Shown: positions 1 to 64,000 of the stretch, piece by piece
Numbering within the stretch: the first letter of the stretch is position 1
How the letters are laid out: the number at the start of each line of letters is the position of its first letter
Source: Actinokineospora inagensis DSM 44258
GTDB taxonomy: Bacteria; Actinomycetota; Actinomycetes; Mycobacteriales; Pseudonocardiaceae
Assembly (NCBI RefSeq): GCF_000482865.1
Contig: NZ_KI519520.1
Span: forward strand, 27,023-91,022
Reading direction: 5' to 3'
Length of the DNA stretch: 64,000 nucleotides
Position numbers and translations under genes: made by a program
Notes under the pieces: model-generated
Seen by the model: the letters and a program-made list of their open reading frames with translations, nothing else
Database searches by the model: none
What the model was told of the DNA's origin: nothing

Positions 1-202
1 GGCGGTGGCCTAAGCCGGCCGGCGGGTAAGGCCACGTCTTTCCAGTGGCCCCGCCTTTTAGCCTTACCCAGGCCACCGCACAGGGGCCCCAAACAAAACA
101 ACTTCACCCCAGCGGGCACCCCGCATTTATCTGGCGCAATCCAGCGGCGTCGCCGCCAGGCGACAAGCAGTCCCCCGAGGCGAAGCCGAGGCCCAGTGAC
201 CC
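1..202. other. Non-coding window edge with nested inverted repeats
   Basis: No gene is seen here. Bases 2-11 pair with 70-79, 24-32 pair with 61-69 and 30-35 can pair with 45-50, so the first 80 bases can fold into a branched or alternative hairpin. It lies downstream of treZ on the minus strand and could act as its terminator or belong to an unseen neighbour. Bases 80-202 show nothing clear. Confidence 0.4.
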
Positions 203-1891
203 TCAAACCCTCACCACAGCAAACGTATCAGCAGGCAACATCAACTCATCCCCAGCCACAACCCCCTCCGCCGCCAACAACACAGCCGTCACCCGCACCG
301 GCAGCGCCACCGCCGCACCCCCAAGGTTGACCGCCACCCGCAGCGCTCCCCGGTGCAGCACCAGCCACCCATCCCCCGACTCAACCACAAACCGATCCAG
401 CCGCGGATCGGCAAGCTCCGGATACCGCCGCCGCAACGCGATCAACGCTCGATACGTCGCCAGCACCGGCGAAGAGTCTACTTCGGACCAATCCAAAGTA
501 GACGCGGAAACAGTCGCAGGCGACATCGGATCGGGTACCGAAGCCTCCCCCCACCCATGAGCCGCGAACTCCCGCCGCCGCCCCGTGCGGACAGCCGAAG
601 CCAGCTCGGGATCCGGGAACGAGGCGAAGAACTGCCACGGTGTCGACGCCGCCCACTCCTCACCCATGAAAAGCATCGGCGTGTACGGCGAACAAAACAC
701 AATCGCCGCCCCGCACAACATCCTAGCCGGGGACACCGTCGCGGTCAGCCGATCCCCAGCGGCACGGTTCCCGATCTGGTCATGATTCTGCAGGTAAGCC
801 AAAAACTGATACCCAGGCAAACTCGAGACGGGCCGCCCATGCGTCCGCCGCCGAAACGACGACCACGTCCCGGCATGGAAGAACGCCGACCGAAGAGTCG
901 CGGGCAACGCCCCGGCGAAGTCCCCGTAGTACCCCGAAGTCTCCCCGCTCAACGCCACGTGCAGCGCGTGGTGGATGTCGTCACACCACTGCGCTGTCAA
1001 CCCGTAGCCACCGGCAGACCGGGACCGCACATGCCGAGGATCGTTGAGATCCGACTCCGCGATCAGCGACAACGGCCGCCCAAGCCCCGCCGACAACGCG
1101 TCGACCTCAACCGACAACTCCTCCAGCACATGTGTGGCCCGAGTATCAATCAGAGCGTGCACCGCATCCAACCGAAGCCCGTCGACGTGAAAATCACGCA
1201 GCCAGCCCAGCGCGTTCTCGATGACATACCGCCGAACCTCATCCGAATCCGGACCGTCCAGATTCAGCGTTGGCCCCCAAAGATTCCGGCCTGCGAAATA
1301 CGGTCCGAACCGGTCCAGATAAGCTCCAGAAGGCCCCAGATGGTTGTACACAACATCCAGGATGACCCCTAGCCCACGAGCATGGCAGGCATCCACAAAC
1401 CGCTTGAACCCGTCCGGGCCGCCGTAGGGCTCATGAACCGCCCCCCACAGCACACCGTCGTACCCCCACCCCGCGACCCCGTCAAAAGCGTTGACCGGCA
1501 AAACTTCCACGAGGTCGATGCCCAGCGACACCAGGTGATCCAACTTCTCGATCGCCCCGTCGAAGGTCCGCGACGGCGTGAACGTCCCGATGTGCAGTTC
1601 GTAAACAACGCTGCCCGGCAGAGCCCGCCCGGTCCAGCCGGAGTCGGTCCACTCAAACGCCCCGTGCTCGTACCGACGAGAAGCCTCGTGCACGCCGTTC
1701 GGCTGCCACAGCGAACGTGGATCGGGCAGCGGAGTCTCGTCATCGTCAAGCAGGAAAGCGTAATCGATCCCGCCGCTGACCTCGGCGTGCCACCAGCCCT
1801 GATCGTCGCGGGCCATTTCGTGCTGGACGTCGTCAACGGTCACGCGGACGCGGGATCGAGCGGGGGCCCAAACGCTGAACGGTTCGGTCAT
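203..1891 (-). CDS. treZ: Malto-oligosyltrehalose trehalohydrolase (TreZ)
   Basis: Cytosolic GH13 enzyme that releases trehalose from the maltooligosyl-trehalose made by TreY. The 562-residue protein has an N-terminal carbohydrate-binding-like sandwich (about 1-90), then the catalytic barrel. Visible GH13 signatures are DVVYNH (179-184), DGLRLDAVHA with the probable nucleophile D242, IAESD with acid/base E279, and QNHDQIGNR carrying the transition-state Asp. Length fits the family (550-600). The ATG at 1891 shares one base with the treY stop (TGATG), so translation is coupled. A longer open frame upstream is only the shadow of treY. Last gene of glgX-treY-treZ. Confidence 0.95.
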   Translation of the reverse strand: MTEPFSVWAPARSRVRVTVDDVQHEMARDDQGWWHAEVSGGIDYAFLLDDDETPLPDPRSLWQPNGVHEASRRYEHGAFEWTDSGWTGRALPGSVVYELHIGTFTPSRTFDGAIEKLDHLVSLGIDLVEVLPVNAFDGVAGWGYDGVLWGAVHEPYGGPDGFKRFVDACHARGLGVILDVVYNHLGPSGAYLDRFGPYFAGRNLWGPTLNLDGPDSDEVRRYVIENALGWLRDFHVDGLRLDAVHALIDTRATHVLEELSVEVDALSAGLGRPLSLIAESDLNDPRHVRSRSAGGYGLTAQWCDDIHHALHVALSGETSGYYGDFAGALPATLRSAFFHAGTWSSFRRRTHGRPVSSLPGYQFLAYLQNHDQIGNRAAGDRLTATVSPARMLCGAAIVFCSPYTPMLFMGEEWAASTPWQFFASFPDPELASAVRTGRRREFAAHGWGEASVPDPMSPATVSASTLDWSEVDSSPVLATYRALIALRRRYPELADPRLDRFVVESGDGWLVLHRGALRVAVNLGGAAVALPVRVTAVLLAAEGVVAGDELMLPADTFAVVRV

Positions 1892-4128
1892 CACGCGCCC
1901 CGGACCAGCAGAGCGACCGGGTAGTCGGCCAACAGGTCCCGCACGGACCCGTCGGTCACCCGGTTGGTGAGCTGGTCCACCCAAACCCCCTCCGGCAGTT
2001 CCACCACGGTGTCCGCCCAGCCGGGCAGGCTGACCGGCAACCGGGTCGCCACCGCGACCAGGCCGTTCCGCTCGAACGCCACGACGTGGTCCGCCGACGG
2101 GCCGGTCGCGTACACCGGGCGGTAGCCGGTGAACAGTGACGGGCGTTCCCGGCGGAGGCGGAGAACGGTCCGGACCACGTGCAGTTTCACCGCCCCGGTC
2201 TCGTCCACCGGCGGCGGCCACCCGGTCGCGAGCTTCGCCAGCAACCCGATCCGGCTCGCGTAGTCCACCGGACGCCGGTTGTCGGGGTCCACAAGCGACA
2301 GATCCCACAGCTCACTGCCCTGGTAGACGTCCGGCACCCCGGGCCCGGCGAGCTGCAACAGCTTCTGCCCCAACGAGTTCGACCACCCGTGCGCCGTGAT
2401 CCTGGCGACGAACGCCTCGACCTCGGCCACCACGCCGGGATCGCCGAGCACCGCGCGTGGCCACCCCCGCACGGCCTCCTCGAACTCCTCGTCGTGCTCG
2501 GTCCAGGACGTGCGGATCTTGGCTTCCTTGGCGGCCTTGTCCAGGTACGCCGAAAGCCGGTCCGGGGTGATCGGCCAGGTGCCCACCAGGGTCTGCCAGG
2601 CCAGCAGGTTCAGCGTCGGCTCCGGCAGTCCCCGGCGCTCGGTCCACCGCCGCACCGCCGTGGCGAACTCGTCCGGGATCTCGGCCAGCACGGCCAGCCT
2701 GGCCCGCACGTCCTCCGACCGCTTGGTGTCGTGAGTGGACAGTGCAGTCATCGCCGTCGGATACTGGGCCTCACGGCGGGCTTGGGCGGTGTGGAAGTCG
2801 GCAACGCTGACGCCGAAACGCGACGGGTCGCCGCCCACCTCGTTGAGCGCGACGAATCGCGTGTACCGGTAGAAGGTCGTGTCCTCGGTGCCCTTGGCGA
2901 CGACCATCCCGGACGTCTGCTGCAACCGGGTCGCCAGTTCGCCACCCGCGCGCACCTGCGTGTCGATCGCGTCGAGCGCGGCAGCCAAGTCCGGTCGCCC
3001 CCGGCGGACCTCGTCGACCGCCGTCGACCAGTGGTCCTCGCCTTCCGGCAGGTACGACCGGTACACCGGGAACGACACCATCAGCTCGGCGACGGCATCC
3101 CGCGCCACCGCCGCGTCGACTCCGGCCACACATCCCGCGATCCGCTTGACCTCGGCTGCCAGCGAAGTCGTCGCGATCAACCGGCGGGCCTCGCCGCGCA
3201 TCGCGTCGTAATCCGTTGGTACGTCAAGTGATTCGGCGAGCGCGGTGAACGCGCCCTCGGCCGCCGGGTCGATGAAAACCCCGCAGAACTCCCGCAAGGC
3301 GTCGTACCCGGTCGTCCCCGCCACCGGCCACGACGACGGCAGTTCCTCGCCGGGCTCCAGGATCTTCTCCACCACGATCCAGCACCCGGACCGCTCCGCC
3401 AGCCTGCGCGCGTACCCGCCGGGGTCCGCCAGCCCGTCCGGATGATCGACCCGAAGCCCCTGCACGTCTCCGGCGGCGACCCAGCGCAGCACCTCGCGGT
3501 GGGTGTCGTCGAAGACCTCCAGGTCCTCGACCCGAACTCCGGCAAGGGTTGTCACGTCGAAGAACCGCCGGTAGTTCAGTTCCTGCCCGGCCCGCCGCCA
3601 GTCGATCAACCGGTAGTGCTGCCGGTCGTGCACCTCGGCGGCCGAACCACCACCCGTGCCCGGCGCGAGCGGGAACGTGTGGTCGTAGTACCGCAGCAGG
3701 ACCCCGTCGACGGTCAGTTTCTCGACGTCGTCGTCCGAGCCCAAGACGGGCAGCAGCACCGGGAACGACGCGATGTCGAAGTACTTCGCGTACCGCGATG
3801 CCGGGCCGTGCGCGAGGACGTCCCACCACCACGTGTTCGCCGACGGGACCTCGACCGCCATGTGGTTGGGCACGATGTCGACCACCATGTCCAGCCCCAC
3901 CGCGCGCAGCCGCTCGACCAGCGCCACCCGACCGGCCTCGCCACCCAGTTCCGGGTTGGCTCGGGTCGGGTCGACGACGTCGTACCCGTGCGTCGAGCCG
4001 GGGGTCGGGGTCAGGATGGGCGAGGTGTAGAGCGCCCCGACGCCGAGGTCGGACAGGTAGTCGGCGATCGCGGCGGTCTCGGCGAACCCGAAGCCCGGCC
4101 GCAACTGCACGCGGTAGGTGGACCGCAT
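1891..4128 (-). CDS. treY: Malto-oligosyltrehalose synthase (TreY)
   Basis: GH13 enzyme that isomerises the reducing-end alpha-1,4 link of a maltodextrin into alpha-1,1, giving maltooligosyl-trehalose. At 745 residues it is close to the family length. The protein opens with the TreY-typical STYRVQL, followed by DIVPNHMAV, GLRVDHPDGL with the nucleophile Asp, VVEKIL with the acid/base Glu, and STHDTKRSEDVRARL. The ATG at 4128 overlaps the glgX stop by one base and its own stop overlaps treZ in the same way. The order glgX-treY-treZ implies that debranched glycogen feeds trehalose synthesis. Confidence 0.95.
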   Translation of the reverse strand: MRSTYRVQLRPGFGFAETAAIADYLSDLGVGALYTSPILTPTPGSTHGYDVVDPTRANPELGGEAGRVALVERLRAVGLDMVVDIVPNHMAVEVPSANTWWWDVLAHGPASRYAKYFDIASFPVLLPVLGSDDDVEKLTVDGVLLRYYDHTFPLAPGTGGGSAAEVHDRQHYRLIDWRRAGQELNYRRFFDVTTLAGVRVEDLEVFDDTHREVLRWVAAGDVQGLRVDHPDGLADPGGYARRLAERSGCWIVVEKILEPGEELPSSWPVAGTTGYDALREFCGVFIDPAAEGAFTALAESLDVPTDYDAMRGEARRLIATTSLAAEVKRIAGCVAGVDAAVARDAVAELMVSFPVYRSYLPEGEDHWSTAVDEVRRGRPDLAAALDAIDTQVRAGGELATRLQQTSGMVVAKGTEDTTFYRYTRFVALNEVGGDPSRFGVSVADFHTAQARREAQYPTAMTALSTHDTKRSEDVRARLAVLAEIPDEFATAVRRWTERRGLPEPTLNLLAWQTLVGTWPITPDRLSAYLDKAAKEAKIRTSWTEHDEEFEEAVRGWPRAVLGDPGVVAEVEAFVARITAHGWSNSLGQKLLQLAGPGVPDVYQGSELWDLSLVDPDNRRPVDYASRIGLLAKLATGWPPPVDETGAVKLHVVRTVLRLRRERPSLFTGYRPVYATGPSADHVVAFERNGLVAVATRLPVSLPGWADTVVELPEGVWVDQLTNRVTDGSVRDLLADYPVALLVRGA

Positions 4129-6248
4129 CACTCGCTCCCGGTGCGTCGCAACACGATGAGTGACCTGGATGGCAGTACCAGCCGCGTCTTGCCCGAGTAC
4201 CGGGGCGGTTCGGTGTGCGACACCTGGCCGGTCGCGGTGTCGAGCACCACTTCCCACTCGGCGCCGTAGTCGCCGTCGGGGACGATCGCCTCGATGTCCT
4301 CGTGGTGGGCGTTGAAGCAGAGCAGGAACGAGTCGTCGGTGACCCGTTCGCCGCGGGCGTCCAGGTCCGGGATGCCGTCGCCGTTGAGGAAGGTGACCAC
4401 ACACCGGCCGAACCCGGACTCCCAGTCCTCATGCGACATCTCTTGGCCGGACGGGGTGAACCAGGCGATGTCGCGCAGTTCGTCACCGCGCCGGATCGGC
4501 CTGCCCGCGAAGAAGCGGCGGCGGCGGAAGACCGGGTGCCGGGCGCGCAGCGCCACCACACCGGCGGTGAACTCGATCAGGTCGGCATTCGCTGCGGCCA
4601 GCGACCAGTCCACCCAGGACAGTTCGGTGTCCTGGCAGTAGGCGTTGTTGTTGCCGTCCTGGGTGCGGCCCATCTCGTCGCCGTGCAGCAGCATCGGCAC
4701 GCCCTGGGACAGCATGGTGGTCGCGATCATGTTGCGCCGCTGCCTGGCGCGCAGTTCGTTGACCGCCGGGTCGTCGGTCGGCCCCTCGGCGCCGCAGTTC
4801 CAGGACCGGTTGTCGTCGGCACCGTCGCGGTTGTCCTCGCCGTTGGCCTCGTTGTGCTTGCCGTTGTACGAGACCAGGTCGTTGAGGGTGAACCCGTCGT
4901 GCGCGGTGACGAAGTTGATGGAGGCGAACGGTTTCCGACCGTCCTCCTGGTACAGGTCGGACGACCCGGTGATGCGGGAGGCGAACTCGCCCAGGGTCGA
5001 CGGCTCCCCGCGCCAGAAGTCCCGCACGGTGTCGCGGAACTTCCCGTTCCACTCCGTCCACAGGGGAGGGAAGTTGCCGACCTGGTAGCCGCCGGGGCCG
5101 ACGTCCCACGGCTCGGCGATCAGCTTGACCTGGCTGATCACCGGGTCCTGCTGCACGATGTCGAAGAACGCCGACAGCCGGTCGACGTCGTAGAACTCGC
5201 GGGCCAGGGTGGCGGCGAGGTCGAACCGGAACCCGTCCACCCGCATCTCGGTGACCCAGTAGCGCAGCGAGTCCATGATCAACTGCAGCGTGTGCGGGTT
5301 GCGCACGTTCATCGAGTTGCCGGTGCCGGTGTAGTCCATGTAGTAGCGGTGGTCGTCGTCGACGACCCGGTAGTACGCCTGGTTGTCGATGCCGCGCATG
5401 GACAGCGTCGGGCCGAGGTGGTTGCCCTCGGCGGTGTGGTTGTAGACCACGTCCAGGATGACCTCGATGTTCGCCTCGTGCATGGTGCGCACCATGGCCT
5501 TGAACTCGGCCACCTGCGCGCCCTGCGCGGTCTGCGAGGCGTAGTCGGCGTGCGGGGCGAAGAACGCGATCGTGTTGTAGCCCCAGTAGTTGCGCAGCCC
5601 GCGCTCCTGCAGGCCGTGGTCGTGCAGGAACTGGTGCACCGGCATCAGCTCGATCGCGGTGATGCCGAGCCGCTTCAGGTGGTCGATCACCGCCGGGTGC
5701 GACAGGCCAGCGTAGGTGCCGCGCAGCTCCTGCGGGATGTCGGGGTGCTCCATGGTGAGCCCGCGCACGTGCGCCTCATAGATGACCGTCTCGTTGTACG
5801 GGGTGCGCGGCGGTCGGTCGTTGGCCCAGTCGAAGAACGGGTTGACCACCACGGCCTTCACCGTGTGCGACGCGGAGTCGTCGTCGTTGCGCTGGTCGGG
5901 TTCCCCGAACGTGTAGCCGAACACGGCCTGGTCCCAGTCGACGGTGCCGTCGACCGCCTTGGCGTACGGGTCGAGCAGCAGCTTCGCCGGGTTGCAGCGC
6001 ATGCCGTGGCCGGGGTCGTGCGGGCCGGTCACCCGGTAGCCGTAGTGCTGGCCGGGCAGCACCCCGGGCAGGTAGCAGTGCCAGACGAATCCGTCGACCT
6101 CGGGCATCCTGACCCGGTGCTCGGTGCCGTCCGCGTCGAACAGGCACAGGTCCACCCGGCTGGCGACCTCGGAGAAGACCGCGAAGTTGGTGCCCGCTCC
6201 GTCGTAGGTCGCACCGAGCGGGTAGGGGGTTCCTGGCCAGGGCCGCAC
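4128..6248 (-). CDS. glgX: Glycogen debranching enzyme GlgX
   Basis: Isoamylase-type GH13 enzyme that cleaves alpha-1,6 branches of glycogen. The 706-residue protein has an N-terminal CBM48-like domain (about 10-100). Catalytic motifs are DVVYNHTAEG, VDGFRFDLAATL (nucleophile Asp), IAEPWDVGPGGY (acid/base Glu) and TAHDGFTLNDLVSYN. The GTG start at 6248 is set by GAGGAGAA about 6 nt upstream and by family-typical RPWPGTPYPLGA at the N terminus. First gene of the coupled trehalose operon, which therefore begins with release of linear maltodextrin. Confidence 0.95.
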   Translation of the reverse strand: MRPWPGTPYPLGATYDGAGTNFAVFSEVASRVDLCLFDADGTEHRVRMPEVDGFVWHCYLPGVLPGQHYGYRVTGPHDPGHGMRCNPAKLLLDPYAKAVDGTVDWDQAVFGYTFGEPDQRNDDDSASHTVKAVVVNPFFDWANDRPPRTPYNETVIYEAHVRGLTMEHPDIPQELRGTYAGLSHPAVIDHLKRLGITAIELMPVHQFLHDHGLQERGLRNYWGYNTIAFFAPHADYASQTAQGAQVAEFKAMVRTMHEANIEVILDVVYNHTAEGNHLGPTLSMRGIDNQAYYRVVDDDHRYYMDYTGTGNSMNVRNPHTLQLIMDSLRYWVTEMRVDGFRFDLAATLAREFYDVDRLSAFFDIVQQDPVISQVKLIAEPWDVGPGGYQVGNFPPLWTEWNGKFRDTVRDFWRGEPSTLGEFASRITGSSDLYQEDGRKPFASINFVTAHDGFTLNDLVSYNGKHNEANGEDNRDGADDNRSWNCGAEGPTDDPAVNELRARQRRNMIATTMLSQGVPMLLHGDEMGRTQDGNNNAYCQDTELSWVDWSLAAANADLIEFTAGVVALRARHPVFRRRRFFAGRPIRRGDELRDIAWFTPSGQEMSHEDWESGFGRCVVTFLNGDGIPDLDARGERVTDDSFLLCFNAHHEDIEAIVPDGDYGAEWEVVLDTATGQVSHTEPPRYSGKTRLVLPSRSLIVLRRTGSE

Positions 6249-6427
6249 ACGTTCTCCTCGGTCATGCCCGGCCCCGGGGTACGGCGCGAGGGCGGTCTTG
6301 TCGTCGGGGCAAGTCGCGCGCGTCCCAGCCTATGGCGACACGTGGGGGTGCCGCAGAACTGGGAATGGCGGGGCGGTGACGATCCGGCGGGTAGGCGACG
6401 ACCTGTGGGCGGGGTCACCCGGGACGG

Positions 6428-7615
6428 TCAGTTGCCGCCCCAGTCACCCCAGTCGCCCCAACCGGGGATCGGGAAGCGCGGGGCGCGGGGTTGCCGGGTG
6501 ACCGTGACGACCTTGGTCTGCACGGTGGGCACCGCGATGACCCCCGTGGCGGCCTGCATCGGCTGCGGCGCCATGGCGAGGGTCGTGGTGGTGGCCGACG
6601 GACTCGTGGTGGTGATGACGGCGGCGGGGGTCGGCTGCGGGGTGTCCGCGCGGGACGCGGCCGTGGACAGCACCGCGGCCGAGCCGCCGACCAGGAGCGC
6701 CCCGGCCATCAGGCTCGCGTGCACCAGCTTCGACGGGCGGGCCCGGACGGGGCTCTCCTTGGTGGCCCGCTCCTGTCTCGCGTGCCGTGGGGTGTGCCGC
6801 GGGGTCGGGCGGGCGACCGGGTCGAGCAGGGCGGACCCGGCGAGCAGGCGGGCGGTCTCGGCGGCGTCGGGGCGGTCGGCGGCGTCGCGCTGGGTCATCG
6901 CGGTGAGCGTGTCGGCCCACTTGGCAGGCAGCCACTGGGGGATGACGGGGTCGCGAGTGAGTCGCGCGATCGCGGCCTCTATGTCGGAGCCCTCGTAGGC
7001 GGTTTGTCCGGTAAGGCATTCCAGGAGCATTAAACCGAGCGAGTAGATGTCCCCGGCGGGGCCGGTCTGCTCGCTGCGGATTTGCTCGGGCGCGAGGTAC
7101 GCGGCGGTACCTACGCAGTGGCCGGTGGACGTAAGACGGGCACCGCCCATCGCACGGGCGATACCGAAGTCGACGAGGTAGCAGGCGTCGTCGTCGTCGA
7201 ACAGCACGTTGGAGGGCTTCACGTCGCGGTGCACGATCCCGCGCGAGTGCACGTACCCGAGGATGTCGGCCAACCGCATACCGGTCCTGGCGACGTCACG
7301 CGCGGGCATAACGCCGCGGTTGAGCCTGTCGCGCAGGGTGCCACCCTCGATGAGTTGCATCACCAGGTACGGACGCTCGTTGTCCGCGGCGACGTCGAAC
7401 ACGCGGACTACCCCCTGGTGCGACAGGCCCGCCAGCAACCGGGCCTCGCTGTCCAACCGCGCCAGGGTGGCCCCGTCGGCCTTCGGGTGGAAAAGCTTGA
7501 CCGCGACGTGGCGACCCAACCGCGTGTCCAGCGCGCGGTGCACGTCGGCCATGCCGCCCGAGCCGATCAGCTCGCCGAGCCGGTAACGCCCGTCGAGCAG
7601 CGTCTCGGTCTCCAT
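6428..7615 (-). CDS. Membrane Ser/Thr protein kinase (PknB-like)
   Basis: A 395-residue Hanks-type kinase. The catalytic domain covers about 12-265 with a Gly-rich loop (LIGSGGMADVHRA), the VAIB-type Lys in HVAVKLFHP, HRDVKPSN catalytic loop, DFGIA and APEQ. One transmembrane helix lies near 305-328 (LMAGALLVGGSAAVL). The short outer tail is Thr/Pro-rich and ends in a Trp/Gly motif, and no PASTA repeats are present. The ATG at 7615 follows AGGGGAG. It is transcribed away from the repeat-peptide operon across a 158-nt gap. Whether it regulates that operon is unknown. Confidence 0.9.
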   Translation of the reverse strand: METETLLDGRYRLGELIGSGGMADVHRALDTRLGRHVAVKLFHPKADGATLARLDSEARLLAGLSHQGVVRVFDVAADNERPYLVMQLIEGGTLRDRLNRGVMPARDVARTGMRLADILGYVHSRGIVHRDVKPSNVLFDDDDACYLVDFGIARAMGGARLTSTGHCVGTAAYLAPEQIRSEQTGPAGDIYSLGLMLLECLTGQTAYEGSDIEAAIARLTRDPVIPQWLPAKWADTLTAMTQRDAADRPDAAETARLLAGSALLDPVARPTPRHTPRHARQERATKESPVRARPSKLVHASLMAGALLVGGSAAVLSTAASRADTPQPTPAAVITTTSPSATTTTLAMAPQPMQAATGVIAVPTVQTKVVTVTRQPRAPRFPIPGWGDWGDWGGN

Positions 7616-7773
7616 GCCATCTCCCCTGCTTACGCCTTGGCCGCGATTTACCCGAGCGGGAGCGCGCACAAACGTGAATCCTGGAGGTGGGAAACCGGTA
7701 ACGGCCACGCATGACTTGACCCGTTCGGGGGTACCAAGCGGGGGACTCGCAATCCCACCACGAGGAGGCAGGC

Positions 7774-8097
7774 ATGTCCCTGGAAGACGACGACATCCGC
7801 AGCGGTCACATCGCGGGAGTGGGCGGCGCCGACTCGGGCGCCGGATCGGACCACGGCGCGGCCGACGGCGGCGGTGACGGAGGTGCGGACGGCGGTGCTG
7901 ACGGCGGCGCCGGTGTCGCGGATCACGGCGCCTCCGGCGTGCCCGGTGGCCACGACGGGGGCGCGGACGGCGGTGCTGATGGCGGTGCCGACGGTGGCGC
8001 GGACGGCGGTGCCGACTCGGGCGCCGGGTCGGACCACGGCGCGGCCGACGGCGGCGGCGACGGTGGCGCGGACGGCGGGGCCGACGGCAGCGCGTGA
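7774..8097 (+). CDS. Gly/Asp/Ala-rich repeat peptide, possible modified precursor
   Basis: A 107-residue protein I cannot assign to a named family. After a short leader-like part (1-17, with an acidic EDDD cluster) it is almost only Gly, Asp and Ala, built on a GGAD tetrad. A block of about 27 residues (GADSGAGSDHGAADGG...) occurs twice, at 18-44 and 79-105. DHGA recurs three times. The ATG at 7774 is preceded by a strong GAGGAGG. Its TGA overlaps the ATG of the cupin oxygenase (TGATG), a strong sign that the two act together. Hence I infer a substrate or precursor peptide for that oxygenase. A non-enzymatic acidic metal-binding protein is an alternative. Confidence 0.75.
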   Translation: MSLEDDDIRSGHIAGVGGADSGAGSDHGAADGGGDGGADGGADGGAGVADHGASGVPGGHDGGADGGADGGADGGADGGADSGAGSDHGAADGGGDGGADGGADGSA

Positions 8098-9344
8098 TGG
8101 CCACCTCCAGCCCGGCCGGGTGGTCCACGCCGGACCGCCCGGCCGTCCGCCGGTGCGTCGGGGTCGAGCCGGACGAGTTCGCCGCGACCCACTGGGGCAA
8201 GCGCCCGCTGCTCACCCCGGCGGGCGGCCTGCCCAAGGCGTTCGACGACCTGCTCACCCTCGACGACATCGACGAGCTGCTGTCCCGGCGCGGCCTGCGC
8301 ACCCCGTTCGTGCGGGTCGCCAAGGACGGCGCCGTGCTCTCGTCGGCCCAGTTCACCAGGGGCGGCGGGGTCGGCGCGGAGATCGGCGACCAGGTCGCCG
8401 ACGACAAGGTGGCTCGGCTGTTCGACGGCGGCGCGACGGTGGTGCTGCAGGGCCTGCACCGGCTCTGGCCGCCGCTGGTCGACTTCGCCGGTCAGCTCGG
8501 GGTGGACCTCGGGCACCCGGTGCAGATCAACGCCTACATCACGCCGCCGTCGTCGCAGGGGTTCGCCGCGCACTACGACGTGCACGACGTGTTCGTGCTC
8601 CAGGTGGCGGGTCAGAAGCGGTGGCGGGTGCACGCGCCGGTACACCCCGATCCGCTGCGTGACCAGCCGTGGGACCAGCACGCGGACGCGGTGGCCGCCC
8701 GTGCGCTGGAAACCCCGGTCATCGAGGAGACGCTCAACCCGGGTGACGCGCTCTACCTGCCGCGCGGCTACCTGCATTCGGCCACCGCGCTCGGTGAGGT
8801 GTCCGCACACCTGACCGTCGGCGTGCACGTGCTGACCCGGTACACCCTCGTCGAGGCGTTGCTCGCGTTGGCGGGACAGAACGCCGATCTCCGCGCCACG
8901 CTGCCGCTGGGCATCGACGCCGCCGATCCGGACCAACTGGCCCCGCACCTCCCCTCGACGGTCGAGGCGCTGGCCCGGGTGCTGCGGACCATCCCACCGG
9001 ACGAGGTCGCCCGGCGGGTGCGGAACAAGGTGTGGCAGGGGACGAGGCCGGAACCGTTGTCCCCCTTGGCCCAAGCCGCCGCCGCGCGGTCGGTCGGGGT
9101 CGGTTCCGTGGTTCGGCTGCGGGCCGGATTGCGTTATCGGATAACGGAATCCGGCGATCGGGTCGTATTGGAGGTGCCCGGGGACGAGCTCTCGTTGCCC
9201 GCGTTCACCGGCGTCGCGTTGGCCGACGTGCTCTCCGGTGCGCCGCGCGTGGTCGGGGACCTGCCGGAATTGTCGGTCGACGACCAGGAGGTCCTCGTGC
9301 GGAGGTTGCTCCGAGAAGGAATCCTCGTGCCCTGTGACCGTTGA
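8097..9344 (+). CDS. JmjC/cupin-4 2-oxoglutarate oxygenase-like protein
   Basis: A 415-residue protein resembling the RoxA/MINA cupin-4 group of Fe(II)/2-oxoglutarate protein hydroxylases. The JmjC core spans about 95-245. Expected iron ligands are visible as H159-x-D161 (AAHYDVHD) and H227 (LPRGYLHSA), followed by a C-terminal winged-helix-like part as in ribosomal oxygenases. Family members hydroxylate Arg, His, Asp or Asn side chains in proteins. I chose the ATG at 8097 (TGATG overlap) over the GTG one codon earlier. Coupling to the Gly/Asp/His repeat peptide suggests that peptide as substrate, which is inference. Confidence 0.85.
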   Translation: MATSSPAGWSTPDRPAVRRCVGVEPDEFAATHWGKRPLLTPAGGLPKAFDDLLTLDDIDELLSRRGLRTPFVRVAKDGAVLSSAQFTRGGGVGAEIGDQVADDKVARLFDGGATVVLQGLHRLWPPLVDFAGQLGVDLGHPVQINAYITPPSSQGFAAHYDVHDVFVLQVAGQKRWRVHAPVHPDPLRDQPWDQHADAVAARALETPVIEETLNPGDALYLPRGYLHSATALGEVSAHLTVGVHVLTRYTLVEALLALAGQNADLRATLPLGIDAADPDQLAPHLPSTVEALARVLRTIPPDEVARRVRNKVWQGTRPEPLSPLAQAAAARSVGVGSVVRLRAGLRYRITESGDRVVLEVPGDELSLPAFTGVALADVLSGAPRVVGDLPELSVDDQEVLVRRLLREGILVPCDR

Positions 9345-10203
9345 ACGCTGCGCCGAGGGATGCCTGCGCCGGGGTGATCCGATGGTGGCCACCGCACCCC
9401 CGGTGCGGCACTGGTTGCTGATCGAGCAGCCCGGCCCGTGGGGTCCGGACCCGTGGCGGGACTCGGCGTTGCCTGACTCGGTGGTGTCGGCCGTGGCGGC
9501 GCAGGCTTCCGCCGCCCGAGCCAGGGTTCTGCTCATCCGCAGGCCAGGTCGGACGGTGTCCGCGGAACGCCGGTGGGCGTTCGTGGATTCGCGGCCGGGA
9601 CTGGAACGGGTGTGGTGGACGCGGTTCCGCGATCCAGCGGAGCTCACCGACCTCGGATTGGCCTCGCCCCAGGGCGAGTTGTCGCTTTCGCCGGTATACC
9701 TCGTCTGCGCGCATGGAAGGCACGACCCGTGTTGCGCGGTACGGGGACGCCCGTTGGCGGCCGCGTTGGCCCGGGAGCGGCCCGAAGAGACCTGGGAATG
9801 CACCCACGTCGGCGGGGATCGGTTCGCGGGCAACATGATCGCGTTACCGCACGGGCTCTACTTCGGCCAGGTCCCGGCGGCACAAGGGGTCGATGTCGCC
9901 GAGAAGTACGAGACCGGGGTGATCGAACCGGCGTACTTCCGTGGTCGGTCGGGATTCGCCGCCCCGGTGCAGGCCGCGCAGGACTTGGTGCGGGCGCACT
10001 CGGGGGACCACCTGGTCGACTCCTTCGCGCCGCTGGCCGTGCGGCACACCGGACACGAGCAGTGGGTCGTCGAACTGGTCGGCGCGAGCGTCGAGATCCG
10101 GGCGGTTTTCCGCCGCAGCGACACCCCGCTGACCTGCTCGGCGACCGTGCCCGCCGCCGTCCGCGGGTTCGAACTGGTGCGGTGGCTGGAAAAACCTCAG
10201 TGA
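9334..10203 (+). CDS. Sucrase/ferredoxin-like [2Fe-2S] protein
   Basis: A 289-residue member of the Suc_Fer-like (PF06999) thioredoxin-fold ferredoxins. The core motif VCAHGRHDPCCAVRGRPLA supplies clustered Cys, followed by CTHVGGDRFAGNMIALPHGLYFG, both typical of the family. Its probable role is electron transfer. The GTG at 9334 starts 11 nt inside the cupin gene and follows AGAAGGA; an in-frame ATG 22 codons later is possible. As the third gene of the peptide-oxygenase operon it could supply electrons, for example to keep the iron reduced. It converges with and overlaps the next gene by 7 nt. Confidence 0.85.
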   Translation: MTVERCAEGCLRRGDPMVATAPPVRHWLLIEQPGPWGPDPWRDSALPDSVVSAVAAQASAARARVLLIRRPGRTVSAERRWAFVDSRPGLERVWWTRFRDPAELTDLGLASPQGELSLSPVYLVCAHGRHDPCCAVRGRPLAAALARERPEETWECTHVGGDRFAGNMIALPHGLYFGQVPAAQGVDVAEKYETGVIEPAYFRGRSGFAAPVQAAQDLVRAHSGDHLVDSFAPLAVRHTGHEQWVVELVGASVEIRAVFRRSDTPLTCSATVPAAVRGFELVRWLEKPQ

Positions 10204-11558
10204 CCGTTCGCCAACCGGTGTGCTCGGCTGACCTGCTTCTTCGCCATGACCCGGAAAACGACCAGGTGGATCGGGTACACCGCGCGCCAGTACACCCAGC
10301 CCAGCATGCCCTTGGCGCGCAACGCCCCCACCTGCTCCAGTTTCGTGCCGCTGATGCGGTAACCCAGCCACGCCTCGCCGCAGAACCACTTCTCGGTCAT
10401 CAGGACGATGTGCCGGTCACCGAAGTCCGCGACCGTCCACCAGTCCACTGTGGCGCCCTCGGTGACCTCGGGCGGGCGGTGCAGGCTCAGCTTCTCGCCG
10501 AACAGCTTGCCCAACACGATGCGCAGCCACCACGCCCACGCCCACCCGTACCAGCGCAGCGAACCACCGCAGCGCCGCAGGTCGAGCCGGGCGGCGGGGG
10601 TGACCGACGGCGGTAGGTCGACCACGGTGGTCAGGGTGTGCACGCCGTCGCGCAGGCCGTTGGCGAACTCGAATGCCCGGCGGGCCATGCCGTCGCGCTG
10701 ATTGTCCAATGTGGACTTGATGGCGGCCCGCACCGGGGTTGGGGCGGTGCCGAACGCGCCGCTGGGATTGGTGACGGTGACATCGGTGGTCAGGCTGCCG
10801 ATCAGCGACCGGCTCACCGCCCGGTCGACCGGGGTGACCAGGTTGACCCAGTGTGCGGACAAGCCCGGTGTCAGCAGGGGAACCCGGGCGATCCGGCGCC
10901 TGCGCAGGCCGCGCACCTCGGCGTAGCACTGCATGAGTTCCTGGTAGGTCAACACATCCGGGCCGCCGACCTCGTGCACCCCGGCGGGCACGTCGGCGTC
11001 GGCCGCGCGCAGCAGGTGCTCGACGAGGTCGTCCTCGCCGATCGGCTGGACCCGGGTGGCGACCCAGCGCGGGCACACCATGACCGGCAGCCGCTCGGTC
11101 AGGTACCGCAGCATCTCGAACGAGATGCTGCCCGCCCCGATGATCACCGCCGCGCGCAGTTCGACCACCGGGACGCTGGTCGACGCCAGCAGTTCGCCGA
11201 CTTCCTGCCTGCTCTCCAGGTGCTCCGACAGCGTCCCGCAGCCCAGCCCGCCGAGGTACACAATCCGCCGCACCCCGGCTGCCTCGGCCGCTCTGGCGAA
11301 TGAGCTCGCCATCTGCCGGTCCCGGTCGGCGAAGTCGCCGCCACCCGCCATCGCGTGCACCAGGTAGTACGCCGTGTGTACCCCCGCAAGCGTTTTCGTC
11401 ACGGCGTCGGTGTCCGTGACGTCCACCGATTCCCGGGTCACGTCGTCCCCGGTCGGCAATGCCTCGATCCGCCGACCGATCGCCAGCACCGGTTGCCCGG
11501 CGAGCGCCGCGACCAGCTTGCGGCCGACGTAGCCGCTGGCCCCCGCTACCGCGATCAC
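10197..11558 (-). CDS. NAD(P)-binding SDR-a protein with DUF2867 domain
   Basis: A 453-residue protein with two parts. The N-terminal Rossmann domain (GASGYVGRKL near 6-15) is of the NmrA/atypical-SDR type, and the C-terminal DUF2867 domain is Trp-rich (about 290-450: WYGWAWAWW, DWWTV, GEAWLGYRI). This fusion is common in Actinobacteria; its substrate is unknown. The GTG at 11558 overlaps the stop of the upstream 110-residue gene (GTGA), so the two are translationally coupled. No catalytic YxxxK pair was evident, as is frequent in this branch. Confidence 0.85.
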   Translation of the reverse strand: MIAVAGASGYVGRKLVAALAGQPVLAIGRRIEALPTGDDVTRESVDVTDTDAVTKTLAGVHTAYYLVHAMAGGGDFADRDRQMASSFARAAEAAGVRRIVYLGGLGCGTLSEHLESRQEVGELLASTSVPVVELRAAVIIGAGSISFEMLRYLTERLPVMVCPRWVATRVQPIGEDDLVEHLLRAADADVPAGVHEVGGPDVLTYQELMQCYAEVRGLRRRRIARVPLLTPGLSAHWVNLVTPVDRAVSRSLIGSLTTDVTVTNPSGAFGTAPTPVRAAIKSTLDNQRDGMARRAFEFANGLRDGVHTLTTVVDLPPSVTPAARLDLRRCGGSLRWYGWAWAWWLRIVLGKLFGEKLSLHRPPEVTEGATVDWWTVADFGDRHIVLMTEKWFCGEAWLGYRISGTKLEQVGALRAKGMLGWVYWRAVYPIHLVVFRVMAKKQVSRAHRLANGH

Positions 11559-11887
11559 GCGGGGACGCGCAGGTGTCGGGTGAACCCGTGGACCGCGGCG
11601 ACGGCGGCGTGCGGGTCGCGCAGCACGCCCACCCGGTCGCGCCAGGCGGCGTACCGCACCGCCGCCTCGATCAGGGTGGGTTCGGCGTACTGGCCCAGCA
11701 CCAGCTCGACCAGCGCAACAACCCGTGACCGAACCCGGTCGTCGTCCAGGTTGGGCGAGTCGAGCACCTCGGCGACCAGGTCCACGGTCAACTCGGCTAC
11801 GACCGTCCGGTCCGGCACGCACCCGCCAACGCACCGGTACACGAACGCCAGCAGACGATCATGCCCCGGTTCCCACTCGGCACCCAT
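11555..11887 (-). CDS. Small conserved-looking hypothetical protein
   Basis: A 110-residue protein with no family I recognise. It starts at ATG 11887 after a good GGGAGG. The sequence is mostly helical and moderately acidic (VVAELTVDLVAEVL, RVVALVELVLGQY), with three Cys/Trp-containing stretches and no membrane segment. It is directly coupled to the DUF2867-SDR gene by a 4-nt overlap, suggesting a joint role. Confidence 0.65.
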   Translation of the reverse strand: MGAEWEPGHDRLLAFVYRCVGGCVPDRTVVAELTVDLVAEVLDSPNLDDDRVRSRVVALVELVLGQYAEPTLIEAAVRYAAWRDRVGVLRDPHAAVAAVHGFTRHLRVPA

Positions 11888-12051
11888 GCCGACCTCCCAC
11901 CCGCGAACTGGGCAGACGGTATCCCGGTGCCCATCGCCTCGCTATTCGAGTTCCCCCGCACCCGGTCCGGCAATCCTCGCGCACCCCGGCGGCCCCCGGA
12001 CTCGTTGGGTGGGTGGATCCTTGCCCGCCGCACAGGGGGAGTTTGTTCTCG

Positions 12052-13026
12052 GTGAACCTCGTCGACGCCGCCTGGGCGCTGGCTGATCAGGGCGTACCCG
12101 GCCTGCGCGAACGCCTCGGCGGCCCGCTCCGCGTCGGGGTGACCGGCGCCCCCGGCTCCGGCCGCTCGACCGTCGTCGCCGCCCTGACCGGCGGCCCGTT
12201 CGAAGTGGTCGACGGCCCCGCCGACGTCCGCCTCCACCTCGTCCGCCGCCCCGACGACCCGGTGGACGCCGACCCGGTCGCCACCATCGTCGTCCTCGCC
12301 CGCGCCGACGAACTCGGCGGCGGCCGCCTCGACGCCCTCGACTCGGCCCGCCTGATCGCCGCCGAACACACCCGCCTGGCATTGGGCGAACAGTGCCAAC
12401 TCGTGGTCGCCACCGCCGCGTTACCCGCCGTGGGAAGCCGACAACTCACCCGCGCCGACGCCACCGCACTGTCCACATTGGCCAGTCGAGAAGACCTCCT
12501 GCTCTCCGCCGACCGCCTCACCCACCACCTCGGCCCGGACCTCCTGCACAAACTCGGCCTCTTCGGCACCCGCGCCGCCGTCGCCGCAATCCACCGCGGC
12601 GACCCCGTCCCCGCCACCCTGCTCGCCCTGAGCGGCATCCCCGACCTGCGCCAAGCCATCGACACGTACTTCCTCCCCCGCGCCGAAATGCTCCAGGCCC
12701 GCGCCGCCCTCCGCGCCATCGCCCACCACCCCGAAGCCGAACGCGCACTGGCGAGTGCCCACGAGCCGAGGGAACTCCGTCTGCTCGCCGACCTCGACAC
12801 GGCCCGAGTCACCTTCACCGACCTCACCGAAGAAGCCCGCTGCCTCCTCGGCGCCTACGGCACCGCCCCCGCCACCCGCCTGTCCGCCACCGGTGATCCC
12901 TTCCAAGCCCACCGCCGCTGGCAAGCGCTCACCGAAGCCCCGCACCTGTCGCACAGGGAACGGCAAGCCGCCGCCACGGTCGCCCGCAGTTGCGAGGCAT
13001 TGGTGGCAGTGGGGGTGGTCGACTAG
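12052..13026 (+). CDS. GTPase-like protein with an altered P-loop
   Basis: A 324-residue protein with an N-terminal nucleotide-binding look. The P-loop GAPGSGRST (32-40) has Arg where canonical Walker A has Lys. A DVRLHLVRR strand and VVATAALPAV could be the later G motifs, but no clear NKxD is visible. The C-terminal half is helical. The GTG at 12052 is preceded by AGGGGGA. Its location beside an IniB/dynamin locus, and its size, suggest a relative of the small IniC-like partners of dynamin-type proteins. It may be a degenerate or non-hydrolysing GTPase. Family placement is tentative. Confidence 0.6.
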   Translation: MNLVDAAWALADQGVPGLRERLGGPLRVGVTGAPGSGRSTVVAALTGGPFEVVDGPADVRLHLVRRPDDPVDADPVATIVVLARADELGGGRLDALDSARLIAAEHTRLALGEQCQLVVATAALPAVGSRQLTRADATALSTLASREDLLLSADRLTHHLGPDLLHKLGLFGTRAAVAAIHRGDPVPATLLALSGIPDLRQAIDTYFLPRAEMLQARAALRAIAHHPEAERALASAHEPRELRLLADLDTARVTFTDLTEEARCLLGAYGTAPATRLSATGDPFQAHRRWQALTEAPHLSHRERQAAATVARSCEALVAVGVVD

Positions 13027-13111
13027 CAAGGCCGGGCAAACAGGGCCGGATGGACATGGTGTGCTGGGTTGGCTCACGGTGTTCGCGGTCCCGTGGGGTA
13101 GCTCGTCGCCG

Positions 13112-13205
13112 CAGTAACCGACCGGCCAGGCTTGGCCATCGCGATTGCGAGGTTGACCGTGACGCTGGTTTTGCCGTCGTGGCGGGGGCGGCCGGTGACG
13201 GTCAG
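13112..13205 (-). pseudogene. Remnant of a CpsD/CapB-type ATPase
   Basis: About 31 codons on the minus strand read LTVTGRPRHDGKTS followed by VTVNLAIAMAKPGRS. This closely resembles the Walker A region of polysaccharide-synthesis tyrosine kinases and ParA-like ATPases (PxxGKTTxxxNLAxAxAxxGxxV). No start, Walker B or C-terminal part is present and the surrounding frame is closed, so this is a decayed fragment. The rest of 13027-13325 shows no gene. Confidence 0.55.
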
Positions 13206-13325
13206 TACGCGGCGACGTGGACGCGGTTCTCGCCGACATTAAGCTGCTACGCATTTCCTTGCCGTCAGGCTGGTCTCCGTAGGCGCGCTTCCGATGTAGA
13301 CAGTGGAGGATGTGTGGCGCGGTGT

Positions 13326-14183
13326 TCAGGTGCCGGGTTGGATTCCCGACCAGGACTCGACATCGCATTGATGGTGGGTGTTGTTCCCGGTACTGACGAC
13401 CGTGCCGTCGGCGCGCGCGCCGAGGGTGTGGATGGAGCCCGCGGCCACCGTGACGATGTCCCGCCAGTCGTCGACGTCGCACTGCCCGTGGCTGTTGTCG
13501 CCTGCCGCGAGGACTCGTCCGTCTGCTGTGACTCCGACGGAGTGGTAGCTGCCTGCGGAGACCGCGACCACGTCTTCCCAACGTTCGACGTCGCAGGCTC
13601 CGGTCGATTGGTCCCCTGCCGCGAGAACACGACCGTTGCATCTGAGTGCGATCGTGTGCAGATAACCGGCTGAGATGGCGGTGAGGTCGCGCCAACCGTG
13701 GACGGCAGAACATTGTCCTCGGCGATCGTTTCCCACGGCCACTGCCGAGCCGTCCGCCCGGAGTCCGACTGAATGCCAGTCGCCACAAGACAGGGCCACG
13801 ATTTCCCGCCAGGACCGCACCTCGCATTGGCCTTCTGCGCGTCGGCCCGCTGCCAGCACGGTGCCGTCCGCGAGAAGCCCGAGCGTGCGGCGCCAGCCCG
13901 CGGCCACGGCCGTGACGTCGCTCCACGCGGCGATATCGCATTGGCCGTCGGCGTTCCATCCCGTTGCCAGCAGGGTGCCGTCCGATCGAAGTCCGACCGT
14001 GTGCGACTTTCCGGTGTTGGACGCGCTGTGGACATTGCCCGCCGCCACAGCGACGACGTCTTTCCACCGCTCGACCCGGCACTCGCCCGCAGCATTGTTC
14101 CCGACGGCGATAACCGTTCCGTCCCAACGACGGCCGGCCGAGTGACGTCGCCCGGCCGCCAGCGCCGACGCGTTCCCCCGCAT
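13326..14183 (-). CDS. RCC1-repeat beta-propeller protein
   Basis: A 285-residue protein of about seven RCC1-type blades, each near 40 residues: W-x-DVVAVAAG-x-x-HS-x-GLRADGTV-x-AxGxNxxGQC. Such propellers in bacteria usually act as interaction scaffolds. It has no signal peptide or membrane helix, so it is presumably cytosolic. The ATG at 14183 has an ideal GAGGAGG 5 nt upstream. Each blade ends with a Cys (GQCDV, GQCEV), which is a regular feature here. It sits alone between the GTPase-like gene and the dynamin gene. Confidence 0.85.
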   Translation of the reverse strand: MRGNASALAAGRRHSAGRRWDGTVIAVGNNAAGECRVERWKDVVAVAAGNVHSASNTGKSHTVGLRSDGTLLATGWNADGQCDIAAWSDVTAVAAGWRRTLGLLADGTVLAAGRRAEGQCEVRSWREIVALSCGDWHSVGLRADGSAVAVGNDRRGQCSAVHGWRDLTAISAGYLHTIALRCNGRVLAAGDQSTGACDVERWEDVVAVSAGSYHSVGVTADGRVLAAGDNSHGQCDVDDWRDIVTVAAGSIHTLGARADGTVVSTGNNTHHQCDVESWSGIQPGT

Positions 14184-14727
14184 GTGGCCTCCTCGCCTGC
14201 CGCTGTGGCCGCCTGATCACGATGGCAGCCGTGCCCTCGTGGTCGCTCTCAACCATCGATGTCGGTTGAGTCGGCGGACCGTCATCGCGGTGGTAGCCCC
14301 GCCACAAAGCTGTTTCAGCAGCTCAGGGCGGCTCGGGTACGGCTCTTGTTCCAGCCGGTTGAGTTGTCCACACTCCGCTGACCTGTCCACAGCCCACCAT
14401 GCCCAACCCTGTCGATCATGGATGCCCGGTAGACTGGCCTCGGGGACGCCCCCCGGGACTGGGTGGGGGCCGCCTGGACCCGTCGGGGGCTTGGTGATGT
14501 CGGTGGGTTGGGTTGGGCGGGCGCGGGTTCTGTGTGGTTGTCGGTGCCCATGATCGGTTGAGGATGGCGTGTCGTCGTCCTTGGTCGTTTGGCTACAGCG
14601 CCGGATGTGCACGCTGCGCTTTGGCCGGTCTGCGTGACCTCGCCGTAGAACCGTGACACGCCGCGCGAGACCGGCGACGGCCATTCCGACCACTCGGCAT
14701 CAAACACACTGACCTTGCGACGGCGGG
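14184..14727. other. 544-nt intergenic region with a dispersed repeat
   Basis: No gene is recognisable. It contains a perfect DnaA-box 9-mer at 14364-14372, a one-mismatch copy at 14383-14391, and one copy of a GC-rich repeat (14427-14480). The remaining 14490-14727 shows nothing I can name. Confidence 0.5.
14427..14480 (+). repeat. Dispersed GC-rich repeat, inverted relative of the 28.5-29.1 kb copies
   Basis: Begins GGTAGACTGG, continues GGGGACGCCCCCCGGGA and ends GGGGGCCGCCTGGA. The reverse complement of this pattern occurs three times at 28458-29085. As in those copies, a DnaA-box-like 9-mer lies on the GGTAGACTGG side. TAGACT resembles an actinobacterial -10 hexamer, so the element could include a promoter and a short structured transcript; that is speculation. 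Confidence 0.6.
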
Positions 14728-16404
14728 TTATCGGCGGACGGAGTCGATGTGGGTGCGGAGGGTGAGGAGGCGTTCGAGGGTGTGGCGGGATTGGGTGAGG
14801 TGGGCGGATTCGGCGTCGAGGGTGGATTTTATTTCTCGGGCGGATTCGGTGGCGGATTCGCGGAGGGAATGGGTGACTTCGGTTACTTGGTCGCGGAGGG
14901 CCCGGTGGACGATTCGGGTGGCGTCTTTTGCTTCTTTTCCGTATCGCAGGAAGAAGTCGTCGACGTGGCGTTGGGCGGCGGTTTTGGCGATGGCCTGTCG
15001 GCGTTTCAGGCGGGCGCCGCGTTCCTCGAAGACGCTGCGGGCGCCGAAGGCGGCGCCTGCGCCGAGGGAGATCGGGTTGATCAGCGGCAGCCCGGCCAGG
15101 GTGGTGGCCAGGCCGGACATCAGCAGGCCGCTGTACGAGCCGCGCAGGCCGACGAAGATTTTCTGGGCTGGGCTGAACCGTTCGATGTTGGGCAGCCGGA
15201 GGTGTTCGTCCCAGGCGGCGCCGAGATCGGACAGCAACTGGGCGGGAGCGATGTCGGCATCCGGCATCGCTTCCCGGGCGACCCGGGCCGCGATCCACTC
15301 GAACCGCTCGACCAGCCAGTCCGAGTTGACCCCGGCGACGTCGGTGAGGGCGTCGCGCAGCCAGTCGCTGAACTCGTCCCACACCTTTCCCGGGTCGGCG
15401 GCGTCGAAGTAGTCGTCGATCTCGCGGAGCACGCGGCGGGTGCGTTCGCGCAGGTCGTAGTCGAGGTCGGCGAGCAGGTCGCCGATGTCGTCGGCGAGTT
15501 GGGTCTGCCACCGGGTGCTGTCCCGGTGGAGCTGTTCGACGCGGCGCCCGGCGGCGTGCCATTCGGCGATGGCGGTGGACGAGCCACCCGCGGGCGCGGC
15601 GTCGAACTCGGCGCGCAGCGGCGCGATCAACTGGTCCAGCGCGAGTCCGCTGGTGGCCGCGGCCGCTCTGGCGGCGACGCGGGCGGGGTCGGCGAGGACG
15701 TCGCGGCGCAGGCAGCCGATCAGCTCCGCGAACCCGGATTCCTTGTTGAGCTCCTGGTCTTCGGTGCGCACGGCGGTCGCCCGCAACACCGATGAGACCG
15801 GCACGAGCGGTGCGGGCACCCCGACCTCGGCCAGTCGTTTCCGGTCCGCTTCGGCGATCCGGCGCCACCCGGGAACCAGGTCGATCTTGGTGAGCGCGAC
15901 GAGCACGGTCGGGCACAGCCGGTGGACGTGGGTCAGCAGCTCCACTTCGAGCGCGGTCAGCTCGCTGGTCGCGTCGGTCACCACCAGGACGGCGTCCGCG
16001 TTGGCGAGGACGGCCAGCGCGCGGGCGGTGCGCGGGCACCCCGGCGCGCCGAGGCCGGGGGAGTCGACCAGGACCAGCCCCGCGCCGAGCAGGGCGCGCG
16101 GCAGGCCGATCTCGGTGCCCGGCGCCGGTGAGTCACCGATCAGCACGGGACGGTCGGCGTGCCGCACGATCGTGGGTTCCATGGTGGTGAGGTCGTCACC
16201 GATCGCGCATACGTCCGCACCGACCAGGGCGTTCACCAGGTATGACTTGCCCTTGCCGGGATAGCCGGCCACCACCACCCGGCGGCCAGGTTCGAGCAGG
16301 TCAGCGCGCCTGCCGACCAGCATGTCGACCAGGTCTTCCCGGTCTTGGGCGGCGCAGGCGCGGATGGTCTCGTCGAGCAGGTCCAGCCAGGGCGGTGCGG
16401 TCAT
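14728..16404 (-). CDS. Dynamin-like GTPase (IniA/IniC type)
   Basis: A 558-residue bacterial dynamin-like protein. Its GTPase domain has G1 GYPGKGKS (47-54), G3 DSPGLG (114-119) and G4 TKID (172-175). A long helical stalk follows, with a hydrophobic hairpin near 420-450 (SGLLMSGLATTLAGLPLINPISLGAGAAFG) that probably inserts in the membrane. The C terminus is coiled-coil-like. The ATG at 16404 is preferred; a GTG one codon upstream is possible. It follows the iniB-like gene on the same strand but is separated by a strong hairpin. Mycobacterial homologues are induced by cell-envelope antibiotics and support membrane integrity. Confidence 0.85.
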   Translation of the reverse strand: MTAPPWLDLLDETIRACAAQDREDLVDMLVGRRADLLEPGRRVVVAGYPGKGKSYLVNALVGADVCAIGDDLTTMEPTIVRHADRPVLIGDSPAPGTEIGLPRALLGAGLVLVDSPGLGAPGCPRTARALAVLANADAVLVVTDATSELTALEVELLTHVHRLCPTVLVALTKIDLVPGWRRIAEADRKRLAEVGVPAPLVPVSSVLRATAVRTEDQELNKESGFAELIGCLRRDVLADPARVAARAAAATSGLALDQLIAPLRAEFDAAPAGGSSTAIAEWHAAGRRVEQLHRDSTRWQTQLADDIGDLLADLDYDLRERTRRVLREIDDYFDAADPGKVWDEFSDWLRDALTDVAGVNSDWLVERFEWIAARVAREAMPDADIAPAQLLSDLGAAWDEHLRLPNIERFSPAQKIFVGLRGSYSGLLMSGLATTLAGLPLINPISLGAGAAFGARSVFEERGARLKRRQAIAKTAAQRHVDDFFLRYGKEAKDATRIVHRALRDQVTEVTHSLRESATESAREIKSTLDAESAHLTQSRHTLERLLTLRTHIDSVRR

Positions 16405-16445
16405 CACCCGGATGAGAATGCCGTGTTCCCCCGGATAGGTGAAGA

Positions 16446-16480
16446 AGGCGGGGTCCGTCACCGAGGACTGGACCCCGCCT
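16446..16480 (-). terminator. Hairpin between the iniB-like and dynamin genes
   Basis: A perfect 11-bp stem, 16446-16456 with 16470-16480 (AGGCGGGGTCC and its complement), and a 13-nt loop. It starts 15 nt after the iniB-like stop, so it may cut expression of the dynamin gene relative to iniB. Confidence 0.75.
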
Positions 16481-16495
16481 CCATCGCGGGTCGGC

Positions 16496-17845
16496 TCAGT
16501 GGCCGAGGTCCAGGTCACCCACCAGACCACCCACGTCGGGCAGGGCGGCGTGCTCACCGCCGAGCGGGGTGTCGTGCGTGAGGCCACCCAGGGTGTCGCT
16601 GACGTGGTCAGCCACCCCGGGCAGCGGGTTCGCGACCGGGAGGTGCGGCACCTCCGGCAACTGCACCGGGAGGTGCGACAGCTCGGGCAGGTGCGGTAGC
16701 TGGGTGGGCAGGTGCACCGGCAGGTGGTCGGGCAAGTCCGTGGGCAACTGCGGCAGGCCCCCGGGCAGGTGCGGCAGGTCGACCGGGAGCTGCGCGGGCA
16801 GGTGCGGCAGGTCGCCGTGGCCGACCGGCGCGTGGTGCTCGGGCGACGGGAGCGGCTGCGGCAGCGTGCCGCGCAGGTGCTCGCCGACCTCCTCGACCTG
16901 GTGCACCGGGGAGCCGCCGGTCAGGAAACCGCCCAGGCCCGCGGTGGAGGTGCCGAGCAGTTCGCCACCGGAGTGGACGTAGTCGGCGACGGTGCCCGCG
17001 GTCAGGTCCGCGCCGCGCAGCGCGTCGGCGTCCAGGACACCGGTCGGGTCCAGGTGCGGCAGGCCCGCGTGGCTGACCAGGCCCGCGGTGGACAACGTCC
17101 CGGCGCCCGCGACGGCGATGTCGACCTCCGGCACCGCGTGCGCGTCGAGCAGCGCGGTCGGATCGGTGGCCCCAGTGGACAGGAACGACACGTCGTGCTC
17201 GACCGAGACCGCGGTGTCGAACCCGGCGACCGAGCCCGCGGCGGTGGTCCCGTCCGCGGTGGTCGCCGAGGCGAACGAGCCGAAGTCGGAGTCGAACGCG
17301 GTCGCCACGCGGTGCGCGGCGACGTCGATGTAACCGGCGCCGTTGACCTCGTCGGACTGCAGCAGCGCGGCGGCGGTCAGCGACTGGCCGTCGGTGGTCA
17401 GGTCGGTGGCGTAGCCGAGGTCGTCAGTGGCGCCTGCGGCGGTCGCGTGCAGGCCACTGGTGTCGACGTCGGCGGAGTTGGTGCCGGTGAACCATTCGGC
17501 CGTCGTGTCCAGGTGGCCGGAGCCGGCGGCCGGGTTCACACCGCCGGTCAGGTCGGTGCCGGAGGTGAGCTGGGTGGCGATCGCACGCAGGTCGGTGACC
17601 GCGTCGGCGGACGGGGCGTAGTCGGCGACGAACGGGATCGCGTCCCGCACGTCGTGCACGTCGACCGCGCCCAGGCCCGCGTTGGCGAGGACCCCGGTGG
17701 GATCGGCGGCGAACGCGGTGCGGGCCGCGTCGTCGCCGAGCAGGCCGAGCACGAACTGGTGCAGGGTCTGCCCCTGCGCGGCGAAGTCACCGAGGTCGGT
17801 GGTCGGGATCGAGTCCATCGGGAGGCCGGAACCGGTGCTGGACAA
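16496..17845 (-). CDS. IniB-like protein
   Basis: A 449-residue protein whose N terminus (about 10-75: LHQFVLGLLGDDAARTAFAA, then DPTGVLANAGLGAVDVHDV) matches the IniB N-terminal domain. The middle is Ala/Gly/Thr/Asp-rich and the C-terminal 90 residues repeat a LPxxLPxHLP pattern (PHLPAQLPVDLPHLP), giving an extended Pro/Leu/His tail. The TTG start at 17845 is chosen because GAGGAG sits 6 nt before it, whereas the internal ATG at 17818 has none. IniB of mycobacteria is induced by cell-wall inhibitors. The gene is divergent from an Hsp70-like/LuxR pair. Confidence 0.8.
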   Translation of the reverse strand: MSSTGSGLPMDSIPTTDLGDFAAQGQTLHQFVLGLLGDDAARTAFAADPTGVLANAGLGAVDVHDVRDAIPFVADYAPSADAVTDLRAIATQLTSGTDLTGGVNPAAGSGHLDTTAEWFTGTNSADVDTSGLHATAAGATDDLGYATDLTTDGQSLTAAALLQSDEVNGAGYIDVAAHRVATAFDSDFGSFASATTADGTTAAGSVAGFDTAVSVEHDVSFLSTGATDPTALLDAHAVPEVDIAVAGAGTLSTAGLVSHAGLPHLDPTGVLDADALRGADLTAGTVADYVHSGGELLGTSTAGLGGFLTGGSPVHQVEEVGEHLRGTLPQPLPSPEHHAPVGHGDLPHLPAQLPVDLPHLPGGLPQLPTDLPDHLPVHLPTQLPHLPELSHLPVQLPEVPHLPVANPLPGVADHVSDTLGGLTHDTPLGGEHAALPDVGGLVGDLDLGH

Positions 17846-18102
17846 CTGCTTCTCCTCGAACGGGGTGGGGACGGCGCGCCGAGCCGGGGCATCGAGCGGG
17901 GCGCTTGGTCGACAACGCTAGGGCGGCGCGGCCGGGCTGCCATCGGGGATCACTCCCCGTCTAAATCCCCCACGGAAAGGGTGACGGACATTCACTTATT
18001 AGGGGGTTAGGGAGTGTTGGACTCACCACTCCGGGTTGCCGTTGGGGGTTGGTCGCCTGGTACGAACAGGGACGCCCACGACTCGAGGAGGACCGGCCGG
18101 AC
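17846..18102. promoter_or_regulatory. Divergent control region of iniB-like and hsp70-like genes
   Basis: It contains CGGGGATCACTCCCCG (17944-17959, 6-bp arms), a nearby AAATCCCCC (17963-17971) and an oppositely oriented TTAGGGGGTT (17999-18008). These symmetrical G/C-run elements are operator-like. No experimental evidence is available; the LuxR regulator downstream of the hsp70-like gene is the obvious candidate binder. Confidence 0.4.
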
Positions 18103-19332
18103 ATGTCTTACGTGCTCGGCGTCGACATCGGCCGCACCCGGTGCGCCGCCGCCGTGCGCCGCCGGGACGCGGACGGCCACCACCCGGTCGACGTCGTCGC
18201 GCTGGACGGACCCGCGCGCTGGCTGCCGACGGCCCTCTTCCTCGGCGAGAGCGGGGAAGTGCTGGTGGGGACGGCCGCGGAGCGCGCGGGCGGCCAGCAC
18301 CCCGACCGGCTCGCCCGCGGCGTGCTCGACCGGGTCGGCGACGACGTCCCGGTGCTGCTCGGCGGTGAGCTGTACCCGGCGGAGAACCTGGTCGCCGCCG
18401 TCGTCGGCTGGGTGGTCGACGTGGCCGGTGACGCCGAGGGGGAGGCCCCGGAGCGGATCGCCGTCACCCACCCACCCGAGTGGGGGGCGTACCGCCGTGG
18501 GCTGCTGCACGAGGCGCTGGCCGCGGCCGGTCTGCCCGGCGTCACCCTGCTGCCCACCGTCACCGCCGCCGCCGAGGCCCACCAGGCCGACAACCCGCTG
18601 CGGCCCGGGTCCGCGCTGGCGGTCACCCTGCTCGGCGGGCACCGCGCCGAGCACGCCCTACTCCGGCGTAACCAATCGGCGTTCGAGGTCGTTGCACACC
18701 ACGTGACCTCCCAGGCGGGCGCGGCCCTCGACGACGCCCTGCACCGCCACGTCATCGACAAGCTCGGTCCCCCGGACGACACGGCCGTGATCATCGACGG
18801 CCCGCACGGCCCGGTGTCCCGGCCGAACATGCCCGCGCCGGGGCTGTTGAGCGCTTTCCGGCTGGCCTGCGCGTCGGCCAAGGAGCGGCTCTCGGTGGCG
18901 ACCGAGGTGCGCATCCCCGTTCCGCACCTGCGCGCCGACCTCACGGTGACCCGCCACGACTTCACCGAGCTGGCTGCTCCGGTGCTGCTCCCCGCGCTCA
19001 GTACGACCCGCGCCTTCCTCGCCCAGGCCTCGGTCGGGGTCATCGCCGGTGGCACGGCCAGAATTCCGTTCGTCGCCGAGGTCGCCCCCGTGCTCGACGA
19101 CCCGGCCACCGCGGCCGCCCGTGGTGCCGCGCTGGCGCTGGCCCCGATCCCGGTGCTACCCAGGCAGATCGCCCGATCCACTGTGGACGGTGCGCCGAGC
19201 GACCCCCGGCTGACCCCGGCCCGTCGCTCCACTGTGGACCTCATGGACGAGCCGCCGCCCCGGCCGCCGGTCGAAGTGGAGCCGCTGGAGCCGCCGCCGT
19301 CGCGGTTCCGGCCGCGTCGGAGCACGCGGTGA
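18103..19332 (+). CDS. Hsp70-like actin-fold ATPase
   Basis: A 409-residue protein matching only the nucleotide-binding part of Hsp70. It has phosphate-1 loop LGVDIGRTRCAAAV (4-17), THPPEW near 125 and AGGTARIPFV near 325, which corresponds to the GG(x)SRIP motif. There is no peptide-binding domain; instead a short Pro-rich tail (PPPRPPVEVEPLEPPPSRFRP) ends the protein, so it is not a DnaK chaperone. The ATG at 18103 follows GAGGAG. Its stop overlaps the next gene by 4 nt (GTGA). Divergent from iniB-like, it may sense or assist that envelope-stress locus (inference). Confidence 0.8.
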   Translation: MSYVLGVDIGRTRCAAAVRRRDADGHHPVDVVALDGPARWLPTALFLGESGEVLVGTAAERAGGQHPDRLARGVLDRVGDDVPVLLGGELYPAENLVAAVVGWVVDVAGDAEGEAPERIAVTHPPEWGAYRRGLLHEALAAAGLPGVTLLPTVTAAAEAHQADNPLRPGSALAVTLLGGHRAEHALLRRNQSAFEVVAHHVTSQAGAALDDALHRHVIDKLGPPDDTAVIIDGPHGPVSRPNMPAPGLLSAFRLACASAKERLSVATEVRIPVPHLRADLTVTRHDFTELAAPVLLPALSTTRAFLAQASVGVIAGGTARIPFVAEVAPVLDDPATAAARGAALALAPIPVLPRQIARSTVDGAPSDPRLTPARRSTVDLMDEPPPRPPVEVEPLEPPPSRFRPRRSTR

Positions 19333-21704
19333 TCCCCGGGCACGCGAGCCCGGACGAACTGGTCCTCGACGACCCGACCCGCAGGCTGTGCGCGGCGATC
19401 ACCGCGGGCGGCCTCGCCCCGGTCCGGCTGGCCGTCGTCGCCCCCGGCGGCTACGGCAAGAGCGCGCTGCTCGACCTGCTCGCCACCACCCCGGGCGCAC
19501 ACCGCCGCGACCCGACCGCCGACCTGCTACTGGTCGACGACGCGCACCTGTTGACAGACAAGGACTTCGACGCGCTCGACGACTGTCTCTCCAACGACAC
19601 CAAGGGCTTGGTCGTCGCCGCCCGGCCACGTCCGCGCCCCGCCCGGCTGACCGCGTTGCTCACCCGCCTGCGCGGCCAGATCGTCCTACGCCCCTTCGAC
19701 CTCGACCGCTCCCGGACCTGCCTGACCGCCCTCGGCGCCAACCCGGACCACGCCGCTTTCGTCCTCGCCCAGACCGGCGGCGTCCCCGGACTGGTGCACC
19801 GACTGGCCCCACACCTGGCCGACGAAGCCGACAAGACCGACGAAACCATTCCGCCCGCCGTCGTCGAGGAGTTCCGGCTCGACCTGGACCGCCTCCCCGT
19901 CGACCAGGTCCACGCGCTGCTGGCCGCCGAGGTCAACGCCGACACGACGCTGCTGGCCGGTCTGCTCGGCTGCCCGCCGACCCGCGCCGCCGCCCTGGTC
20001 GACGAGGCCCGCGCCACCGGTTTCCTGGCCCAGGACGGTTCCCTGCTCCCGCTGGTGGCCGCGGTGCTGCGCGCGTTGATCCCCGGCGACCAGCGCGCGG
20101 CGGTGCTCGGCACCCTCGCCGAACTCCGGCTCACCCGCACCGGTCCCACCCGCGAGTTCGCCGCCGCGCTGCTCGCCGCTGAGGCGTCCGGCCCCGCCGC
20201 GGGTGCCGTCTACGCCGCCGCGGCCGCCGAGGCGGAACCGGGCTTGGCCGTCGAACTGCACCGGGCCGCCGAGAACGCGGGCCACCCGGTCGACGAGGTC
20301 GGCCGGGCGGAAGCCGAGGCGAGGTCCGGTGATCTGGACTCCGCGCTCCGCCGCGCCGACGTGCTGCTCGCCACCGGTGATCCCCGGGCCGCCACCGTCG
20401 CCGCCGCCGCGCTCGCGCACCGCGGTCAACCCACGCGCAGCGCCGAGTTGTACCGGTGGGCCGGGTCGGGCGCTTTCGCCGCCATCGGGCTGGCCGCCAC
20501 CGGCCGGTTGTCCGACGCCCAGGCCGCCCTGCCCGGCCCGAACACCGGCGAACCGCCGACCCTGTTCGCCACCGCGACCGCCCTCGCCGCCAAGGGAGTG
20601 CTCGACTCCATCACGGGCGACGGCGACGCGCTGTCCACTGTGGTCAGAGCGGCCGAGGTGCTGGAACCGGTCGGCCGGGACGTGCTGCTGCCGGACAGCC
20701 CGGCCGCGATCGGCGCCGTCCTCGCCGTGCACACCGGCGCCACCGGCATCGCCGAACCCCTGCTGACGAGGGCGAACGCCGCCAAGATCGGCGGGGACCT
20801 GTTGCGCGCCAGGCATTCCCTGCTCGCCGCCTGGACCGCCATGCTCAGGGGCGAGACCGTCGACCCGGTCGACGGCGTCCGCACCCCCCGGGACTGGCTG
20901 TTCGCGGTCGGTCTCGCCGTCGGCTCGGCCCGGCGCGCCGGTGACCTGGCCGCGCTGCGCCGGGTGTGGGACCAGGCGCACGAAGCCGTCGTCCGGCACG
21001 AGGTCGACCTGTTCACCCTGCTGCCGCTGGGGGAGTTCGCGGTCGCCGCCGCCCGGCTCGGCGACCGCGACCGGTTCGCCCCGCACCTGCGCCGCGCCTG
21101 GGACCTGCTGGACTCGCTCGGCTACCCGGTCGCCTGGACGACCCTGCCGCACTGGTACTGCCTGCACGCCGAGATCGTCGCCGACCGGCCGGAGGCGGCC
21201 GAGCACGCCGAGGCGCTGGCCGAGCGGGCCGACCGGGGCCCGTTCCCGGCCGCGGTCGCCGAAGCGGCGCACTGCTGGTTGCGGGTGCTGGCCGGTGACG
21301 TGGACGCCGCCCGGGTCGAGGCGGCCGCCCGCGGCCTGCACGCGGCGGGCCTGTGCTGGGACGGCGCGCGGCTGGCCGGTCAGGCGGCGGTGCGCACCAA
21401 CGACCGGAAGCGGATGCTGGCCCTGCTCGACTGCGCGCGGGTGCTGCGGGGCGGCGCCGTCCGCGACGACGGGGCCGCCGACCACAGCGGCATGGCCCGG
21501 TTGAGCGGACGTGAACTGCAGGTTGCCGAACTGGTGCTGGCGGGCATGACCTACAAGCAGGTGGGCGACCGGCTGTTCATCTCGGCCAAGACGGTGGAGC
21601 ACCACATGGCCCGGATGCGGTCCCGGCTCGGCGCGACCAGCCGCGGCGACCTGCTGGCCCAACTGCGTGACCTGGTCACCGCCAAGGTCCCGGTCAGTCC
21701 TTAG
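19329..21704 (+). CDS. Large ATP-binding LuxR-family regulator
   Basis: A 791-residue regulator of the LAL/MalT-like type. The N-terminal ATPase has Walker A GGYGKSAL (40-47) and Walker B LLLVDDAH. The middle is TPR-like and Ala-rich, and a C-terminal LuxR HTH spans about 723-785 (LSGRELQVAELVLAGMTYKQ, then RLFISAKTVEHHMARMRSRL). The GTG start overlaps the hsp70-like stop. The HTH and coupling suggest that the pair controls the adjacent ini-type genes, though the sequence does not prove it. It converges on the DUF1707 gene with a 22-nt gap. Confidence 0.85.
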   Translation: MIPGHASPDELVLDDPTRRLCAAITAGGLAPVRLAVVAPGGYGKSALLDLLATTPGAHRRDPTADLLLVDDAHLLTDKDFDALDDCLSNDTKGLVVAARPRPRPARLTALLTRLRGQIVLRPFDLDRSRTCLTALGANPDHAAFVLAQTGGVPGLVHRLAPHLADEADKTDETIPPAVVEEFRLDLDRLPVDQVHALLAAEVNADTTLLAGLLGCPPTRAAALVDEARATGFLAQDGSLLPLVAAVLRALIPGDQRAAVLGTLAELRLTRTGPTREFAAALLAAEASGPAAGAVYAAAAAEAEPGLAVELHRAAENAGHPVDEVGRAEAEARSGDLDSALRRADVLLATGDPRAATVAAAALAHRGQPTRSAELYRWAGSGAFAAIGLAATGRLSDAQAALPGPNTGEPPTLFATATALAAKGVLDSITGDGDALSTVVRAAEVLEPVGRDVLLPDSPAAIGAVLAVHTGATGIAEPLLTRANAAKIGGDLLRARHSLLAAWTAMLRGETVDPVDGVRTPRDWLFAVGLAVGSARRAGDLAALRRVWDQAHEAVVRHEVDLFTLLPLGEFAVAAARLGDRDRFAPHLRRAWDLLDSLGYPVAWTTLPHWYCLHAEIVADRPEAAEHAEALAERADRGPFPAAVAEAAHCWLRVLAGDVDAARVEAAARGLHAAGLCWDGARLAGQAAVRTNDRKRMLALLDCARVLRGGAVRDDGAADHSGMARLSGRELQVAELVLAGMTYKQVGDRLFISAKTVEHHMARMRSRLGATSRGDLLAQLRDLVTAKVPVSP

Positions 21705-21726
21705 TGGACCGCGCGGGGCCGCGGCG

Positions 21727-22158
21727 TCACGAGGTCATGATCAGCACCAGTGCGACGACGGCCAGCGGCGCCAGCGCCCACCAGGTCGCCGTGATGGCCA
21801 CCACGGCGACCGTGGACACCGCCGCCACGCCGAGGAAGACGAACAGCCCGCGGTTGTTGCGCCGCGCCGTCGGCTTCTCCCAGAGCGAGTTGTCGTCGTC
21901 CCGCTCCCGCACCGGTGCCACGACGTGGTTGTTCGGCCGGGTCGGCTCGAAGTCGGGGTGCGGGTCGGGCAGGTCGTCGAACAGCTCCCGCAGGTCGGCG
22001 CGGGTGCGGGCCGCCGTGGCCATGGCGACCCGCTGCTCGTACTCGGCGATGTCCAACCGGCCGCCGGAGAGGTGCTCGGCCAGCGCGGCGAGCGCCTGCT
22101 CGCGCTCGGACGTGCCGACCCTGATGTTGGCCTCCCGACCCGTCCCCATGCGGGCCAC
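21727..22158 (-). CDS. DUF1707 membrane protein
   Basis: A 143-residue protein. The N-terminal DUF1707 domain (about 12-65) has the typical SEREQALAALAEHLSGGRLD, then EYEQRV, A-TR-DL-LF-DLP pattern. A charged linker precedes two C-terminal transmembrane helices (about 103-122 and 125-142). This arrangement is common in Actinobacteria; the function is unknown but often linked to SHOCT-like or membrane regulation. ATG at 22158. Confidence 0.85.
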   Translation of the reverse strand: MARMGTGREANIRVGTSEREQALAALAEHLSGGRLDIAEYEQRVAMATAARTRADLRELFDDLPDPHPDFEPTRPNNHVVAPVRERDDDNSLWEKPTARRNNRGLFVFLGVAAVSTVAVVAITATWWALAPLAVVALVLIMTS

Positions 22159-22170
22159 TTTACGCCGGGG

Positions 22171-22746
22171 TCAGCCTTCGGAGCGCAGCTTGGCCTCGAT
22201 TTCCACCAGTACGCGTACCGCGTCGCCGATCACGAAGTTGCCGTTCGCGAGGGTCGACTGGTAGGTCAGCCCGAACTCGGCGCGGCTGATCGTCGTGTTC
22301 GCCGAGAACGCCGCTTTCGTCGAGCCGTCGATGCCGACGCCGAAGCCGAGCAGCTCCGGCTCCAGGGTGACCGGCTTGGTGACGCCGAGCAGCGTCAGGT
22401 CGGCGTCGAGCAGGAAGTCCGCGCCGTTGGGGCGGATGCCGGTCGAGCGCAAGACGGCGGTCGGGTGGTTCTCCGCGTCGAAGAAGTCCGGGCCGAGCAG
22501 GTGCCGGTTGAACGACTCGAGGCCGGTGTCGAACGAGGTCGTGTCGATCTCCGCGGTGAAGGTCGACTCCAGCGGGTTCGCCGCCGTCACGATCTCGCCG
22601 GAGAACCGCTCGAAGCTGCGCCGGTACCGGGTCAGGCCCAGGTGGCGCACCACGAACGACACGTCCGAGTGGATGGGGTCGATGTCCCAGGTCCCGGTGA
22701 CGTAGCCGGGGATCTGCTGCGCGGGGATCTGATCGACAGTGGTCAC
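22171..22746 (-). CDS. YceI-family lipid-binding protein
   Basis: A 191-residue lipocalin-like YceI protein that binds isoprenoid or amphiphilic lipids in characterised relatives. Motifs seen are GTWDIDPIHSDVSFVVRHLG, NPLESTFTAEIDTTSFDTG, FFDAENHPTAVLRST and VTLEPELLG. It has no signal peptide, as is usual for the actinobacterial cytosolic members. The GTG at 22746 follows AAGGAG at 10 nt. It lies 12 nt upstream of the DUF1707 gene on the same strand, so the two may be co-transcribed. Confidence 0.9.
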   Translation of the reverse strand: MTTVDQIPAQQIPGYVTGTWDIDPIHSDVSFVVRHLGLTRYRRSFERFSGEIVTAANPLESTFTAEIDTTSFDTGLESFNRHLLGPDFFDAENHPTAVLRSTGIRPNGADFLLDADLTLLGVTKPVTLEPELLGFGVGIDGSTKAAFSANTTISRAEFGLTYQSTLANGNFVIGDAVRVLVEIEAKLRSEG

Positions 22747-22932
22747 TGACGGGGCTCCTTGGTGCGGTGTGACTGGCGGTGTGTCGGGTTGGTGCGGCGG
22801 GCTCGCCGGAGGTCCGGGTGGTCCCGCCAACGGGTGACACCAGCCAAAGTGGCACCGACGGCCGGGCGCGTCAAAAAGTCCGGCCGATTGTCCGCTCCGC
22901 GAGACGGGTTGTGTCGCCCTAGTGTCAGGGGG

Positions 22933-24135
22933 GTGACTTATGACGTGGCGGCGGTGCGGGGCAGGTTCCCCGCCCTGGCCGAGGGAGCGGCGCACTTCGA
23001 CGGGCCCGGCGGATCCCAGGTCCCGGTCGACGTGGCGGAGGCGGTGGCGGCGGCGATGGTGGCCGCCACGTCCAACCGGGGGCGGGTGACGGCGGCCGAG
23101 CGACGGGCGGACGCCGTCGTCGCCGAGGCCCGGCTGGCGTTGGGCGACCTGCTCGGCGCGGACCCGGGCGGGATCGTGCTCGGGCGCAGCATGACCCAGT
23201 TGACCTACGACTTCGCCCGCACGCTGGCCGGGGACTGGGGACCGGGCGACGAGGTCGTCGTCACCCGGTTGGACCACGACGGCAACGTCCGGCCCTGGGT
23301 GCAGGCGGCCGAGGCGGCGGGCGCGACCGTGCGGTGGGCCGAGTTCGACCGGGAGACGGCGGTACTTCCCGTGTCCGCCGTCACCGACGTGCTGTCGCCG
23401 CGGACCCGGCTGGTCGCGGTCACCGGCGCGTCGAACCTGCTCGGGACAAAACCGGACATCGCCGCCATCACCGCCGCCGCGCACGAGGTGGGCGCGCTCG
23501 CCTACGTCGACGGGGTTCACCTGACCCCGCACGCCGTGGTGAACGTGCGCGCGCTCGGCGCCGACTTCTTCGTCTGCTCGCAGTACAAGTTCCTCGGCCC
23601 GCACCTGGGCGCGCTCGCCGCCGACCCGGCCCTGCTGGAGACCCTGCGGCCGACCAAGCTGGAACCGTCGATGAACGCGGTGCCCGAGCGGTTCGAGTTC
23701 GGCACCCTGCCGTACGAGGTCCTGGCGGGCAGCACGGCGGCGGTCGGGTTCCTGGCGGGTCTCGTGCCGGGGGAGGGGACCCGGCGGGAACGGCTGGTCC
23801 GGTCGATCACCGCGCTGCACGAGCACGAGACCGTCCTGCGTGACCGGTTGGACACGGGGCTGCGTGCCCTGCCCCGGGTCCACGTCTACGGCGACCCGGC
23901 GCGCGACCGCACGCCGACCGCTCTGTTCACTGTGGACGGTATCCCGCCCGGAGTGGTGTACGAGCGGCTGGCACTGGCCGGGGTCAACGCCTCCGCCGGG
24001 TCGTTCTACGCGATCGAGGCCGCGCGCAGCCTGGGCATCCAGGACACCGGGGCGGTCCGCGCCGGGATCGCGCCGTACACCGACGAGTCCGATGTGGACC
24101 GACTGCTGACCGGGATGGCCGAGATCACCGCCTGA
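22933..24135 (+). CDS. Cysteine desulfurase-like class V aminotransferase
   Basis: A 400-residue PLP enzyme of the VC1184-type subfamily (RxRFPALAEG, FDGPGGSQVP). The PLP Lys is in SQYKFLGPHLG, with TGASNLLGT and DGVHLTPH around the cofactor. It lacks the mobile Cys loop of true IscS/SufS enzymes, so the substrate is uncertain. The GTG at 22933 sits just after a GGGG run; TAGTGT, which resembles a -10 box, is about 9 nt upstream, so a leaderless message is possible. Divergent from yceI. Confidence 0.85.
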   Translation: MTYDVAAVRGRFPALAEGAAHFDGPGGSQVPVDVAEAVAAAMVAATSNRGRVTAAERRADAVVAEARLALGDLLGADPGGIVLGRSMTQLTYDFARTLAGDWGPGDEVVVTRLDHDGNVRPWVQAAEAAGATVRWAEFDRETAVLPVSAVTDVLSPRTRLVAVTGASNLLGTKPDIAAITAAAHEVGALAYVDGVHLTPHAVVNVRALGADFFVCSQYKFLGPHLGALAADPALLETLRPTKLEPSMNAVPERFEFGTLPYEVLAGSTAAVGFLAGLVPGEGTRRERLVRSITALHEHETVLRDRLDTGLRALPRVHVYGDPARDRTPTALFTVDGIPPGVVYERLALAGVNASAGSFYAIEAARSLGIQDTGAVRAGIAPYTDESDVDRLLTGMAEITA

Positions 24136-24138
24136 CGG

Positions 24139-24174
24139 CGGGGCCCTGCCCGACGCACCCCGGGCAGGGCCCCG
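24139..24174. terminator. Bidirectional terminator hairpin
   Basis: A perfect 14-bp stem (24139-24152 with 24161-24174) and an 8-nt loop between the convergent PLP-enzyme and protease genes. No U-tract is present, as is common in this GC range. Confidence 0.8.
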
Positions 24175-24188
24175 CACGCCGGGGTCGG

Positions 24189-25316
24189 TCAGCCGGTGAC
24201 CAACTGCAGGCCGTAGGCCGACAGGATCGGGTTGACCGGCTGGAAGTACGTGGTGCCACCGGAACTGCAGTCGCCCGAGCCGCCGGAGGTCACACCCTGG
24301 GCCTGGTCGCCGCTGACCCACGAGCCGCCCGAGTCACCCGGCTCGGCGCAGGCGTTGGTCTCGGTGAGCCCGTAGACGGTGCCCTCCTGGTAGTTCACCG
24401 TGGCGTTCTTGGACTCGATCGTGCCGCAGTGCCAGCCCGAGGTGGAGCCGGAGCGGCACACGCTCTGGCCGACCCCGGCCTCCTGCGAACCGCCGACCGT
24501 CACATCGCCGTTGCCGTAGCCGTTGACCAGCGGCGAGGGCTCCCACGACGAGTTGGTCTCGACCCACGAGTAGTCGTTGCCGGGGAAGGTCGAGCCCTGG
24601 AAGGTGCCCATCGCGCTGCGGTCGGCCCCGGCCACGCTGGACCCCGGTTGTCCACAGTGGCCCGCGCTGACGAACCCGCCCTGCACCGAGAAACCCACCG
24701 AGCAGCGGGCGGCGTTGTCGATGTAGTAGGCGTCGCCGCCGACGACCTGGCCCGCGAAGGTGCGCGGCGCGGTGGTTGTCTCGTCCACCCGGACCGGGCC
24801 TGCCGCCCTTGCTTTATCCACAAAAGACTCCACGTCCGCGCCGCCCGCCCCGCGCCGGACCTCTAGGACGACGGTGTTGCTCCGCTGGTCGACGTACCAA
24901 CTGGTGACCGCCTTGGGTGCGCCGGAGCGGGACTGCTCGTCGATGGCGGCCTTCGCGGCGTCGAGCGCGGACGCGGTGTGCGCGACCACGGCCGGGCGGG
25001 CGCCGGTGGCGCTGACCGCGGCCGACTTGGCGGCGTCGGTCACGCCGACCACGAGGGCGCCCCGGTCGAGCCACGAGCCGCCGAACGCCTCGCCCGCCGC
25101 GGTCCGCGCGGTGCCGAGCAGGGCGTTCGCCGAGGTCTCCGCCGCCAACCGCTGCCGGACCTGGTCGGCGGTGAGGCCGAGATCGCGCTGGAGGGCGGGG
25201 ACGAGCGCCTCCGGGGCGGCGGTGGCGCTCGGCGTGAGCGCGACGGCCGTACCCGCGGCGATGCCGATGGCGGCTAACGAGACGGCGATTCTTCTCCGGG
25301 TGGAGCTGCTGCGCAT
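24189..25316 (-). CDS. Secreted streptogrisin/alpha-lytic-type S1 protease
   Basis: A 375-residue pre-pro-protease. A signal peptide (1-33, ending ATA-APEAL) and a pro-domain (about 34-186) precede a mature chymotrypsin-fold domain starting near FAGQVVGG. The catalytic triad is H220 (SAGHC), D248 (NDYSW) and S329 (PGDSGGSW). Paired Cys (C205/C221, C287/C297) fit the family disulfides. The ATG at 25316 follows GAAGAAGGA at 8 nt. The final domain lacks a chitin-binding extension. An extracellular nutrient-acquiring protease is the likely role. Confidence 0.93.
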   Translation of the reverse strand: MRSSSTRRRIAVSLAAIGIAAGTAVALTPSATAAPEALVPALQRDLGLTADQVRQRLAAETSANALLGTARTAAGEAFGGSWLDRGALVVGVTDAAKSAAVSATGARPAVVAHTASALDAAKAAIDEQSRSGAPKAVTSWYVDQRSNTVVLEVRRGAGGADVESFVDKARAAGPVRVDETTTAPRTFAGQVVGGDAYYIDNAARCSVGFSVQGGFVSAGHCGQPGSSVAGADRSAMGTFQGSTFPGNDYSWVETNSSWEPSPLVNGYGNGDVTVGGSQEAGVGQSVCRSGSTSGWHCGTIESKNATVNYQEGTVYGLTETNACAEPGDSGGSWVSGDQAQGVTSGGSGDCSSGGTTYFQPVNPILSAYGLQLVTG

Positions 25317-25630
25317 GGGGATGGTCCTTCTTCCTTGCTCGCAGGGTGGCCGGGGAGCCTGGTGTCCCCCCGGGTGGCCCACTCGGTCGTCCCCCGAATC
25401 GGTGACCGCTGGTCGACGGGGTCGGCCGGGTGGTTCGGCTGACGCTAGAGCGCTCCGGCGCAGGTCGGACACCCTACGAAAGTCGGTTGAGTGAATCGTT
25501 CACCCATTGAGCGGCAATTCGGTTACCAACCGTAGGCGACGATATGCCCCTCGGAAGTCGGGTTTCGTTACGACATTAGAGTGAGCCGCGATGCGGGTTT
25601 TGTAGCGATACCGAAAACCAGGAGCGCGCG
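25317..25630. promoter_or_regulatory. Divergent intergenic region with a short palindrome
   Basis: 314 nt between the protease and a small gene. GTGAATCGTTCAC (25491-25503) is a perfect 5-bp-arm palindrome and operator-like. TAGCGT on the minus strand near 25447 is a possible -10 for the protease. Nothing else stands out. Confidence 0.4.
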
Positions 25631-25873
25631 GTGGGCGAGACACACACGCGGTGGCCGCCGCCCGGCTGGATCATCACTTTCGACATGGTCGACTTCGCCG
25701 ACGGCCACCCCCGGTTCATCGGCATCGGCGTGGTCGCGGGCCCACCGGAACGGCACCCGCACCTCGGCCTCAACCGGCTGCCGGTCCGGCCGCTCGACCC
25801 GGACGACAGGCCAGTCCCCGAGTGGGTCACGTGGTCGGACATCATTGACGCGGTCCCACCGCCGGGGTGGTGA
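25631..25873 (+). CDS. Small hypothetical protein
   Basis: An 80-residue protein with no recognised family. It is rich in Pro, His and Trp (WPPPGWIITFDMVDF, HPHLGLNRLPVRPLDPDDRP, VPPPGW), with a Pro-Pro-Gly-Trp motif at both ends. The GTG at 25631 follows AGGAG at 7 nt. The spacing of 25 nt to the esterase gene suggests co-transcription. Confidence 0.65.
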   Translation: MGETHTRWPPPGWIITFDMVDFADGHPRFIGIGVVAGPPERHPHLGLNRLPVRPLDPDDRPVPEWVTWSDIIDAVPPPGW

Positions 25874-25898
25874 CCGACCGACCAGGCGGAGGTGTGTC

Positions 25899-26795
25899 GT
25901 GTCGCTGCACCCGCAGGTGCGCGCGGTGGCCCAGGCCGGTGGCGTCCCGCCGCCGCTGACCACGGAGACGCTGACCGCGGCGCGGATCGGCCTGGAAGCC
26001 TCGACCCTCGCCGAGGCCGGACCGGGCACCCCGCTGACCGCCGTGTCCGACGGCGACGCCGACGGTGTGCCGATCCGGCTGTACCTGCCCAGTCCCGCGA
26101 ACCCGTTACCGGTGGTGTTCTACCTGCACGGCGGCGGCTGGGCGATGGGCAACCTGGAGACGCACGACCCGCTGTGCCGCTACCTCGCCGCGCTCTCCGG
26201 TGCCGCCGTCATCGCCGTCGACTACCGGCTGGCGCCCGAGCACGCGTTCCCCGCAGCGCACGACGACGTCGACACGGCCGTCGCCTGGCTGCACCGGGAG
26301 GGGGAGCGGTACGGGCTGGACACCGGCCGGGTCGCCATCGCCGGTGACTCGGCGGGCGCGCACATCGCCACCGTGGCCGCCAGGCACTGGCGCGACCGGG
26401 GCAAGCCGTTCGCCTGCCAGGTGCTGGTCTGCCCGGTCACCGACCACGACGCCGAACTGTCCGATGTGGAGAGTCCGGGGCTGCGGCCGCAGGGTCTGGA
26501 GTTCTGCTGGGACGCCTACGCCCCGGCCGGGGTCGACCGCGACCAACCGGACCTGGCGCCGGGCAAGGCGGACCTGACCGGGCTGCCGCCCGCGCTGGTG
26601 ATCACCGCCGAGCACGACGTGCTGTGCGGCCCCGGGGAGGCGTACGCGATGCGGCTGGCCGAGGCCGGTGTGCCGACCGTCGCCGTCCGCTACCAGGGCA
26701 TGATCCACGGCTTCTTCCGCAGGTTGGCCCGGTTCGACGCGGCCCGCCAGGCCGTCGCCCAGGTCGCGGCGAACCTGCGGGCCGAGTTGTCGTGA
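25899..26795 (+). CDS. HSL-family alpha/beta hydrolase (esterase)
   Basis: A 298-residue carboxylesterase of the hormone-sensitive-lipase group. The oxyanion motif is YLHGGGW, the nucleophile elbow is AGDSAGAH, the Asp is in TAEHDVL and the His in GMIHGF. It has no signal peptide. The GTG at 25899 follows GGAGG at about 8 nt. Its stop overlaps the ABC-F gene by 4 nt (GTGA), so the two are coupled, although no functional link is obvious. Confidence 0.9.
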   Translation: MSLHPQVRAVAQAGGVPPPLTTETLTAARIGLEASTLAEAGPGTPLTAVSDGDADGVPIRLYLPSPANPLPVVFYLHGGGWAMGNLETHDPLCRYLAALSGAAVIAVDYRLAPEHAFPAAHDDVDTAVAWLHREGERYGLDTGRVAIAGDSAGAHIATVAARHWRDRGKPFACQVLVCPVTDHDAELSDVESPGLRPQGLEFCWDAYAPAGVDRDQPDLAPGKADLTGLPPALVITAEHDVLCGPGEAYAMRLAEAGVPTVAVRYQGMIHGFFRRLARFDAARQAVAQVAANLRAELS

Positions 26796-28423
26796 GCGCC
26801 ACCCTCGTCGCCAAGGGGCTGGCCGCCGGGCACGGCGACCGGGCGCTGTTCACCGGCCTGGACCTGGTGGTCGCCCCCGGTGACGTCATCGGGCTGGTCG
26901 GGGTGAACGGCGCGGGCAAGTCGACGCTGCTGCGCACCCTGGCCGGTCTGCTCCCGGCGGAGGAGGGCGCCGTCCGGCTGAACCCGCCCGCCGCCACCGT
27001 CGGGTACCTGCCGCAGGAACCGGACCGGCGCCCCGGGGAGACCGTGCTCGCGTTCCTGGCCCGCCGCACCGGGGTCGCCGACGCGCAGACCGCGATGGAC
27101 ACCGCCGCCGAGGCCCTCGCGTCCGGCGCGGACGGCGACGACTACACCGTCGCGCTGGAACGCTGGCTCGCCCTGGGCGGCGCTGACTTCGACGACCGCG
27201 CCGTCGCCGCCGTCGCCGATCTCGGCCTGGGGGTGCGGCTCGACCAGGAGATGGTGTCGCTGTCCGGCGGCCAGGCCGCGCGGGCCGGTCTCGCGTCGCT
27301 GCTGCTGAGCCGGTACGACGTGTTCCTGCTCGACGAGCCCACCAACGACCTCGACCTCGACGGCCTGGCCCGGCTGGAGGACTTCGTGTCCGGCCTGCGC
27401 GCGGGCACCGTCGTCGTCAGCCACGACCGCGAGTTCCTGACCCGCGCGGTGACCAGCGTCCTGGAACTCGACCTGCACCAACAGCAGATCCACGAATACG
27501 GCGGCGGCTACACGGCGTACCTCGAGGAACGCGAACTCGCCCGCCGCCACGCCCGCGAGGCCTACGAGGAGTACGCGGACACCAGGTCGTCCCTGGAGCA
27601 ACGCGCCCGCACCCAGCGCAACTGGATGGAGAAGGGCGTCCGCAACGCCCGCCGCAAAGCCACCGACAACGACAAGATCGCCCGCAAAACCCGCGCCGAG
27701 TCAACGGAGAAGCAGGCCGCCAAAGCCCGCCAAACCGAACGCCTCATCGAACGGCTGGACGTGGTCGACGAGCCGCGCAAGGAGTGGGAACTGCGGATGG
27801 AGATCGCCACCGCCCCCCGCACCGGCGCCGTCGTCGCCGCCCTCACCGAGGCCGTGGTCCGCCGCGGCCCGTTCACCCTCGGCCCGGTCACCCTGGAAAT
27901 CGGCTGGGCCGACAGGGTCGCCATCACCGGCGCCAACGGCGCGGGCAAGTCCACCCTGCTCGCCGCCCTGCTCGGCCGCACCCCCCTGACCTCCGGCACC
28001 AGCTACCTCGGCCCCGGCGTCGTCGTCGGCGAAGTCGACCAAGCCCGCGCCCTCTTCTTGGGCGCGGAAGAACTGTTCGACGCCTTCTCCCGCCAACTCC
28101 CCACCTGGCCCACCGCCGACGTCAGAACCCTCCTGGCCAAATTCGGCCTCCGCGCCGATCACGTCCTCCGCCCCGCCGCCACCCTCTCCCCCGGCGAACG
28201 AACCCGAGCCGCCCTAGCCCTCCTCCAAGCCCGCGGCGTCAACCTGCTGGTCCTGGACGAGCCCACCAACCACCTCGACCTGCCCGCCATCGAACAACTG
28301 GAATCCGCCCTCGCCACCTACCCCGGCACCCTCCTCCTGGTCACCCACGACCGCCACATGCTCGACGCCGTCACCACCACCCGCGCCCTCACCCTCACCA
28401 ACGGCCACATCACCGAATCCTGA
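26792..28423 (+). CDS. ABC-F family ATPase
   Basis: A 543-residue protein with two nucleotide-binding domains and no membrane segment. Walker A motifs are GVNGAGKST (37-45) and GANGAGKST; signatures are [10 protein letters not shown] and [10 protein letters not shown]; each Walker B ends [13 protein letters not shown] or [11 protein letters not shown]. The charged linker between the domains (about 240-330, [20 protein letters not shown]) is long. Members act on the ribosome, some as antibiotic-resistance factors (TlrC/OleB type), others in translation control. Which applies here is unknown. Confidence 0.9.
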
Positions 28424-28457
28424 CCCCCTTCCCCTTGCCTCGCCGCCGCCTCCCCAC

Positions 28458-28557
28458 CACCCTCCGGGCGGCCCCACCCTCCCGGGGGGCGTCCCTGGTC
28501 CAGTCTACCGGGGGTGGCGGCGCCGAGGTGGGGACGCTGGCGGGCTGTGGACAAGCC
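28458..28557 (-). repeat. Dispersed repeat, copy 1
   Basis: Starts CACCCTCCGGGCGGCCCC, includes GGTCCAGTCTACCGGGGGTGG and ends in a perfect DnaA-box-like TGTGGACAA (28546-28554). The opposite strand reads GGTAGACTGGACC, as in the 14.4 kb copy. Confidence 0.7.
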
Positions 28558-28642
28558 ACTCAGATGTGGATGGTTGCGGTGGTGTGGTGTGGACAGGCTC
28601 GACAAACGGCGCCGCTCGGTTGCGCGTGGGACCAAGACCAGG

Positions 28643-28743
28643 CACCCTCCGGGCGGCCCCCACCCTCCCGGGGGGCGTCCCGGGTCCAGTCTACCGGGGG
28701 TGGCAGCGCGGAGGTAGGGACGCTGGCGGGCTGTGGACAAGCC
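28643..28743 (-). repeat. Dispersed repeat, copy 2
   Basis: Nearly identical to copy 1 over its first 60 bases and again carrying TGTGGACAA (28732-28740). It sits 185 bp downstream of copy 1. Confidence 0.7.
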
Positions 28744-28992
28744 GGTGGGTTGTGGATGGTTTGCGGCCGGTGGGTGCGGGGTGGGCGAGCTCCGTGGGCG
28801 GCATGGCTGGGCCGTGGAGTTGCCCGTGCCGCGAGGCCGTGAAGTCTCCGAGTATGCCCGCCCTGTTCGGCGGCGCCCTTTGTCGATCTGCGGGTTCGTC
28901 GAGGTAGAAGCGCCTTTGAGCCGCAGCAAGCGTGGGACAGGCTCGGCGGACGATGTGACTGGATTGTGGTTGTGCCGTGGGGCGAGACGACG

Positions 28993-29085
28993 CACCCTCC
29001 GGGCGGCCCCCACCCTCCCGGGGGGCGTCCCTGGTCCAGTCTATCGGGGGTAGCGGCGCGGGGGTAGGGGGGTTGGTGGGCTGTG
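28993..29085 (-). repeat. Dispersed repeat, copy 3
   Basis: Keeps the GC-rich head (CACCCTCCGGGCGGCCCCCA) and GGTCCAGTCTATCGGGGGT, but the tail has drifted and the DnaA-like box is lost (TGTGGATGG). Confidence 0.65.
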
Positions 29086-29293
29086 GATGGGCCGCTGGGT
29101 TGTGGATGAATTGCGGTCGGCAAGGAGGAGCTCGGTTGGCGGTGGTCCGGGTCGCGTGGGCGTGAGCGGTGGATCGGCGGGATCAGGTCTTGATCGAGGG
29201 GGCCGGAGGGGGCTCACGCGGGGGTGGGCCGCAAGCGTGGGGTGAATGTGGTCGTGGGGAGAGGTGGCCGCGCAATCGGGGCGGAAAGGCAAA

Positions 29294-29322
29294 CGGCGCC
29301 CGCCAAGGGAAGGCGGGCGCCG
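29294..29322 (-). terminator. Terminator of the small antitoxin-like gene
   Basis: A perfect 11-bp stem, 29294-29304 with 29312-29322, and a 7-nt loop. It lies 32 nt past the stop of the minus-strand gene. Confidence 0.75.
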
Positions 29323-29353
29323 GATGGGATTGCGAATTGCAAGATGCGGGGAG

Positions 29354-29551
29354 TTAGTGCGGCGCGGTGGCCGTGTGCACCTTGCGGAGGGCGTTGTCGA
29401 TGTGGCGACTGTATTTGCCCTTGGTTTTCTGGTTGACGAACTCGCCCGCCTTGGTGGCCATGCGGTTCACCTTGTCCGGGTGCTTGCGCACGTACTGGGT
29501 GGCGGCCGCGGCGGCGCCTGCCAGGGCGGTGAGCTTCTTCAGCTTCGGCAT
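29354..29551 (-). CDS. Small MT0933/Rv0909-like antitoxin-family protein
   Basis: A 65-residue basic protein. The stretch HPDKVNRMATKAGEFVNQKT, then GKYSRHIDNA, fits the pattern of the actinobacterial MT0933-type antitoxin family (KAGDFVDEKTGGKY...ID). The ATG at 29551 follows AAGGAG at 6 nt. No toxin gene is adjacent: the neighbour is a divergent TetR regulator. Orphan members of this family are common and many may not be antitoxins. The His-rich C terminus (HTATAPH) is unremarkable. Confidence 0.65.
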   Translation of the reverse strand: MPKLKKLTALAGAAAAATQYVRKHPDKVNRMATKAGEFVNQKTKGKYSRHIDNALRKVHTATAPH

Positions 29552-29630
29552 GGTGGGCTCCTTCCCGTGTCTCCCGTCAACGGTTGAGGTACCCCGATTG
29601 GTTCCTGGTCACGCGCACCCGCGAACGCAT

Positions 29631-29642
29631 TACTGTGCACGT
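29631..29642 (+). promoter_or_regulatory. Likely -10 box for a leaderless tetR transcript
   Basis: TACTGT (29631-29636) ends 6 nt before the tetR ATG, and no ribosome-binding site is present between them. Transcription would thus begin at or next to the A of the start codon. Confidence 0.4.
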
Positions 29643-30272
29643 ATGGCCACGTATGCATCGGTGCGGGGGCGGCGGCAGGCCGCGGTGACCCCGGCGCGGG
29701 TGGTGGCCGAGGCGTTGGCGCTGACCCGGTCGCACGGGGTGGAGACGTGGACGTTGCGGCAGCTCGCGGCGGCCGTCCAGGCGTACCCGGCCGTCATCTA
29801 CCACCACGTCGGCGACCGGGAGGCCGTCGTCGCGGCCGTGTTGGACCGGGTGGCGCGCGAACTCCCACTGCCACCGGACAGCCTGCCGTGGCGGACCTGG
29901 TTCGAGCGGTTCCTCACCGACGCGCGGCCGGTGCTGCGCCGCTACCCCGGCGTCGCGCGGCGGCTGGCCGTGCACGGCGAGCGAGTCCCCGCCATGCACG
30001 ACATCGTCGACCGCGGGGTGGACGTGCTCACCCGCGCCGGGTTCGGACCCCAGGCCGGCCCGGTCTACACCGTCCTGGTCACGCACGCCCTGCAGAGCAT
30101 CGCCACCGAGGACGACCGCGACCGCGCCGCGCTACCCGGGCCGGACCTGTACCGCTACGGCCTGGCCCGGCTCCTCGACGGCGTCGGTGGCGTGGCGTCC
30201 CAACCGGACACTCAGCGGGTCAGCAGTCCGTTCAGCTCACCCCACCCCAGCGACTCGGCGACCGACTCGTAA
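29643..30272 (+). CDS. TetR-family regulator
   Basis: A 209-residue repressor. The N-terminal HTH (about 15-62: TPARVVAEALALTRSHGVET, then WTLRQLAAAVQAYPAVIYHHVGDRE) is typical, and the helical C-terminal ligand domain resembles TetR_C_11-type members. The ATG at 29643 seems to be leaderless. The last 20 residues run 61 nt into the convergent PEP-mutase-family gene, an unusually long overlap. Target unknown; the divergent small antitoxin-like gene is 91 nt away. Confidence 0.85.
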   Translation: MATYASVRGRRQAAVTPARVVAEALALTRSHGVETWTLRQLAAAVQAYPAVIYHHVGDREAVVAAVLDRVARELPLPPDSLPWRTWFERFLTDARPVLRRYPGVARRLAVHGERVPAMHDIVDRGVDVLTRAGFGPQAGPVYTVLVTHALQSIATEDDRDRAALPGPDLYRYGLARLLDGVGGVASQPDTQRVSSPFSSPHPSDSATDS

Positions 30273-31039
30273 GTCCCCCGCTCCAGCAGTTCCCGGGTCG
30301 CACGTTGCACGAGTGCGTAAGCGGCTTGCGGGATGGCGGATCCGAGGCTGGCCCTGGCCACGCCGACCGCCGCCAGTTCCGCCACCGACGGCGCCCCCGG
30401 GTGGACCATCGCGTTGACCGGGGCCGGGATCTCGCGCACCAACCGGCCCAACGCATCCAGGTCGGTCAGCCCCGGAACGAAGATCCCGGACGCGCCCGCG
30501 GCCAGGTACGCCGTTGCCCGTTCGACCGTCTCGGTGAAGCGTTCCCCCTCGTCCGCGCCGACCTGGCGCAGGTAGGTGTCCAACCGGGCGTTCAGGTAGA
30601 GCGCGACTCCAGCCTCTTCGGCGGCGGCGCGCGCCGCCGCCAACCGCTCTGCCTGCTCGGGGATGGCGCGCAGGCCGCCAGGGTGGCTGTCCTCGATGTT
30701 CACCCCCACCGCGCCCGCGGCGAGCACACCGCGGACCGTCTCGGCGACACCCTCGGCCGTGGCACCGAAACCCGACTCGATGTCCGCGGTCACCGGCACG
30801 TCCACCGCGGACACCACCCGCGCGATCAGTTCCAGCGCGAGCGCGCGGTCCAGCTTGTCACCGTCCGGCGCACCAAGACCCCAGGCCACACCGGCGCTCG
30901 TGGTCGCGACCGCCTTGGCCCCGGCCGCCACCGAGACCGCCGCGCTGGCCACGTCCCACGCGTTCGGGAGGGCCAGCACCCCGCCCCCGGTGTGCAGGGC
31001 GGCGAAGGCGGCGGCTCGGTCCTGTTGGGAAGTTGTCAT
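30212..31039 (-). CDS. Isocitrate lyase/PEP mutase family protein
   Basis: A 275-residue TIM-barrel enzyme. Active-site signatures are ADIESGFG (metal-binding Asp), GVNIEDSHPGG and YLNARLDTYLR. It lacks the KKCGH motif of true isocitrate lyase and so belongs to the broad 2-methylisocitrate lyase/oxaloacetate decarboxylase/phosphonomutase group; the precise substrate is unknown. The ATG at 31039 is chosen because homologues begin near TTSQQDRAAAFAALH. It is divergent from ada-alkA and shares 61 nt with tetR at its 3' end. Confidence 0.85.
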   Translation of the reverse strand: MTTSQQDRAAAFAALHTGGGVLALPNAWDVASAAVSVAAGAKAVATTSAGVAWGLGAPDGDKLDRALALELIARVVSAVDVPVTADIESGFGATAEGVAETVRGVLAAGAVGVNIEDSHPGGLRAIPEQAERLAAARAAAEEAGVALYLNARLDTYLRQVGADEGERFTETVERATAYLAAGASGIFVPGLTDLDALGRLVREIPAPVNAMVHPGAPSVAELAAVGVARASLGSAIPQAAYALVQRATRELLERGTYESVAESLGWGELNGLLTR

Positions 31040-31163
31040 GCCCACAGCGAACCACGGGGGACCGACAGTTCCGGGCCGGCCGAAAAGCGACGGTGCTGCT
31101 TTCTGGACTGTCAAGTCGTTTTACCGCCAATGACGCTGTACGGCCGACCATCATCCTGTCCGG

Positions 31164-32612
31164 GTGCATGAGGATTTCGACCGCTGCGTGCGCGCGGTGC
31201 GCTCCAAGGACGCGCGCTTCGACGGCTGGTTCTTCACCGCCGTACGGACCACCCGGATCTACTGCAGGCCAAGCTGTCCAGGGATGCCGCCCAAAGCAGA
31301 GAACATGACCTTCTTCCCCAGTGCCGCCGCCGCCCAACAGGCCGGGTACCGGGCGTGCAAACGCTGCCGCCCGGACGCCAGCCCCGGGTCGCCGCAGTGG
31401 AACGAGCGGGCCGATCTGGCCGCCCGCGCCATGCGGCTGATCGCCGACGGGGTGGTGGACCGGGCCGGGGTGCCCGGACTGGCCGCCCGGCTCGGCTACA
31501 GCGTCCGGCAGGTGGAGCGCCAACTGCTCGCCGAGTTCGGCGCCGGACCGCTCGCGCTGGCCCGAGCCCAGCGCGCGCAGACCGCCCGGCTGCTGATCGA
31601 GACCACCGCGCTGCCGATGAGCGAGGTCGCCGCCGCCGCCGGGTTCGGCAGCATCCGGACGTTCAACGACACGGTGCGCGAGGTGTTCGCGTTACCCCCG
31701 ACGGAGCTGCGGCTGCGCGCGGGCAGGCAGGTCGCCAGCCCGGGGGTGATCTCGCTGCGGCTGCCGTTCCGCCAGCCACTGTGTCCGGACAACCTGTTCG
31801 GACACCTGGCCCGCACCGCCATCCCCGGCGTGGAGGAGTGGCGCGACGGCGCGTACCGGCGCACCCTGCGGCTCCCGCACGGCACCGGCATCGCGACCCT
31901 GCGGCCCACCGCGGACCACATCGCCTGCCAACTCGCGCTGACCGACCTGCGCGACCTGGCCCGCGCGATAAGCCGCTGCCGCCGCCTGCTCGACCTCGAC
32001 GCCGACCCGATCGCCGTCGACGACCAGTTGGCCGCCGACCCCGTACTGGCCCCCCTGGTCCGCCGGGACCCCGGCCGCCGGGTGCCGCGCACGGTCGACG
32101 GGGCCGAACTCGCCATCCGGGCCGTACTCGGGCAACAGGTGTCCATCGCCGCCGCCCGCGCCAACCTGGCCCGCCTCGTCCTGGACCACGGTGACCCCGT
32201 CCACGACCCCACCGGCGGCCTGACCCACCTGTTCCCCACCCCCGCGTCCCTCTCCGACATCTCCCCGGACCGGGTCGCCCTGCCCCGGGCCCGGCGCGAC
32301 ACCCTCACCGCCCTCGTCGCGACCCTCGCCACCGGAGCGCTCGACCTGGGCGTCGGGGCGGACCGCGAACGGGCCCGCGCCCGCCTCGGTACCCTGCCGG
32401 GGTTCGGCCCGTGGACGGTGGAAACCATCGCCATGCGCGCCCTCGGCGACCCGGACGCCTTCCTCCCGGGCGACCTGACTGTCCGCGCGGCCGCCCGAAC
32501 CCTCGGGCTGCCACACACACCGACGGCGCTGACGGCGCACGCCGCCGTGTGGCGACCGTGGCGCGCGTATGCCGTCCAGTACCTCTGGGCACTCGGCGAA
32601 CAACGCGTCTGA
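31164..32612 (+). CDS. Ada-AlkA fusion DNA-repair protein
   Basis: A 482-residue fusion. The N-terminal Ada zinc domain (about 1-75) has the methyl-phosphotriester acceptor region IYCRPSCPGMPPKAENM and a second CKRCRPD pair. An AraC-type HTH (about 85-190, SVRQVERQLLAEFG, FGSIRTFNDTVREVF) and an AlkA DNA glycosylase follow. The glycosylase has HhH LPGFGPWTVETIAMRAL and catalytic Asp in PGDLTVR. There is no O6-methylguanine transferase domain, so it senses phosphotriesters and excises alkylated bases. GTG start at 31164 without a clear ribosome-binding site. Confidence 0.93.
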   Translation: MHEDFDRCVRAVRSKDARFDGWFFTAVRTTRIYCRPSCPGMPPKAENMTFFPSAAAAQQAGYRACKRCRPDASPGSPQWNERADLAARAMRLIADGVVDRAGVPGLAARLGYSVRQVERQLLAEFGAGPLALARAQRAQTARLLIETTALPMSEVAAAAGFGSIRTFNDTVREVFALPPTELRLRAGRQVASPGVISLRLPFRQPLCPDNLFGHLARTAIPGVEEWRDGAYRRTLRLPHGTGIATLRPTADHIACQLALTDLRDLARAISRCRRLLDLDADPIAVDDQLAADPVLAPLVRRDPGRRVPRTVDGAELAIRAVLGQQVSIAAARANLARLVLDHGDPVHDPTGGLTHLFPTPASLSDISPDRVALPRARRDTLTALVATLATGALDLGVGADRERARARLGTLPGFGPWTVETIAMRALGDPDAFLPGDLTVRAAARTLGLPHTPTALTAHAAVWRPWRAYAVQYLWALGEQRV

Positions 32613-32672
32613 TCGTCCACACTGGACAACCATCTCGGACGGTTCGGCGCGCACCCCGAACCGCACGTTCCC

Positions 32673-32711
32673 CACCGGTGACCGCGCCGCCCGTCGGCGC
32701 GGTCACCGGTG
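32673..32711 (+). terminator. Strong terminator hairpin after ada-alkA
   Basis: A perfect 16-bp stem (32673-32688 with 32696-32711) and a 7-nt loop, 61 nt after the stop. Confidence 0.85.
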
Positions 32712-32864
32712 ATCTTCGTCCGATGGATCCCCCGAATTCCAACCTAGCGTGGGGGACTGACAATCCCGACGCGGTAGCTGGCTGCCTGTGGACAACTGGG
32801 CAAGCTGTGGCGGGAGGCCGGCCGGGCAGGCAAGTATCCGCGGCAGGCGCGACCTCGGCCGGCC

Positions 32865-33540
32865 TGTGGGCGATCGGTTCACATCGCCGTCGGATGTCCA
32901 CAGGCTCGCCATGACCCGGCTGTTCTGCGGGCTACTTGTCCACGTTGCCGCCAGATATCCATGGGTCCGTCGCGATGTCGGCTGTCGTGTGGGTCATCTG
33001 TTCGCATCGCCGTTGGATGTCCGCGGCTCCACCGCGTCTCGGCTGTTCTGTGGGTCACCGATCCACGTCGCTGTCGGATGTCCGCGGGTCTGTCGCGATG
33101 TCGGCTGTCTTGTGGGTCACCTGTTCACATGGCCGCCGGATATCCACGGGCCTGCCGCGATCTCGATTGTCCTGTGGGCCACTTGTCCACATCGCCGCTG
33201 GAGGTCCACAGGTCTGCCGCGTCTCGGCTGTTGTGTGGGGCATCGGTCCATGTCGTCGCCGGATATCCATAGGTCTGCCACGACCTCGGCTGCCTTGTGG
33301 GCCGTCTGTGCACATCGCTGCTGGACGTCCACAGGTCTGCTGCGATCTCGCATGTTGTGTGGGCCACTTGTCCACATTGCCAGCGGATATCTACAAGTCT
33401 GTCGCGATGTCGGGTGTTGTGTGGGTCGTTGGTGCACATCGCTGCCGGATGGGCGCGGGGCTGTCGCGATGTCGGTTGCGCTGTGGGCCACTTATCCACA
33501 TCACTGGCGGGCGTTCACAGGTTGGCCGCGGTCGGTCGGT
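32865..33540. repeat. 62-bp tandem repeat array, about 11 units
   Basis: TGTGGG (once TGCGGG) recurs at 32865, 32926, 32988, 33049, 33111, 33173, 33234, 33296, 33358, 33420 and 33482, a period of 61-62 bp. Each unit reads roughly TGTGGGYCACYTGTCCACAT, then CGCCGCCGGATATCCACAGG and TCTGCCGCGATCTCGGCTG, with scattered substitutions. Perfect DnaA-box 9-mers lie at 33183-33191 and 33368-33376 and TTATCCACA at 33492-33500. The period is not a multiple of three, so open frames across it are not genes. The remaining 32613-33613 shows no gene. Confidence 0.9.
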
Positions 33541-33613
33541 TTTGTCGGGGTGGTCGCCTAGGCTTGATGTGGGGGCTGCTCGGTACGGAGATCGTTTTGC
33601 GGGGGACGGTGGG

Positions 33614-34855
33614 TTAGAGGCGGTCGACGTTGTCGCCGTCCATGCGGCCTCGGGTGTCGAGGATGGCGTGGGCTGTGTCGGCGATGGTGGGGAGGTCGAA
33701 GCAGCGGTGGGCCTGGAGCAGGATCACCAGGTCCGCACTGTCCACTGTAGACGAATGGGGCACCTCGACCCCGTCCACCGCGAACCTGGCGGCGTACGGG
33801 TCGTGGTAGGTGACGGTGGCGCCGAGGGCGCGGAGTTGGCGGACGACGCCGATGGCGGGGGACTGGCGGAGGTCGGCGACGTCGGCCTTGTAGGTGACGC
33901 CGAGGAGGAGGACGCGGGAGCCGTACACGCGGCGGCCGTCGCGGGTGAGCAGGTCGCGGGCGCGGCGGACGACGTAGCCGGGCATGCCCGCGTTCACCTC
34001 CTGCGCGGCGGTGACCAGGGAGCAGGGCAGGCCCTCGGCGCGGGCGCGGTTGGCGAGGTAGCGCGGGTCGACCGGGATGCAGTGGCCGCCGACACCCGGG
34101 CCGGGGGAGAACGGCTGGAAGCCGAAGGGTTTGGTGGCCGAGCAGCGCAGCACATCCCACACGTCGATGCCGAGTCGGTCGCAGAACACGGCGAGCTCGT
34201 TGACCAGCGCGATGTTGACCAGCCGGTAGCTGTTCTCCAGCAGCTTCGCCGTCTCGGCCTCGCGCAGACCGGCGGCGACCACGACGGAATCGACGAGCAC
34301 CTCGTAGAACGCGGCGCACCGCTTGGCGCACATCGGGGTCAGGCCGCTGACCACCTTCGGCGTGTTCTCCAGGGCGTACTCGCCGTTGCCGGGGTCGATC
34401 CGCTCCGGTGAGTAGCCCAGGTTGAAGTCGGCCCCGGCGACGAGCCCGCTGGACTCCAGCACCGGCAGCAGCACTTCCTCGGTGGTACCGGGGAAGCTGG
34501 TGGACTCCAGCACCACCAGGCTGCCCGGCCGCAGGTGCTCGGCGACCGCGCGCCCGGCGGCCAGCACCGAGCGCAGGTCCGGCTCGCCGTCGACGAGACC
34601 GGTGGGCACGCAGATCACCACCGTGTCCGCTGTGGACACCTCGGCGAACGAAGTGGTGGCGGTGAACCCGCTCGCGAGCATGCCCGCGAGCGCGTCCGAA
34701 CCGGTGTCCTGCACGTGCGAGCGGCCCGCCATCAGGCAGGCGACCACGGCGGGGTCGGTGTCGACGCCGACCACCCGCAGCCCCGCGCCGCAGGCCCGTC
34801 TGGCCAGGGGCAGTCCGACATAGCCGAGTCCGACCACCACGAGGTCAGCAGACAC
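33614..34855 (-). CDS. UDP-sugar 6-dehydrogenase family (WecC/WbpA-like)
   Basis: A 413-residue NAD-dependent nucleotide-sugar dehydrogenase that would oxidise C6 of a UDP-hexose or UDP-HexNAc to the uronate. It has the Rossmann GLGYVGLPLA (9-18), ETAKLLENSYR central domain, and catalytic Cys in GVGGHCIPVDPRYLA. GVTYKADVADLRQSP marks the C-terminal domain. The GTG at 34855 follows GGAAGGA. The sequence is closer to the UDP-GlcNAc/ManNAc group than to UDP-glucose enzymes, by eye. It lies beside a cluster with Gfo/Idh dehydrogenases and DegT aminotransferases, the same trio used to make 3-amino-hexuronates, so a link is plausible. Confidence 0.85.
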   Translation of the reverse strand: MSADLVVVGLGYVGLPLARRACGAGLRVVGVDTDPAVVACLMAGRSHVQDTGSDALAGMLASGFTATTSFAEVSTADTVVICVPTGLVDGEPDLRSVLAAGRAVAEHLRPGSLVVLESTSFPGTTEEVLLPVLESSGLVAGADFNLGYSPERIDPGNGEYALENTPKVVSGLTPMCAKRCAAFYEVLVDSVVVAAGLREAETAKLLENSYRLVNIALVNELAVFCDRLGIDVWDVLRCSATKPFGFQPFSPGPGVGGHCIPVDPRYLANRARAEGLPCSLVTAAQEVNAGMPGYVVRRARDLLTRDGRRVYGSRVLLLGVTYKADVADLRQSPAIGVVRQLRALGATVTYHDPYAARFAVDGVEVPHSSTVDSADLVILLQAHRCFDLPTIADTAHAILDTRGRMDGDNVDRL

Positions 34856-34886
34856 GGGTGCTTGTTCCTTCCTCCGGGGCGGGGGC

Positions 34887-35216
34887 TCAGACGCTGAAAC
34901 TGCCGACCGGGCTGACGTGGGTGCCGTCGCCGGGGACCAGGTTGTGCACCGGGAAGATCGGGAACACGCACAGCGGGTCGAAGTAGATGGTGACCACCCG
35001 GTCCGTCTGGTTGATCAGCACGTGTGACAGCGGCGGCAGGGTGTGGCAGCCGGTCGGGTGCTTGTAGACGGTGACCGGGGTGAACTCCATCTGGAACACC
35101 ACGACCTGGTCGACGGTGGTGTCCGCGGGCGGCTCGGCCGCGGCCGCGGGCAGGGCGGCGGCGAGGCTGGTGACGGTGGCGCACAGCGCGAGGAGAACCG
35201 GGCGGGCGAACCGCAT
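34887..35216 (-). CDS. Small secreted hypothetical protein
   Basis: A 109-residue protein with a clear signal peptide (1-27, ARPVLLALCATVTSLAAALP, then AAAAEPP). The mature part is beta-rich with two Cys (TGCHTLPP, DPLCVFP) that could form a disulfide, and a VVTIYFDPLCVFPIFPVHNL core. No family recognised. The ATG at 35216 follows AAAGGAAC. It is 31 nt upstream of the sugar dehydrogenase on the same strand. Confidence 0.75.
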   Translation of the reverse strand: MRFARPVLLALCATVTSLAAALPAAAAEPPADTTVDQVVVFQMEFTPVTVYKHPTGCHTLPPLSHVLINQTDRVVTIYFDPLCVFPIFPVHNLVPGDGTHVSPVGSFSV

Positions 35217-35324
35217 GACGGAGTTCCTTTCCACGTGATCGGCGGTGATCGGGCGCGCACGGTCCATGCTGGTCATTTCCGGTGTTACCCGCAGTCGCTG
35301 AGTCGGGTACGGGTTTTCACCTCA

Positions 35325-35368
35325 TTGATAAGTGGCGCGTGACCGCCGGTATCCCTAGCGTCCGCTAG
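35325..35368 (+). promoter_or_regulatory. Promoter-like element and palindrome before the DUF3050 gene
   Basis: TTGATA (35325-35330) and TATCCC (35350-35355) are spaced by 19 nt. They are followed immediately by the perfect palindrome CTAGCG-TC-CGCTAG (35355-35368), which overlaps the would-be start site like an operator. Confidence 0.45.
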
Positions 35369-35390
35369 ATCAGGCGCATGAGCGAGAGGC

Positions 35391-36203
35391 ATGGTGAAGA
35401 TGACCCGCTACGACTGGCCGCTGTCACTACCGGCGCTGTCCCACCCCGGCGTCGAGAGCGTCCGGGCGGGCATCGAACCCGTGCTCGCCGAGGTCGGCGC
35501 GCACCCCATCTACCGGCGGATCGGCGGCCGCGCCGAGGTCGCGGTGTTCATGTCGCAGCACGTCTTCGCCGTGTGGGACTTCATGTCCCTGCTGAAGATC
35601 CTGCAGAACGAGCTCACCTGCGTGCGCGTGCCGTGGGTGCCGACCGGGGCGCCCATCTGCCGCAGGCTGGTCAACGACATCGTCCTCATCGAGGAGAGCG
35701 ACGAGTTCGGCGAGGGTTACGTCAGCCACTACGAGCTGTACCGGCACGCGATGACCGAGGCGGGCGCGGACACCATGGCCATCGACGCGTTCCTCGACCT
35801 GCTGCGCGCGGGATCGTCGGTGCCGGACGCGCTGCTCGACGCCGTGGTTCCCGCGCCCGCGGCCGGTTTCGTGCGGTCCACGTGGGAACTGGTGAGCCGC
35901 GCGCCGGTGCACTGCCAGGCGGCCGCGTTCGCGTTCGGGCGCGACGAACTGCTGCCGCTGATGTTCGACCGGGTCCTGCCGCCGCGCGGGACCGGCGGGC
36001 CGCTGTCGCTGCTGCGCGTCTACTTGGAACGCCACCTTGAGGTCGACGCCGACCTGGCCACCCGGATCGTGGCCGACCTGTGCGGACCCGACGAGGTCAA
36101 GTGGGCCGAGTGCGTGGCCACCGTCGTCGGCGTGCTGCGGGCCAGGATCCGGCTCTGGGACGGCGTTGTCGCCGCGATGGACGCCGAACTCGCCCGCGCC
36201 TGA
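35391..36203 (+). CDS. DUF3050 haem-oxygenase-like protein
   Basis: A 270-residue helical protein that matches the DUF3050 pattern: [68 protein letters not shown]. Conserved H57, E101/E102, H113 and H119 are candidate metal ligands. The fold is the haem-oxygenase-like type, whose diiron members (HDOs) perform N-oxygenation, C-C cleavage or decarboxylation in natural-product pathways. Its exact reaction here is unknown. The start at 35391 is not certain; ATG 35400 has better spacing to GAGAGG. Confidence 0.75.
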
Positions 36204-36221
36204 CTACCGGGAATCCGGTAG
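36204..36221 (+). terminator. Short hairpin at the DUF3050 stop
   Basis: CTACCGG (36204-36210) pairs perfectly with CCGGTAG (36215-36221) across a 4-nt GAAT loop, starting at the base after the TGA. It is short for a terminator and could instead be an operator for the EF-hand gene. Confidence 0.45.
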
Positions 36222-36350
36222 GGCTAATGGAAATACATCCGAATAGGTGATACGCGTACCGGGCCGGCATGGGCATGCGTTGCTAGTGTCCCCATTGCGG
36301 GCCACTTCGTTCGGTTCCGCGCACAGCCAAGCACACGAAGGAGCAAGGTC

Positions 36351-36887
36351 GTGACCGCTAGCGTCCAGGACAGCCGGTTGAAGCGCCGATTCGAACTCTG
36401 GGACACCAACGGGGACGGGTCGATCGACCGCTCGGACTACGAGACCGAGGCACGCCGAATCCTGCAGGGCTTCGGCGAGCAGGAGAACTCCCCCAAGGGT
36501 CGGGCGCTGCTCTCCGCGTACACCGGCATGTGGGACACCCTCGCGAGCAAGGCCGGGGTGAACTCGGGCGGCCAGGTCACCCTGGACCAGTTCATCCAGA
36601 TCACCGACTCCGAGATCGCCCACGGCGGCGACTCCGGCTTCGACCGCAACCTGCGCCCCACCATCGAGGCCATCGTCGACATCTGCGACACCGACGGCGA
36701 CGGCGAGGTCAGCCCCGCCGAGTTCAAGCGCTGGATGCGCGCCGCAGGCGTGGACGAGCGCCAGGCCGAGCAGGCCTTCAGCCAGCTCGACAGCAACCAC
36801 AACGGCTCCCTGTCCGTGGAAGAACTCGTCGACGCCGTGCGCGACTACCACCAGGGCAAGCACGACATCTCGCTGCTGGGCAAGTAA
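36351..36887 (+). CDS. EF-hand calcium-binding protein (calerythrin-like)
   Basis: A 178-residue protein with four EF-hand positions. Loop 1 DTNGDGSIDRSD (about 20-31), loop 3 DTDGDGEVSPAE and loop 4 DSNHNGSLSVEE look functional, whereas loop 2 (NSGGQVTLDQF) is degraded. This three-functional-plus-one-dead layout is that of actinobacterial calerythrin, a Ca2+ buffer or sensor. The GTG at 36351 follows AAGGAG at about 8 nt. It is monocistronic and ended by a hairpin. Confidence 0.9.
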   Translation: MTASVQDSRLKRRFELWDTNGDGSIDRSDYETEARRILQGFGEQENSPKGRALLSAYTGMWDTLASKAGVNSGGQVTLDQFIQITDSEIAHGGDSGFDRNLRPTIEAIVDICDTDGDGEVSPAEFKRWMRAAGVDERQAEQAFSQLDSNHNGSLSVEELVDAVRDYHQGKHDISLLGK

Positions 36888-36899
36888 ACCCAGTCGCCC

Positions 36900-36935
36900 C
36901 ATCGCCCCGAGCGCCCACCGGCTCTCGGGGCGATG
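36900..36935. terminator. Hairpin between convergent EF-hand and flavin genes
   Basis: A perfect 12-bp stem, 36900-36911 (CATCGCCCCGAG) with 36924-36935, and a 12-nt loop. Confidence 0.8.
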
Positions 36936-36998
36936 CCGCGTCTACAGTGGACTGGGTGGTCGGAGTACCAGGGGACCGGTACGGGGTGGGTCTACCGG

Positions 36999-38276
36999 TC
37001 AGCGGCGGAATGAGGCCAGGAGGGTGCGGCCGAGGATGGTGGGGGTGAGCATGTCCGCGGGGCGGATTCGCATGTTGATGACCTCCACGAAACGTCGGGC
37101 GACGACGGGGTCGGTCATGGCGGCGTGGTCGATGGCGGCGGACAGGGCTCGTTGGAGGGGGAAGGTGCGGGGGCGGGGGGCGGTGACGTGCGGGAGGCGG
37201 AGGTCTTCGGTGGTGCTTGTCGTCCAGCCCGCGTCGGTGATGACTTTGAGGTGGCGGAGGTAGGTGGTGATGGGGTCGCCCGTGGTCAGCCAGGAGGAGA
37301 GGGCTGAGGCGTGCAGGGTGGCGGCGGTGATGCCCTGGCCGTAGATGGGGTTGAAGGAGGCCACGGCGTCGCCGACGGGGAGGAGGTTGCGGGGGAAACG
37401 GGGGAGCAGGTGGAAGTCGCGGCGGAGGCTGTGCGGGAAGCGGTAGGGGATGACGGGACCCGCGGGGGCGCACGAGTCCACGAGGGTGGTGAAGGCGGGG
37501 GCGGGTTCGGCGTGGCAGCGGGACGTGAACTCGGCGCGGTCGCGGGTGGGGCGGTCCGGGCCGTAGCCGGAAACGGTGCAGATCCAGCGGTCCGGGCCGA
37601 GGGGGGCGACGCAACTGACCCCGGGGGACGGGGAGGACGGCGACCGTACCGAGTGGACACACAGGAGGTCGTCGAGGCGTTGACCGGGTGCGCGGTGGAA
37701 CAGGGCTGTCGCGTAACCCAGGTCGAGGTTGACGCGGCGGCGCGGCGGGCCGGGGTGGTCCAGGGCCGCCAGCCAGGAGCCGAGCCTGCTGCCGCGGCCG
37801 GTCGCGTCGACGACGAACGCGCACGCCATCTCCGCGCCGGACGCCAGGCGGACGCCGGTGATCTCGGTGGTGCCGGTGAAACCGACGACCCGGTCGGACA
37901 CGAGCCGCACGGACGGCAGCACGGCGCGGCGGATGTGCCACTCCAGCAGCGGGCGGTGGATCGGCATCAGGCGATCACCCGGGACCGGCGGGCGATCCCG
38001 GCCGTCGACCAGCATCCGGCCGTCGGACAGCGGGTCGCAGACCACGGCGCCGTCGCGGGCCAGCGCGGCCTGCAGGTCGGGGAACCAGTGGGTCAGCAGG
38101 TCCTGGGCCTGGCCGAGCAGCATGTGGAACTGGTCGCCGTGCGCGGCCCCCGGGCGGTTGACCGGTGACGCGGGCAGGGCGTCCGGCTCGACGACCACCA
38201 CCTCGTCCACCCAGTCGCGCAGGACCCGGGCGGCGAGCAGGCCCGCGACGCTGCCGCCCGCGACGACGGCCCTCAC
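36999..38276 (-). CDS. Class A flavin monooxygenase/epoxidase-like protein
   Basis: A 425-residue FAD enzyme. It has the dinucleotide fold GGSVAGLLAARVL (7-19), the second FAD contact LLPVGDAVASFNPIYGQGI and FVVDATGRGSRLG. The last pattern is found in PHBH-fold hydroxylases and in epoxidases of the LasC type. The C terminus ends at 425, typical for the latter group. The GTG at 38276 overlaps the previous stop (GTGA). It is the last gene of the left operon, probably an oxidative tailoring step. Confidence 0.8.
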   Translation of the reverse strand: MRAVVAGGSVAGLLAARVLRDWVDEVVVVEPDALPASPVNRPGAAHGDQFHMLLGQAQDLLTHWFPDLQAALARDGAVVCDPLSDGRMLVDGRDRPPVPGDRLMPIHRPLLEWHIRRAVLPSVRLVSDRVVGFTGTTEITGVRLASGAEMACAFVVDATGRGSRLGSWLAALDHPGPPRRRVNLDLGYATALFHRAPGQRLDDLLCVHSVRSPSSPSPGVSCVAPLGPDRWICTVSGYGPDRPTRDRAEFTSRCHAEPAPAFTTLVDSCAPAGPVIPYRFPHSLRRDFHLLPRFPRNLLPVGDAVASFNPIYGQGITAATLHASALSSWLTTGDPITTYLRHLKVITDAGWTTSTTEDLRLPHVTAPRPRTFPLQRALSAAIDHAAMTDPVVARRFVEVINMRIRPADMLTPTILGRTLLASFRR

Positions 38277-38668
38277 GACGACTGGACGAACTGGACGGGG
38301 GACTCCGGCGACAGCGCGATCTGCGCGCCGGTGACCGGCTGTTCCGCGCGGATCAGGATGTTGTAGTGGTTCGGGAAGTGGCACGAGTCGAAGCCGAGGA
38401 CCCGGCCGACGACCTGGTCGCCGATGCGGACCTCGTCGCCCCGGTCGATCACCCCGCCGTGGTGGATCTCGGCGAACCCGAGGAAACCGACCCGGTCGAT
38501 GCTGGGGTCGCCGACGGTGTGGTCGGTGGTGACCAGCTCGTGCACCTCGCCCCGCCGCACGCACCGGCTGGCGAAGTCCTCCAGGCGCATGCCCCGGTCG
38601 TCGCGGCTGTGCACCAGGACCTTCACCAGGACCCCGGACACCGTGCGCTTGCTGCCGTCCTCGATCAC
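38273..38668 (-). CDS. Small conserved protein (possibly DUF6917)
   Basis: A 131-residue, probably beta-rich protein. Recognisable blocks are SGVLVKVLVHSRDDRGMRLE, CVRRGEVHELVTTDHTVGD, VGFLGFAEIHHGGVI and DSCHFPNHYNILIR. From memory these match DUF6917, but I cannot verify this. GTG at 38668 overlaps the upstream stop by 4 nt and follows GGGGAGAA. Conserved His and Cys (HxxxNHYN, SCHF) hint at metal or ligand binding. Both neighbours are coupled to it, so it is part of the pathway rather than incidental. Confidence 0.65.
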   Translation of the reverse strand: MIEDGSKRTVSGVLVKVLVHSRDDRGMRLEDFASRCVRRGEVHELVTTDHTVGDPSIDRVGFLGFAEIHHGGVIDRGDEVRIGDQVVGRVLGFDSCHFPNHYNILIRAEQPVTGAQIALSPESPVQFVQSS

Positions 38669-39591
38669 GACTTCTCCCCGATCAGCGCGGGCCGCGACCA
38701 CTGCTCGGCCCGGTAGGCGGCGTCGACCAGCGCCAGGGCGGCGAGGCCATCGCGGTCGACCCCGCCGGTGTGGATGGCCACGGTGAACGCGCGCAACACC
38801 CCGGCGTACTCGTGCCACAGCGACTGCTTGAACCCGGCGAACCCGGCCAGCATGTCCGCGCGGTGCACGGCCCCGTCGGCCAGCCGGACCTCCAGGTCCT
38901 TGGTCTCGCCGCGGTGGTCCCAGTCCAGCTCGACCACCGCCCGCGCCCCGCTCTCGGCGGCCAGCTCCACCACGGCCCGCCGGTCGACGCCGTGCGCGTC
39001 CCGCCGGATGTCCACCCCGCCCACCTGCAGGGTGCCCAGCAGCAGCCGGACCAGGTCGAACGCGTTGGGACCGTTGTCGGCGACGCAGCCGCCGCCGCAG
39101 CGGGCCGGGTCGAGGTACCAGCGGTCGGCGCCGACGTGGTCCTCGATCCGCTCCAGGTACCGCACCCGCACCGACTCGATCGGCACCCCGCGCGGCAGGC
39201 TCTCCAGCAGGGCGCCGACCCGGGCGTTGTACCGGCGGTGGAACGAGGTGAACAGCACCGCGCCCCGGGTCGCCGCCAGCTCGGCCAGCGCCAGCCCGTC
39301 CCGCAGCCGGGTGGCCAGCGGCTTCTCCACGCACACCGGCAGCCCGGCGTCCAACAGGTCGAGGCACACCCCGGCGTGCTGGTCGTTGGGCACGGTCACC
39401 ACCACGCCGTCCAGGCCGCCCGCGGCGATCATGTCCCGGTGGTCGCGCCAGCACGGCACCTCGTCCCGGTACGGGGCCAGCGCCTCCGGCCGCACGTCGC
39501 ACACCGCGCCCAGCCGCAGCGGGCCGCCCTCGCCCAGCGCCGCCAGGTAGTACCGGGAGATCACGCCGAGCCCGATCACGCCGATCCGCAT
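38665..39591 (-). CDS. Gfo/Idh/MocA oxidoreductase 1
   Basis: A 308-residue NAD(P)-dependent dehydrogenase of sugars or cyclitols. It has Rossmann GVIGLGVISRYYL (4-16), EKPLAT with the catalytic Lys and the SFHRRYNARV block. The C-terminal alpha/beta half supplies the remaining substrate residues. The ATG at 39591 overlaps the previous stop (TGATG). With the DegT aminotransferases in the opposite operon it could make a keto-sugar or inosose for transamination. Confidence 0.85.
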   Translation of the reverse strand: MRIGVIGLGVISRYYLAALGEGGPLRLGAVCDVRPEALAPYRDEVPCWRDHRDMIAAGGLDGVVVTVPNDQHAGVCLDLLDAGLPVCVEKPLATRLRDGLALAELAATRGAVLFTSFHRRYNARVGALLESLPRGVPIESVRVRYLERIEDHVGADRWYLDPARCGGGCVADNGPNAFDLVRLLLGTLQVGGVDIRRDAHGVDRRAVVELAAESGARAVVELDWDHRGETKDLEVRLADGAVHRADMLAGFAGFKQSLWHEYAGVLRAFTVAIHTGGVDRDGLAALALVDAAYRAEQWSRPALIGEKS

Positions 39592-40691
39592 CAGCCCACC
39601 TCCGGCAGCGCGACACCCAACCGGTCACCCAGCTCCACCAGCTCCGCGTACAACTCGCCGCTGAGCGGGACCCCCTCACGGCGGGACCGCTCCGCCCGGC
39701 GGGCCTCCGGTACCCCCGGGTAGGACACCTGCCCGTCCGGCTGGACCGGCGGGCAGGCCAGCAGCGCCCCGAACAGCGACCCCGCCTCCCGCTGGTAGGT
39801 GCCCGGCTGCCGCAGCGCGGCGGGGGCGACGGCGAGCACGAAGTAGCCGATGTCGTCGTCCGGCGCGCGGTCGACCGACAGCGCCGCCTGGGACGGGCCG
39901 AGCCCGGCACCCGGCACCAGCGCGGCCAGCACCTCCACCATCAGGCCGAGGCCGAACCCCTTGTGCTGGTCGCCGAGCCAGGTCAGGTGCGCGGTGCCGT
40001 CGTCGAACCGGGTCGGGTCGGTGACCGGCTCGCCCGCGTCGTCGACCAGCCAGCCCGCCGGGACGTCGACCCCGGCGCGGGCCGCCGCCCTGACCTTGCC
40101 GGTCGGCACCGTGGTCGTGCTCATGTCCAGCAGGAACGGCGGGTGCTGACCGGCGGGCGCGGCGACGCTGAGCGGGTTCGTGCCCAGCATCGGCACCCGG
40201 CCACCCGGCGGCCGCGTGATCCGCTGGTGCCCGCAATTGGCCGCGACCACGCCGATCATCCCGTGCGCCACCGCCCGCATCGCGTGCGGGCCTGCGCAGC
40301 CGAAGTGCGTGCCGCCGCGCACCGACACGAGCCCGATCCCGAACTCCCCCGCCCGCTTGGTGGCCAGGTCCATCGCCTCGCCCGCCAGCCACAGCCCCAG
40401 CGCGCCCTGACCGTCGAGCAGCACGGCGGCGCCCCGGTCGGACAGTACGCGCGGCTCCGCGTCCGCCCGAGCCCGTCCCGATGCCAACAGCGGCAGGTAG
40501 ATCCGGCTCAGGTTGGTGAGGCCGTGCGAGGTCATGCCGACGATGTCGCCGTGGCACAACGCCGTCGCGGCCGCCTTGGCCCGCTCGGGCGGGATGCCGT
40601 GCGCGCTGAACACCGCCGAGGTGAAGCGGAGCAGGTCGTCGTGCGGGACCCGCACGGTGGTCACGGGCAGGGCCTGGTCGAGGTCCGTCAT
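39591..40691 (-). CDS. Ldh2/malate dehydrogenase-like NAD(P)H oxidoreductase
   Basis: A 366-residue Ldh_2 (PF02615) family enzyme, which reduces 2-keto acids, imino acids or related substrates. Family blocks are SHGLTNLSRIYLPLL, GQGALGLWLA, VSVRGGTHFGCAGPHAMRA, GTNPLSVAAPAG and DQHKGFGLGLMVEVL. The ATG at 40691 overlaps the M20 gene stop as ATGA. A role in forming a hydroxy-acid or amino-acid-like building block of the cluster product is inferred. Confidence 0.85.
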   Translation of the reverse strand: MTDLDQALPVTTVRVPHDDLLRFTSAVFSAHGIPPERAKAAATALCHGDIVGMTSHGLTNLSRIYLPLLASGRARADAEPRVLSDRGAAVLLDGQGALGLWLAGEAMDLATKRAGEFGIGLVSVRGGTHFGCAGPHAMRAVAHGMIGVVAANCGHQRITRPPGGRVPMLGTNPLSVAAPAGQHPPFLLDMSTTTVPTGKVRAAARAGVDVPAGWLVDDAGEPVTDPTRFDDGTAHLTWLGDQHKGFGLGLMVEVLAALVPGAGLGPSQAALSVDRAPDDDIGYFVLAVAPAALRQPGTYQREAGSLFGALLACPPVQPDGQVSYPGVPEARRAERSRREGVPLSGELYAELVELGDRLGVALPEVG

Positions 40692-41962
40692 GGTGCTGCC
40701 GTTCTGGTTGTGGCCGGGGGATCGGGTGGGGCCGGGGGATTGAGTGGAAAGGTGCGCAAGATCCGCGACACCTGGTCGGCGAACGCGGAGAGGTCGCCGA
40801 CGGCGACGAACTCGCCGTCGGCGTGGGCGTTGTTGGCGGCGAGGTCCCCCGGGCCGAGGACCGCGGTGGCGGTACCGGGGACGCCGGACATCCAGATCGC
40901 GTCGCACGTGAACGCGGGCTCGGTCTCGGGCCAGGCGGGGATACCGGCGCCGGTCATCACCGCGTCCAGCCAAGGATGCTTGCCCGACAGTGCCGGTAGG
41001 CCGCGTTTGAGCCAGTCGACCGTGGTTACCCGTGCGGCGTCCGCGGCCGTGCGGGCCAGTTCCGGTACCGACGCGAAGGTCTCACCGAAGCGGGTAAGAC
41101 CGTCGGCGACAGCACGATCCAGTGCCGCGGTGAGTTGTTCGCCGTCGTCCGCGTAGGCGAGGTTCACCAAGAGGTCGCCACTGCCGTACACGCGGTTGTG
41201 CCGGGTACCGGTGTGCAGCCCGGCGATGCACGCCTGGCCACCGGCGAGTTGACCCGCCAGGTGCTGGGCGAGGTAACCGAGCAACACGGTCGCGTTGTGG
41301 CCGTCGCCGGGGCGGTCGTCGATGGAGCCGGAGCCGGTAACCCTGACTCGCGCGGTAGCCGACGCGGTGGCTCGTGGCAGGTAGCGCAAACCGGTTGGTT
41401 CGCAGAAGACGTTCAGGGCGCCGTAGTAGCCGAGTTCGATGAGCGGGCGCGTCCCGAAGGTGCCCATCGCGCCGCCCTCCTCACCGGAGACCGCTTGCAC
41501 CAGAACGGAGATCTCACGGCCGATACGGCGGTCTCGTTTCGCGGCGTCACGGATACCCGCCAACAACGCCACAGCGGGCCCCTTGGCGTCGACGGCGCCG
41601 CGACCTCTTACCACGGCGCCGTCGTAGTGCCCGGGTTCATGCCCGGCGACGGTGTCAAGGTGGACGTTGAACATGACGGTCGGCGCGTCCGCCGGTCCCA
41701 TGCGCAACACGAGGTTCGGTTGCCCCGCGAGGAAAGACGGGTTCTCCGCCGCCGCGCGTACCGCCGCCGGTACACCTGGCAGCCGCAGCACCGAGGGATC
41801 AGCGGGACCGTGGTGCACGACGGTGAACCCCGTCGCCGCGTCCGCGTAGAGGTACTGGCACTCCCACAGCAGCGCGGGCTCGACGCCCTCCATCGGGCCC
41901 GCCGTGGGCAGGTTGATCAGCCGGAGCAGCAACGCCGCGTCGGCATCGGTGAACTCGGCCAC
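40688..41962 (-). CDS. M20-family metallohydrolase
   Basis: A 424-residue amidohydrolase/deacylase. Di-zinc ligands are expected in FNVHLDTVAGH, GRGAVDAKGP and SGEEGGAMGT (general-base Glu), with later FCEPTG. The lid domain lies at about 190-320. Relatives deacylate N-acyl amino acids or amino sugars (ArgE/DapE type). GTG at 41962 lies 1 nt after the isomerase stop. It may remove an N-acyl protecting group or amide-bound amino acid in this pathway. Confidence 0.85.
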   Translation of the reverse strand: MAEFTDADAALLLRLINLPTAGPMEGVEPALLWECQYLYADAATGFTVVHHGPADPSVLRLPGVPAAVRAAAENPSFLAGQPNLVLRMGPADAPTVMFNVHLDTVAGHEPGHYDGAVVRGRGAVDAKGPAVALLAGIRDAAKRDRRIGREISVLVQAVSGEEGGAMGTFGTRPLIELGYYGALNVFCEPTGLRYLPRATASATARVRVTGSGSIDDRPGDGHNATVLLGYLAQHLAGQLAGGQACIAGLHTGTRHNRVYGSGDLLVNLAYADDGEQLTAALDRAVADGLTRFGETFASVPELARTAADAARVTTVDWLKRGLPALSGKHPWLDAVMTGAGIPAWPETEPAFTCDAIWMSGVPGTATAVLGPGDLAANNAHADGEFVAVGDLSAFADQVSRILRTFPLNPPAPPDPPATTRTAAP

Positions 41963-41963
41963 G

Positions 41964-42794
41964 TCACCGGCCCGTGGTGGCGAGCAGGGTCTCCAACGCG
42001 CGCCCGGCCGCGATGAACCCCTCGGCCGACCCGGACCCGCTCTCCTCTTCGTGCGGCAGCAGACCGAGGTGCGGTTCGATCGACAGCGCGCCCTGGTAAC
42101 CGCTCTCGGTCAACACATCCAGGCACTCGGCGACGTCGGCGGTTCCCTGGCCCGGCAGCGTCCACCGGGGACCGTTCGCGTCGGTGACCCCGTCCTTCAC
42201 GTGGACGTGGGCGACGTACTCGACAAGAGGCCGCAACTGCTCCACCGCCGAATAGCCATAAGCGATGCCGTTACCGGTGTCGAACAGCAGCCGCAAACCG
42301 GGGCTGTCGGCCTCTTCCAGCATCCGCAACGCCCGCTCGGACTCGCTACCGGCCCACCCGGCGCAGTTCTCGTGCAGCAACACCAAGTCCGCCTGCTCCG
42401 CGCGCAACGCCAACTCGCGCATCCGGCGCAGCGCCCGGTGCTCCCACTCGTCGGCGTGCAGGCCGTCGTTCGGGTACGACATGACCCGCACGTACCGGGT
42501 GCCCAACCGGCCGCAGCGGTCCGCCAACACCCGCAGCTCCGCCAGGTCACGCCCGAAGTCACCGGTGATCACCGAGGACCAGTCGCCGATCCGCGAGTCG
42601 ACGCAGACCGTGCGCAGCCCCAACTCGGCCAGCGTGCCCGCGACCCGGTCGAACGCCGCCTCGGTCAACCCGGCCAGCGGCACCCCGTCCACCGTGCGCA
42701 GCTCGATCGCCGACCAGCCCAGCGCCGCGATCGCGGCGACCTGCGCGGCCAACCCCGGACCGGCCTCGTCCCCGATCCCGGCCAGCACCGTCAC
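41964..42794 (-). CDS. Xylose-isomerase-like TIM barrel protein
   Basis: A 276-residue AP-endonuclease-2/xylose-isomerase-like barrel. Metal ligands are probable in VLLHENCAG (Glu), LLFDTGNG (Asp), HVHVKDG (His) and LSIEPHLG (Glu). Relatives include inosose isomerase or dehydratase and hydroxypyruvate isomerase. The GTG at 42794 overlaps the stop of Gfo/Idh 2 by 4 nt. Epimerisation or isomerisation of a keto-sugar or inosose is the natural guess. Confidence 0.8.
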   Translation of the reverse strand: MTVLAGIGDEAGPGLAAQVAAIAALGWSAIELRTVDGVPLAGLTEAAFDRVAGTLAELGLRTVCVDSRIGDWSSVITGDFGRDLAELRVLADRCGRLGTRYVRVMSYPNDGLHADEWEHRALRRMRELALRAEQADLVLLHENCAGWAGSESERALRMLEEADSPGLRLLFDTGNGIAYGYSAVEQLRPLVEYVAHVHVKDGVTDANGPRWTLPGQGTADVAECLDVLTESGYQGALSIEPHLGLLPHEEESGSGSAEGFIAAGRALETLLATTGR

Positions 42795-43810
42795 CGCTCG
42801 ACCCCCACCGGCACCCGCAACCCGGCCCGCCGCTTCGCCTCCGCCACCAGCACCGCCACCGCGACCCCGGTCGCGGGCTCGTCCACGATCGGCTCCTCGC
42901 CCTCGAAATGCCGGTACACGCGGGTGAAGAACGCGGCCAGCGAGTCGTCCCGGAACACCGAGTCGACCTTGCCGCCGCGCGTGCGCACCGACAGTTGCGC
43001 GTACTCGTCGGCCGCACTGATCGGGTAATGACCGACCAGGGTGCCGCCCTCGAGCTCGACCGTCATCCGGCGCTCCCGGACCGGTGACGTCAGATCCGCG
43101 CGGATCTCGGTGTGCACACCGTCCGCGTGCCGCAACCGCAGCCACGCGCTGCCCATCGCCGGGAACACCGCGTCGCCCAGCAGCATGTCGGCGCACCCGG
43201 CACCCAGCACCTCGGCCCCGCCGGCCAGCATCAGCGCGACCGTCAACGAGTGCGGTAGCTCGACGTCGAACGCGCTCGGGTGGTCGTCACCGGCCAGGGT
43301 TCGCGCGAACCGCGGCTTCGACTGCACGAACTCCACCGACTTCAGCCGCCCCAACCGGCCACCGCGCAGCACACCCAGCACCCGCGCGGTCAGCTCGCTG
43401 CACCGCCACTGCGCCACCGGGACCAGGTCCAGCCCGGCCTGCTCACGCAACCGCAGCACCTCGCGCAGCTCCACCTCGTCGACCGCCAGCGGCTTCTCCA
43501 CCAGGAACCGGCGGAACCCCAGGTCGGCCAGCTCGGTCAGCGGCCGCAGCCGCGCCGACGGGCCGGTGCACAGGTGCACCACCGTCCGCCGTGGATCGAT
43601 CATGGTGGCCGCGTGCGCCAACGAGTGCGCGACGGCCACATCGGACGGTCCCGACGGCTCGGCGGGCTCGTCCGGCCCGCGCTGCGGGTCGTAGACCGTG
43701 ATCGGCGGCTGCCCGTACGGCCTGCCGCCGCCGTGCCCGAGCTTGCGCAGCACCGGCAGGTGCAGGCCCGCGCCTGCCCTACCGAGCCCGACCACCAGGG
43801 TGCCCAGCAT
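42791..43810 (-). CDS. Gfo/Idh/MocA oxidoreductase 2
   Basis: A 339-residue dehydrogenase and first gene of the left operon. It has Rossmann VVGLGRAGAGLHLPVL (6-21), VEKPLAVDEVEL with catalytic Lys and the PHSLTVALML segment in the substrate domain. It is not closely alike Gfo/Idh 1, so a different carbon may be oxidised. The ATG at 43810 follows GAGGAGG at 10 nt. Divergent from the first DegT gene across a 349-nt control region. Confidence 0.8.
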   Translation of the reverse strand: MLGTLVVGLGRAGAGLHLPVLRKLGHGGGRPYGQPPITVYDPQRGPDEPAEPSGPSDVAVAHSLAHAATMIDPRRTVVHLCTGPSARLRPLTELADLGFRRFLVEKPLAVDEVELREVLRLREQAGLDLVPVAQWRCSELTARVLGVLRGGRLGRLKSVEFVQSKPRFARTLAGDDHPSAFDVELPHSLTVALMLAGGAEVLGAGCADMLLGDAVFPAMGSAWLRLRHADGVHTEIRADLTSPVRERRMTVELEGGTLVGHYPISAADEYAQLSVRTRGGKVDSVFRDDSLAAFFTRVYRHFEGEEPIVDEPATGVAVAVLVAEAKRRAGLRVPVGVER

Positions 43811-44159
43811 GGGTGGCGTGCCTCCTCTGGCCGACCGCGGGACGGGCCAACCCTGGTGGGCACCCGGTGGGCGTGTCAACGCGGACCCCGGACCGCCACA
43901 CGACCGTGTGATCTTTTGATTTCCTTGCGGCGCAACGGATGCCGACCGCCTAGTTTGGACGGCGCGTGTCCTGGCGCGGGGAGTGTCCGGGACACGCGCC
44001 GGAACGGGTGGGTCCGGGTCGGTGCCGTCGGTGTGGTGGACCGGCTCGGGACCGATCGCGCGGGCCGGTTGGGCACAGGGGTCGGTCGGGTACGCGGACC
44101 GGTCGGGACGCAGGTCGACCGGGAGTGAGCGGTCGGTCGGGGACACGCAGAGGACGATC
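43811..44159. promoter_or_regulatory. Shared control region of two divergent operons
   Basis: TAGTTT (43951-43956) is a good -10 for the right operon, preceded by an AT-rich stretch (43911-43925). A perfect 11-bp inverted repeat, 43961-43971 with 43990-44000, begins at the predicted start of that transcript. The leader to the first ATG is then about 200 nt and G-rich with repeated ACCGGTCGGG-like words. No small ORF or known riboswitch is evident. Confidence 0.5.
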
Positions 44160-45353
44160 ATGGAGCACGCCGCGGTAGTCGCGGACCGGGGGACCGCCGC
44201 CGCGCCCGCGGTGCCCTTCTTCACCCAGGCGGCGTCGTTCACCGCGCTCTGGCCGTCGGTCCGGGCCAACCTGGACGCGGTGGTCGACCGCGGCAAGTAC
44301 TCGCACGGCCCGCTGGTCGGCCGGTTCGAGCGGGCGCTGGCCGAGCACATCGGCGCCGCGCACGTGGTCGGCGTCAACTCCGGCACCGACGCGCTGGTGC
44401 TGCTGCTGCGCGCGGCGGGCCTGGAGCCGGGTGACGAGGTCGTGGTGCCCGCGTACAGCTTCGTGGCGTCGGCGTCCTCGGTGGTGCTCGCGGGCGGCCT
44501 GCCGGTGTTCGCCGACGTCGACCCGCTCAGCTACGGCATCGATGTCGACACGGCCGCGACCACCGGCGCCACCCGGATGGTCATGCCGGTGCACCTGTTC
44601 TGCCAACTGGCCGACCTCACCGCCGTCGCCGAGTTCGCCCAGCGGCACGCGCTCACCGTGGTCGAGGACAGCGCCGAGGCCATCGGCATGCGCTGGGACG
44701 GCGTGCACGCGGGCCTGCACGGCGCGGGCGGGGTGCTGTCGTTCTTCCCCACCAAGACCCTCGGCGCCCTCGGCGACGCGGGCGCGGTCATCACCAACGA
44801 CGACCGGATCGCCGAGACCGCCGCCGCGCTGCGCCACCACGGCAGGCACGGGCACACCCTGGACAACTTCCCCGGCATCTCGAACGAGACCGTCCTGCCC
44901 GGACTCAACAGCAAGATGGACGACATCCAGGCCGCCGTCCTGCTGGCCAAACTGGACCGGTTGGACGCCGACATCGCCCGCCGCAACCGCCTCGCCGCGC
45001 TGTACTCGGACGGCCTGCGCGGCTGCCCCGGTGTGCGGCGGCTCCCGGTGGTGGTCGACCGCGACGTCGACACGAACCCGGTGTTCTACGTGTACCTCGT
45101 CGAGGTCGAGCACCGCGACGCGCTGGCCGCCTACCTCGCCGCGCACGCGGTCGGCACCGAGACGTACTACCCGGTGCCGCTGCACCTGCAACCCTGCTTC
45201 GCGCACCTGGGCTACCGCCGCGGCCAGTTCCCCCGCGCCGAGGCCGCGTCCGCCACCGCCATCGCGCTGCCGCTCTACCCGGACCTCACCGAGGCCCAGG
45301 TCGACCGGGTGTGCGCGGTGGTCCGCGGGTTCTACGGCGGGGGTGGGGCATGA
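44160..45353 (+). CDS. DegT/DnrJ/EryC1/StrS aminotransferase 1
   Basis: A 397-residue PLP aminotransferase acting on keto-sugars or cyclitols. The PLP Lys is K199 (SFFPTKTLGALGDAG), with NSGTDAL (73-79), EDSAEAIG and the KMDDIQAA motif. All catalytic parts are intact. The ATG at 44160 has AGAGGAC before it and is preferred over upstream codons in the leader. First gene of the right operon; its stop overlaps the second aminotransferase (ATGA). Confidence 0.9.
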   Translation: MEHAAVVADRGTAAAPAVPFFTQAASFTALWPSVRANLDAVVDRGKYSHGPLVGRFERALAEHIGAAHVVGVNSGTDALVLLLRAAGLEPGDEVVVPAYSFVASASSVVLAGGLPVFADVDPLSYGIDVDTAATTGATRMVMPVHLFCQLADLTAVAEFAQRHALTVVEDSAEAIGMRWDGVHAGLHGAGGVLSFFPTKTLGALGDAGAVITNDDRIAETAAALRHHGRHGHTLDNFPGISNETVLPGLNSKMDDIQAAVLLAKLDRLDADIARRNRLAALYSDGLRGCPGVRRLPVVVDRDVDTNPVFYVYLVEVEHRDALAAYLAAHAVGTETYYPVPLHLQPCFAHLGYRRGQFPRAEAASATAIALPLYPDLTEAQVDRVCAVVRGFYGGGGA

Positions 45354-46474
45354 CGCTGCCGTTCTTCCCGCCGGACCTCTTCGACGACGAGCGGGACGTG
45401 TTGCTGGAGACGGTGTTCCGCATCGGCACCGCCCCGGCGCAGCGGTTCATCCTCGGCGAGCGCACGGCCGCGTTCGAGCAGGCGCTGCGGCTGCAGTTGG
45501 GCGCCGCGGACGTGATGGCCTGCGGGAGCGGGACCGCCGCGCTCACCCTGGTGCTGGGGGCCATGGGTGTCGGGCCGGGCGACGAGGTGGTGGTGCCCGC
45601 GTTCGGGTGCGCGCCGCTCGCGTCGTCGGTCGTGTCGGTGGGGGCGACGCCGGTGTTCGCCGACGTGCACCCGTGGACCATGGTGGTCGAGCCGTACGAG
45701 GTGGAGGCGGCGATCTCGGCCCGCACCGCCGCGATCATGCCCGCGCACATGTTCTCGGTGATGGCCGACATGCCCACCATGCGGGCGCTGGCCGACCGGC
45801 ACTGCGTCCGGCTGGTCGAGGACTCCGCGGTCGCCCAGGGCGGCACGCTGGCCGGGGTGCCCGCGGGCCGCTGGGGCGACGCGGGGGTGTTCTCGTTCGT
45901 CCAGGTCAAGACGTTCGGCACCGCCGGTGAGGGCGGTGCCGTGGTCACCGACGACCCGGAGCTCGGTCGGCTGGTGCGGATGCTGCGCAACCACGGCCAG
46001 GACGGCCGCGACCGGTTCGTGCACCACGTCATCGGGCACAACAGCCGGTTCGACGAGGTGCTGGCCGACTTCCAACTGCACCGGCTGCCGGGGTTGGCGG
46101 GCAGGCTGCGCAGGCGCGCCGAGATCGCCGACTACTACACCGAGCGGTTCGCGCCGCTGGTCGAGCGCGGCGTGCAGCCCCCGCCGCCGGGCCGCGACGG
46201 CCGCTGCTTCTACGTGTACTCGCTGCTGGCCGACCGCCGCGACGACCTGAAGCGGCACCTGACCACCCGGGGCGTCGGCAGCCACGTCTACTACCCGGCG
46301 CCGCTGCCCGCGCAGCCCGCGTTCGCCCGGTACGCCAAGCCCGGCCAGTACTGGCCGCACGCGGAACTGGCGTCCGCGCGCACCCTCGCCCTGCCCATCT
46401 ACCCGCACCTGACCGACGCCCAGGTCGAGCACATCGCCGACGCGGTCTGCGACTTCCCAGGAGGCCCGCGATGA
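45350..46474 (+). CDS. DegT/DnrJ/EryC1/StrS aminotransferase 2
   Basis: A 374-residue paralogue, clearly diverged from the first. The PLP Lys is K187 (SFVQVKTFGTAGEGG), with GSGTAAL (59-65) and EDSAVAQGG. N and C termini are complete. Two such enzymes next to each other suggest two amination steps or two keto substrates, as in the diaminocyclitol pathways. Coupled by 4-nt overlaps to both neighbours. Confidence 0.88.
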   Translation: MTLPFFPPDLFDDERDVLLETVFRIGTAPAQRFILGERTAAFEQALRLQLGAADVMACGSGTAALTLVLGAMGVGPGDEVVVPAFGCAPLASSVVSVGATPVFADVHPWTMVVEPYEVEAAISARTAAIMPAHMFSVMADMPTMRALADRHCVRLVEDSAVAQGGTLAGVPAGRWGDAGVFSFVQVKTFGTAGEGGAVVTDDPELGRLVRMLRNHGQDGRDRFVHHVIGHNSRFDEVLADFQLHRLPGLAGRLRRRAEIADYYTERFAPLVERGVQPPPPGRDGRCFYVYSLLADRRDDLKRHLTTRGVGSHVYYPAPLPAQPAFARYAKPGQYWPHAELASARTLALPIYPHLTDAQVEHIADAVCDFPGGPR

Positions 46475-47409
46475 CGATGCCGTTGTCGCCGATCGGCGTC
46501 AGCAGAATCGGTGCCTACGCCCGGTTGGCGAAACTCGACGTCTGGGACTACTACCTGGCGCTGCCGCTCGCCTGGTCGCTGGCCGGGTTCACCCCCGGCG
46601 CGTTCGCGGTGCTGCTCGTGTTCGGGTTGGGCACGGTGTGCCTGGTCGCGGGCTCGGTCGCGTTCGACGACGTCACCGGCTACCGCGACGGCAGCGACGC
46701 CGCCAACTACGGCCAGGACGCGCCCAGCCGGGGCCTGGCCCGCAAACCGCTGCTCACCGGCGAGCTGACCGAGGCGGACGCGATCCGGTTCGGCTGGCTC
46801 GCGGTCGGCACGGGCGGCGCGCTGTGGCTGCTGGCCGCGGCGGTGGCCCCGAGCGCTCCACTGTGGACACTCGGGCTGGCCGCGCTGTGCTTCGGGTCGG
46901 CCGCCCAGTACTCCTGGGGGTTGAAGATCAGCTACCGCGGCTGGCAGGAGGTGTTCCTCGCCGGTTTCGGCGCCGGGCTGGTCCTGGTCGGCCAGGGGCT
47001 GTGCACCGGTCACGCCACCGGGTTCGGCGTCGTGCAGGCCGTCCTGTTCGGACTCGGACCGCTGATGTTCGGCGTCTACTCGAACACCCAGGACGCCGAC
47101 GCGGACGCCGCCGTCGGCAGGCCCACCGTGGCCGCCCTGGTCTCGGCGCGGGCGAACCTGGTGTTCATCGCGGCGCTCACCGTCGCCGAACTGCTGCTGG
47201 TGATCACCGTCACCGGGCTCGGCCCGGCGCCGTGGTGGTTCGCCCTGCTGATGCTGCCCGCGATGGGGGTCCGGGTCCACCAACTGCGCCTCGGCGTCGG
47301 GCTCGGCGACCTGCTCGCCGCCCGCCGTCTCGGGCTCTACGCCCATCGCCTCACCGCCGCGACGCTCGTCGCGGTGAACCTGATCAGTGTGGTTGGAGTC
47401 GGCTCGTGA
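46471..47409 (+). CDS. UbiA-family prenyltransferase
   Basis: A 312-residue integral membrane protein with about eight transmembrane helices. The two Asp-rich motifs are present: DDVTGYRDGSD (66-76) and NTQDADADAAVG (205-216), so it should bind a prenyl diphosphate with Mg2+. The acceptor is unknown; both motifs depart from the classic NDxxDxxxD, suggesting an unusual acceptor. The ATG follows AGGAGG and overlaps the preceding stop. Confidence 0.85.
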   Translation: MTMPLSPIGVSRIGAYARLAKLDVWDYYLALPLAWSLAGFTPGAFAVLLVFGLGTVCLVAGSVAFDDVTGYRDGSDAANYGQDAPSRGLARKPLLTGELTEADAIRFGWLAVGTGGALWLLAAAVAPSAPLWTLGLAALCFGSAAQYSWGLKISYRGWQEVFLAGFGAGLVLVGQGLCTGHATGFGVVQAVLFGLGPLMFGVYSNTQDADADAAVGRPTVAALVSARANLVFIAALTVAELLLVITVTGLGPAPWWFALLMLPAMGVRVHQLRLGVGLGDLLAARRLGLYAHRLTAATLVAVNLISVVGVGS

Positions 47410-48716
47410 GCCCTGACCTCGATGTCGCCGTTGTCGGAGCCGGGCTCGCCGGGCTCGCCACCGCCCACCGGCTGCGTGCCCAGGGCCGCTCGGTGCACGT
47501 GTTCGAGTCCGCCGACCAGGTCGGCGGCCGGATGCGCACCCTCCGCCAAGACGGCTACACCGTCGACACGGGCGCCGAGATGCTCAGCAGCAGCGGCTAC
47601 CAGGCCACTTGGCGGCTGCTGGCCGACCTCGGCATCGAGGAGGAGCACGTGCCGCTGATCGGCCGCGGCATCGCCGTCTGGCGCGAGGGCAAGCCGCGCA
47701 AGCACGTCGGCGACCTGCGCGGCCTGTTCTCCGGCGCGGGCCTGTCCACCGCGGCCCGGCTCAACCTGGTCGGCATGCTCAGCAACGCCACCCTGCGCCG
47801 CCGCTCGTACAGCGTGGACCGGCCGGAGCGGACCCCGTTGGGCACCCAGACCATCGCCGAGGTGGCCCGCGGCGACCTGCACGACTACCTGCTGCAGCCG
47901 CTCTCCGGCGGCTTCTTCGGCTGGGACACCTCGGTCGCCTGCGCGGGCCCGCTGGTCAGCCACATGCTCGCGGTCGGCCCCACCAAGACGCTGCGCAGCT
48001 ACGACGGCGGCATGGACTTCCTCACCCGGCTGCTGGCCGAGCAGGTCGAGGTCAGCACCGGGGTCGCGGTCCGCGAGGTGGTCACCACCAGCACCGGCGC
48101 CCGCCTGGTCGCCGACAAGACCCCGCTCACCGCGCGCACCGTGGTGCTGGCCGTGCCCGCCCCGGTCGCCGCCGAACTGCACCCCGAGGCCCCCGAGTAC
48201 GTCCACCTGTGCCGCTACCAGCCGATGATCAAGCTCATCTGCCTGCTGGACCGGCCGCTGACCGGCGCGGGTCGGGCGTTCGCGCTCGCCGTCCCGGCCG
48301 TGGAGAACCCGCTGCTGGCCGGGGTCGTGTTCGACGACCGCAAGAACCCGGACCGGGTGCCCGAGGGCGCGGGCATGGTCACCCTGGTCGCCTCGCCCGG
48401 CTCGGTCGCGGGCCTGCTCGACCAGGGCGACGACGAGATCAGCCGGGTGCTGATCGCCGAGGCCGAGCGCTATGTGCCGGGGGTCGCGCACGCCCTGCGC
48501 AGCACTGTCGTCGTCCGGCACCAGTACGGCCTGCCGATGCCGACCGCCGAGGCCATCGCCATCCGCGGCCGGTTCGCCGTCCGCCCGGTCGTGCCGGTCG
48601 AGTACGCGGGCGACTGGTACACGCTGCGGCCGAGCAGCGAGTCCGCCGCCCGCTCCGCCGAGATCGTGGTCGACCGGCTGGCCACCGCCGTCCAGCCGGT
48701 GACGGCGGGCGGCTGA
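47406..48716 (+). CDS. PPO/amine-oxidase-like flavoprotein
   Basis: A 436-residue FAD enzyme of the protoporphyrinogen-oxidase/monoamine-oxidase fold. It has AVVGAGLAGLATAHRL (8-23), ESADQVGGRMRTL, DTGAEML and a C-terminal FAVRPVVPVEYAGDWY block. The nearest relatives by motif are desaturases or oxidases of hydrophobic substrates. Its place just after UbiA suggests oxidation of the prenylated intermediate. GTG start overlaps the UbiA stop. Confidence 0.8.
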   Translation: MSPDLDVAVVGAGLAGLATAHRLRAQGRSVHVFESADQVGGRMRTLRQDGYTVDTGAEMLSSSGYQATWRLLADLGIEEEHVPLIGRGIAVWREGKPRKHVGDLRGLFSGAGLSTAARLNLVGMLSNATLRRRSYSVDRPERTPLGTQTIAEVARGDLHDYLLQPLSGGFFGWDTSVACAGPLVSHMLAVGPTKTLRSYDGGMDFLTRLLAEQVEVSTGVAVREVVTTSTGARLVADKTPLTARTVVLAVPAPVAAELHPEAPEYVHLCRYQPMIKLICLLDRPLTGAGRAFALAVPAVENPLLAGVVFDDRKNPDRVPEGAGMVTLVASPGSVAGLLDQGDDEISRVLIAEAERYVPGVAHALRSTVVVRHQYGLPMPTAEAIAIRGRFAVRPVVPVEYAGDWYTLRPSSESAARSAEIVVDRLATAVQPVTAGG

Positions 48717-48717
48717 G

Positions 48718-49500
48718 ATGACCATCGGGTACGTGTTCGCGACCCCGTTCTCCCGGGAGGGCGAGCGGCTGTCGCTGGGTGAACTGCTCTGGGACCCGGG
48801 CACCACCAGCAGGCTCGCCGACCTGGTCGGGCCGGGCACCCGCTGCCTGGAGGTGGGCGCCGGGCGCGGCTCGATCGCGGGCTGGATGGCCGCCCGCGGC
48901 GCCGACGTCACCGCCGTCGACCTGGACGCCTCCCGGCTGGACTGGCTGCGCGCGCGTGGGGTGAGCGTGCACGAGTGCGACATCACCGTCGACGCGTTGC
49001 CGGGCAGGCGCTACGACGTCGTGCACGCCCGGCTGGTGCTGCAGCACGTGCGGGACCGCGCCGAGGTGGTCCGCAGGCTGTGCGCGGTGCTGCGGCCGGG
49101 CGGGCACCTGGTGCTGGAAGACACCGACACGGCCACGACGCTGGGCACGGTGCAGGGTGTGCTCCGGCCGGACGTGCGGGCCGCCGCCTACGCCGTGATG
49201 GCCGAGTCCGGCTACCACCCGCGCTGCGGCCTGCTGGACGTGGACCTGGCGCTGCGCGCCGGGTTGGTCGACGTGCACGCCGAGGGCCGGGCCGAGGTCG
49301 TCGGCGGTGGGACCCCGGCCGGGCGCTGGTTCGTGCTGTGGCTCGAACACCTCCGACCCGCCATGGTCGCGGCCGGTCAGGTGTCCAGTGTGGACATCGA
49401 CGCCGCGGTGGCCGAGCTCGGCGACCCGGACCTGCGCTGGCTGTCCCAGGTCATGATCACCGTCATCGGTCGGAAGGCAGCCGATGTGCTCGCCGCGTGA
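48718..49500 (+). CDS. Class I SAM-dependent methyltransferase
   Basis: A 260-residue methyltransferase. Motif I is EVGAGRGS (45-52), the acidic loop is AVDLDASR, and motif post-I/II is HARLVLQHVRDRAEVV with LRPGGHLVLEDTD. The C-terminal part caps the active site. It resembles Methyltransf_11/25 O- or N-methyltransferases. The ATG at 48718 lies 1 nt after the flavoprotein stop. Confidence 0.85.
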   Translation: MTIGYVFATPFSREGERLSLGELLWDPGTTSRLADLVGPGTRCLEVGAGRGSIAGWMAARGADVTAVDLDASRLDWLRARGVSVHECDITVDALPGRRYDVVHARLVLQHVRDRAEVVRRLCAVLRPGGHLVLEDTDTATTLGTVQGVLRPDVRAAAYAVMAESGYHPRCGLLDVDLALRAGLVDVHAEGRAEVVGGGTPAGRWFVLWLEHLRPAMVAAGQVSSVDIDAAVAELGDPDLRWLSQVMITVIGRKAADVLAA

Positions 49501-49515
49501 GCCGGGAGGCCGGTG

Positions 49516-51108
49516 ATGGCCGGGCCGACCGAGCTGGGCACCCTGTTCGACGACCTGCTGGCCCGCCGGGTCAAGACCGTCGTGCGGCTGGCGCGACCGC
49601 TGGACATCGCGCCGGAGTTCGGCACCCGCTACGACATCGCCGCGCTGGCCGGGCTGGTGCGCAACGTCGCCGGGTGGTTCGCCGCGGCCGGTGTGCGGCC
49701 GGGCGACCGGATCGCCGTGGTCAAGCCGAACCACTGGGACTACGTGCTGCTCGCCTGCGCCGCCGCCAGGGTGGGCGCCGTGCCCGCGCTGCTGTCCGAC
49801 CAGGTGGCCCCGCACACGCTGGAGGTCATGCTGGAGCGACTGGACCCGGCGCTGCTGGTGACCACCCGCACCGTGCTGGACACCGCCAAGTCGCACGGCA
49901 TCACGCTGATCGCCAAGGCCGCCCACACGATCACCCTGGACGGCCGTCACCCGGACACGATCAACCTGGACCGGCTGCGCGGGCACGAACCACCAGCCCC
50001 GGTCACCCGGGACGACGACGACCCACTGGTCATCACGCACACCTCCGGGACAACCGGCGTCCCGAAGCTGGTCGCGCACACCAACCGCACCCTGCTCATC
50101 GGGTTGGCAGGCGCCGAATCCACCCGGCTGCCGATCGTGTCGGCCCGGCGGCGGGACACGGTGTGCTCGGCCATCTCGTTCGCGCACGGCCGCGCGGTGC
50201 CGTGGACGGCGAGCGCGTTCTGGTTGGCCCCCAGGGAAATCGTCATCGTCGACTCGGCGGACACCGCCGAACCGCTGCTGCGCGAACACCCCCCGACCAC
50301 CATCGAGGCGCTGCCGTCCACCTACGTGCGGTGGCGGCCGCTGGTAGAGCGCGACGACCACCCGTTCCGCGACGTCCGGCTGTTCGTCAGCACCTTCGAC
50401 GCCATCCACCCCCCGGTCGTCCGGGCGTTCCTCGGCGCGACCCGGCGCAGACCGCTGTGGGTGCAGGTGTGGGGCCAGACCGAGACCGGCCCGCTGACCT
50501 TCCGGTTCCTCACCCGCCGCTCCATCGCCCGCCGCGACCGCAGACACCCCACCACCCGCAACCTCGGCCGCCCGGTCCCCGGCCGCGCCCGCCTGCGCGT
50601 GGTCGACCCGCGCACCCTCGCCCCCGTCCCGCGCGGCACCCCCGGCATCGTCCTCGCCCGCACCCCCACCCTCGGCCTCGACTACCTCGGCGAACCCGAC
50701 CGCTGGACCGACAAACTCACCCCCGACGGCTGGTGGAACACCGGCGACATCGGCGTCCGCACCCGCCTCGGCTCATTCCTGCTGCTGGACCGCGAGGTCG
50801 ACGTCCTCCCCGGCCAGAGCTGCGTCGAACTGGAAGACGTCCTCGAAGACCGCGTCCCCAACGTCGTCGAGTGCGTGGTGCTCGGCACCCCCGGCAGACT
50901 CCCCCAACCGGTCATCGTCACCGAAGACGGCAACCTCGACCCGACCACCTGGCGCCAAGCCCTGCACGACCTCCCCGCCCTCGCCGACCCGGTGGTCCTC
51001 CCCTGGGAGCAGATCCCGCGCACCGCCACCGGCAAAGTCCGCCGCATGGAACTCCGCGCCGTCATCCGCACCGGCCAAGACACCTTCGGCACCGGCCGCT
51101 GGACCTGA
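49516..51108 (+). CDS. AMP-forming acyl/aryl ligase
   Basis: A 530-residue ANL-family ligase. The P-loop is THTSGTTGVPK (174-184), followed by WGQTETG, NTGDIG and LLLDREVD. The C-terminal lysine motif TATGKVRRMEL is intact, so it should adenylate a carboxylate. The substrate is unknown and no carrier protein is nearby, so CoA or an amine acceptor is likely. I chose the ATG at 49516, 6 nt after GGGAGG, over the GTG one codon earlier. Last gene of the right operon. Confidence 0.88.
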   Translation: MAGPTELGTLFDDLLARRVKTVVRLARPLDIAPEFGTRYDIAALAGLVRNVAGWFAAAGVRPGDRIAVVKPNHWDYVLLACAAARVGAVPALLSDQVAPHTLEVMLERLDPALLVTTRTVLDTAKSHGITLIAKAAHTITLDGRHPDTINLDRLRGHEPPAPVTRDDDDPLVITHTSGTTGVPKLVAHTNRTLLIGLAGAESTRLPIVSARRRDTVCSAISFAHGRAVPWTASAFWLAPREIVIVDSADTAEPLLREHPPTTIEALPSTYVRWRPLVERDDHPFRDVRLFVSTFDAIHPPVVRAFLGATRRRPLWVQVWGQTETGPLTFRFLTRRSIARRDRRHPTTRNLGRPVPGRARLRVVDPRTLAPVPRGTPGIVLARTPTLGLDYLGEPDRWTDKLTPDGWWNTGDIGVRTRLGSFLLLDREVDVLPGQSCVELEDVLEDRVPNVVECVVLGTPGRLPQPVIVTEDGNLDPTTWRQALHDLPALADPVVLPWEQIPRTATGKVRRMELRAVIRTGQDTFGTGRWT

Positions 51109-51854
51109 CCCGTTGGCCCGCACCGAGCCGCTTCGACGACCCTTGGCGGTTCGCGTTGAGCCGCGCCTCGATGGCGGCTGTTGGCTTGCGCCAAGCGCTT
51201 CGATGACCCCTCCGTTGGCGCGCACTGGGCCGCGCCTCCGGTGACGCCTGTTGGTCGGCAGTGGGCCGCACCCCGACTACCGCCCTTCGCGCGTTCGCCT
51301 GGCCAGTCCGGACACGGCCGCGCTGGTGGCTCCGGCCGGTTGTCCACACTCCACCGGGTTGTCCACAGCAGCCCCCGTCCCCCTCTTGACAACCCGCGAT
51401 TCGCGCTACGGTCAGGAATGGGCCCCCGAACCCCGGGTGGGTGGGCGCTGCGTGGACCCGGGTGGGGTTAATGTCAAGAGCTCGCGCCTGCGGATTGGCC
51501 GGATGCGGGCTCGACGGGTTGGTTGGGCGGGGCTCGGTGAGATGGCCGGATGTGAGTTTGACGGGTTGACTGGGCGGGTTTGATGGGTTGGCCGGATGCG
51601 GTTTCGGCGGGTTGGTTGGGCGGGATTCGGTGGGGTGGCCGGATATGGGGTCGGCGGGCTGGTCAGGTGGGGTTCGGTGGGGGTGGCCAGATGCGTCGAT
51701 GGGTTGGCTGGGCGGGGGTCGGTGCTGGGCCGGGTGCGGTGAGTCGTGGTCGGGCGGGTAGGTGTGGGTGAGCCGGGGCGCGGGTGAGCGGGCGCACCGG
51801 GGGTGGTCGGGGTCGAGTGGACGGAGGGCCGGGGTGGGGTGGCGGCGTGGGCGG
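51109..51854. other. 746-nt intergenic region rich in repeats
   Basis: No gene. 51109-51300 holds three or four degraded copies of a GTTGGCxCGCACTGGGCCGC-like word. Two perfect DnaA-box 9-mers lie at 51340-51348 and 51359-51367. A TTGACA (51387 region) with TACGGT downstream is promoter-like. The rest is the tandem array at 51492-51724. Confidence 0.5.
51492..51724. repeat. Tandem repeat of about 46 bp, five units
   Basis: Units begin GGGTTGGTTGGGCGGG and contain TGGCCGGATG(T/C)G; successive units are 45-47 bp and differ at several positions. Strongly G-rich on the + strand. Confidence 0.8.
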
Positions 51855-54479
51855 GTGGATCTGACCGAGGCGGTTGATCGGTTGGCGGGGGCGGTGCGCA
51901 AGCAGTGGCGGGACGAGGTGGCGCGGCGGTCGTTGAATGATCCGTATCCGTTGCCGGTGAGTTGGGGGCCCGCGCCCGCTGACCTGGTCGCGGAGTGGGG
52001 TGCCATTGCTCGGCTCGCCGAGCACGGGGCGGGGTGGCTCAGGCCCAAGGACGGCTGGGCGGCTGGGCCTGATGAGCTGGCGGGTTCCGATGGTGGCCTG
52101 GTCGACGTGTGGCGCAAGGTCCCGACCGGGCGGCTGGTGGTGCTCGGGGAGCCGGGGGCGGGCAAGACGATGTTGTTGGCGCGGTTCGTGGTCGACCTGT
52201 TGGGGGCGCGGGCGAGTGGTGATCCGGTGCCGGTTCTCGTGTCGGTCGCGTCTTGGGATCCGCGCGGGCGGGACCTGCGGCGGTGGTTGACCGAGCGGTT
52301 GGCGGTGGACCACCCGGCGTTGGCGACCGGGGAGCGGCCGTTGTTCGAGGCGTTGGTGGACAACGGGTCGATCATCGTGGTGTTGGACGGGTTGGACGAG
52401 GTCCCGGAGCCGTTGCGGGCATTGGCGTTGGCCGGGGTCAACGAGATGTTGGACGGCGACCAGCCGCTCATCCTCAGTTGCCGGACGGCCGACTACCGGG
52501 CGGCCGCCCGGCCGGACGGCGGCGCCGGGGTCACCCTCACCGGTGCCGCCGGTGTCCAATTGCGACCGTTGGACGTCAAGGATGTGATCGGCTACCTGCG
52601 CAGCAGCGCGGGTGGGCCCGCGAGTGAGCTCCGGTGGCTCCCGGTGGAAGAAGCCCTGTGGGCCGGGGGTGTGCTGTCCGAGGTCCTGGTGACACCCCTG
52701 ATGACCACGCTGGCCCGCGTCATCTACAACACCGGCCCCGCCGACCCGGCGGAGCTCGTCGCCTTGCCGGACCGCCAGTCCGTTGAGCAGCACCTGTTCG
52801 ACGGGTACCTCCCGGCCGCCTACCGGGACCACCCCAGCCGCCGTTCCCGTTGGACATCCGACGATGCCCAACGTTGGCTCGGCTTCCTCGCGCACTACTT
52901 GGAGACCGACCGCTCCGGTTCTCCCAACCTCGCCTGGTGGCGGCTGCGTGCTCCCGCGCGGGTCCCGTGGTGGCAGGCGGCGGTTCTCGTCGTCGTGATG
53001 GCTGTTGTCGCTGGGTGTGCGGCGGCGTTGCTGTTCTCGATGGCGAACAAGACGCCCTTCCTCATGGGGGTGGCGTTTCCCGTGGCCTGCACGGTGGTGC
53101 TCACCGCCGCGTCGGCGTGGTGGTTGACCGGGCGGTTCGTCGATGTGGTCGTCGTGGTCGCCGTCGCGGGTGGGTTGATCGCGAACCTGAGTGACTTCTC
53201 GGACATCCGGGGTATGTGGCTGCCGCCGTCGCTGCTGATCGTGGTCGGGTTGGCGGTCGGGTTGATCCGGCCGCTCCGGGAGAACCTGCCGAACGCGCTG
53301 GTGGTCGTGGTGGTGGTCACCGTGGTCGCGTTCCTGGTCTACGGCTTGCCATATGTGCAGAACCTCCCGGTTTCCGTCGTGGCCTACTTCGTGGCCGACG
53401 GCAGCCTCGCCATGGGGACGCTCGCCATGGTCGCGATGTCGCTCGCCGGGCGGTCTCCCGGTTTCCCCGCGTGGTGCGCGTATGCCGTGGTCGTCGCGGC
53501 GACCCGATTGGCGTTGTCGTCACCGGAACCCCTTGAAGAGGAGCCCGCTCTGGCGGTGCGGCTCGGGATCGGGTTGATCGCCGTCGCCTGCTGTCTGGTG
53601 CTGCTCGGCCGATCGCGGCGGGGGATCGGGATCGTGCTGTTGCCGCTGGCCACGTTGGTCGTGAACGCGTTTCTCGTGCCGGGCGGTTTCACGTCGATGG
53701 ATGCCGTTCTGGTCGCCGGGATGTCGTTCGCGGCGGCGGTGGCACTCGGCCGCGGTCACGTCCTGGAGTCCACAGAGGTCCAACCGTGGGCGCGTAGACC
53801 CGTACTGGTCGGCCTCGGTGCGGGTGTGCTGTGCAACGCCTACTACCCCGTGCAGTACGCGTTGACAGCGGGGTTGTTCGTCGGGCTGGCGGTTGAGCTG
53901 GTGGCCCGCAGGCGCCCGGATGCCGGTCCGGCGCAACGGATCCGGTTCGCCTACCGGGCGTTCCCGCTTGGCGCGGGCGTATTCGGGATCTTGACGTTCA
54001 TGTTGCTGCCGCGACTGGCCGACGCGTACTCGTCGATCGCGGCCGCGATGATCGCCGCCGTGGCGGTGGCGTTCGTGTACGGGGTGGACGCGCCCCGACT
54101 CATCACCGCCGTCCGTTCGCCGCGAGAGGTGTTCAAGCGGGATCGGGCGGTCTTCCGTGCCTGCGTGGTCGTTGTCGCGGTGGTGGTGGCGGCCGCGATC
54201 GGGCTCGCGGTCACCGACCTCACCATCGGAATCGTCGGCGGTGTCCTTTATGGCTTGCCTGCGGGCGTTGTGGTCGGGGCGAGCAGGACACGGTGGTTCC
54301 AGTACGCGGTCGCTCGGGCGAAGCTGCGCCGCGAACTGCCGTGGCGGCTCATCGACTTCCTCGCCGACGCCCATGAAGTCCACGGTGTGTTGCGGCAAGA
54401 CGGGGCGACCTACCAGTTCCGGCACCTCGACTTGCAGCGGCGGCTGGCGGCTACTTGCGCAGTGGGGCGGGCAGGGTGA
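51855..54479 (+). CDS. Polytopic membrane NACHT NTPase
   Basis: An 874-residue STAND-type NTPase. A short N-terminal part ([16 protein letters not shown]) is followed by the NACHT domain: Walker A GEPGAGKT (98-105) and Walker [12 protein letters not shown] (175-185). SCRTADYR acts as sensor 1. The region from about 375 to 770 has roughly ten transmembrane helices, and a cytosolic C terminus ends in [10 protein letters not shown]. This architecture is common in Actinobacteria; some bacterial NACHT proteins are anti-phage sensors, but function here is unproven. The GTG at 51855 has no strong ribosome-binding site. The 3' end overlaps ispH by 29 nt. Confidence 0.85.
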
Positions 54480-55638
54480 ACTCGATGGTTTCGCGGGTCG
54501 TCTCGTGTTCGGACACGGTGACCTCGCCCAGGCCGGATAGGGTCGTGACCACTTCGTCCACCAGGTGTGGTGGGGCGGAGGCGCCTGCGGTGAGGCCGAT
54601 GGTGTGGGCGGTGCGCAGCCATTCCGGTTTGATGTCGCGGACGTCGTCGATCAGGTGGGCTGGGGTGTCGTGGCGGCGGGACAACTCCACGAGCCGCTGT
54701 GAGTTCGACGAGTTGGTGGAGCCGACCACCAGGACCAGGTCGGACCGCTTCGCCACGGCCAGCATGGACGCTTGGCGATTCGTTGTGGCGTAACAGATGT
54801 CGTCGGAGCCGGGGCCGCGCAGGGCGGGGAAGCGGGCCTGCAGCGCGGCCACGATCTCCGTTGTCTCGTCGACCGCGAGCGTTGTCTGGGTCAGGTAGGA
54901 GACCCGGGTCGGGTCGGGGACCTCGACGGTGGCGGCCTCCTCGACCGACTGGACCAGCAGCATCCCGTCGACCTCGCCGAGTGTTCCCTCCACCTCCTCG
55001 TGACCCGCGTGGCCGACCAGGATCACCGTGTCGCCCCGGATGTCGAACCGGCGGGCCTCCGCGTGCACCTTGGTGACCAGTGGGCAGGTCGCGTCGATCA
55101 CCCGCAGGTCCCGCGCCGAGGCGTCGGTGCGGACGGCGGGCGACACACCGTGCGCGGAGAAGACCACGGTGGACGAATCCGGCACGGCGTCCAGCTCGTC
55201 GACGAACACCGCGCCCCTGGCCTCGAGATCGGCCACCACGTGTCTGTTGTGGACGATCTGCTTGCGCACGTACACCGGCCCGTCCGACTGGTCCAGTGTG
55301 CGTTCCACCGCCTGCACCGCCCGCTCGACCCCGGCGCAGAACGAGCGCGGCGAGGCCAGCAGCACCGACCGCGACCGGGCGACGGCCAGCCACGACCGCA
55401 GCGCGGACCGGGCGGCTTGGCCGAGGTCGCGGTCGCCGGACCACTGCACCCCCAGACCGTGGTCGCCGAAGGTGACCCAACTGGCGTCCTGGGCGGGCTT
55501 GAGCACGTCGCGCACCACGGGGGTGCCGCGCCTGCGGAGTTCGCCCTCCAGCAGCGGGGCGGCCGGGCAGGTGGCGACCGCAGGCGGGCAGTGCAGCTCG
55601 TCGGCGACCAGGACGGTGCCGTGCGGCAGGGAGACCAC
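54451..55638 (-). CDS. ispH: IspH with an N-terminal extension
   Basis: 4-Hydroxy-3-methylbut-2-enyl diphosphate reductase, the [4Fe-4S] enzyme that makes IPP and DMAPP at the end of the MEP pathway. All three cluster cysteines are present: C101 (SFCAGV), C185 (DATCPLV) and C282 (ICYATTNRQ), along with STNSSNS. The total of 395 residues is about 80 more than normal; the extension (1-85) carries [20 protein letters not shown] and precedes the usual start. GTG at 55638 follows GAGGAG at 4-5 nt. It lies 11 nt after the polyprenyl synthase, so local IPP/DMAPP may feed that enzyme. A general housekeeping copy elsewhere is possible. Confidence 0.9.
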
Positions 55639-55649
55639 GGTGCTCCTCG

Positions 55650-56765
55650 TCAGTGGTCGCGGCGGATGACCAGGTCGGCCAACGCGGTCAACTCGGCGGC
55701 GGCCCGCGGGTCCGAACCGGCGGCGGCGAGGTGGTCGGCCGCGTCGGCGAGCAGGTCGTCGGCCCGCTCCCGCGCCCAGGCCCGGCCACCGGCCGACTCG
55801 ACCAGGTCGGCGGCGCGCACCAGGTCGGCGGCCGACAGGGCGTCGGTGCGGTGGTAGAGCACGGCCAGGTCGCGGGCCGCGGCGGTCTCGGAGGTCAGCG
55901 CGGCCACCACGGGCAGCGACTTCTTGCGGTTCTCCAGGTCGGAGTACACCGGTTTGCCGGTGGCGGTCGGGTCGCCCCAGATGCCCAGCAGGTCGTCGAC
56001 CACCTGGAACGCCAGGCCCACCCGCTCGCCGAAGGACCGCAGGTGGTCCACCCGGTCCGGGCCCGCGCCGCCGAACAGGGCGCCGAGCGCCGTGGCGCAG
56101 CCGAGCAGGGCGCCGGTCTTGCCCTCGGCCATCCGCAGGCACTCGGCCAGGCCGACGTCGGCGCGCTGCTCGAACGCCAGGTCCATCGCCTGACCCTCCT
56201 GCACGGCCAGCACGGCCGCGGAGAGCACCCGGGCGGCGGGCTGCGATCGCGGGTGCCGCGTGCCCGCCAGGACGTCGAAGGCGAGGGTCAGCAGGGCGTC
56301 GCCCGCGAGGATCGCCGGGCCCAAGCCGAACACGCTCCACGCGGTCGGCCGATGCCTGCGGGTGCGATCGCCGTCCATCACGTCGTCGTGCAGCAGGGTG
56401 AAGTTGTGCACCAGTTCCACCGCGACGGCGGCGGGCAGCGCGTCGGCGGGCGACCCGCCGACGGCCTCGGCCGCGGTCAGCACCAGCGCGGGCCGGATCG
56501 CCTTGCCCGCGTCGGCGTCGGTGAGCCTGCCGTGCTCGTCCCACCAGCCGAAGTGGTAGCCCGCGATGTGCCGCATCGAGTCGGGCAGGGTGTCGACCGC
56601 GGCGCGCAGGGCGGGGGCGAGTACGGCGCGGCTGTGCGCCAGCACCTCCCTGGCGGAGCGGTGACCGGTGGCGGGGACGACGGTCACGGGGTGGTTCCCT
56701 TCGCGGGCGTGGCGTTCCTCGGGACGCCGGGCGTCGGGAACGTGGACTGTGGGGTTGATGTGCAC
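55650..56765 (-). CDS. Polyprenyl diphosphate synthase, likely encapsulin cargo
   Basis: A trans-isoprenyl diphosphate synthase of about 371 residues. The first Asp-rich motif is HDDVMDGD (D127/D128...D131). The second is DDLLGIWGD (D257 on), which deviates from DDxxD and matches the group annotated as family 2 encapsulin cargo. A Pro/Arg/His-rich, probably disordered N terminus (1-40) is typical of cargo that binds the shell. Of three possible GTG starts (56828, 56765, 56687) I chose 56765, which follows GAGG at 8 nt; 56828 lies in a hairpin. It follows the two shell genes. Confidence 0.82.
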
Positions 56766-56815
56766 GGGCCGGTCCTCGATTCGTGCGGTGCGGCGGACGG
56801 CGGGCCCGGGGGAGC

Positions 56816-56850
56816 CCCGCCCGCCCACCGGTTCGCGGTGAGCGGGCGGG
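56816..56850 (-). terminator. Hairpin between shell and cargo genes
   Basis: 56816-56830 pairs with 56836-56850 over 15 positions with one mismatch (possible wobble) and a 5-nt loop, 30 nt after the shell 1 stop. It could partly terminate transcription and keep cargo below shell level. Confidence 0.65.
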
Positions 56851-56880
56851 TGGGGGAGATGCCCTTGGTGGACCGAACCG

Positions 56881-58272
56881 CTAGAGCCCGATCTGGACGT
56901 TCTCCAAGACGCCGAGCGCGTCCGGGACCAGCACCGCGGCGCTGTAGTACGTGCTGACCAGGTAGGACAGCACGGCCTTGTCGTTGATGCCGGTGAACCG
57001 CACGGACAGGCCGGGCTGGTACTCGTCCGGGATGCCGGTCTGGTGCAGGCCGATCACGCCCTGGTCGGACTCGCCGGTGCGCATGACCAGGATCGACGTG
57101 ACGTTCGTGTCGGTGATCGGGATCTTGTCGCAGGGCAGCAGCGGCACCCCGCGCCACGACTGCACCTGCCTGCCCTGCAGCTCCACGGTCGGCGGGTAGA
57201 TCCCGCGCTTGGTGCACTCCCGGCCGAACGCGGCGATCGCCCGCGGGTGGGCCAGGAAGAAGTTCGACCGGCGGCGGCGGGCCAGCAGGTCGTCCAGGTC
57301 GTCCGGGGTGGGCGCGCCGTCCCGGGTGTGCACCCGCTGCCGCAGGTCGGCGTTGTGCAGGAACCCGAAGTCGCGGTTGTTGACGAGCTCGTGCTCCTGG
57401 CGCTCGCGCAGCGCCTCGATGGTCAGCCGCAACTGCTGCTCGACCTGGTTCATCGGCTCGTTGTAGAGGTCCGCGACCCGGGTGTGGATCTTCAGCACGG
57501 TCTGCGCCACGGACAGCTCGTACTCGCGCGGCGCCGAATCGTAGTCCACGAACGTGCCGGGCAATTCGTGCTCGCCGCTGTGCCCGGACGACATGGCGAT
57601 CTCGGCCTCGCCGTGCTTGTTCGCCGCGGGCGGCGGGCTGGCCCGGAACGCGTCGACGTGCCTGCGCAGCGCCGCCGAACGCTCCTGCAGCGACAGGAAC
57701 TCCGACCGCGACAGCGTCATCACGATGCAGGCGGTGCTCGCCTTCGCGGTGAACTGCCAGGTGGCGTCCGGGTCGATCAGGCCGCGGTCGCCGAAGAACT
57801 CGCCGTCGGCCAGCACGGTGAGCGCCGCCTCGTCGCCGAAGTGGCCCTCGGTGTACGTGGTGACCTTGCCGTGCGCGATCAGGTGCACCGCGTCCGCGGG
57901 TCGACCCGCCTCGACGATCGTGTCGCCCGCCGAGAACTCGCGCTGCTCGAACCGGCTCGCCAGCTCGGCCAGCGCCGCGTCGTCGGTGAGGTCGCGCAGC
58001 AGCGCCAGCTCACGCAGCTCGGTCGGCACGATGTCCACGTCGGCGCCGGTGTTGGTGAAGGTCACCCGACCGTCGCCCAGGGTGTAGCTCAGCCGCCGGT
58101 TCACCCGGTACACCGCGCCCTTGGCCTCCACCCAGGGCAGCAGCCGCAGCAGCCAGCGGGTGCTGATCTCCTGCATCTGCGGCACGGACTTGGTGGTGGT
58201 GGCCAGGTTCCGCGCCGCGCGGGTGCTCAGGCTCTGCTGGTGTTGCTGATCCGTCTCAAGTAGACCGGTCAC
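56881..58272 (-). CDS. Family 2B encapsulin shell protein 1
   Basis: A 463-residue HK97-fold nanocompartment shell subunit with an inserted cyclic-nucleotide-binding-like domain. The N-arm carries the family block [19 protein letters not shown]. The cNMP-like domain (about 95-215) has [20 protein letters not shown] and [10 protein letters not shown], but Asp and Arg contacts of true cAMP sites are not clearly conserved. The C-terminal HK97 part (about 245-463) is highly alike in both shells. The GTG at 58272 is chosen by alignment with shell 2; a TTG at 58287 is possible. Confidence 0.88.
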
Positions 58273-58303
58273 GCCGGATACCGCCAATCAGGGTTCGGGT
58301 GGG

Positions 58304-59731
58304 TCACAGACCGATCTGCACGTCGTCGAGCACGGCCAGCGCGTCCGGCACCAGCACGGCCGCCGAGTAGTAGGCGGTGACCAGGTAGGAGATGATCGCC
58401 TTCTCGTTGATCCCCATGAACCGCACGGACAGGCCCGGCTCGTACTCGTCCGGCAGGCCGGTCTGGTGCAGGCCGATCACACCCTGGTTGGCCTCGCCGG
58501 TGCGCATCAGGATGATCGAGGTGGTGCGGGTGTCGCTGATCGGGATCTTGCTGCACGGCAGGATCGGCACGCCGCGCCAGGACGGCACGTGGTGCCCGCC
58601 CAGCTCCACCGACGCCGGGTAGATCCCGCGCTTGCTGCACTCCCGGCCGAACGCGGCGATCGCCTTCGGGTGCGCCAGGATGACCGACGGCTCCTTCCAC
58701 ACCTTGGCCAGCAGCTCGTCCAGGTCGTCCGGGGTCGGGGCGCCGGTGCGGGCGTGCACCCGCTGCCGCGGGTCGGCGTTGTGCAGCAGGCCGAACTCGC
58801 GGTTGTTGACCAGCTCGTGCTCCTGGCGCTCGCGCAGCGCCTCGATGGTCAGCCGCAACTGCTGCTCGACCTGGTCCATCGGCTGGTTGTAGAGGTCGGC
58901 GACCCGGGTGTGCACCTTCAGCACGGTCTGCGCGACGGACAGCTCGTACTCGCGCGGGGAGACCTCGTAGTCGACGAAGGTCTCCGGCAGCTCCACCTCA
59001 CCGGAGTGGCCCGCCGCCAGGTTGATCGGCACCTCGCCGTCGCCCTGCTCGTGCGCGCCGCTGGCGATGAACTCCTCGATGTGCGCCCGGATCGACGCGG
59101 AGCGCTCCAGCAGGCCCTGGAAGTCGGCCCGGCGCAGCGACAGCACGGTCACCGCGGTGGCGGCCTTGGCGGTGAAGTCCCAGATCTTCTCCTCCAGCAG
59201 GCCCCACTGGTCGAAGTACTCGCCGTCGGTGACCACGCCGACCACGGTCTCGTCGCCGTACTGGCCCGCCGCGCGCTGCTCGACCCGGCCGTGCGCGATC
59301 ACCAGGAACCGGTCGGCGGCGTGCCCCCACTCGACGATGGTGTCGCCCGCCGCGTACTCCTCCTGCTGGAACAGGCCGCCGAGCGCGGAGAGCGCCTCCT
59401 CGTCGTCGAAGTCGCGCAGGAAGGCCAGCTCGCGCAGGTCGCCGGAGACCACCCTGGGCTGGGCGTCCGCCCGGTCCACGGTGATCCGGCCGTCGCCGAC
59501 CACGTAGTCGATGGCGATCCGCCCGTCGCCGACCACGTAGCTGCGCCGCTGGTTCACCCGGTAGGTGCCGCCGCCGACGTGGGTCCACGGCAGGACCCGC
59601 AGCAGCCAGCGGGAGGTGATCTCCTGCATCTGCGGCACGGACTTGGTGGTGGTGGCGAGGTTCCGCGCCGCCTCGGTGGTCAGGCTCTGCTGCGGCGACG
59701 TGTCGCCGACGGGGCGCAGGGTCTCGGTCAC
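58304..59731 (-). CDS. Family 2B encapsulin shell protein 2
   Basis: A 475-residue paralogue of shell 1, first in the operon. The same N-arm, cNMP-like insert (about 110-225) and HK97 domain are present. An 11-residue tandem duplication, [11 protein letters not shown] then [11 protein letters not shown] (65-86), occurs before the insert and is absent from shell 1. The GTG at 59731 is preceded by ATTGGCGGTAGCACC, matching the sequence ahead of shell 1 (ATTGGCGGTATCCGGC). A longer open frame upstream lacks family similarity. Two shell types imply a mixed shell. Confidence 0.88.
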
Positions 59732-60097
59732 GGTGCTACCGCCAATCGGTTGTCCAGGCGTGAATGGAGGAAAAGGCCGTGGGACAATGCCGAAGACCGG
59801 GTTTCCCTGGCCCGCCGGAAAAACCCTGAAAAGCGTCTCACCTTCACGTTGTGCCTGGTGGAGACCCCGGTGCTCACCTCGGATTGTCGACGGGCACGAA
59901 GCTAGCACCGGGAATTTGTGACGGTACAGTCCCCGAATCGGCTGGTACTGGCCCGGGTGAACCGACCGGAATTGGTGATCATGCAGACCGGGAGTAGTCA
60001 TTTGCCCCCTGCGTCACCCGATCTTGTCCCCGATTGGTCCAGGCGTGACACAGGGGTACCCCAGATGGACGCACGGTGACCGGGCAGACTTGCCCGC
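59732..60097. promoter_or_regulatory. Divergent control region of encapsulin operon and SDR gene
   Basis: 366 nt. On the minus strand, TAGCTT at about 59899-59904 is a candidate -10 for the shell operon; TTTGTGACGGTACAG nearby is partly symmetrical. A run of A/T (59816-59832, GGAAAAACCCTGAAAAG) lies between it and the start. No gene or known riboswitch. Confidence 0.4.
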
Positions 60098-60826
60098 ATG
60101 AGCGAAGGCGCGATCCTGGTCCTCGGTGGACGCAGCGAGATCGGACTCGAGGTGGCCCGCCGGGTGGCGCCCGGCAGGCGCGTCGTGCTCGCCGCCCGCC
60201 GAGCCGGTGACCTTGATCACGAACGGGCGCTGCTGCTCGCCGACGGCGCCCGATCGGTCACCACCGCGGAGTTCGACGCCGACGACCTGGCCACGCACGA
60301 GTCCGTCCTGGCCGGGATCGGTCCCATCGACACGGTCATCGTCGCGTTCGGAATTCTCGGTGACCAAGAGGTCGCCGAAACCGACCCCACCCACGCGGTG
60401 TCGATCGTCCACACCGACTACGTCGCCCACGTGCACGTCTTGACAATCCTGGCGAACATGTTGCGGCGCCGGGGAACCGGGACGATCGTGGTGTTCTCCT
60501 CGGTCGCCGGGGTCCGGGTCCGGCGGGCGAACTACGTCTACGGGTCCGCGAAGGCCGGTTTGGACGGATTCGCGTCCGGGCTCGCCGACGCCCTCGCCGG
60601 ATCCGGAGTCCGATTGCTCCTGGTCCGCCCGGGATTCGTGATCGGACGGATGACCGAGGGCATGTCCCCCGCGCCGTTCGCCAGCACCCCCGCGCGAGTC
60701 GCGGAGGCGACCGTACGCGCGCTGCGGAGCGGTCGGGGCGAGGTCTGGGTCCCCGCCGTCCTCCGCCCCCTCTTCGCCACCCTGCGCCTACTCCCCCGCC
60801 CCCTCTGGCGCCGCCTCCCCCGCTAG
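60098..60826 (+). CDS. DprE2-like decaprenyl-phosphate ketoribose reductase family SDR
   Basis: A 242-residue SDR. It has cofactor loop LGGRSEIG (9-16), VIVAFGILGD, SSVAGVRVRRANYVYGSAKAG with YxxxK catalysis, and the end RPLWRRLPR. These match DprE2, which completes epimerisation of decaprenyl-phospho-ribose to arabinose for cell-wall arabinan. No DprE1 gene is adjacent, so it may act on a different polyprenyl-linked sugar. It is divergent from the encapsulin-prenyl synthase operon, a thematically related neighbour. Confidence 0.75.
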   Translation: MSEGAILVLGGRSEIGLEVARRVAPGRRVVLAARRAGDLDHERALLLADGARSVTTAEFDADDLATHESVLAGIGPIDTVIVAFGILGDQEVAETDPTHAVSIVHTDYVAHVHVLTILANMLRRRGTGTIVVFSSVAGVRVRRANYVYGSAKAGLDGFASGLADALAGSGVRLLLVRPGFVIGRMTEGMSPAPFASTPARVAEATVRALRSGRGEVWVPAVLRPLFATLRLLPRPLWRRLPR

Positions 60827-61030
60827 CCGCTTGGGCCTTCCCCCACCCCTGCGGGCTGCCCTCGCCCTGCGCCCCGTTGCTCGCCGCTCCGTTGCTCGCC
60901 GCTCCGTTGTTTGCCACAGTGCGCCAGCCCGCTCGCGGCACCGCCCTCGACGTGGGCCACCCCCGGCCCCTACGACCCCAGACCGCCGCGGGCCCAGACC
61001 ACCGCCGGCTTCGCGCCACGGTCTCCTTCG

Positions 61031-61135
61031 CCCCGGCCCGCCACGCCCCGGCCCGCCACGCCACGGCCCGCCACGCCACGGCCCGCCACGCCACGGCCCG
61101 CCACGCCACGGCCCGCCACGCCACGGTCTGCTTCG
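61031..61135. repeat. 15-bp tandem repeat, seven units
   Basis: Unit CCACGGCCCGCCACG, in register from 61031 to 61135; the first two units start CCCCGG and the last has changed to CCACGGTCTGCTTCG. Confidence 0.9.
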
Positions 61136-61384
61136 CCACGGCCCTGCCACACCGCCAGCGAATACGACCACCGCTCGGCCAAAGGCCGACACCGCCGACA
61201 GACCAAGACCACGGCCCCCCAGGGGCCCGCCCTCCCCTGGGTCACTGGGTCCCACTTCAAAGCGTATCGCGGTGGGCGCGGTGTCAAGGGGGGTGCGGGG
61301 TGGGCTGTGGACAGGGGGGTGGGTTGTGGACAACTCGCGGTCAGGTGGGGGCGAACTTGGGGGCACGTGGGCACGTGGAGGGCG

Positions 61385-62100
61385 GGCTTGTGATCGAGCG
61401 GGGGTGAGTGGGCGGGCGAGGGGCGGGCTCGTGACCGAGTGGAGGGGTGGCTGGCGGTCGAGTGGATGGGCGGGCTCGCGACCGATGGGTCAAGTGGGCG
61501 CGGACTCGTGATCGGAGCGGGTCGAGTGGAGGGGCGGGCTCGTGATCGAGTGCGGGCACACCCGTGGTCGAGTGCGGGCGGACTTGTGACCGAGGGGACA
61601 AGTCCGTGATCGAGTGGTCGTGTGCGGGAGGCCCGTGACCGGGTGGAAGGGTGGACTCGCGATGGAGTGGCGGTAAGCCCGTGGGTCGAGTGGCCGAGTG
61701 CGAGGTGGGCTAAGCCGTCGGGTGGGTTGAGTGGGGCACTCGTGGCCGAGTGGGGGCGAACCCGTGGTCGCGCGCGAGGCGGGCTCGCGACCGACTGGAA
61801 GGGGCGGACTCGCGATGGAGTGGGGCAACCCGTGGTCGAGTGGTCGCGCGTGAAGTGGGCTAGTGGTCGAGTGGGTTGAGTGGAGGGCGTTCGCGTTCGA
61901 GTGGGGGCACTCCGTGGTCGAATGCGGGGCGGGCTCGTGATCGGGTGACTTGAGTGGGGGCACTCGCGGTCAAGTGGGGTGAGCCCGTGGTGGAGTGCGG
62001 GGCGGGCTCGCGACCGAGTGGGTTGAGTGGAGGGGCACTCGGGCAGGGGCGAGCCTGTGGTCGAGGGGAGTGGCGAACTCGCGATTGATTGAGTGGTCGA
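61385..62100. repeat. Degenerate G-rich repeat array
   Basis: GTGGTCGAGTG, GTGATCGAGTG and CGCGACCGAGTGG variants recur roughly every 20-45 bp, often preceded by GGGCGGGCTC. More than 20 cores are seen; spacing is irregular, so it is less ordered than the other arrays. Confidence 0.75.
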
Positions 62101-62108
62101 ACAGTGCG

Positions 62109-64000
62109 TCAGCGGTCCTCGGCGGTGGCGAGGAGTTGGTGGGGGAGGCCAGCGGGGAGGTCGGTGCGGCGGCTGACATTGAGTTTGCGGTAGACCCTGG
62201 TGAGGTGTTGTTCGACCGTGCTCACCGTGATGTAGAGCTTGCCGCCGATTTCGCGGTTGGTGTGGCCGAGGGCGGCGAGGACGGCGACTCGGCGTTCGGC
62301 TTCGCTGAGGGCGTCCATGCCGGTGGGTTCGCGGTGGGACTGTTCGGGGACCTCGGGGTCGCGGCCGGGGAGGAGTTCGCGGCTGAGGGGTTCGGCGTGG
62401 CAACTCTTGGCCATCTGCAGGGCGCGGCGGGCGACCGTTCGGGCTTTTTCGCAGTCGCCGGAGGCGTTGTGGGCGTGGCTCAGGTCGAGCAGGGCCCTGG
62501 CCAGTTCGAAGCGGTCGCCGCCGGTGTGCAGCAGGTCGACGGCCTCGGTCAGCAGGGTGATGCGGCGGTCGGCGGTCGACGCGGTGGCCAGGACGCGCAG
62601 GGTCGCGCCGCGGGTGCGGGCGCCTTCGCTGCCGGGGCGGGTGAGTTGGTCGGCGATCAGCGCGCGGGCGCTTTCCCGGTTGCCGAGGGCGACCTGGGCC
62701 TGGGCGGCACCGGCCCGCCACGGGACCAGGGCGGGCAGGTCGACGTCCCACCCGGACATCATCTCGCCGCAGCGCTGGAAGTCGCCGAGTGCCGCGTGTG
62801 GACGGTCGGTGGCCAGGTAGTGGCAGCCGCGGGCGTAGAGGTACTGCAGGCCGAACTGGGTCTGGTACATGGCTTCCGGCACCGGGACGCGCAGCAGCGC
62901 GGCGGCTTCGTCGTGCTTGCCCATGGCGGTCGCGGCGGCCACCCTGGTGGACAGCGGGACGCCGATGGCCACGCCCCAGCCCTGCGGGGAGAGCTTGGCG
63001 AACGCGGTGGCGGCGTGTTCGGCGGCGGCGGGCAGGTCGCCTTGGCGCATCGCGATCTCGGCGCGCATGGCGCCGAACACGGCCTGCCAGGTGACGGCGC
63101 CGCGGGCGGCGGCGTCGGTGAGCAGCGACTCGCACCAGTGCGCGGCGCGGTCGTTGCGGTCGGCGTGCACTAGGGCGGCCAGCGCGGACAGTTGTGAGCC
63201 GAGGGTCTGCTCGCCGAGCCTGCAGCTCTGCAGGATGTGTTCGGCGGCGACGACGATCTCCTCGCGTGGGCCACCGAAGCGGACCCGGTCGAGCATGGCC
63301 GACGCGCGCGCCCACGGGTTGGCCAGCGTCGCGGCCGACTGGCCGGTCTGCTCCGGCACCGGCACCCCGGCCACCACCGGCGGGAACAGGAACGCCAGCC
63401 AGTGGAACACCAGGCTCAGTTGACCGGCCTTGGGCGCGTCCCGGTGCGCGGCGGCCGACGCCAGCCCGGTGAGGGTGCCGGACAGGTCGTCGGTGTGGCC
63501 GTACCAGAGCAGGAACTTGGCCAGGTGCACGGAGTTGCGCTCGGAGAGCCTGCCCTCGGCGCGGGCGGCGCGCAGCGACGGCAGGTGCCGGGCGGCGGCC
63601 GATGGGTTGCGCCGCCACTCCACCCGCAGCAACTGGGTGGTGATGTCGGCGCGCTCGTCGGCGTCCCGGCTGATCCGGGCGGCCAGGTCGAGCCTGCCGA
63701 CGGCCAGGTCGAACCGGTCGGCGACCAGGTCCTCCTGCGCGGCGTGCCGGAGCACCTCGACCGCCCACGCGGCCTCGGTGTCCTCGCCGGTGCCCTCGGC
63801 GGCGGTGAGGTGGTGGGCGACCTCGTCGGCGGGCGCGCCGTCGCGGTAGAGCAGGCGGGCGGCGCGGGCGTGCAGGCCGCGGCGCTCGGCGGGGGCGAGG
63901 CTGTCCAGCACGGCCGCCTTGGCGACCGGGTGGCGGAACCGGCCGCCGTCGAGCAGCCCGGCCATCTCCAGCACGTCGAGCACCTGGGCGGCGGAGTCGG
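62109..64000 (-). CDS. Large LuxR-family regulator (partial at window edge)
   Basis: At least 624 residues of a LAL/MalT-like regulator; the frame stays open through base 64000, so its N-terminal ATPase lies outside. A long TPR-like helical middle is seen, followed by a C-terminal HTH (LSEAERRVAVLAALGHTNRE, then IGGKLYITVSTVEQHLTRVYRKL). Such regulators in Actinobacteria commonly control secondary-metabolite or carbon-use genes. No target is evident; the 1.3-kb repeat region separates it from the SDR gene. Confidence 0.85.
   Translation of the reverse strand, partial: DSAAQVLDVLEMAGLLDGGRFRHPVAKAAVLDSLAPAERRGLHARAARLLYRDGAPADEVAHHLTAAEGTGEDTEAAWAVEVLRHAAQEDLVADRFDLAVGRLDLAARISRDADERADITTQLLRVEWRRNPSAAARHLPSLRAARAEGRLSERNSVHLAKFLLWYGHTDDLSGTLTGLASAAAHRDAPKAGQLSLVFHWLAFLFPPVVAGVPVPEQTGQSAATLANPWARASAMLDRVRFGGPREEIVVAAEHILQSCRLGEQTLGSQLSALAALVHADRNDRAAHWCESLLTDAAARGAVTWQAVFGAMRAEIAMRQGDLPAAAEHAATAFAKLSPQGWGVAIGVPLSTRVAAATAMGKHDEAAALLRVPVPEAMYQTQFGLQYLYARGCHYLATDRPHAALGDFQRCGEMMSGWDVDLPALVPWRAGAAQAQVALGNRESARALIADQLTRPGSEGARTRGATLRVLATASTADRRITLLTEAVDLLHTGGDRFELARALLDLSHAHNASGDCEKARTVARRALQMAKSCHAEPLSRELLPGRDPEVPEQSHREPTGMDALSEAERRVAVLAALGHTNREIGGKLYITVSTVEQHLTRVYRKLNVSRRTDLPAGLPHQLLATAEDR

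Follow-up and report, generated by a model that had tools for sequence, protein, structure and literature searches.

A co-conserved actinobacterial gene cluster that may join nucleotide-sugar amination to UbiA-type prenylation

Among described systems, the Wbp enzymes act in the order WbpA, WbpB, WbpE, WbpD and WbpI toward UDP-2,3-diacetamido-2,3-dideoxy-uronic acids, as set out in the relevant part of PMC10622841. In addition, the association of family 2B encapsulins with a polyprenyl transferase cargo is already known (passages of PMC8346489). We analyzed a locus of Actinokineospora inagensis DSM 44258 in which apparent relatives of genes from both systems occur close together. No description of this gene cluster was found in the PMC literature searched, outside which most subscription papers fall.

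Coordinates and reading frames were checked for 13 genes at 36999–51108 of the window, that is, the whole stretch of 64,000 nucleotides that was analyzed. These genes form two divergent operons. With start codons chosen by us, the minus-strand operon starts at 43810 and the plus-strand operon at 44160, 349 nt apart. Of the 11 within-operon junctions, eight are overlaps, which measure 4 nt in seven cases and 1 nt in the eighth, and the others have gaps of 1 nt (two junctions) or 12 nt (one junction), bearing out an earlier sequence-only reading of 13 outward-facing genes with mostly 1–4 nt overlaps. Gene occurrence was counted in the best 80 of 221 homologous loci, a set which leans to close relatives (nine loci, L048–L056, are from Actinokineospora) and in which 10-kb flanks and short contigs cause right-hand genes to be undercounted; all counts over 80 refer to this set.

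From its start, the minus-strand operon encodes Gfo2, a putative divergent Gfo/Idh-like dehydrogenase with a weak PDB match (42791–43810; 77/80 loci); Iso, a xylose-isomerase-like TIM barrel (Pfam AP_endonuc_2; 41964–42794; 77/80); an M20 metallohydrolase (Pfam M20; 40688–41962; 78/80); an Ldh2-family dehydrogenase (Pfam Ldh_2; 39591–40691; 79/80); Gfo1, a Gfo/Idh/MocA dehydrogenase (Pfam and PDB; 38665–39591; 80/80); a DUF6917 protein with an all-beta model (PF21891, E 1.4e-53; 38273–38668); and a flavin monooxygenase-like protein with weak Pfam and NCBIfam matches (36999–38276; 14/80). The plus-strand operon begins with two aminotransferases assigned by Pfam DegT and PDB matches, DegT1 (44160–45353; 74/80) and DegT2 (45350–46474; 73/80). 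They are followed by a UbiA-family prenyltransferase (Pfam and Asp-rich motifs; 46471–47409; 50/80), an amine-oxidase/PPO/HpnE-like flavoenzyme (Pfam Amino_oxidase; 47406–48716; 47/80), a SAM methyltransferase (Pfam methyltransferase; 48718–49500; 16/80) and an AMP-forming ligase (Pfam AMP-binding; 49513–51108; 17/80), the last four counts being limited by the flanks. Pfam agrees with the earlier gene identities for 11 of the 13, Gfo2 having no profile match and the monooxygenase being weakly classified. In line with that reading, the genes scanned contain neither a PKS nor an NRPS, and they also lack a soluble terpene cyclase.

Gfo1 matches Pfam GFO_IDH_MocA, and its nearest PDB entry is 3q2k, which we take to be WlbA; a glucuronide-3-dehydrogenase was matched as well. 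Gfo2 matched none of the Pfam or NCBIfam profiles, and its best PDB match, a putative oxidoreductase, is weak (E 0.028). Because its EKP and PH motifs, presumably indicative of this family, are conserved in the alignment, Gfo2 was accepted as a candidate Gfo/Idh-like protein. The PDB entries nearest to DegT1 and DegT2 are sugar aminotransferases (2oga, WbpE and QdtB), a glutamine-scyllo-inositol transaminase ranks third for DegT1, and a lysine is retained in both. Conserved residues of the M20, Iso, DegT and Gfo proteins were read according to their roles in these enzymes. UbiA falls within the UbiA superfamily (PF01040, 58.9 bits vs a Pfam cut-off of 34.2) and keeps two Asp-rich motifs in an alignment of 53 sequences; it scores 23.0 and 21.4 bits against the NCBIfam MenA equivalogs, whose cut-offs are 555 and 277. 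Other weak NCBIfam matches link the methyltransferase to UbiG and members of the cluster to inositol 2-dehydrogenase and IolE. The flavin monooxygenase matches Pfam Trp_halogenase below the cut-off (E 5e-4).

The two operons form one cluster, which is kept together in many soil actinobacteria. DUF6917 was detected in 64 of 249 genomes of the host family. Homologues of UbiA and DegT2, at limits chosen by us (1e-25 and 1e-90, respectively), are present in 61 of these 64, and DUF6917 and UbiA lie within 20 kb of each other in 57; the possibility raised by the sequence-only reading that the operons never co-occur elsewhere did not hold. Fisher's test of co-occurrence gave p = 4e-46 and 3e-49, values that overstate independence since the genomes are related. 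All 16 Actinokineospora genomes have DUF6917, and in a draw of 396 genomes from the phylum it was detected in the source genome only. The best 80 of 221 loci span Streptomyces, Amycolatopsis, Saccharopolyspora, Lentzea, Kitasatospora and other genera, and the recurrence of the gene set across genera indicates more than chance. The block of small protein, Ldh2, UbiA and paired DegT genes that had been proposed as a search target does recur, at the frequencies given above, and DegT1 and DegT2 accompany the left core in other gene orders too (L057, L112, L117 and L143).

The borders originally drawn at 36999 and 51108 proved too narrow. On the left, a nucleotide-sugar 6-dehydrogenase (UGDH-like; 33614–34855, minus strand; 51/80 DUF6917 loci), whose PDB matches are Cap5O and CalS8, and an EF-hand protein (Pfam; 36351–36887, plus strand; 62/80) travel with the cluster. 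A small, probably secreted protein that has no Pfam match (34887–35216, minus strand; 46/80) also belongs here; a DUF3050 protein (Pfam; 35391–36203, plus strand; 8/80) appears to be auxiliary. In locus L042 the colinear set starts with the dehydrogenase, which occurs in the plasmid cluster of NBC_00490 as well.

On the right, the cluster extends toward a GGPP-synthase-like prenyl diphosphate synthase of the encapsulin-cargo type (55650–56765, minus strand; NF041169, 494 bits, cut-off 450) and its neighbors. Next to it are two family 2B encapsulin shell genes (56881–59731, minus strand), both over the NF041163 cut-off, so that shell and polyprenyl-transferase cargo are both represented. A second IspH (54451–55638, minus strand; NF002188 over cut-off, PF02401), probably serving isoprenoid supply, is one of two LytB matches in the source genome and was seen in five of 13 genus stretches in addition to the window; at least one shell gene was found in 11 of the 13 genus stretches compared. 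The GGPP synthase lies on the same contig as UbiA, about 25 kb away or less, in 14 of 16 genus genomes; among the matches listed, compared by eye, it was not seen at 100 kb or less from the cluster in other genera. In six of the best 80 of 221 loci dxs directly follows DUF6917, and several of these also have ispG, ispH or a prenyl synthase; in a clade other than this genus the operon itself includes dxs, ispG and ispH along with a prenyl synthase gene, and one DUF6917-Dxs fusion was found on NZ_CP107870.1. Taken together, the operonic genes and the fusion make an isoprenoid product very probable. Isoprenoid attachment is not universal, however, since core sets in L042, Rhizobium and Kitasatospora-type loci have no UbiA (the Rhizobium set also has no adjoining dehydrogenase and no DUF6917), and prenylation thus appears to be one branch.

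Within the cluster, Iso, M20, Gfo1 and DUF6917 are a separable module, because three sister species (G002, G004 and G008) have Gfo1, M20 and DUF6917 only at a second locus, as a divergent four-gene set that includes Iso (chosen loci, 43 sequences). DUF6917 itself scores 180.5 bits against PF21891, vs a cut-off of 27. Its alignment-based AF2 model (pLDDT 93.5) is all-beta and was preferred to a single-sequence model (pLDDT 49.8). Foldseek, which is weak on small beta proteins, returned no PDB match for this model at E<=0.001. C-glycoside deglycosidases consist of a TIM-barrel alpha and a small beta subunit; the same search, with the same weakness, lends no support to DUF6917 being such a beta subunit.

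A palindrome, CACACGnnCGTGTG, is conserved in the divergent gap (43897–43910, on neither strand in particular) and is a candidate shared operator. Of 13 single-locus genus genomes, 11 carry it without a mismatch and two with one mismatch (chosen loci with 92 divergent gaps, some genomes entering twice), which suggests joint control of the two operons. It occurs at three places in the source genome. With up to two mismatches allowed, the window contains four matches vs 11.2 expected; with fewer than two, only the site at 43897 was found in the window, the left block having no second copy. Between 33400 and 51400 there were no sigma-70-like promoter sites (shuffle mean 0.4) and two terminator-like sites vs 3.0 expected, and no TTA codons occur in the 17 genes checked.

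With moderate confidence, we read the locus as a single biosynthetic gene cluster whose product carries an amine and an isoprenoid tail. The sequences show which genes are present, their co-conservation and modular arrangement, the conservation of residues that look catalytic, and physical linkage to genes of isoprenoid supply; from these we infer each reaction, the reaction order and the product. The nucleotide-sugar dehydrogenase would form an NDP-hexuronic acid, whose ring hydroxyls the two Gfo/Idh enzymes would oxidize, with C3 the probable site for at least one; both DegTs would aminate the resulting ketones, following WbpA/WbpB/WbpE logic. The four-gene module and Ldh2 might then remove the nucleotide, rearrange the carbon frame and hydrolyze an amide, so that a small, polar building block would be set free. 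UbiA would add a prenyl group, for which the neighboring GGPP synthase is the probable source in this genus. The finishing steps may fall to the flavin monooxygenase, the amine-oxidase-like flavoenzyme, the methyltransferase and the AMP ligase. Oxidation and transamination of a sugar or cyclitol before prenyl or acyl decoration, as first proposed, stands in part: the sugar aminotransferase-like DegTs with their lysine and the linked dehydrogenase agree with it, but prenylation is one branch, no acyl step came to light, and a nucleotide-uronate is a likelier intermediate than a cyclitol because no cyclase is present among the genes scanned.

Several other explanations were weighed. The cluster might serve the cell envelope, with a diamino-uronic acid made on a polyprenyl-phosphate carrier and UbiA in a role similar to that of a decaprenyl-phosphate phosphosugar transferase. 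The Cap5O-like dehydrogenase and WbpE-like DegTs, an MMPL transporter on the NBC_00490 plasmid and the presence of DUF6917 throughout the genus, as for a structural trait, are compatible with this. We nevertheless think it unlikely, as no glycosyltransferase, flippase or polymerase was found among the genes scanned, the source genome is the sole carrier in the phylum draw, UbiA matches (weakly) MenA models, and dxs, ispG and ispH occur in related operons. Somewhat more doubtful is a quinone-like branch, in which the core would make an aromatic nitrogen ring (e.g., a hydroxypyridine acid) from an amino-uronate and UbiA, the monooxygenase and the methyltransferase would follow the pattern of quinone biosynthesis, with an inhibitor of the respiratory chain as the product. 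The MenA and UbiG matches and the monooxygenase fit, and a succinate dehydrogenase set beside the NBC_00490 plasmid core could provide self-resistance; this set, however, was seen in one record only, the matches fall below equivalog cut-offs, and no enzyme with a known aromatizing function was identified. A long shot is that Iso-M20-Gfo1-DUF6917 forms a new kind of enzyme module, centered on DUF6917 as a small-protein fold unseen so far, and makes a nitrogen-bearing ring from a 3-keto nucleotide-uronate; UbiA would prenylate this ring, in this genus with GGPP from the encapsulin-associated synthase, giving a widespread, undescribed quinone-like antibiotic class.

Two Gfo/Idh and two DegT enzymes are the pattern of streptamine biosynthesis, and inositol might accordingly be oxidized, transaminated twice and then prenylated. 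Although the same enzyme pairs, the weak inositol 2-dehydrogenase and IolE matches and the third-ranked DegT1 entry point this way, no cyclase is present among the genes scanned and a nucleotide-sugar dehydrogenase is linked instead; even granting that the cell might supply inositol from another source, we find this route very improbable. Least credible is that two unrelated operons lie side by side by chance. The left core without UbiA in L042 and Rhizobium, and UbiA relatives without DUF6917 in seven of 68 genomes, would allow it, but co-occurrence already disfavors it: both DegTs accompany the left core in most of the best 80 of 221 loci and in rearranged ones, as does UbiA in 57 of 64 genomes.

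Under our preferred reading, nucleotide-sugar amination is joined to prenylation by UbiA, and the genes scanned include no PKS, no NRPS and no soluble terpene cyclase. The pathway family recurs across genera, and its product was not found in the PMC literature searched. DUF6917 gains a testable biochemical setting, and the split cluster of the sister species is a natural experiment for assigning the four-gene module.

Compared with Wbp/Wlb pathways, counterparts of the 6-dehydrogenase (Cap5O-like), the Gfo/Idh 3-dehydrogenase (3q2k-like) and the DegT 3-aminotransferase (WbpE-like) all appear to be present, whereas no WbpD-type N-acetyltransferase or WbpI-type 2-epimerase was found in the 13 genes and Pfam-scanned neighbors, and a second Gfo, a second DegT, Iso, Ldh2, M20, DUF6917 and UbiA are added. 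Streptamine-type pathways share the paired Gfo/Idh and DegT enzymes, but here the genes scanned include no cyclase and a nucleotide-sugar dehydrogenase is linked. Features in common with quinone prenylation by MenA/UbiA are both Asp-rich motifs and the MEP-pathway genes of related operons, yet UbiA here is far below MenA equivalog cut-offs and its acceptor is apparently sugar-derived. Finally, the neighboring synthase and two shell genes conform to the NCBIfam models of family 2B encapsulin systems, but here, within one genus, they are linked to an amino-sugar/UbiA cluster.

The cluster is real, conserved, and modular. Thirteen genes (36999–51108) run outward from both sides of a divergent gap of 349 nt (43811–44159), at the coordinates that the sequence-only reading had given: a minus-strand operon of Gfo2, the xylose-isomerase-like barrel Iso, M20, Ldh2, Gfo1, a small protein, and a flavin monooxygenase, and a plus-strand operon of DegT1, DegT2, UbiA, the amine-oxidase-like flavoenzyme PPO, a methyltransferase, and an AMP ligase. 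Eight of the 11 intraoperon junctions overlap by 1–4 nt, two have a gap of 1 nt, and one has a gap of 12 nt. The small protein (131 residues) was found to be DUF6917 (PF21891). Pfam backs the assignment of all genes except Gfo2 (42791–43810), for which no family match was found in Pfam or NCBIfam, and the flavin monooxygenase, whose matches in these databases are all below cut-off.

We analyzed the distribution of these genes in a family draw of 249 genomes, with limits of E ≤ 1e-25 for UbiA homologs and E ≤ 1e-90 for DegT2 homologs. DUF6917 was detected in 64 genomes, UbiA in 68, and DegT2 in 65. Both UbiA and DegT2 are present in 61 of the 64 DUF6917-containing genomes, and DUF6917 lies within 20 kb of UbiA in 57 of the 64; the two operons thus do co-occur and, as had been suspected, form one co-conserved set that includes the small protein, UbiA, and DegT. 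Three DUF6917-containing genomes lack UbiA and DegT2 at these limits: G025, which carries the colinear set described below, and G606 and G662, where DUF6917 is matched only in part. UbiA was found without DUF6917 in seven genomes and DegT2 in four. Among 396 genomes drawn evenly from the phylum, A. inagensis alone has either gene, and therefore the system is patchy.

A one-genome-per-species collection (84,980 species) yielded 221 DUF6917 loci; the analysis covered the 80 best. These contain Gfo1 (80), Ldh2 (79), M20 (78), Gfo2 (77), Iso (77), and the monooxygenase (14), together with DegT1 (74), DegT2 (73), UbiA (50), PPO (47), the AMP ligase (17), and the methyltransferase (16), the counts of right-hand genes being too low because the flanks stop at 10 kb. 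Clusters with absent or fragmentary genes, apparently decaying, were also observed (L136, L140, and L151).

The main character of the cluster had been recognized correctly from the sequence, but its borders were incomplete, as conserved neighbors were found to the left and a genus-level linkage to the right. On the left is a nucleotide-sugar 6-dehydrogenase (UGDH, 33614–34855; closest to Cap5O and CalS8 among solved structures), which occurs in 51 of the best 80 of 221 DUF6917 loci. With it are a small protein that is probably secreted (46 of these 80 loci), a DUF3050 protein (8), and an EF-hand protein (62). This block is inverted but still attached in L032, L037, and L041, and locus L042 has the colinear order UGDH-Gfo2-DegT1-DegT2-Iso-M20-Ldh2-Gfo1-DUF6917, with the dehydrogenase first. 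Elsewhere in the window (14728–17818), a protein with an IniB N-terminal domain adjoins a dynamin/Era-like GTPase, a pair reminiscent of the iniBAC genes of mycobacteria.

On the right, a NACHT-domain membrane protein (51762–54479) stands between the cluster and a region (54451–59731) encoding a second IspH, an encapsulin-cargo-family prenyl diphosphate synthase, and two family 2B encapsulin shell proteins. In 14 of the 16 genus genomes, UbiA and a close homolog of the synthase share a contig and lie no more than about 25 kb apart; in both exceptions (G001 and G004) cluster and synthase are on different contigs. Of the 13 stretches retrieved from the genus past the cluster, five contain an ispH relative and 11 at least one shell gene. 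Homologous synthases are common in the family draw (191 of 249 genomes, genus included). Outside the genus, though common, none was found within 100 kb of the cluster among the matches listed (compared by eye), so this linkage is characteristic of the genus. According to passages of PMC8346489, it is generally known that polyprenyl transferases can be associated with encapsulins.

In three genus members (G002, G004, and G008), the main cluster lacks M20, Gfo1, and DUF6917; Iso is also absent from it in two and is represented by a short 45% match in G004. These split genomes carry an Iso-M20-Gfo1-DUF6917 set elsewhere, with 43–54% identity to the window genes, and each has one Gfo1 (E ≤ 1e-60) and one DUF6917. 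When fragments of Gfo1, M20, and Iso from 43 sequences were concatenated, the resulting tree placed the split copies with L042 (support 1.0). The simplest reading is that the module was replaced with a copy of foreign or ancient origin; this implies that its proteins are needed and act jointly.

Within the divergent gap, a palindrome, CACACGnnCGTGTG, followed by ATCTTT, is located at 43897–43910. It is perfect in 11 of the 13 single-locus genus genomes (window included) and has one mismatch in two. The split genomes match 10, 11, and 10 of its 12 fixed positions, and random 300-base segments of the window reach 10 at best. The 7.28-Mb genome of A. inagensis contains the palindrome three times, and most other genera do not keep it. 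The palindrome may be a shared operator.

A CMD-family protein is present in 16 of 89 loci compared; 15 of the 16 show no UbiA in the flank, and L058 is the one with both. A different AMP ligase is present in 10 of the 89, and eight of these 10 show no flanking UbiA. Three Rhizobium plasmids match Gfo1, Gfo2, and M20; the search of Rhizobium plasmids gave no DUF6917 match. The only one of the three that was read, pT136b, carries Gfo2-DegT-DegT-Iso-M20-Ldh-Gfo1, accompanied by EctB, an EgtD-like methyltransferase, an MFS transporter, and an ATP-grasp protein. Since the core occurs with varied companions and often without UbiA in the flank, its product seems to be a building block completed by different modules. 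In locus L138 (8439–19061), a DegT1-DegT2 pair lies beside a carrier protein, an AMP ligase, and an ATP-grasp protein; here another cluster seems to reuse the DegT pair.

The dxs gene directly follows DUF6917 in six of the 80 loci (L060, L080, L083, L101, L114, and L123). The same order is found in L046 and in L047, where DUF6917 is in two pieces. The two genes overlap by 4 nt at the closest and are about 130 nt apart at the widest. Six of these eight loci contain ispG; among the 89 loci compared, ispH is present in five and a prenyl synthase in four. Streptomyces sp. NBC_00490 carries an in-frame fusion on its plasmid NZ_CP107870.1, with DUF6917 as the N-terminal part ahead of Dxs (L129:15031–17358); one gene row of this plasmid comprises DegT, DegT, methyltransferase, UbiA, AMP ligase, and nucleotide-sugar dehydrogenase, and another Gfo2, Iso, M20, Ldh2, and Gfo1. 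Considering the dxs/isp linkage, the Dxs fusion, and the conserved Asp-rich motifs of UbiA, an isoprenoid product is very likely for the branch that includes the window. A succinate dehydrogenase set, possibly a resistant target copy, adjoins the core genes in L129 (23661–27027).

An AlphaFold2 model of DUF6917 (45 sequences) is all-beta with a mean pLDDT of 93.5. Foldseek revealed no PDB match at E ≤ 0.001 (best 0.19); it performs poorly on beta proteins of small size, and the model may represent a new fold. Invariant residues include H20, R22, R25, C36, H43, E44, D94, C96, H97, N100, H101, and N103, and this set points to a catalytic or metal site. On the Thermomicrobium roseum plasmid (L131:9938–12185), too, a DUF6917 protein lies ahead of a TPP enzyme, a second case in which this family is associated with such an enzyme.

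No match to the cluster product was found in the literature searched. DegT1 and DegT2 both have a conserved lysine, and their best PDB matches include 2oga, WbpE, and QdtB. The closest PDB match of Gfo1 is 3q2k, which we take to be WlbA; glucuronide-3-dehydrogenase was also matched. Metal-ligand-like residue sets are conserved in Iso and M20. Ldh2, Iso, M20, and DUF6917 may act on the carbon frame. In the Wbp pathway, as outlined in parts of PMC10622841, UDP-GlcNAc is processed first by a 6-dehydrogenase, then by a 3-dehydrogenase, and then by a 3-aminotransferase. Relatives of all three are found in the cluster. A Pfam scan of the 13 genes and their neighbors revealed no relative of WbpD or WbpI, and the cluster thus falls outside this pathway. 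It may work like the first half of the Wbp pathway.
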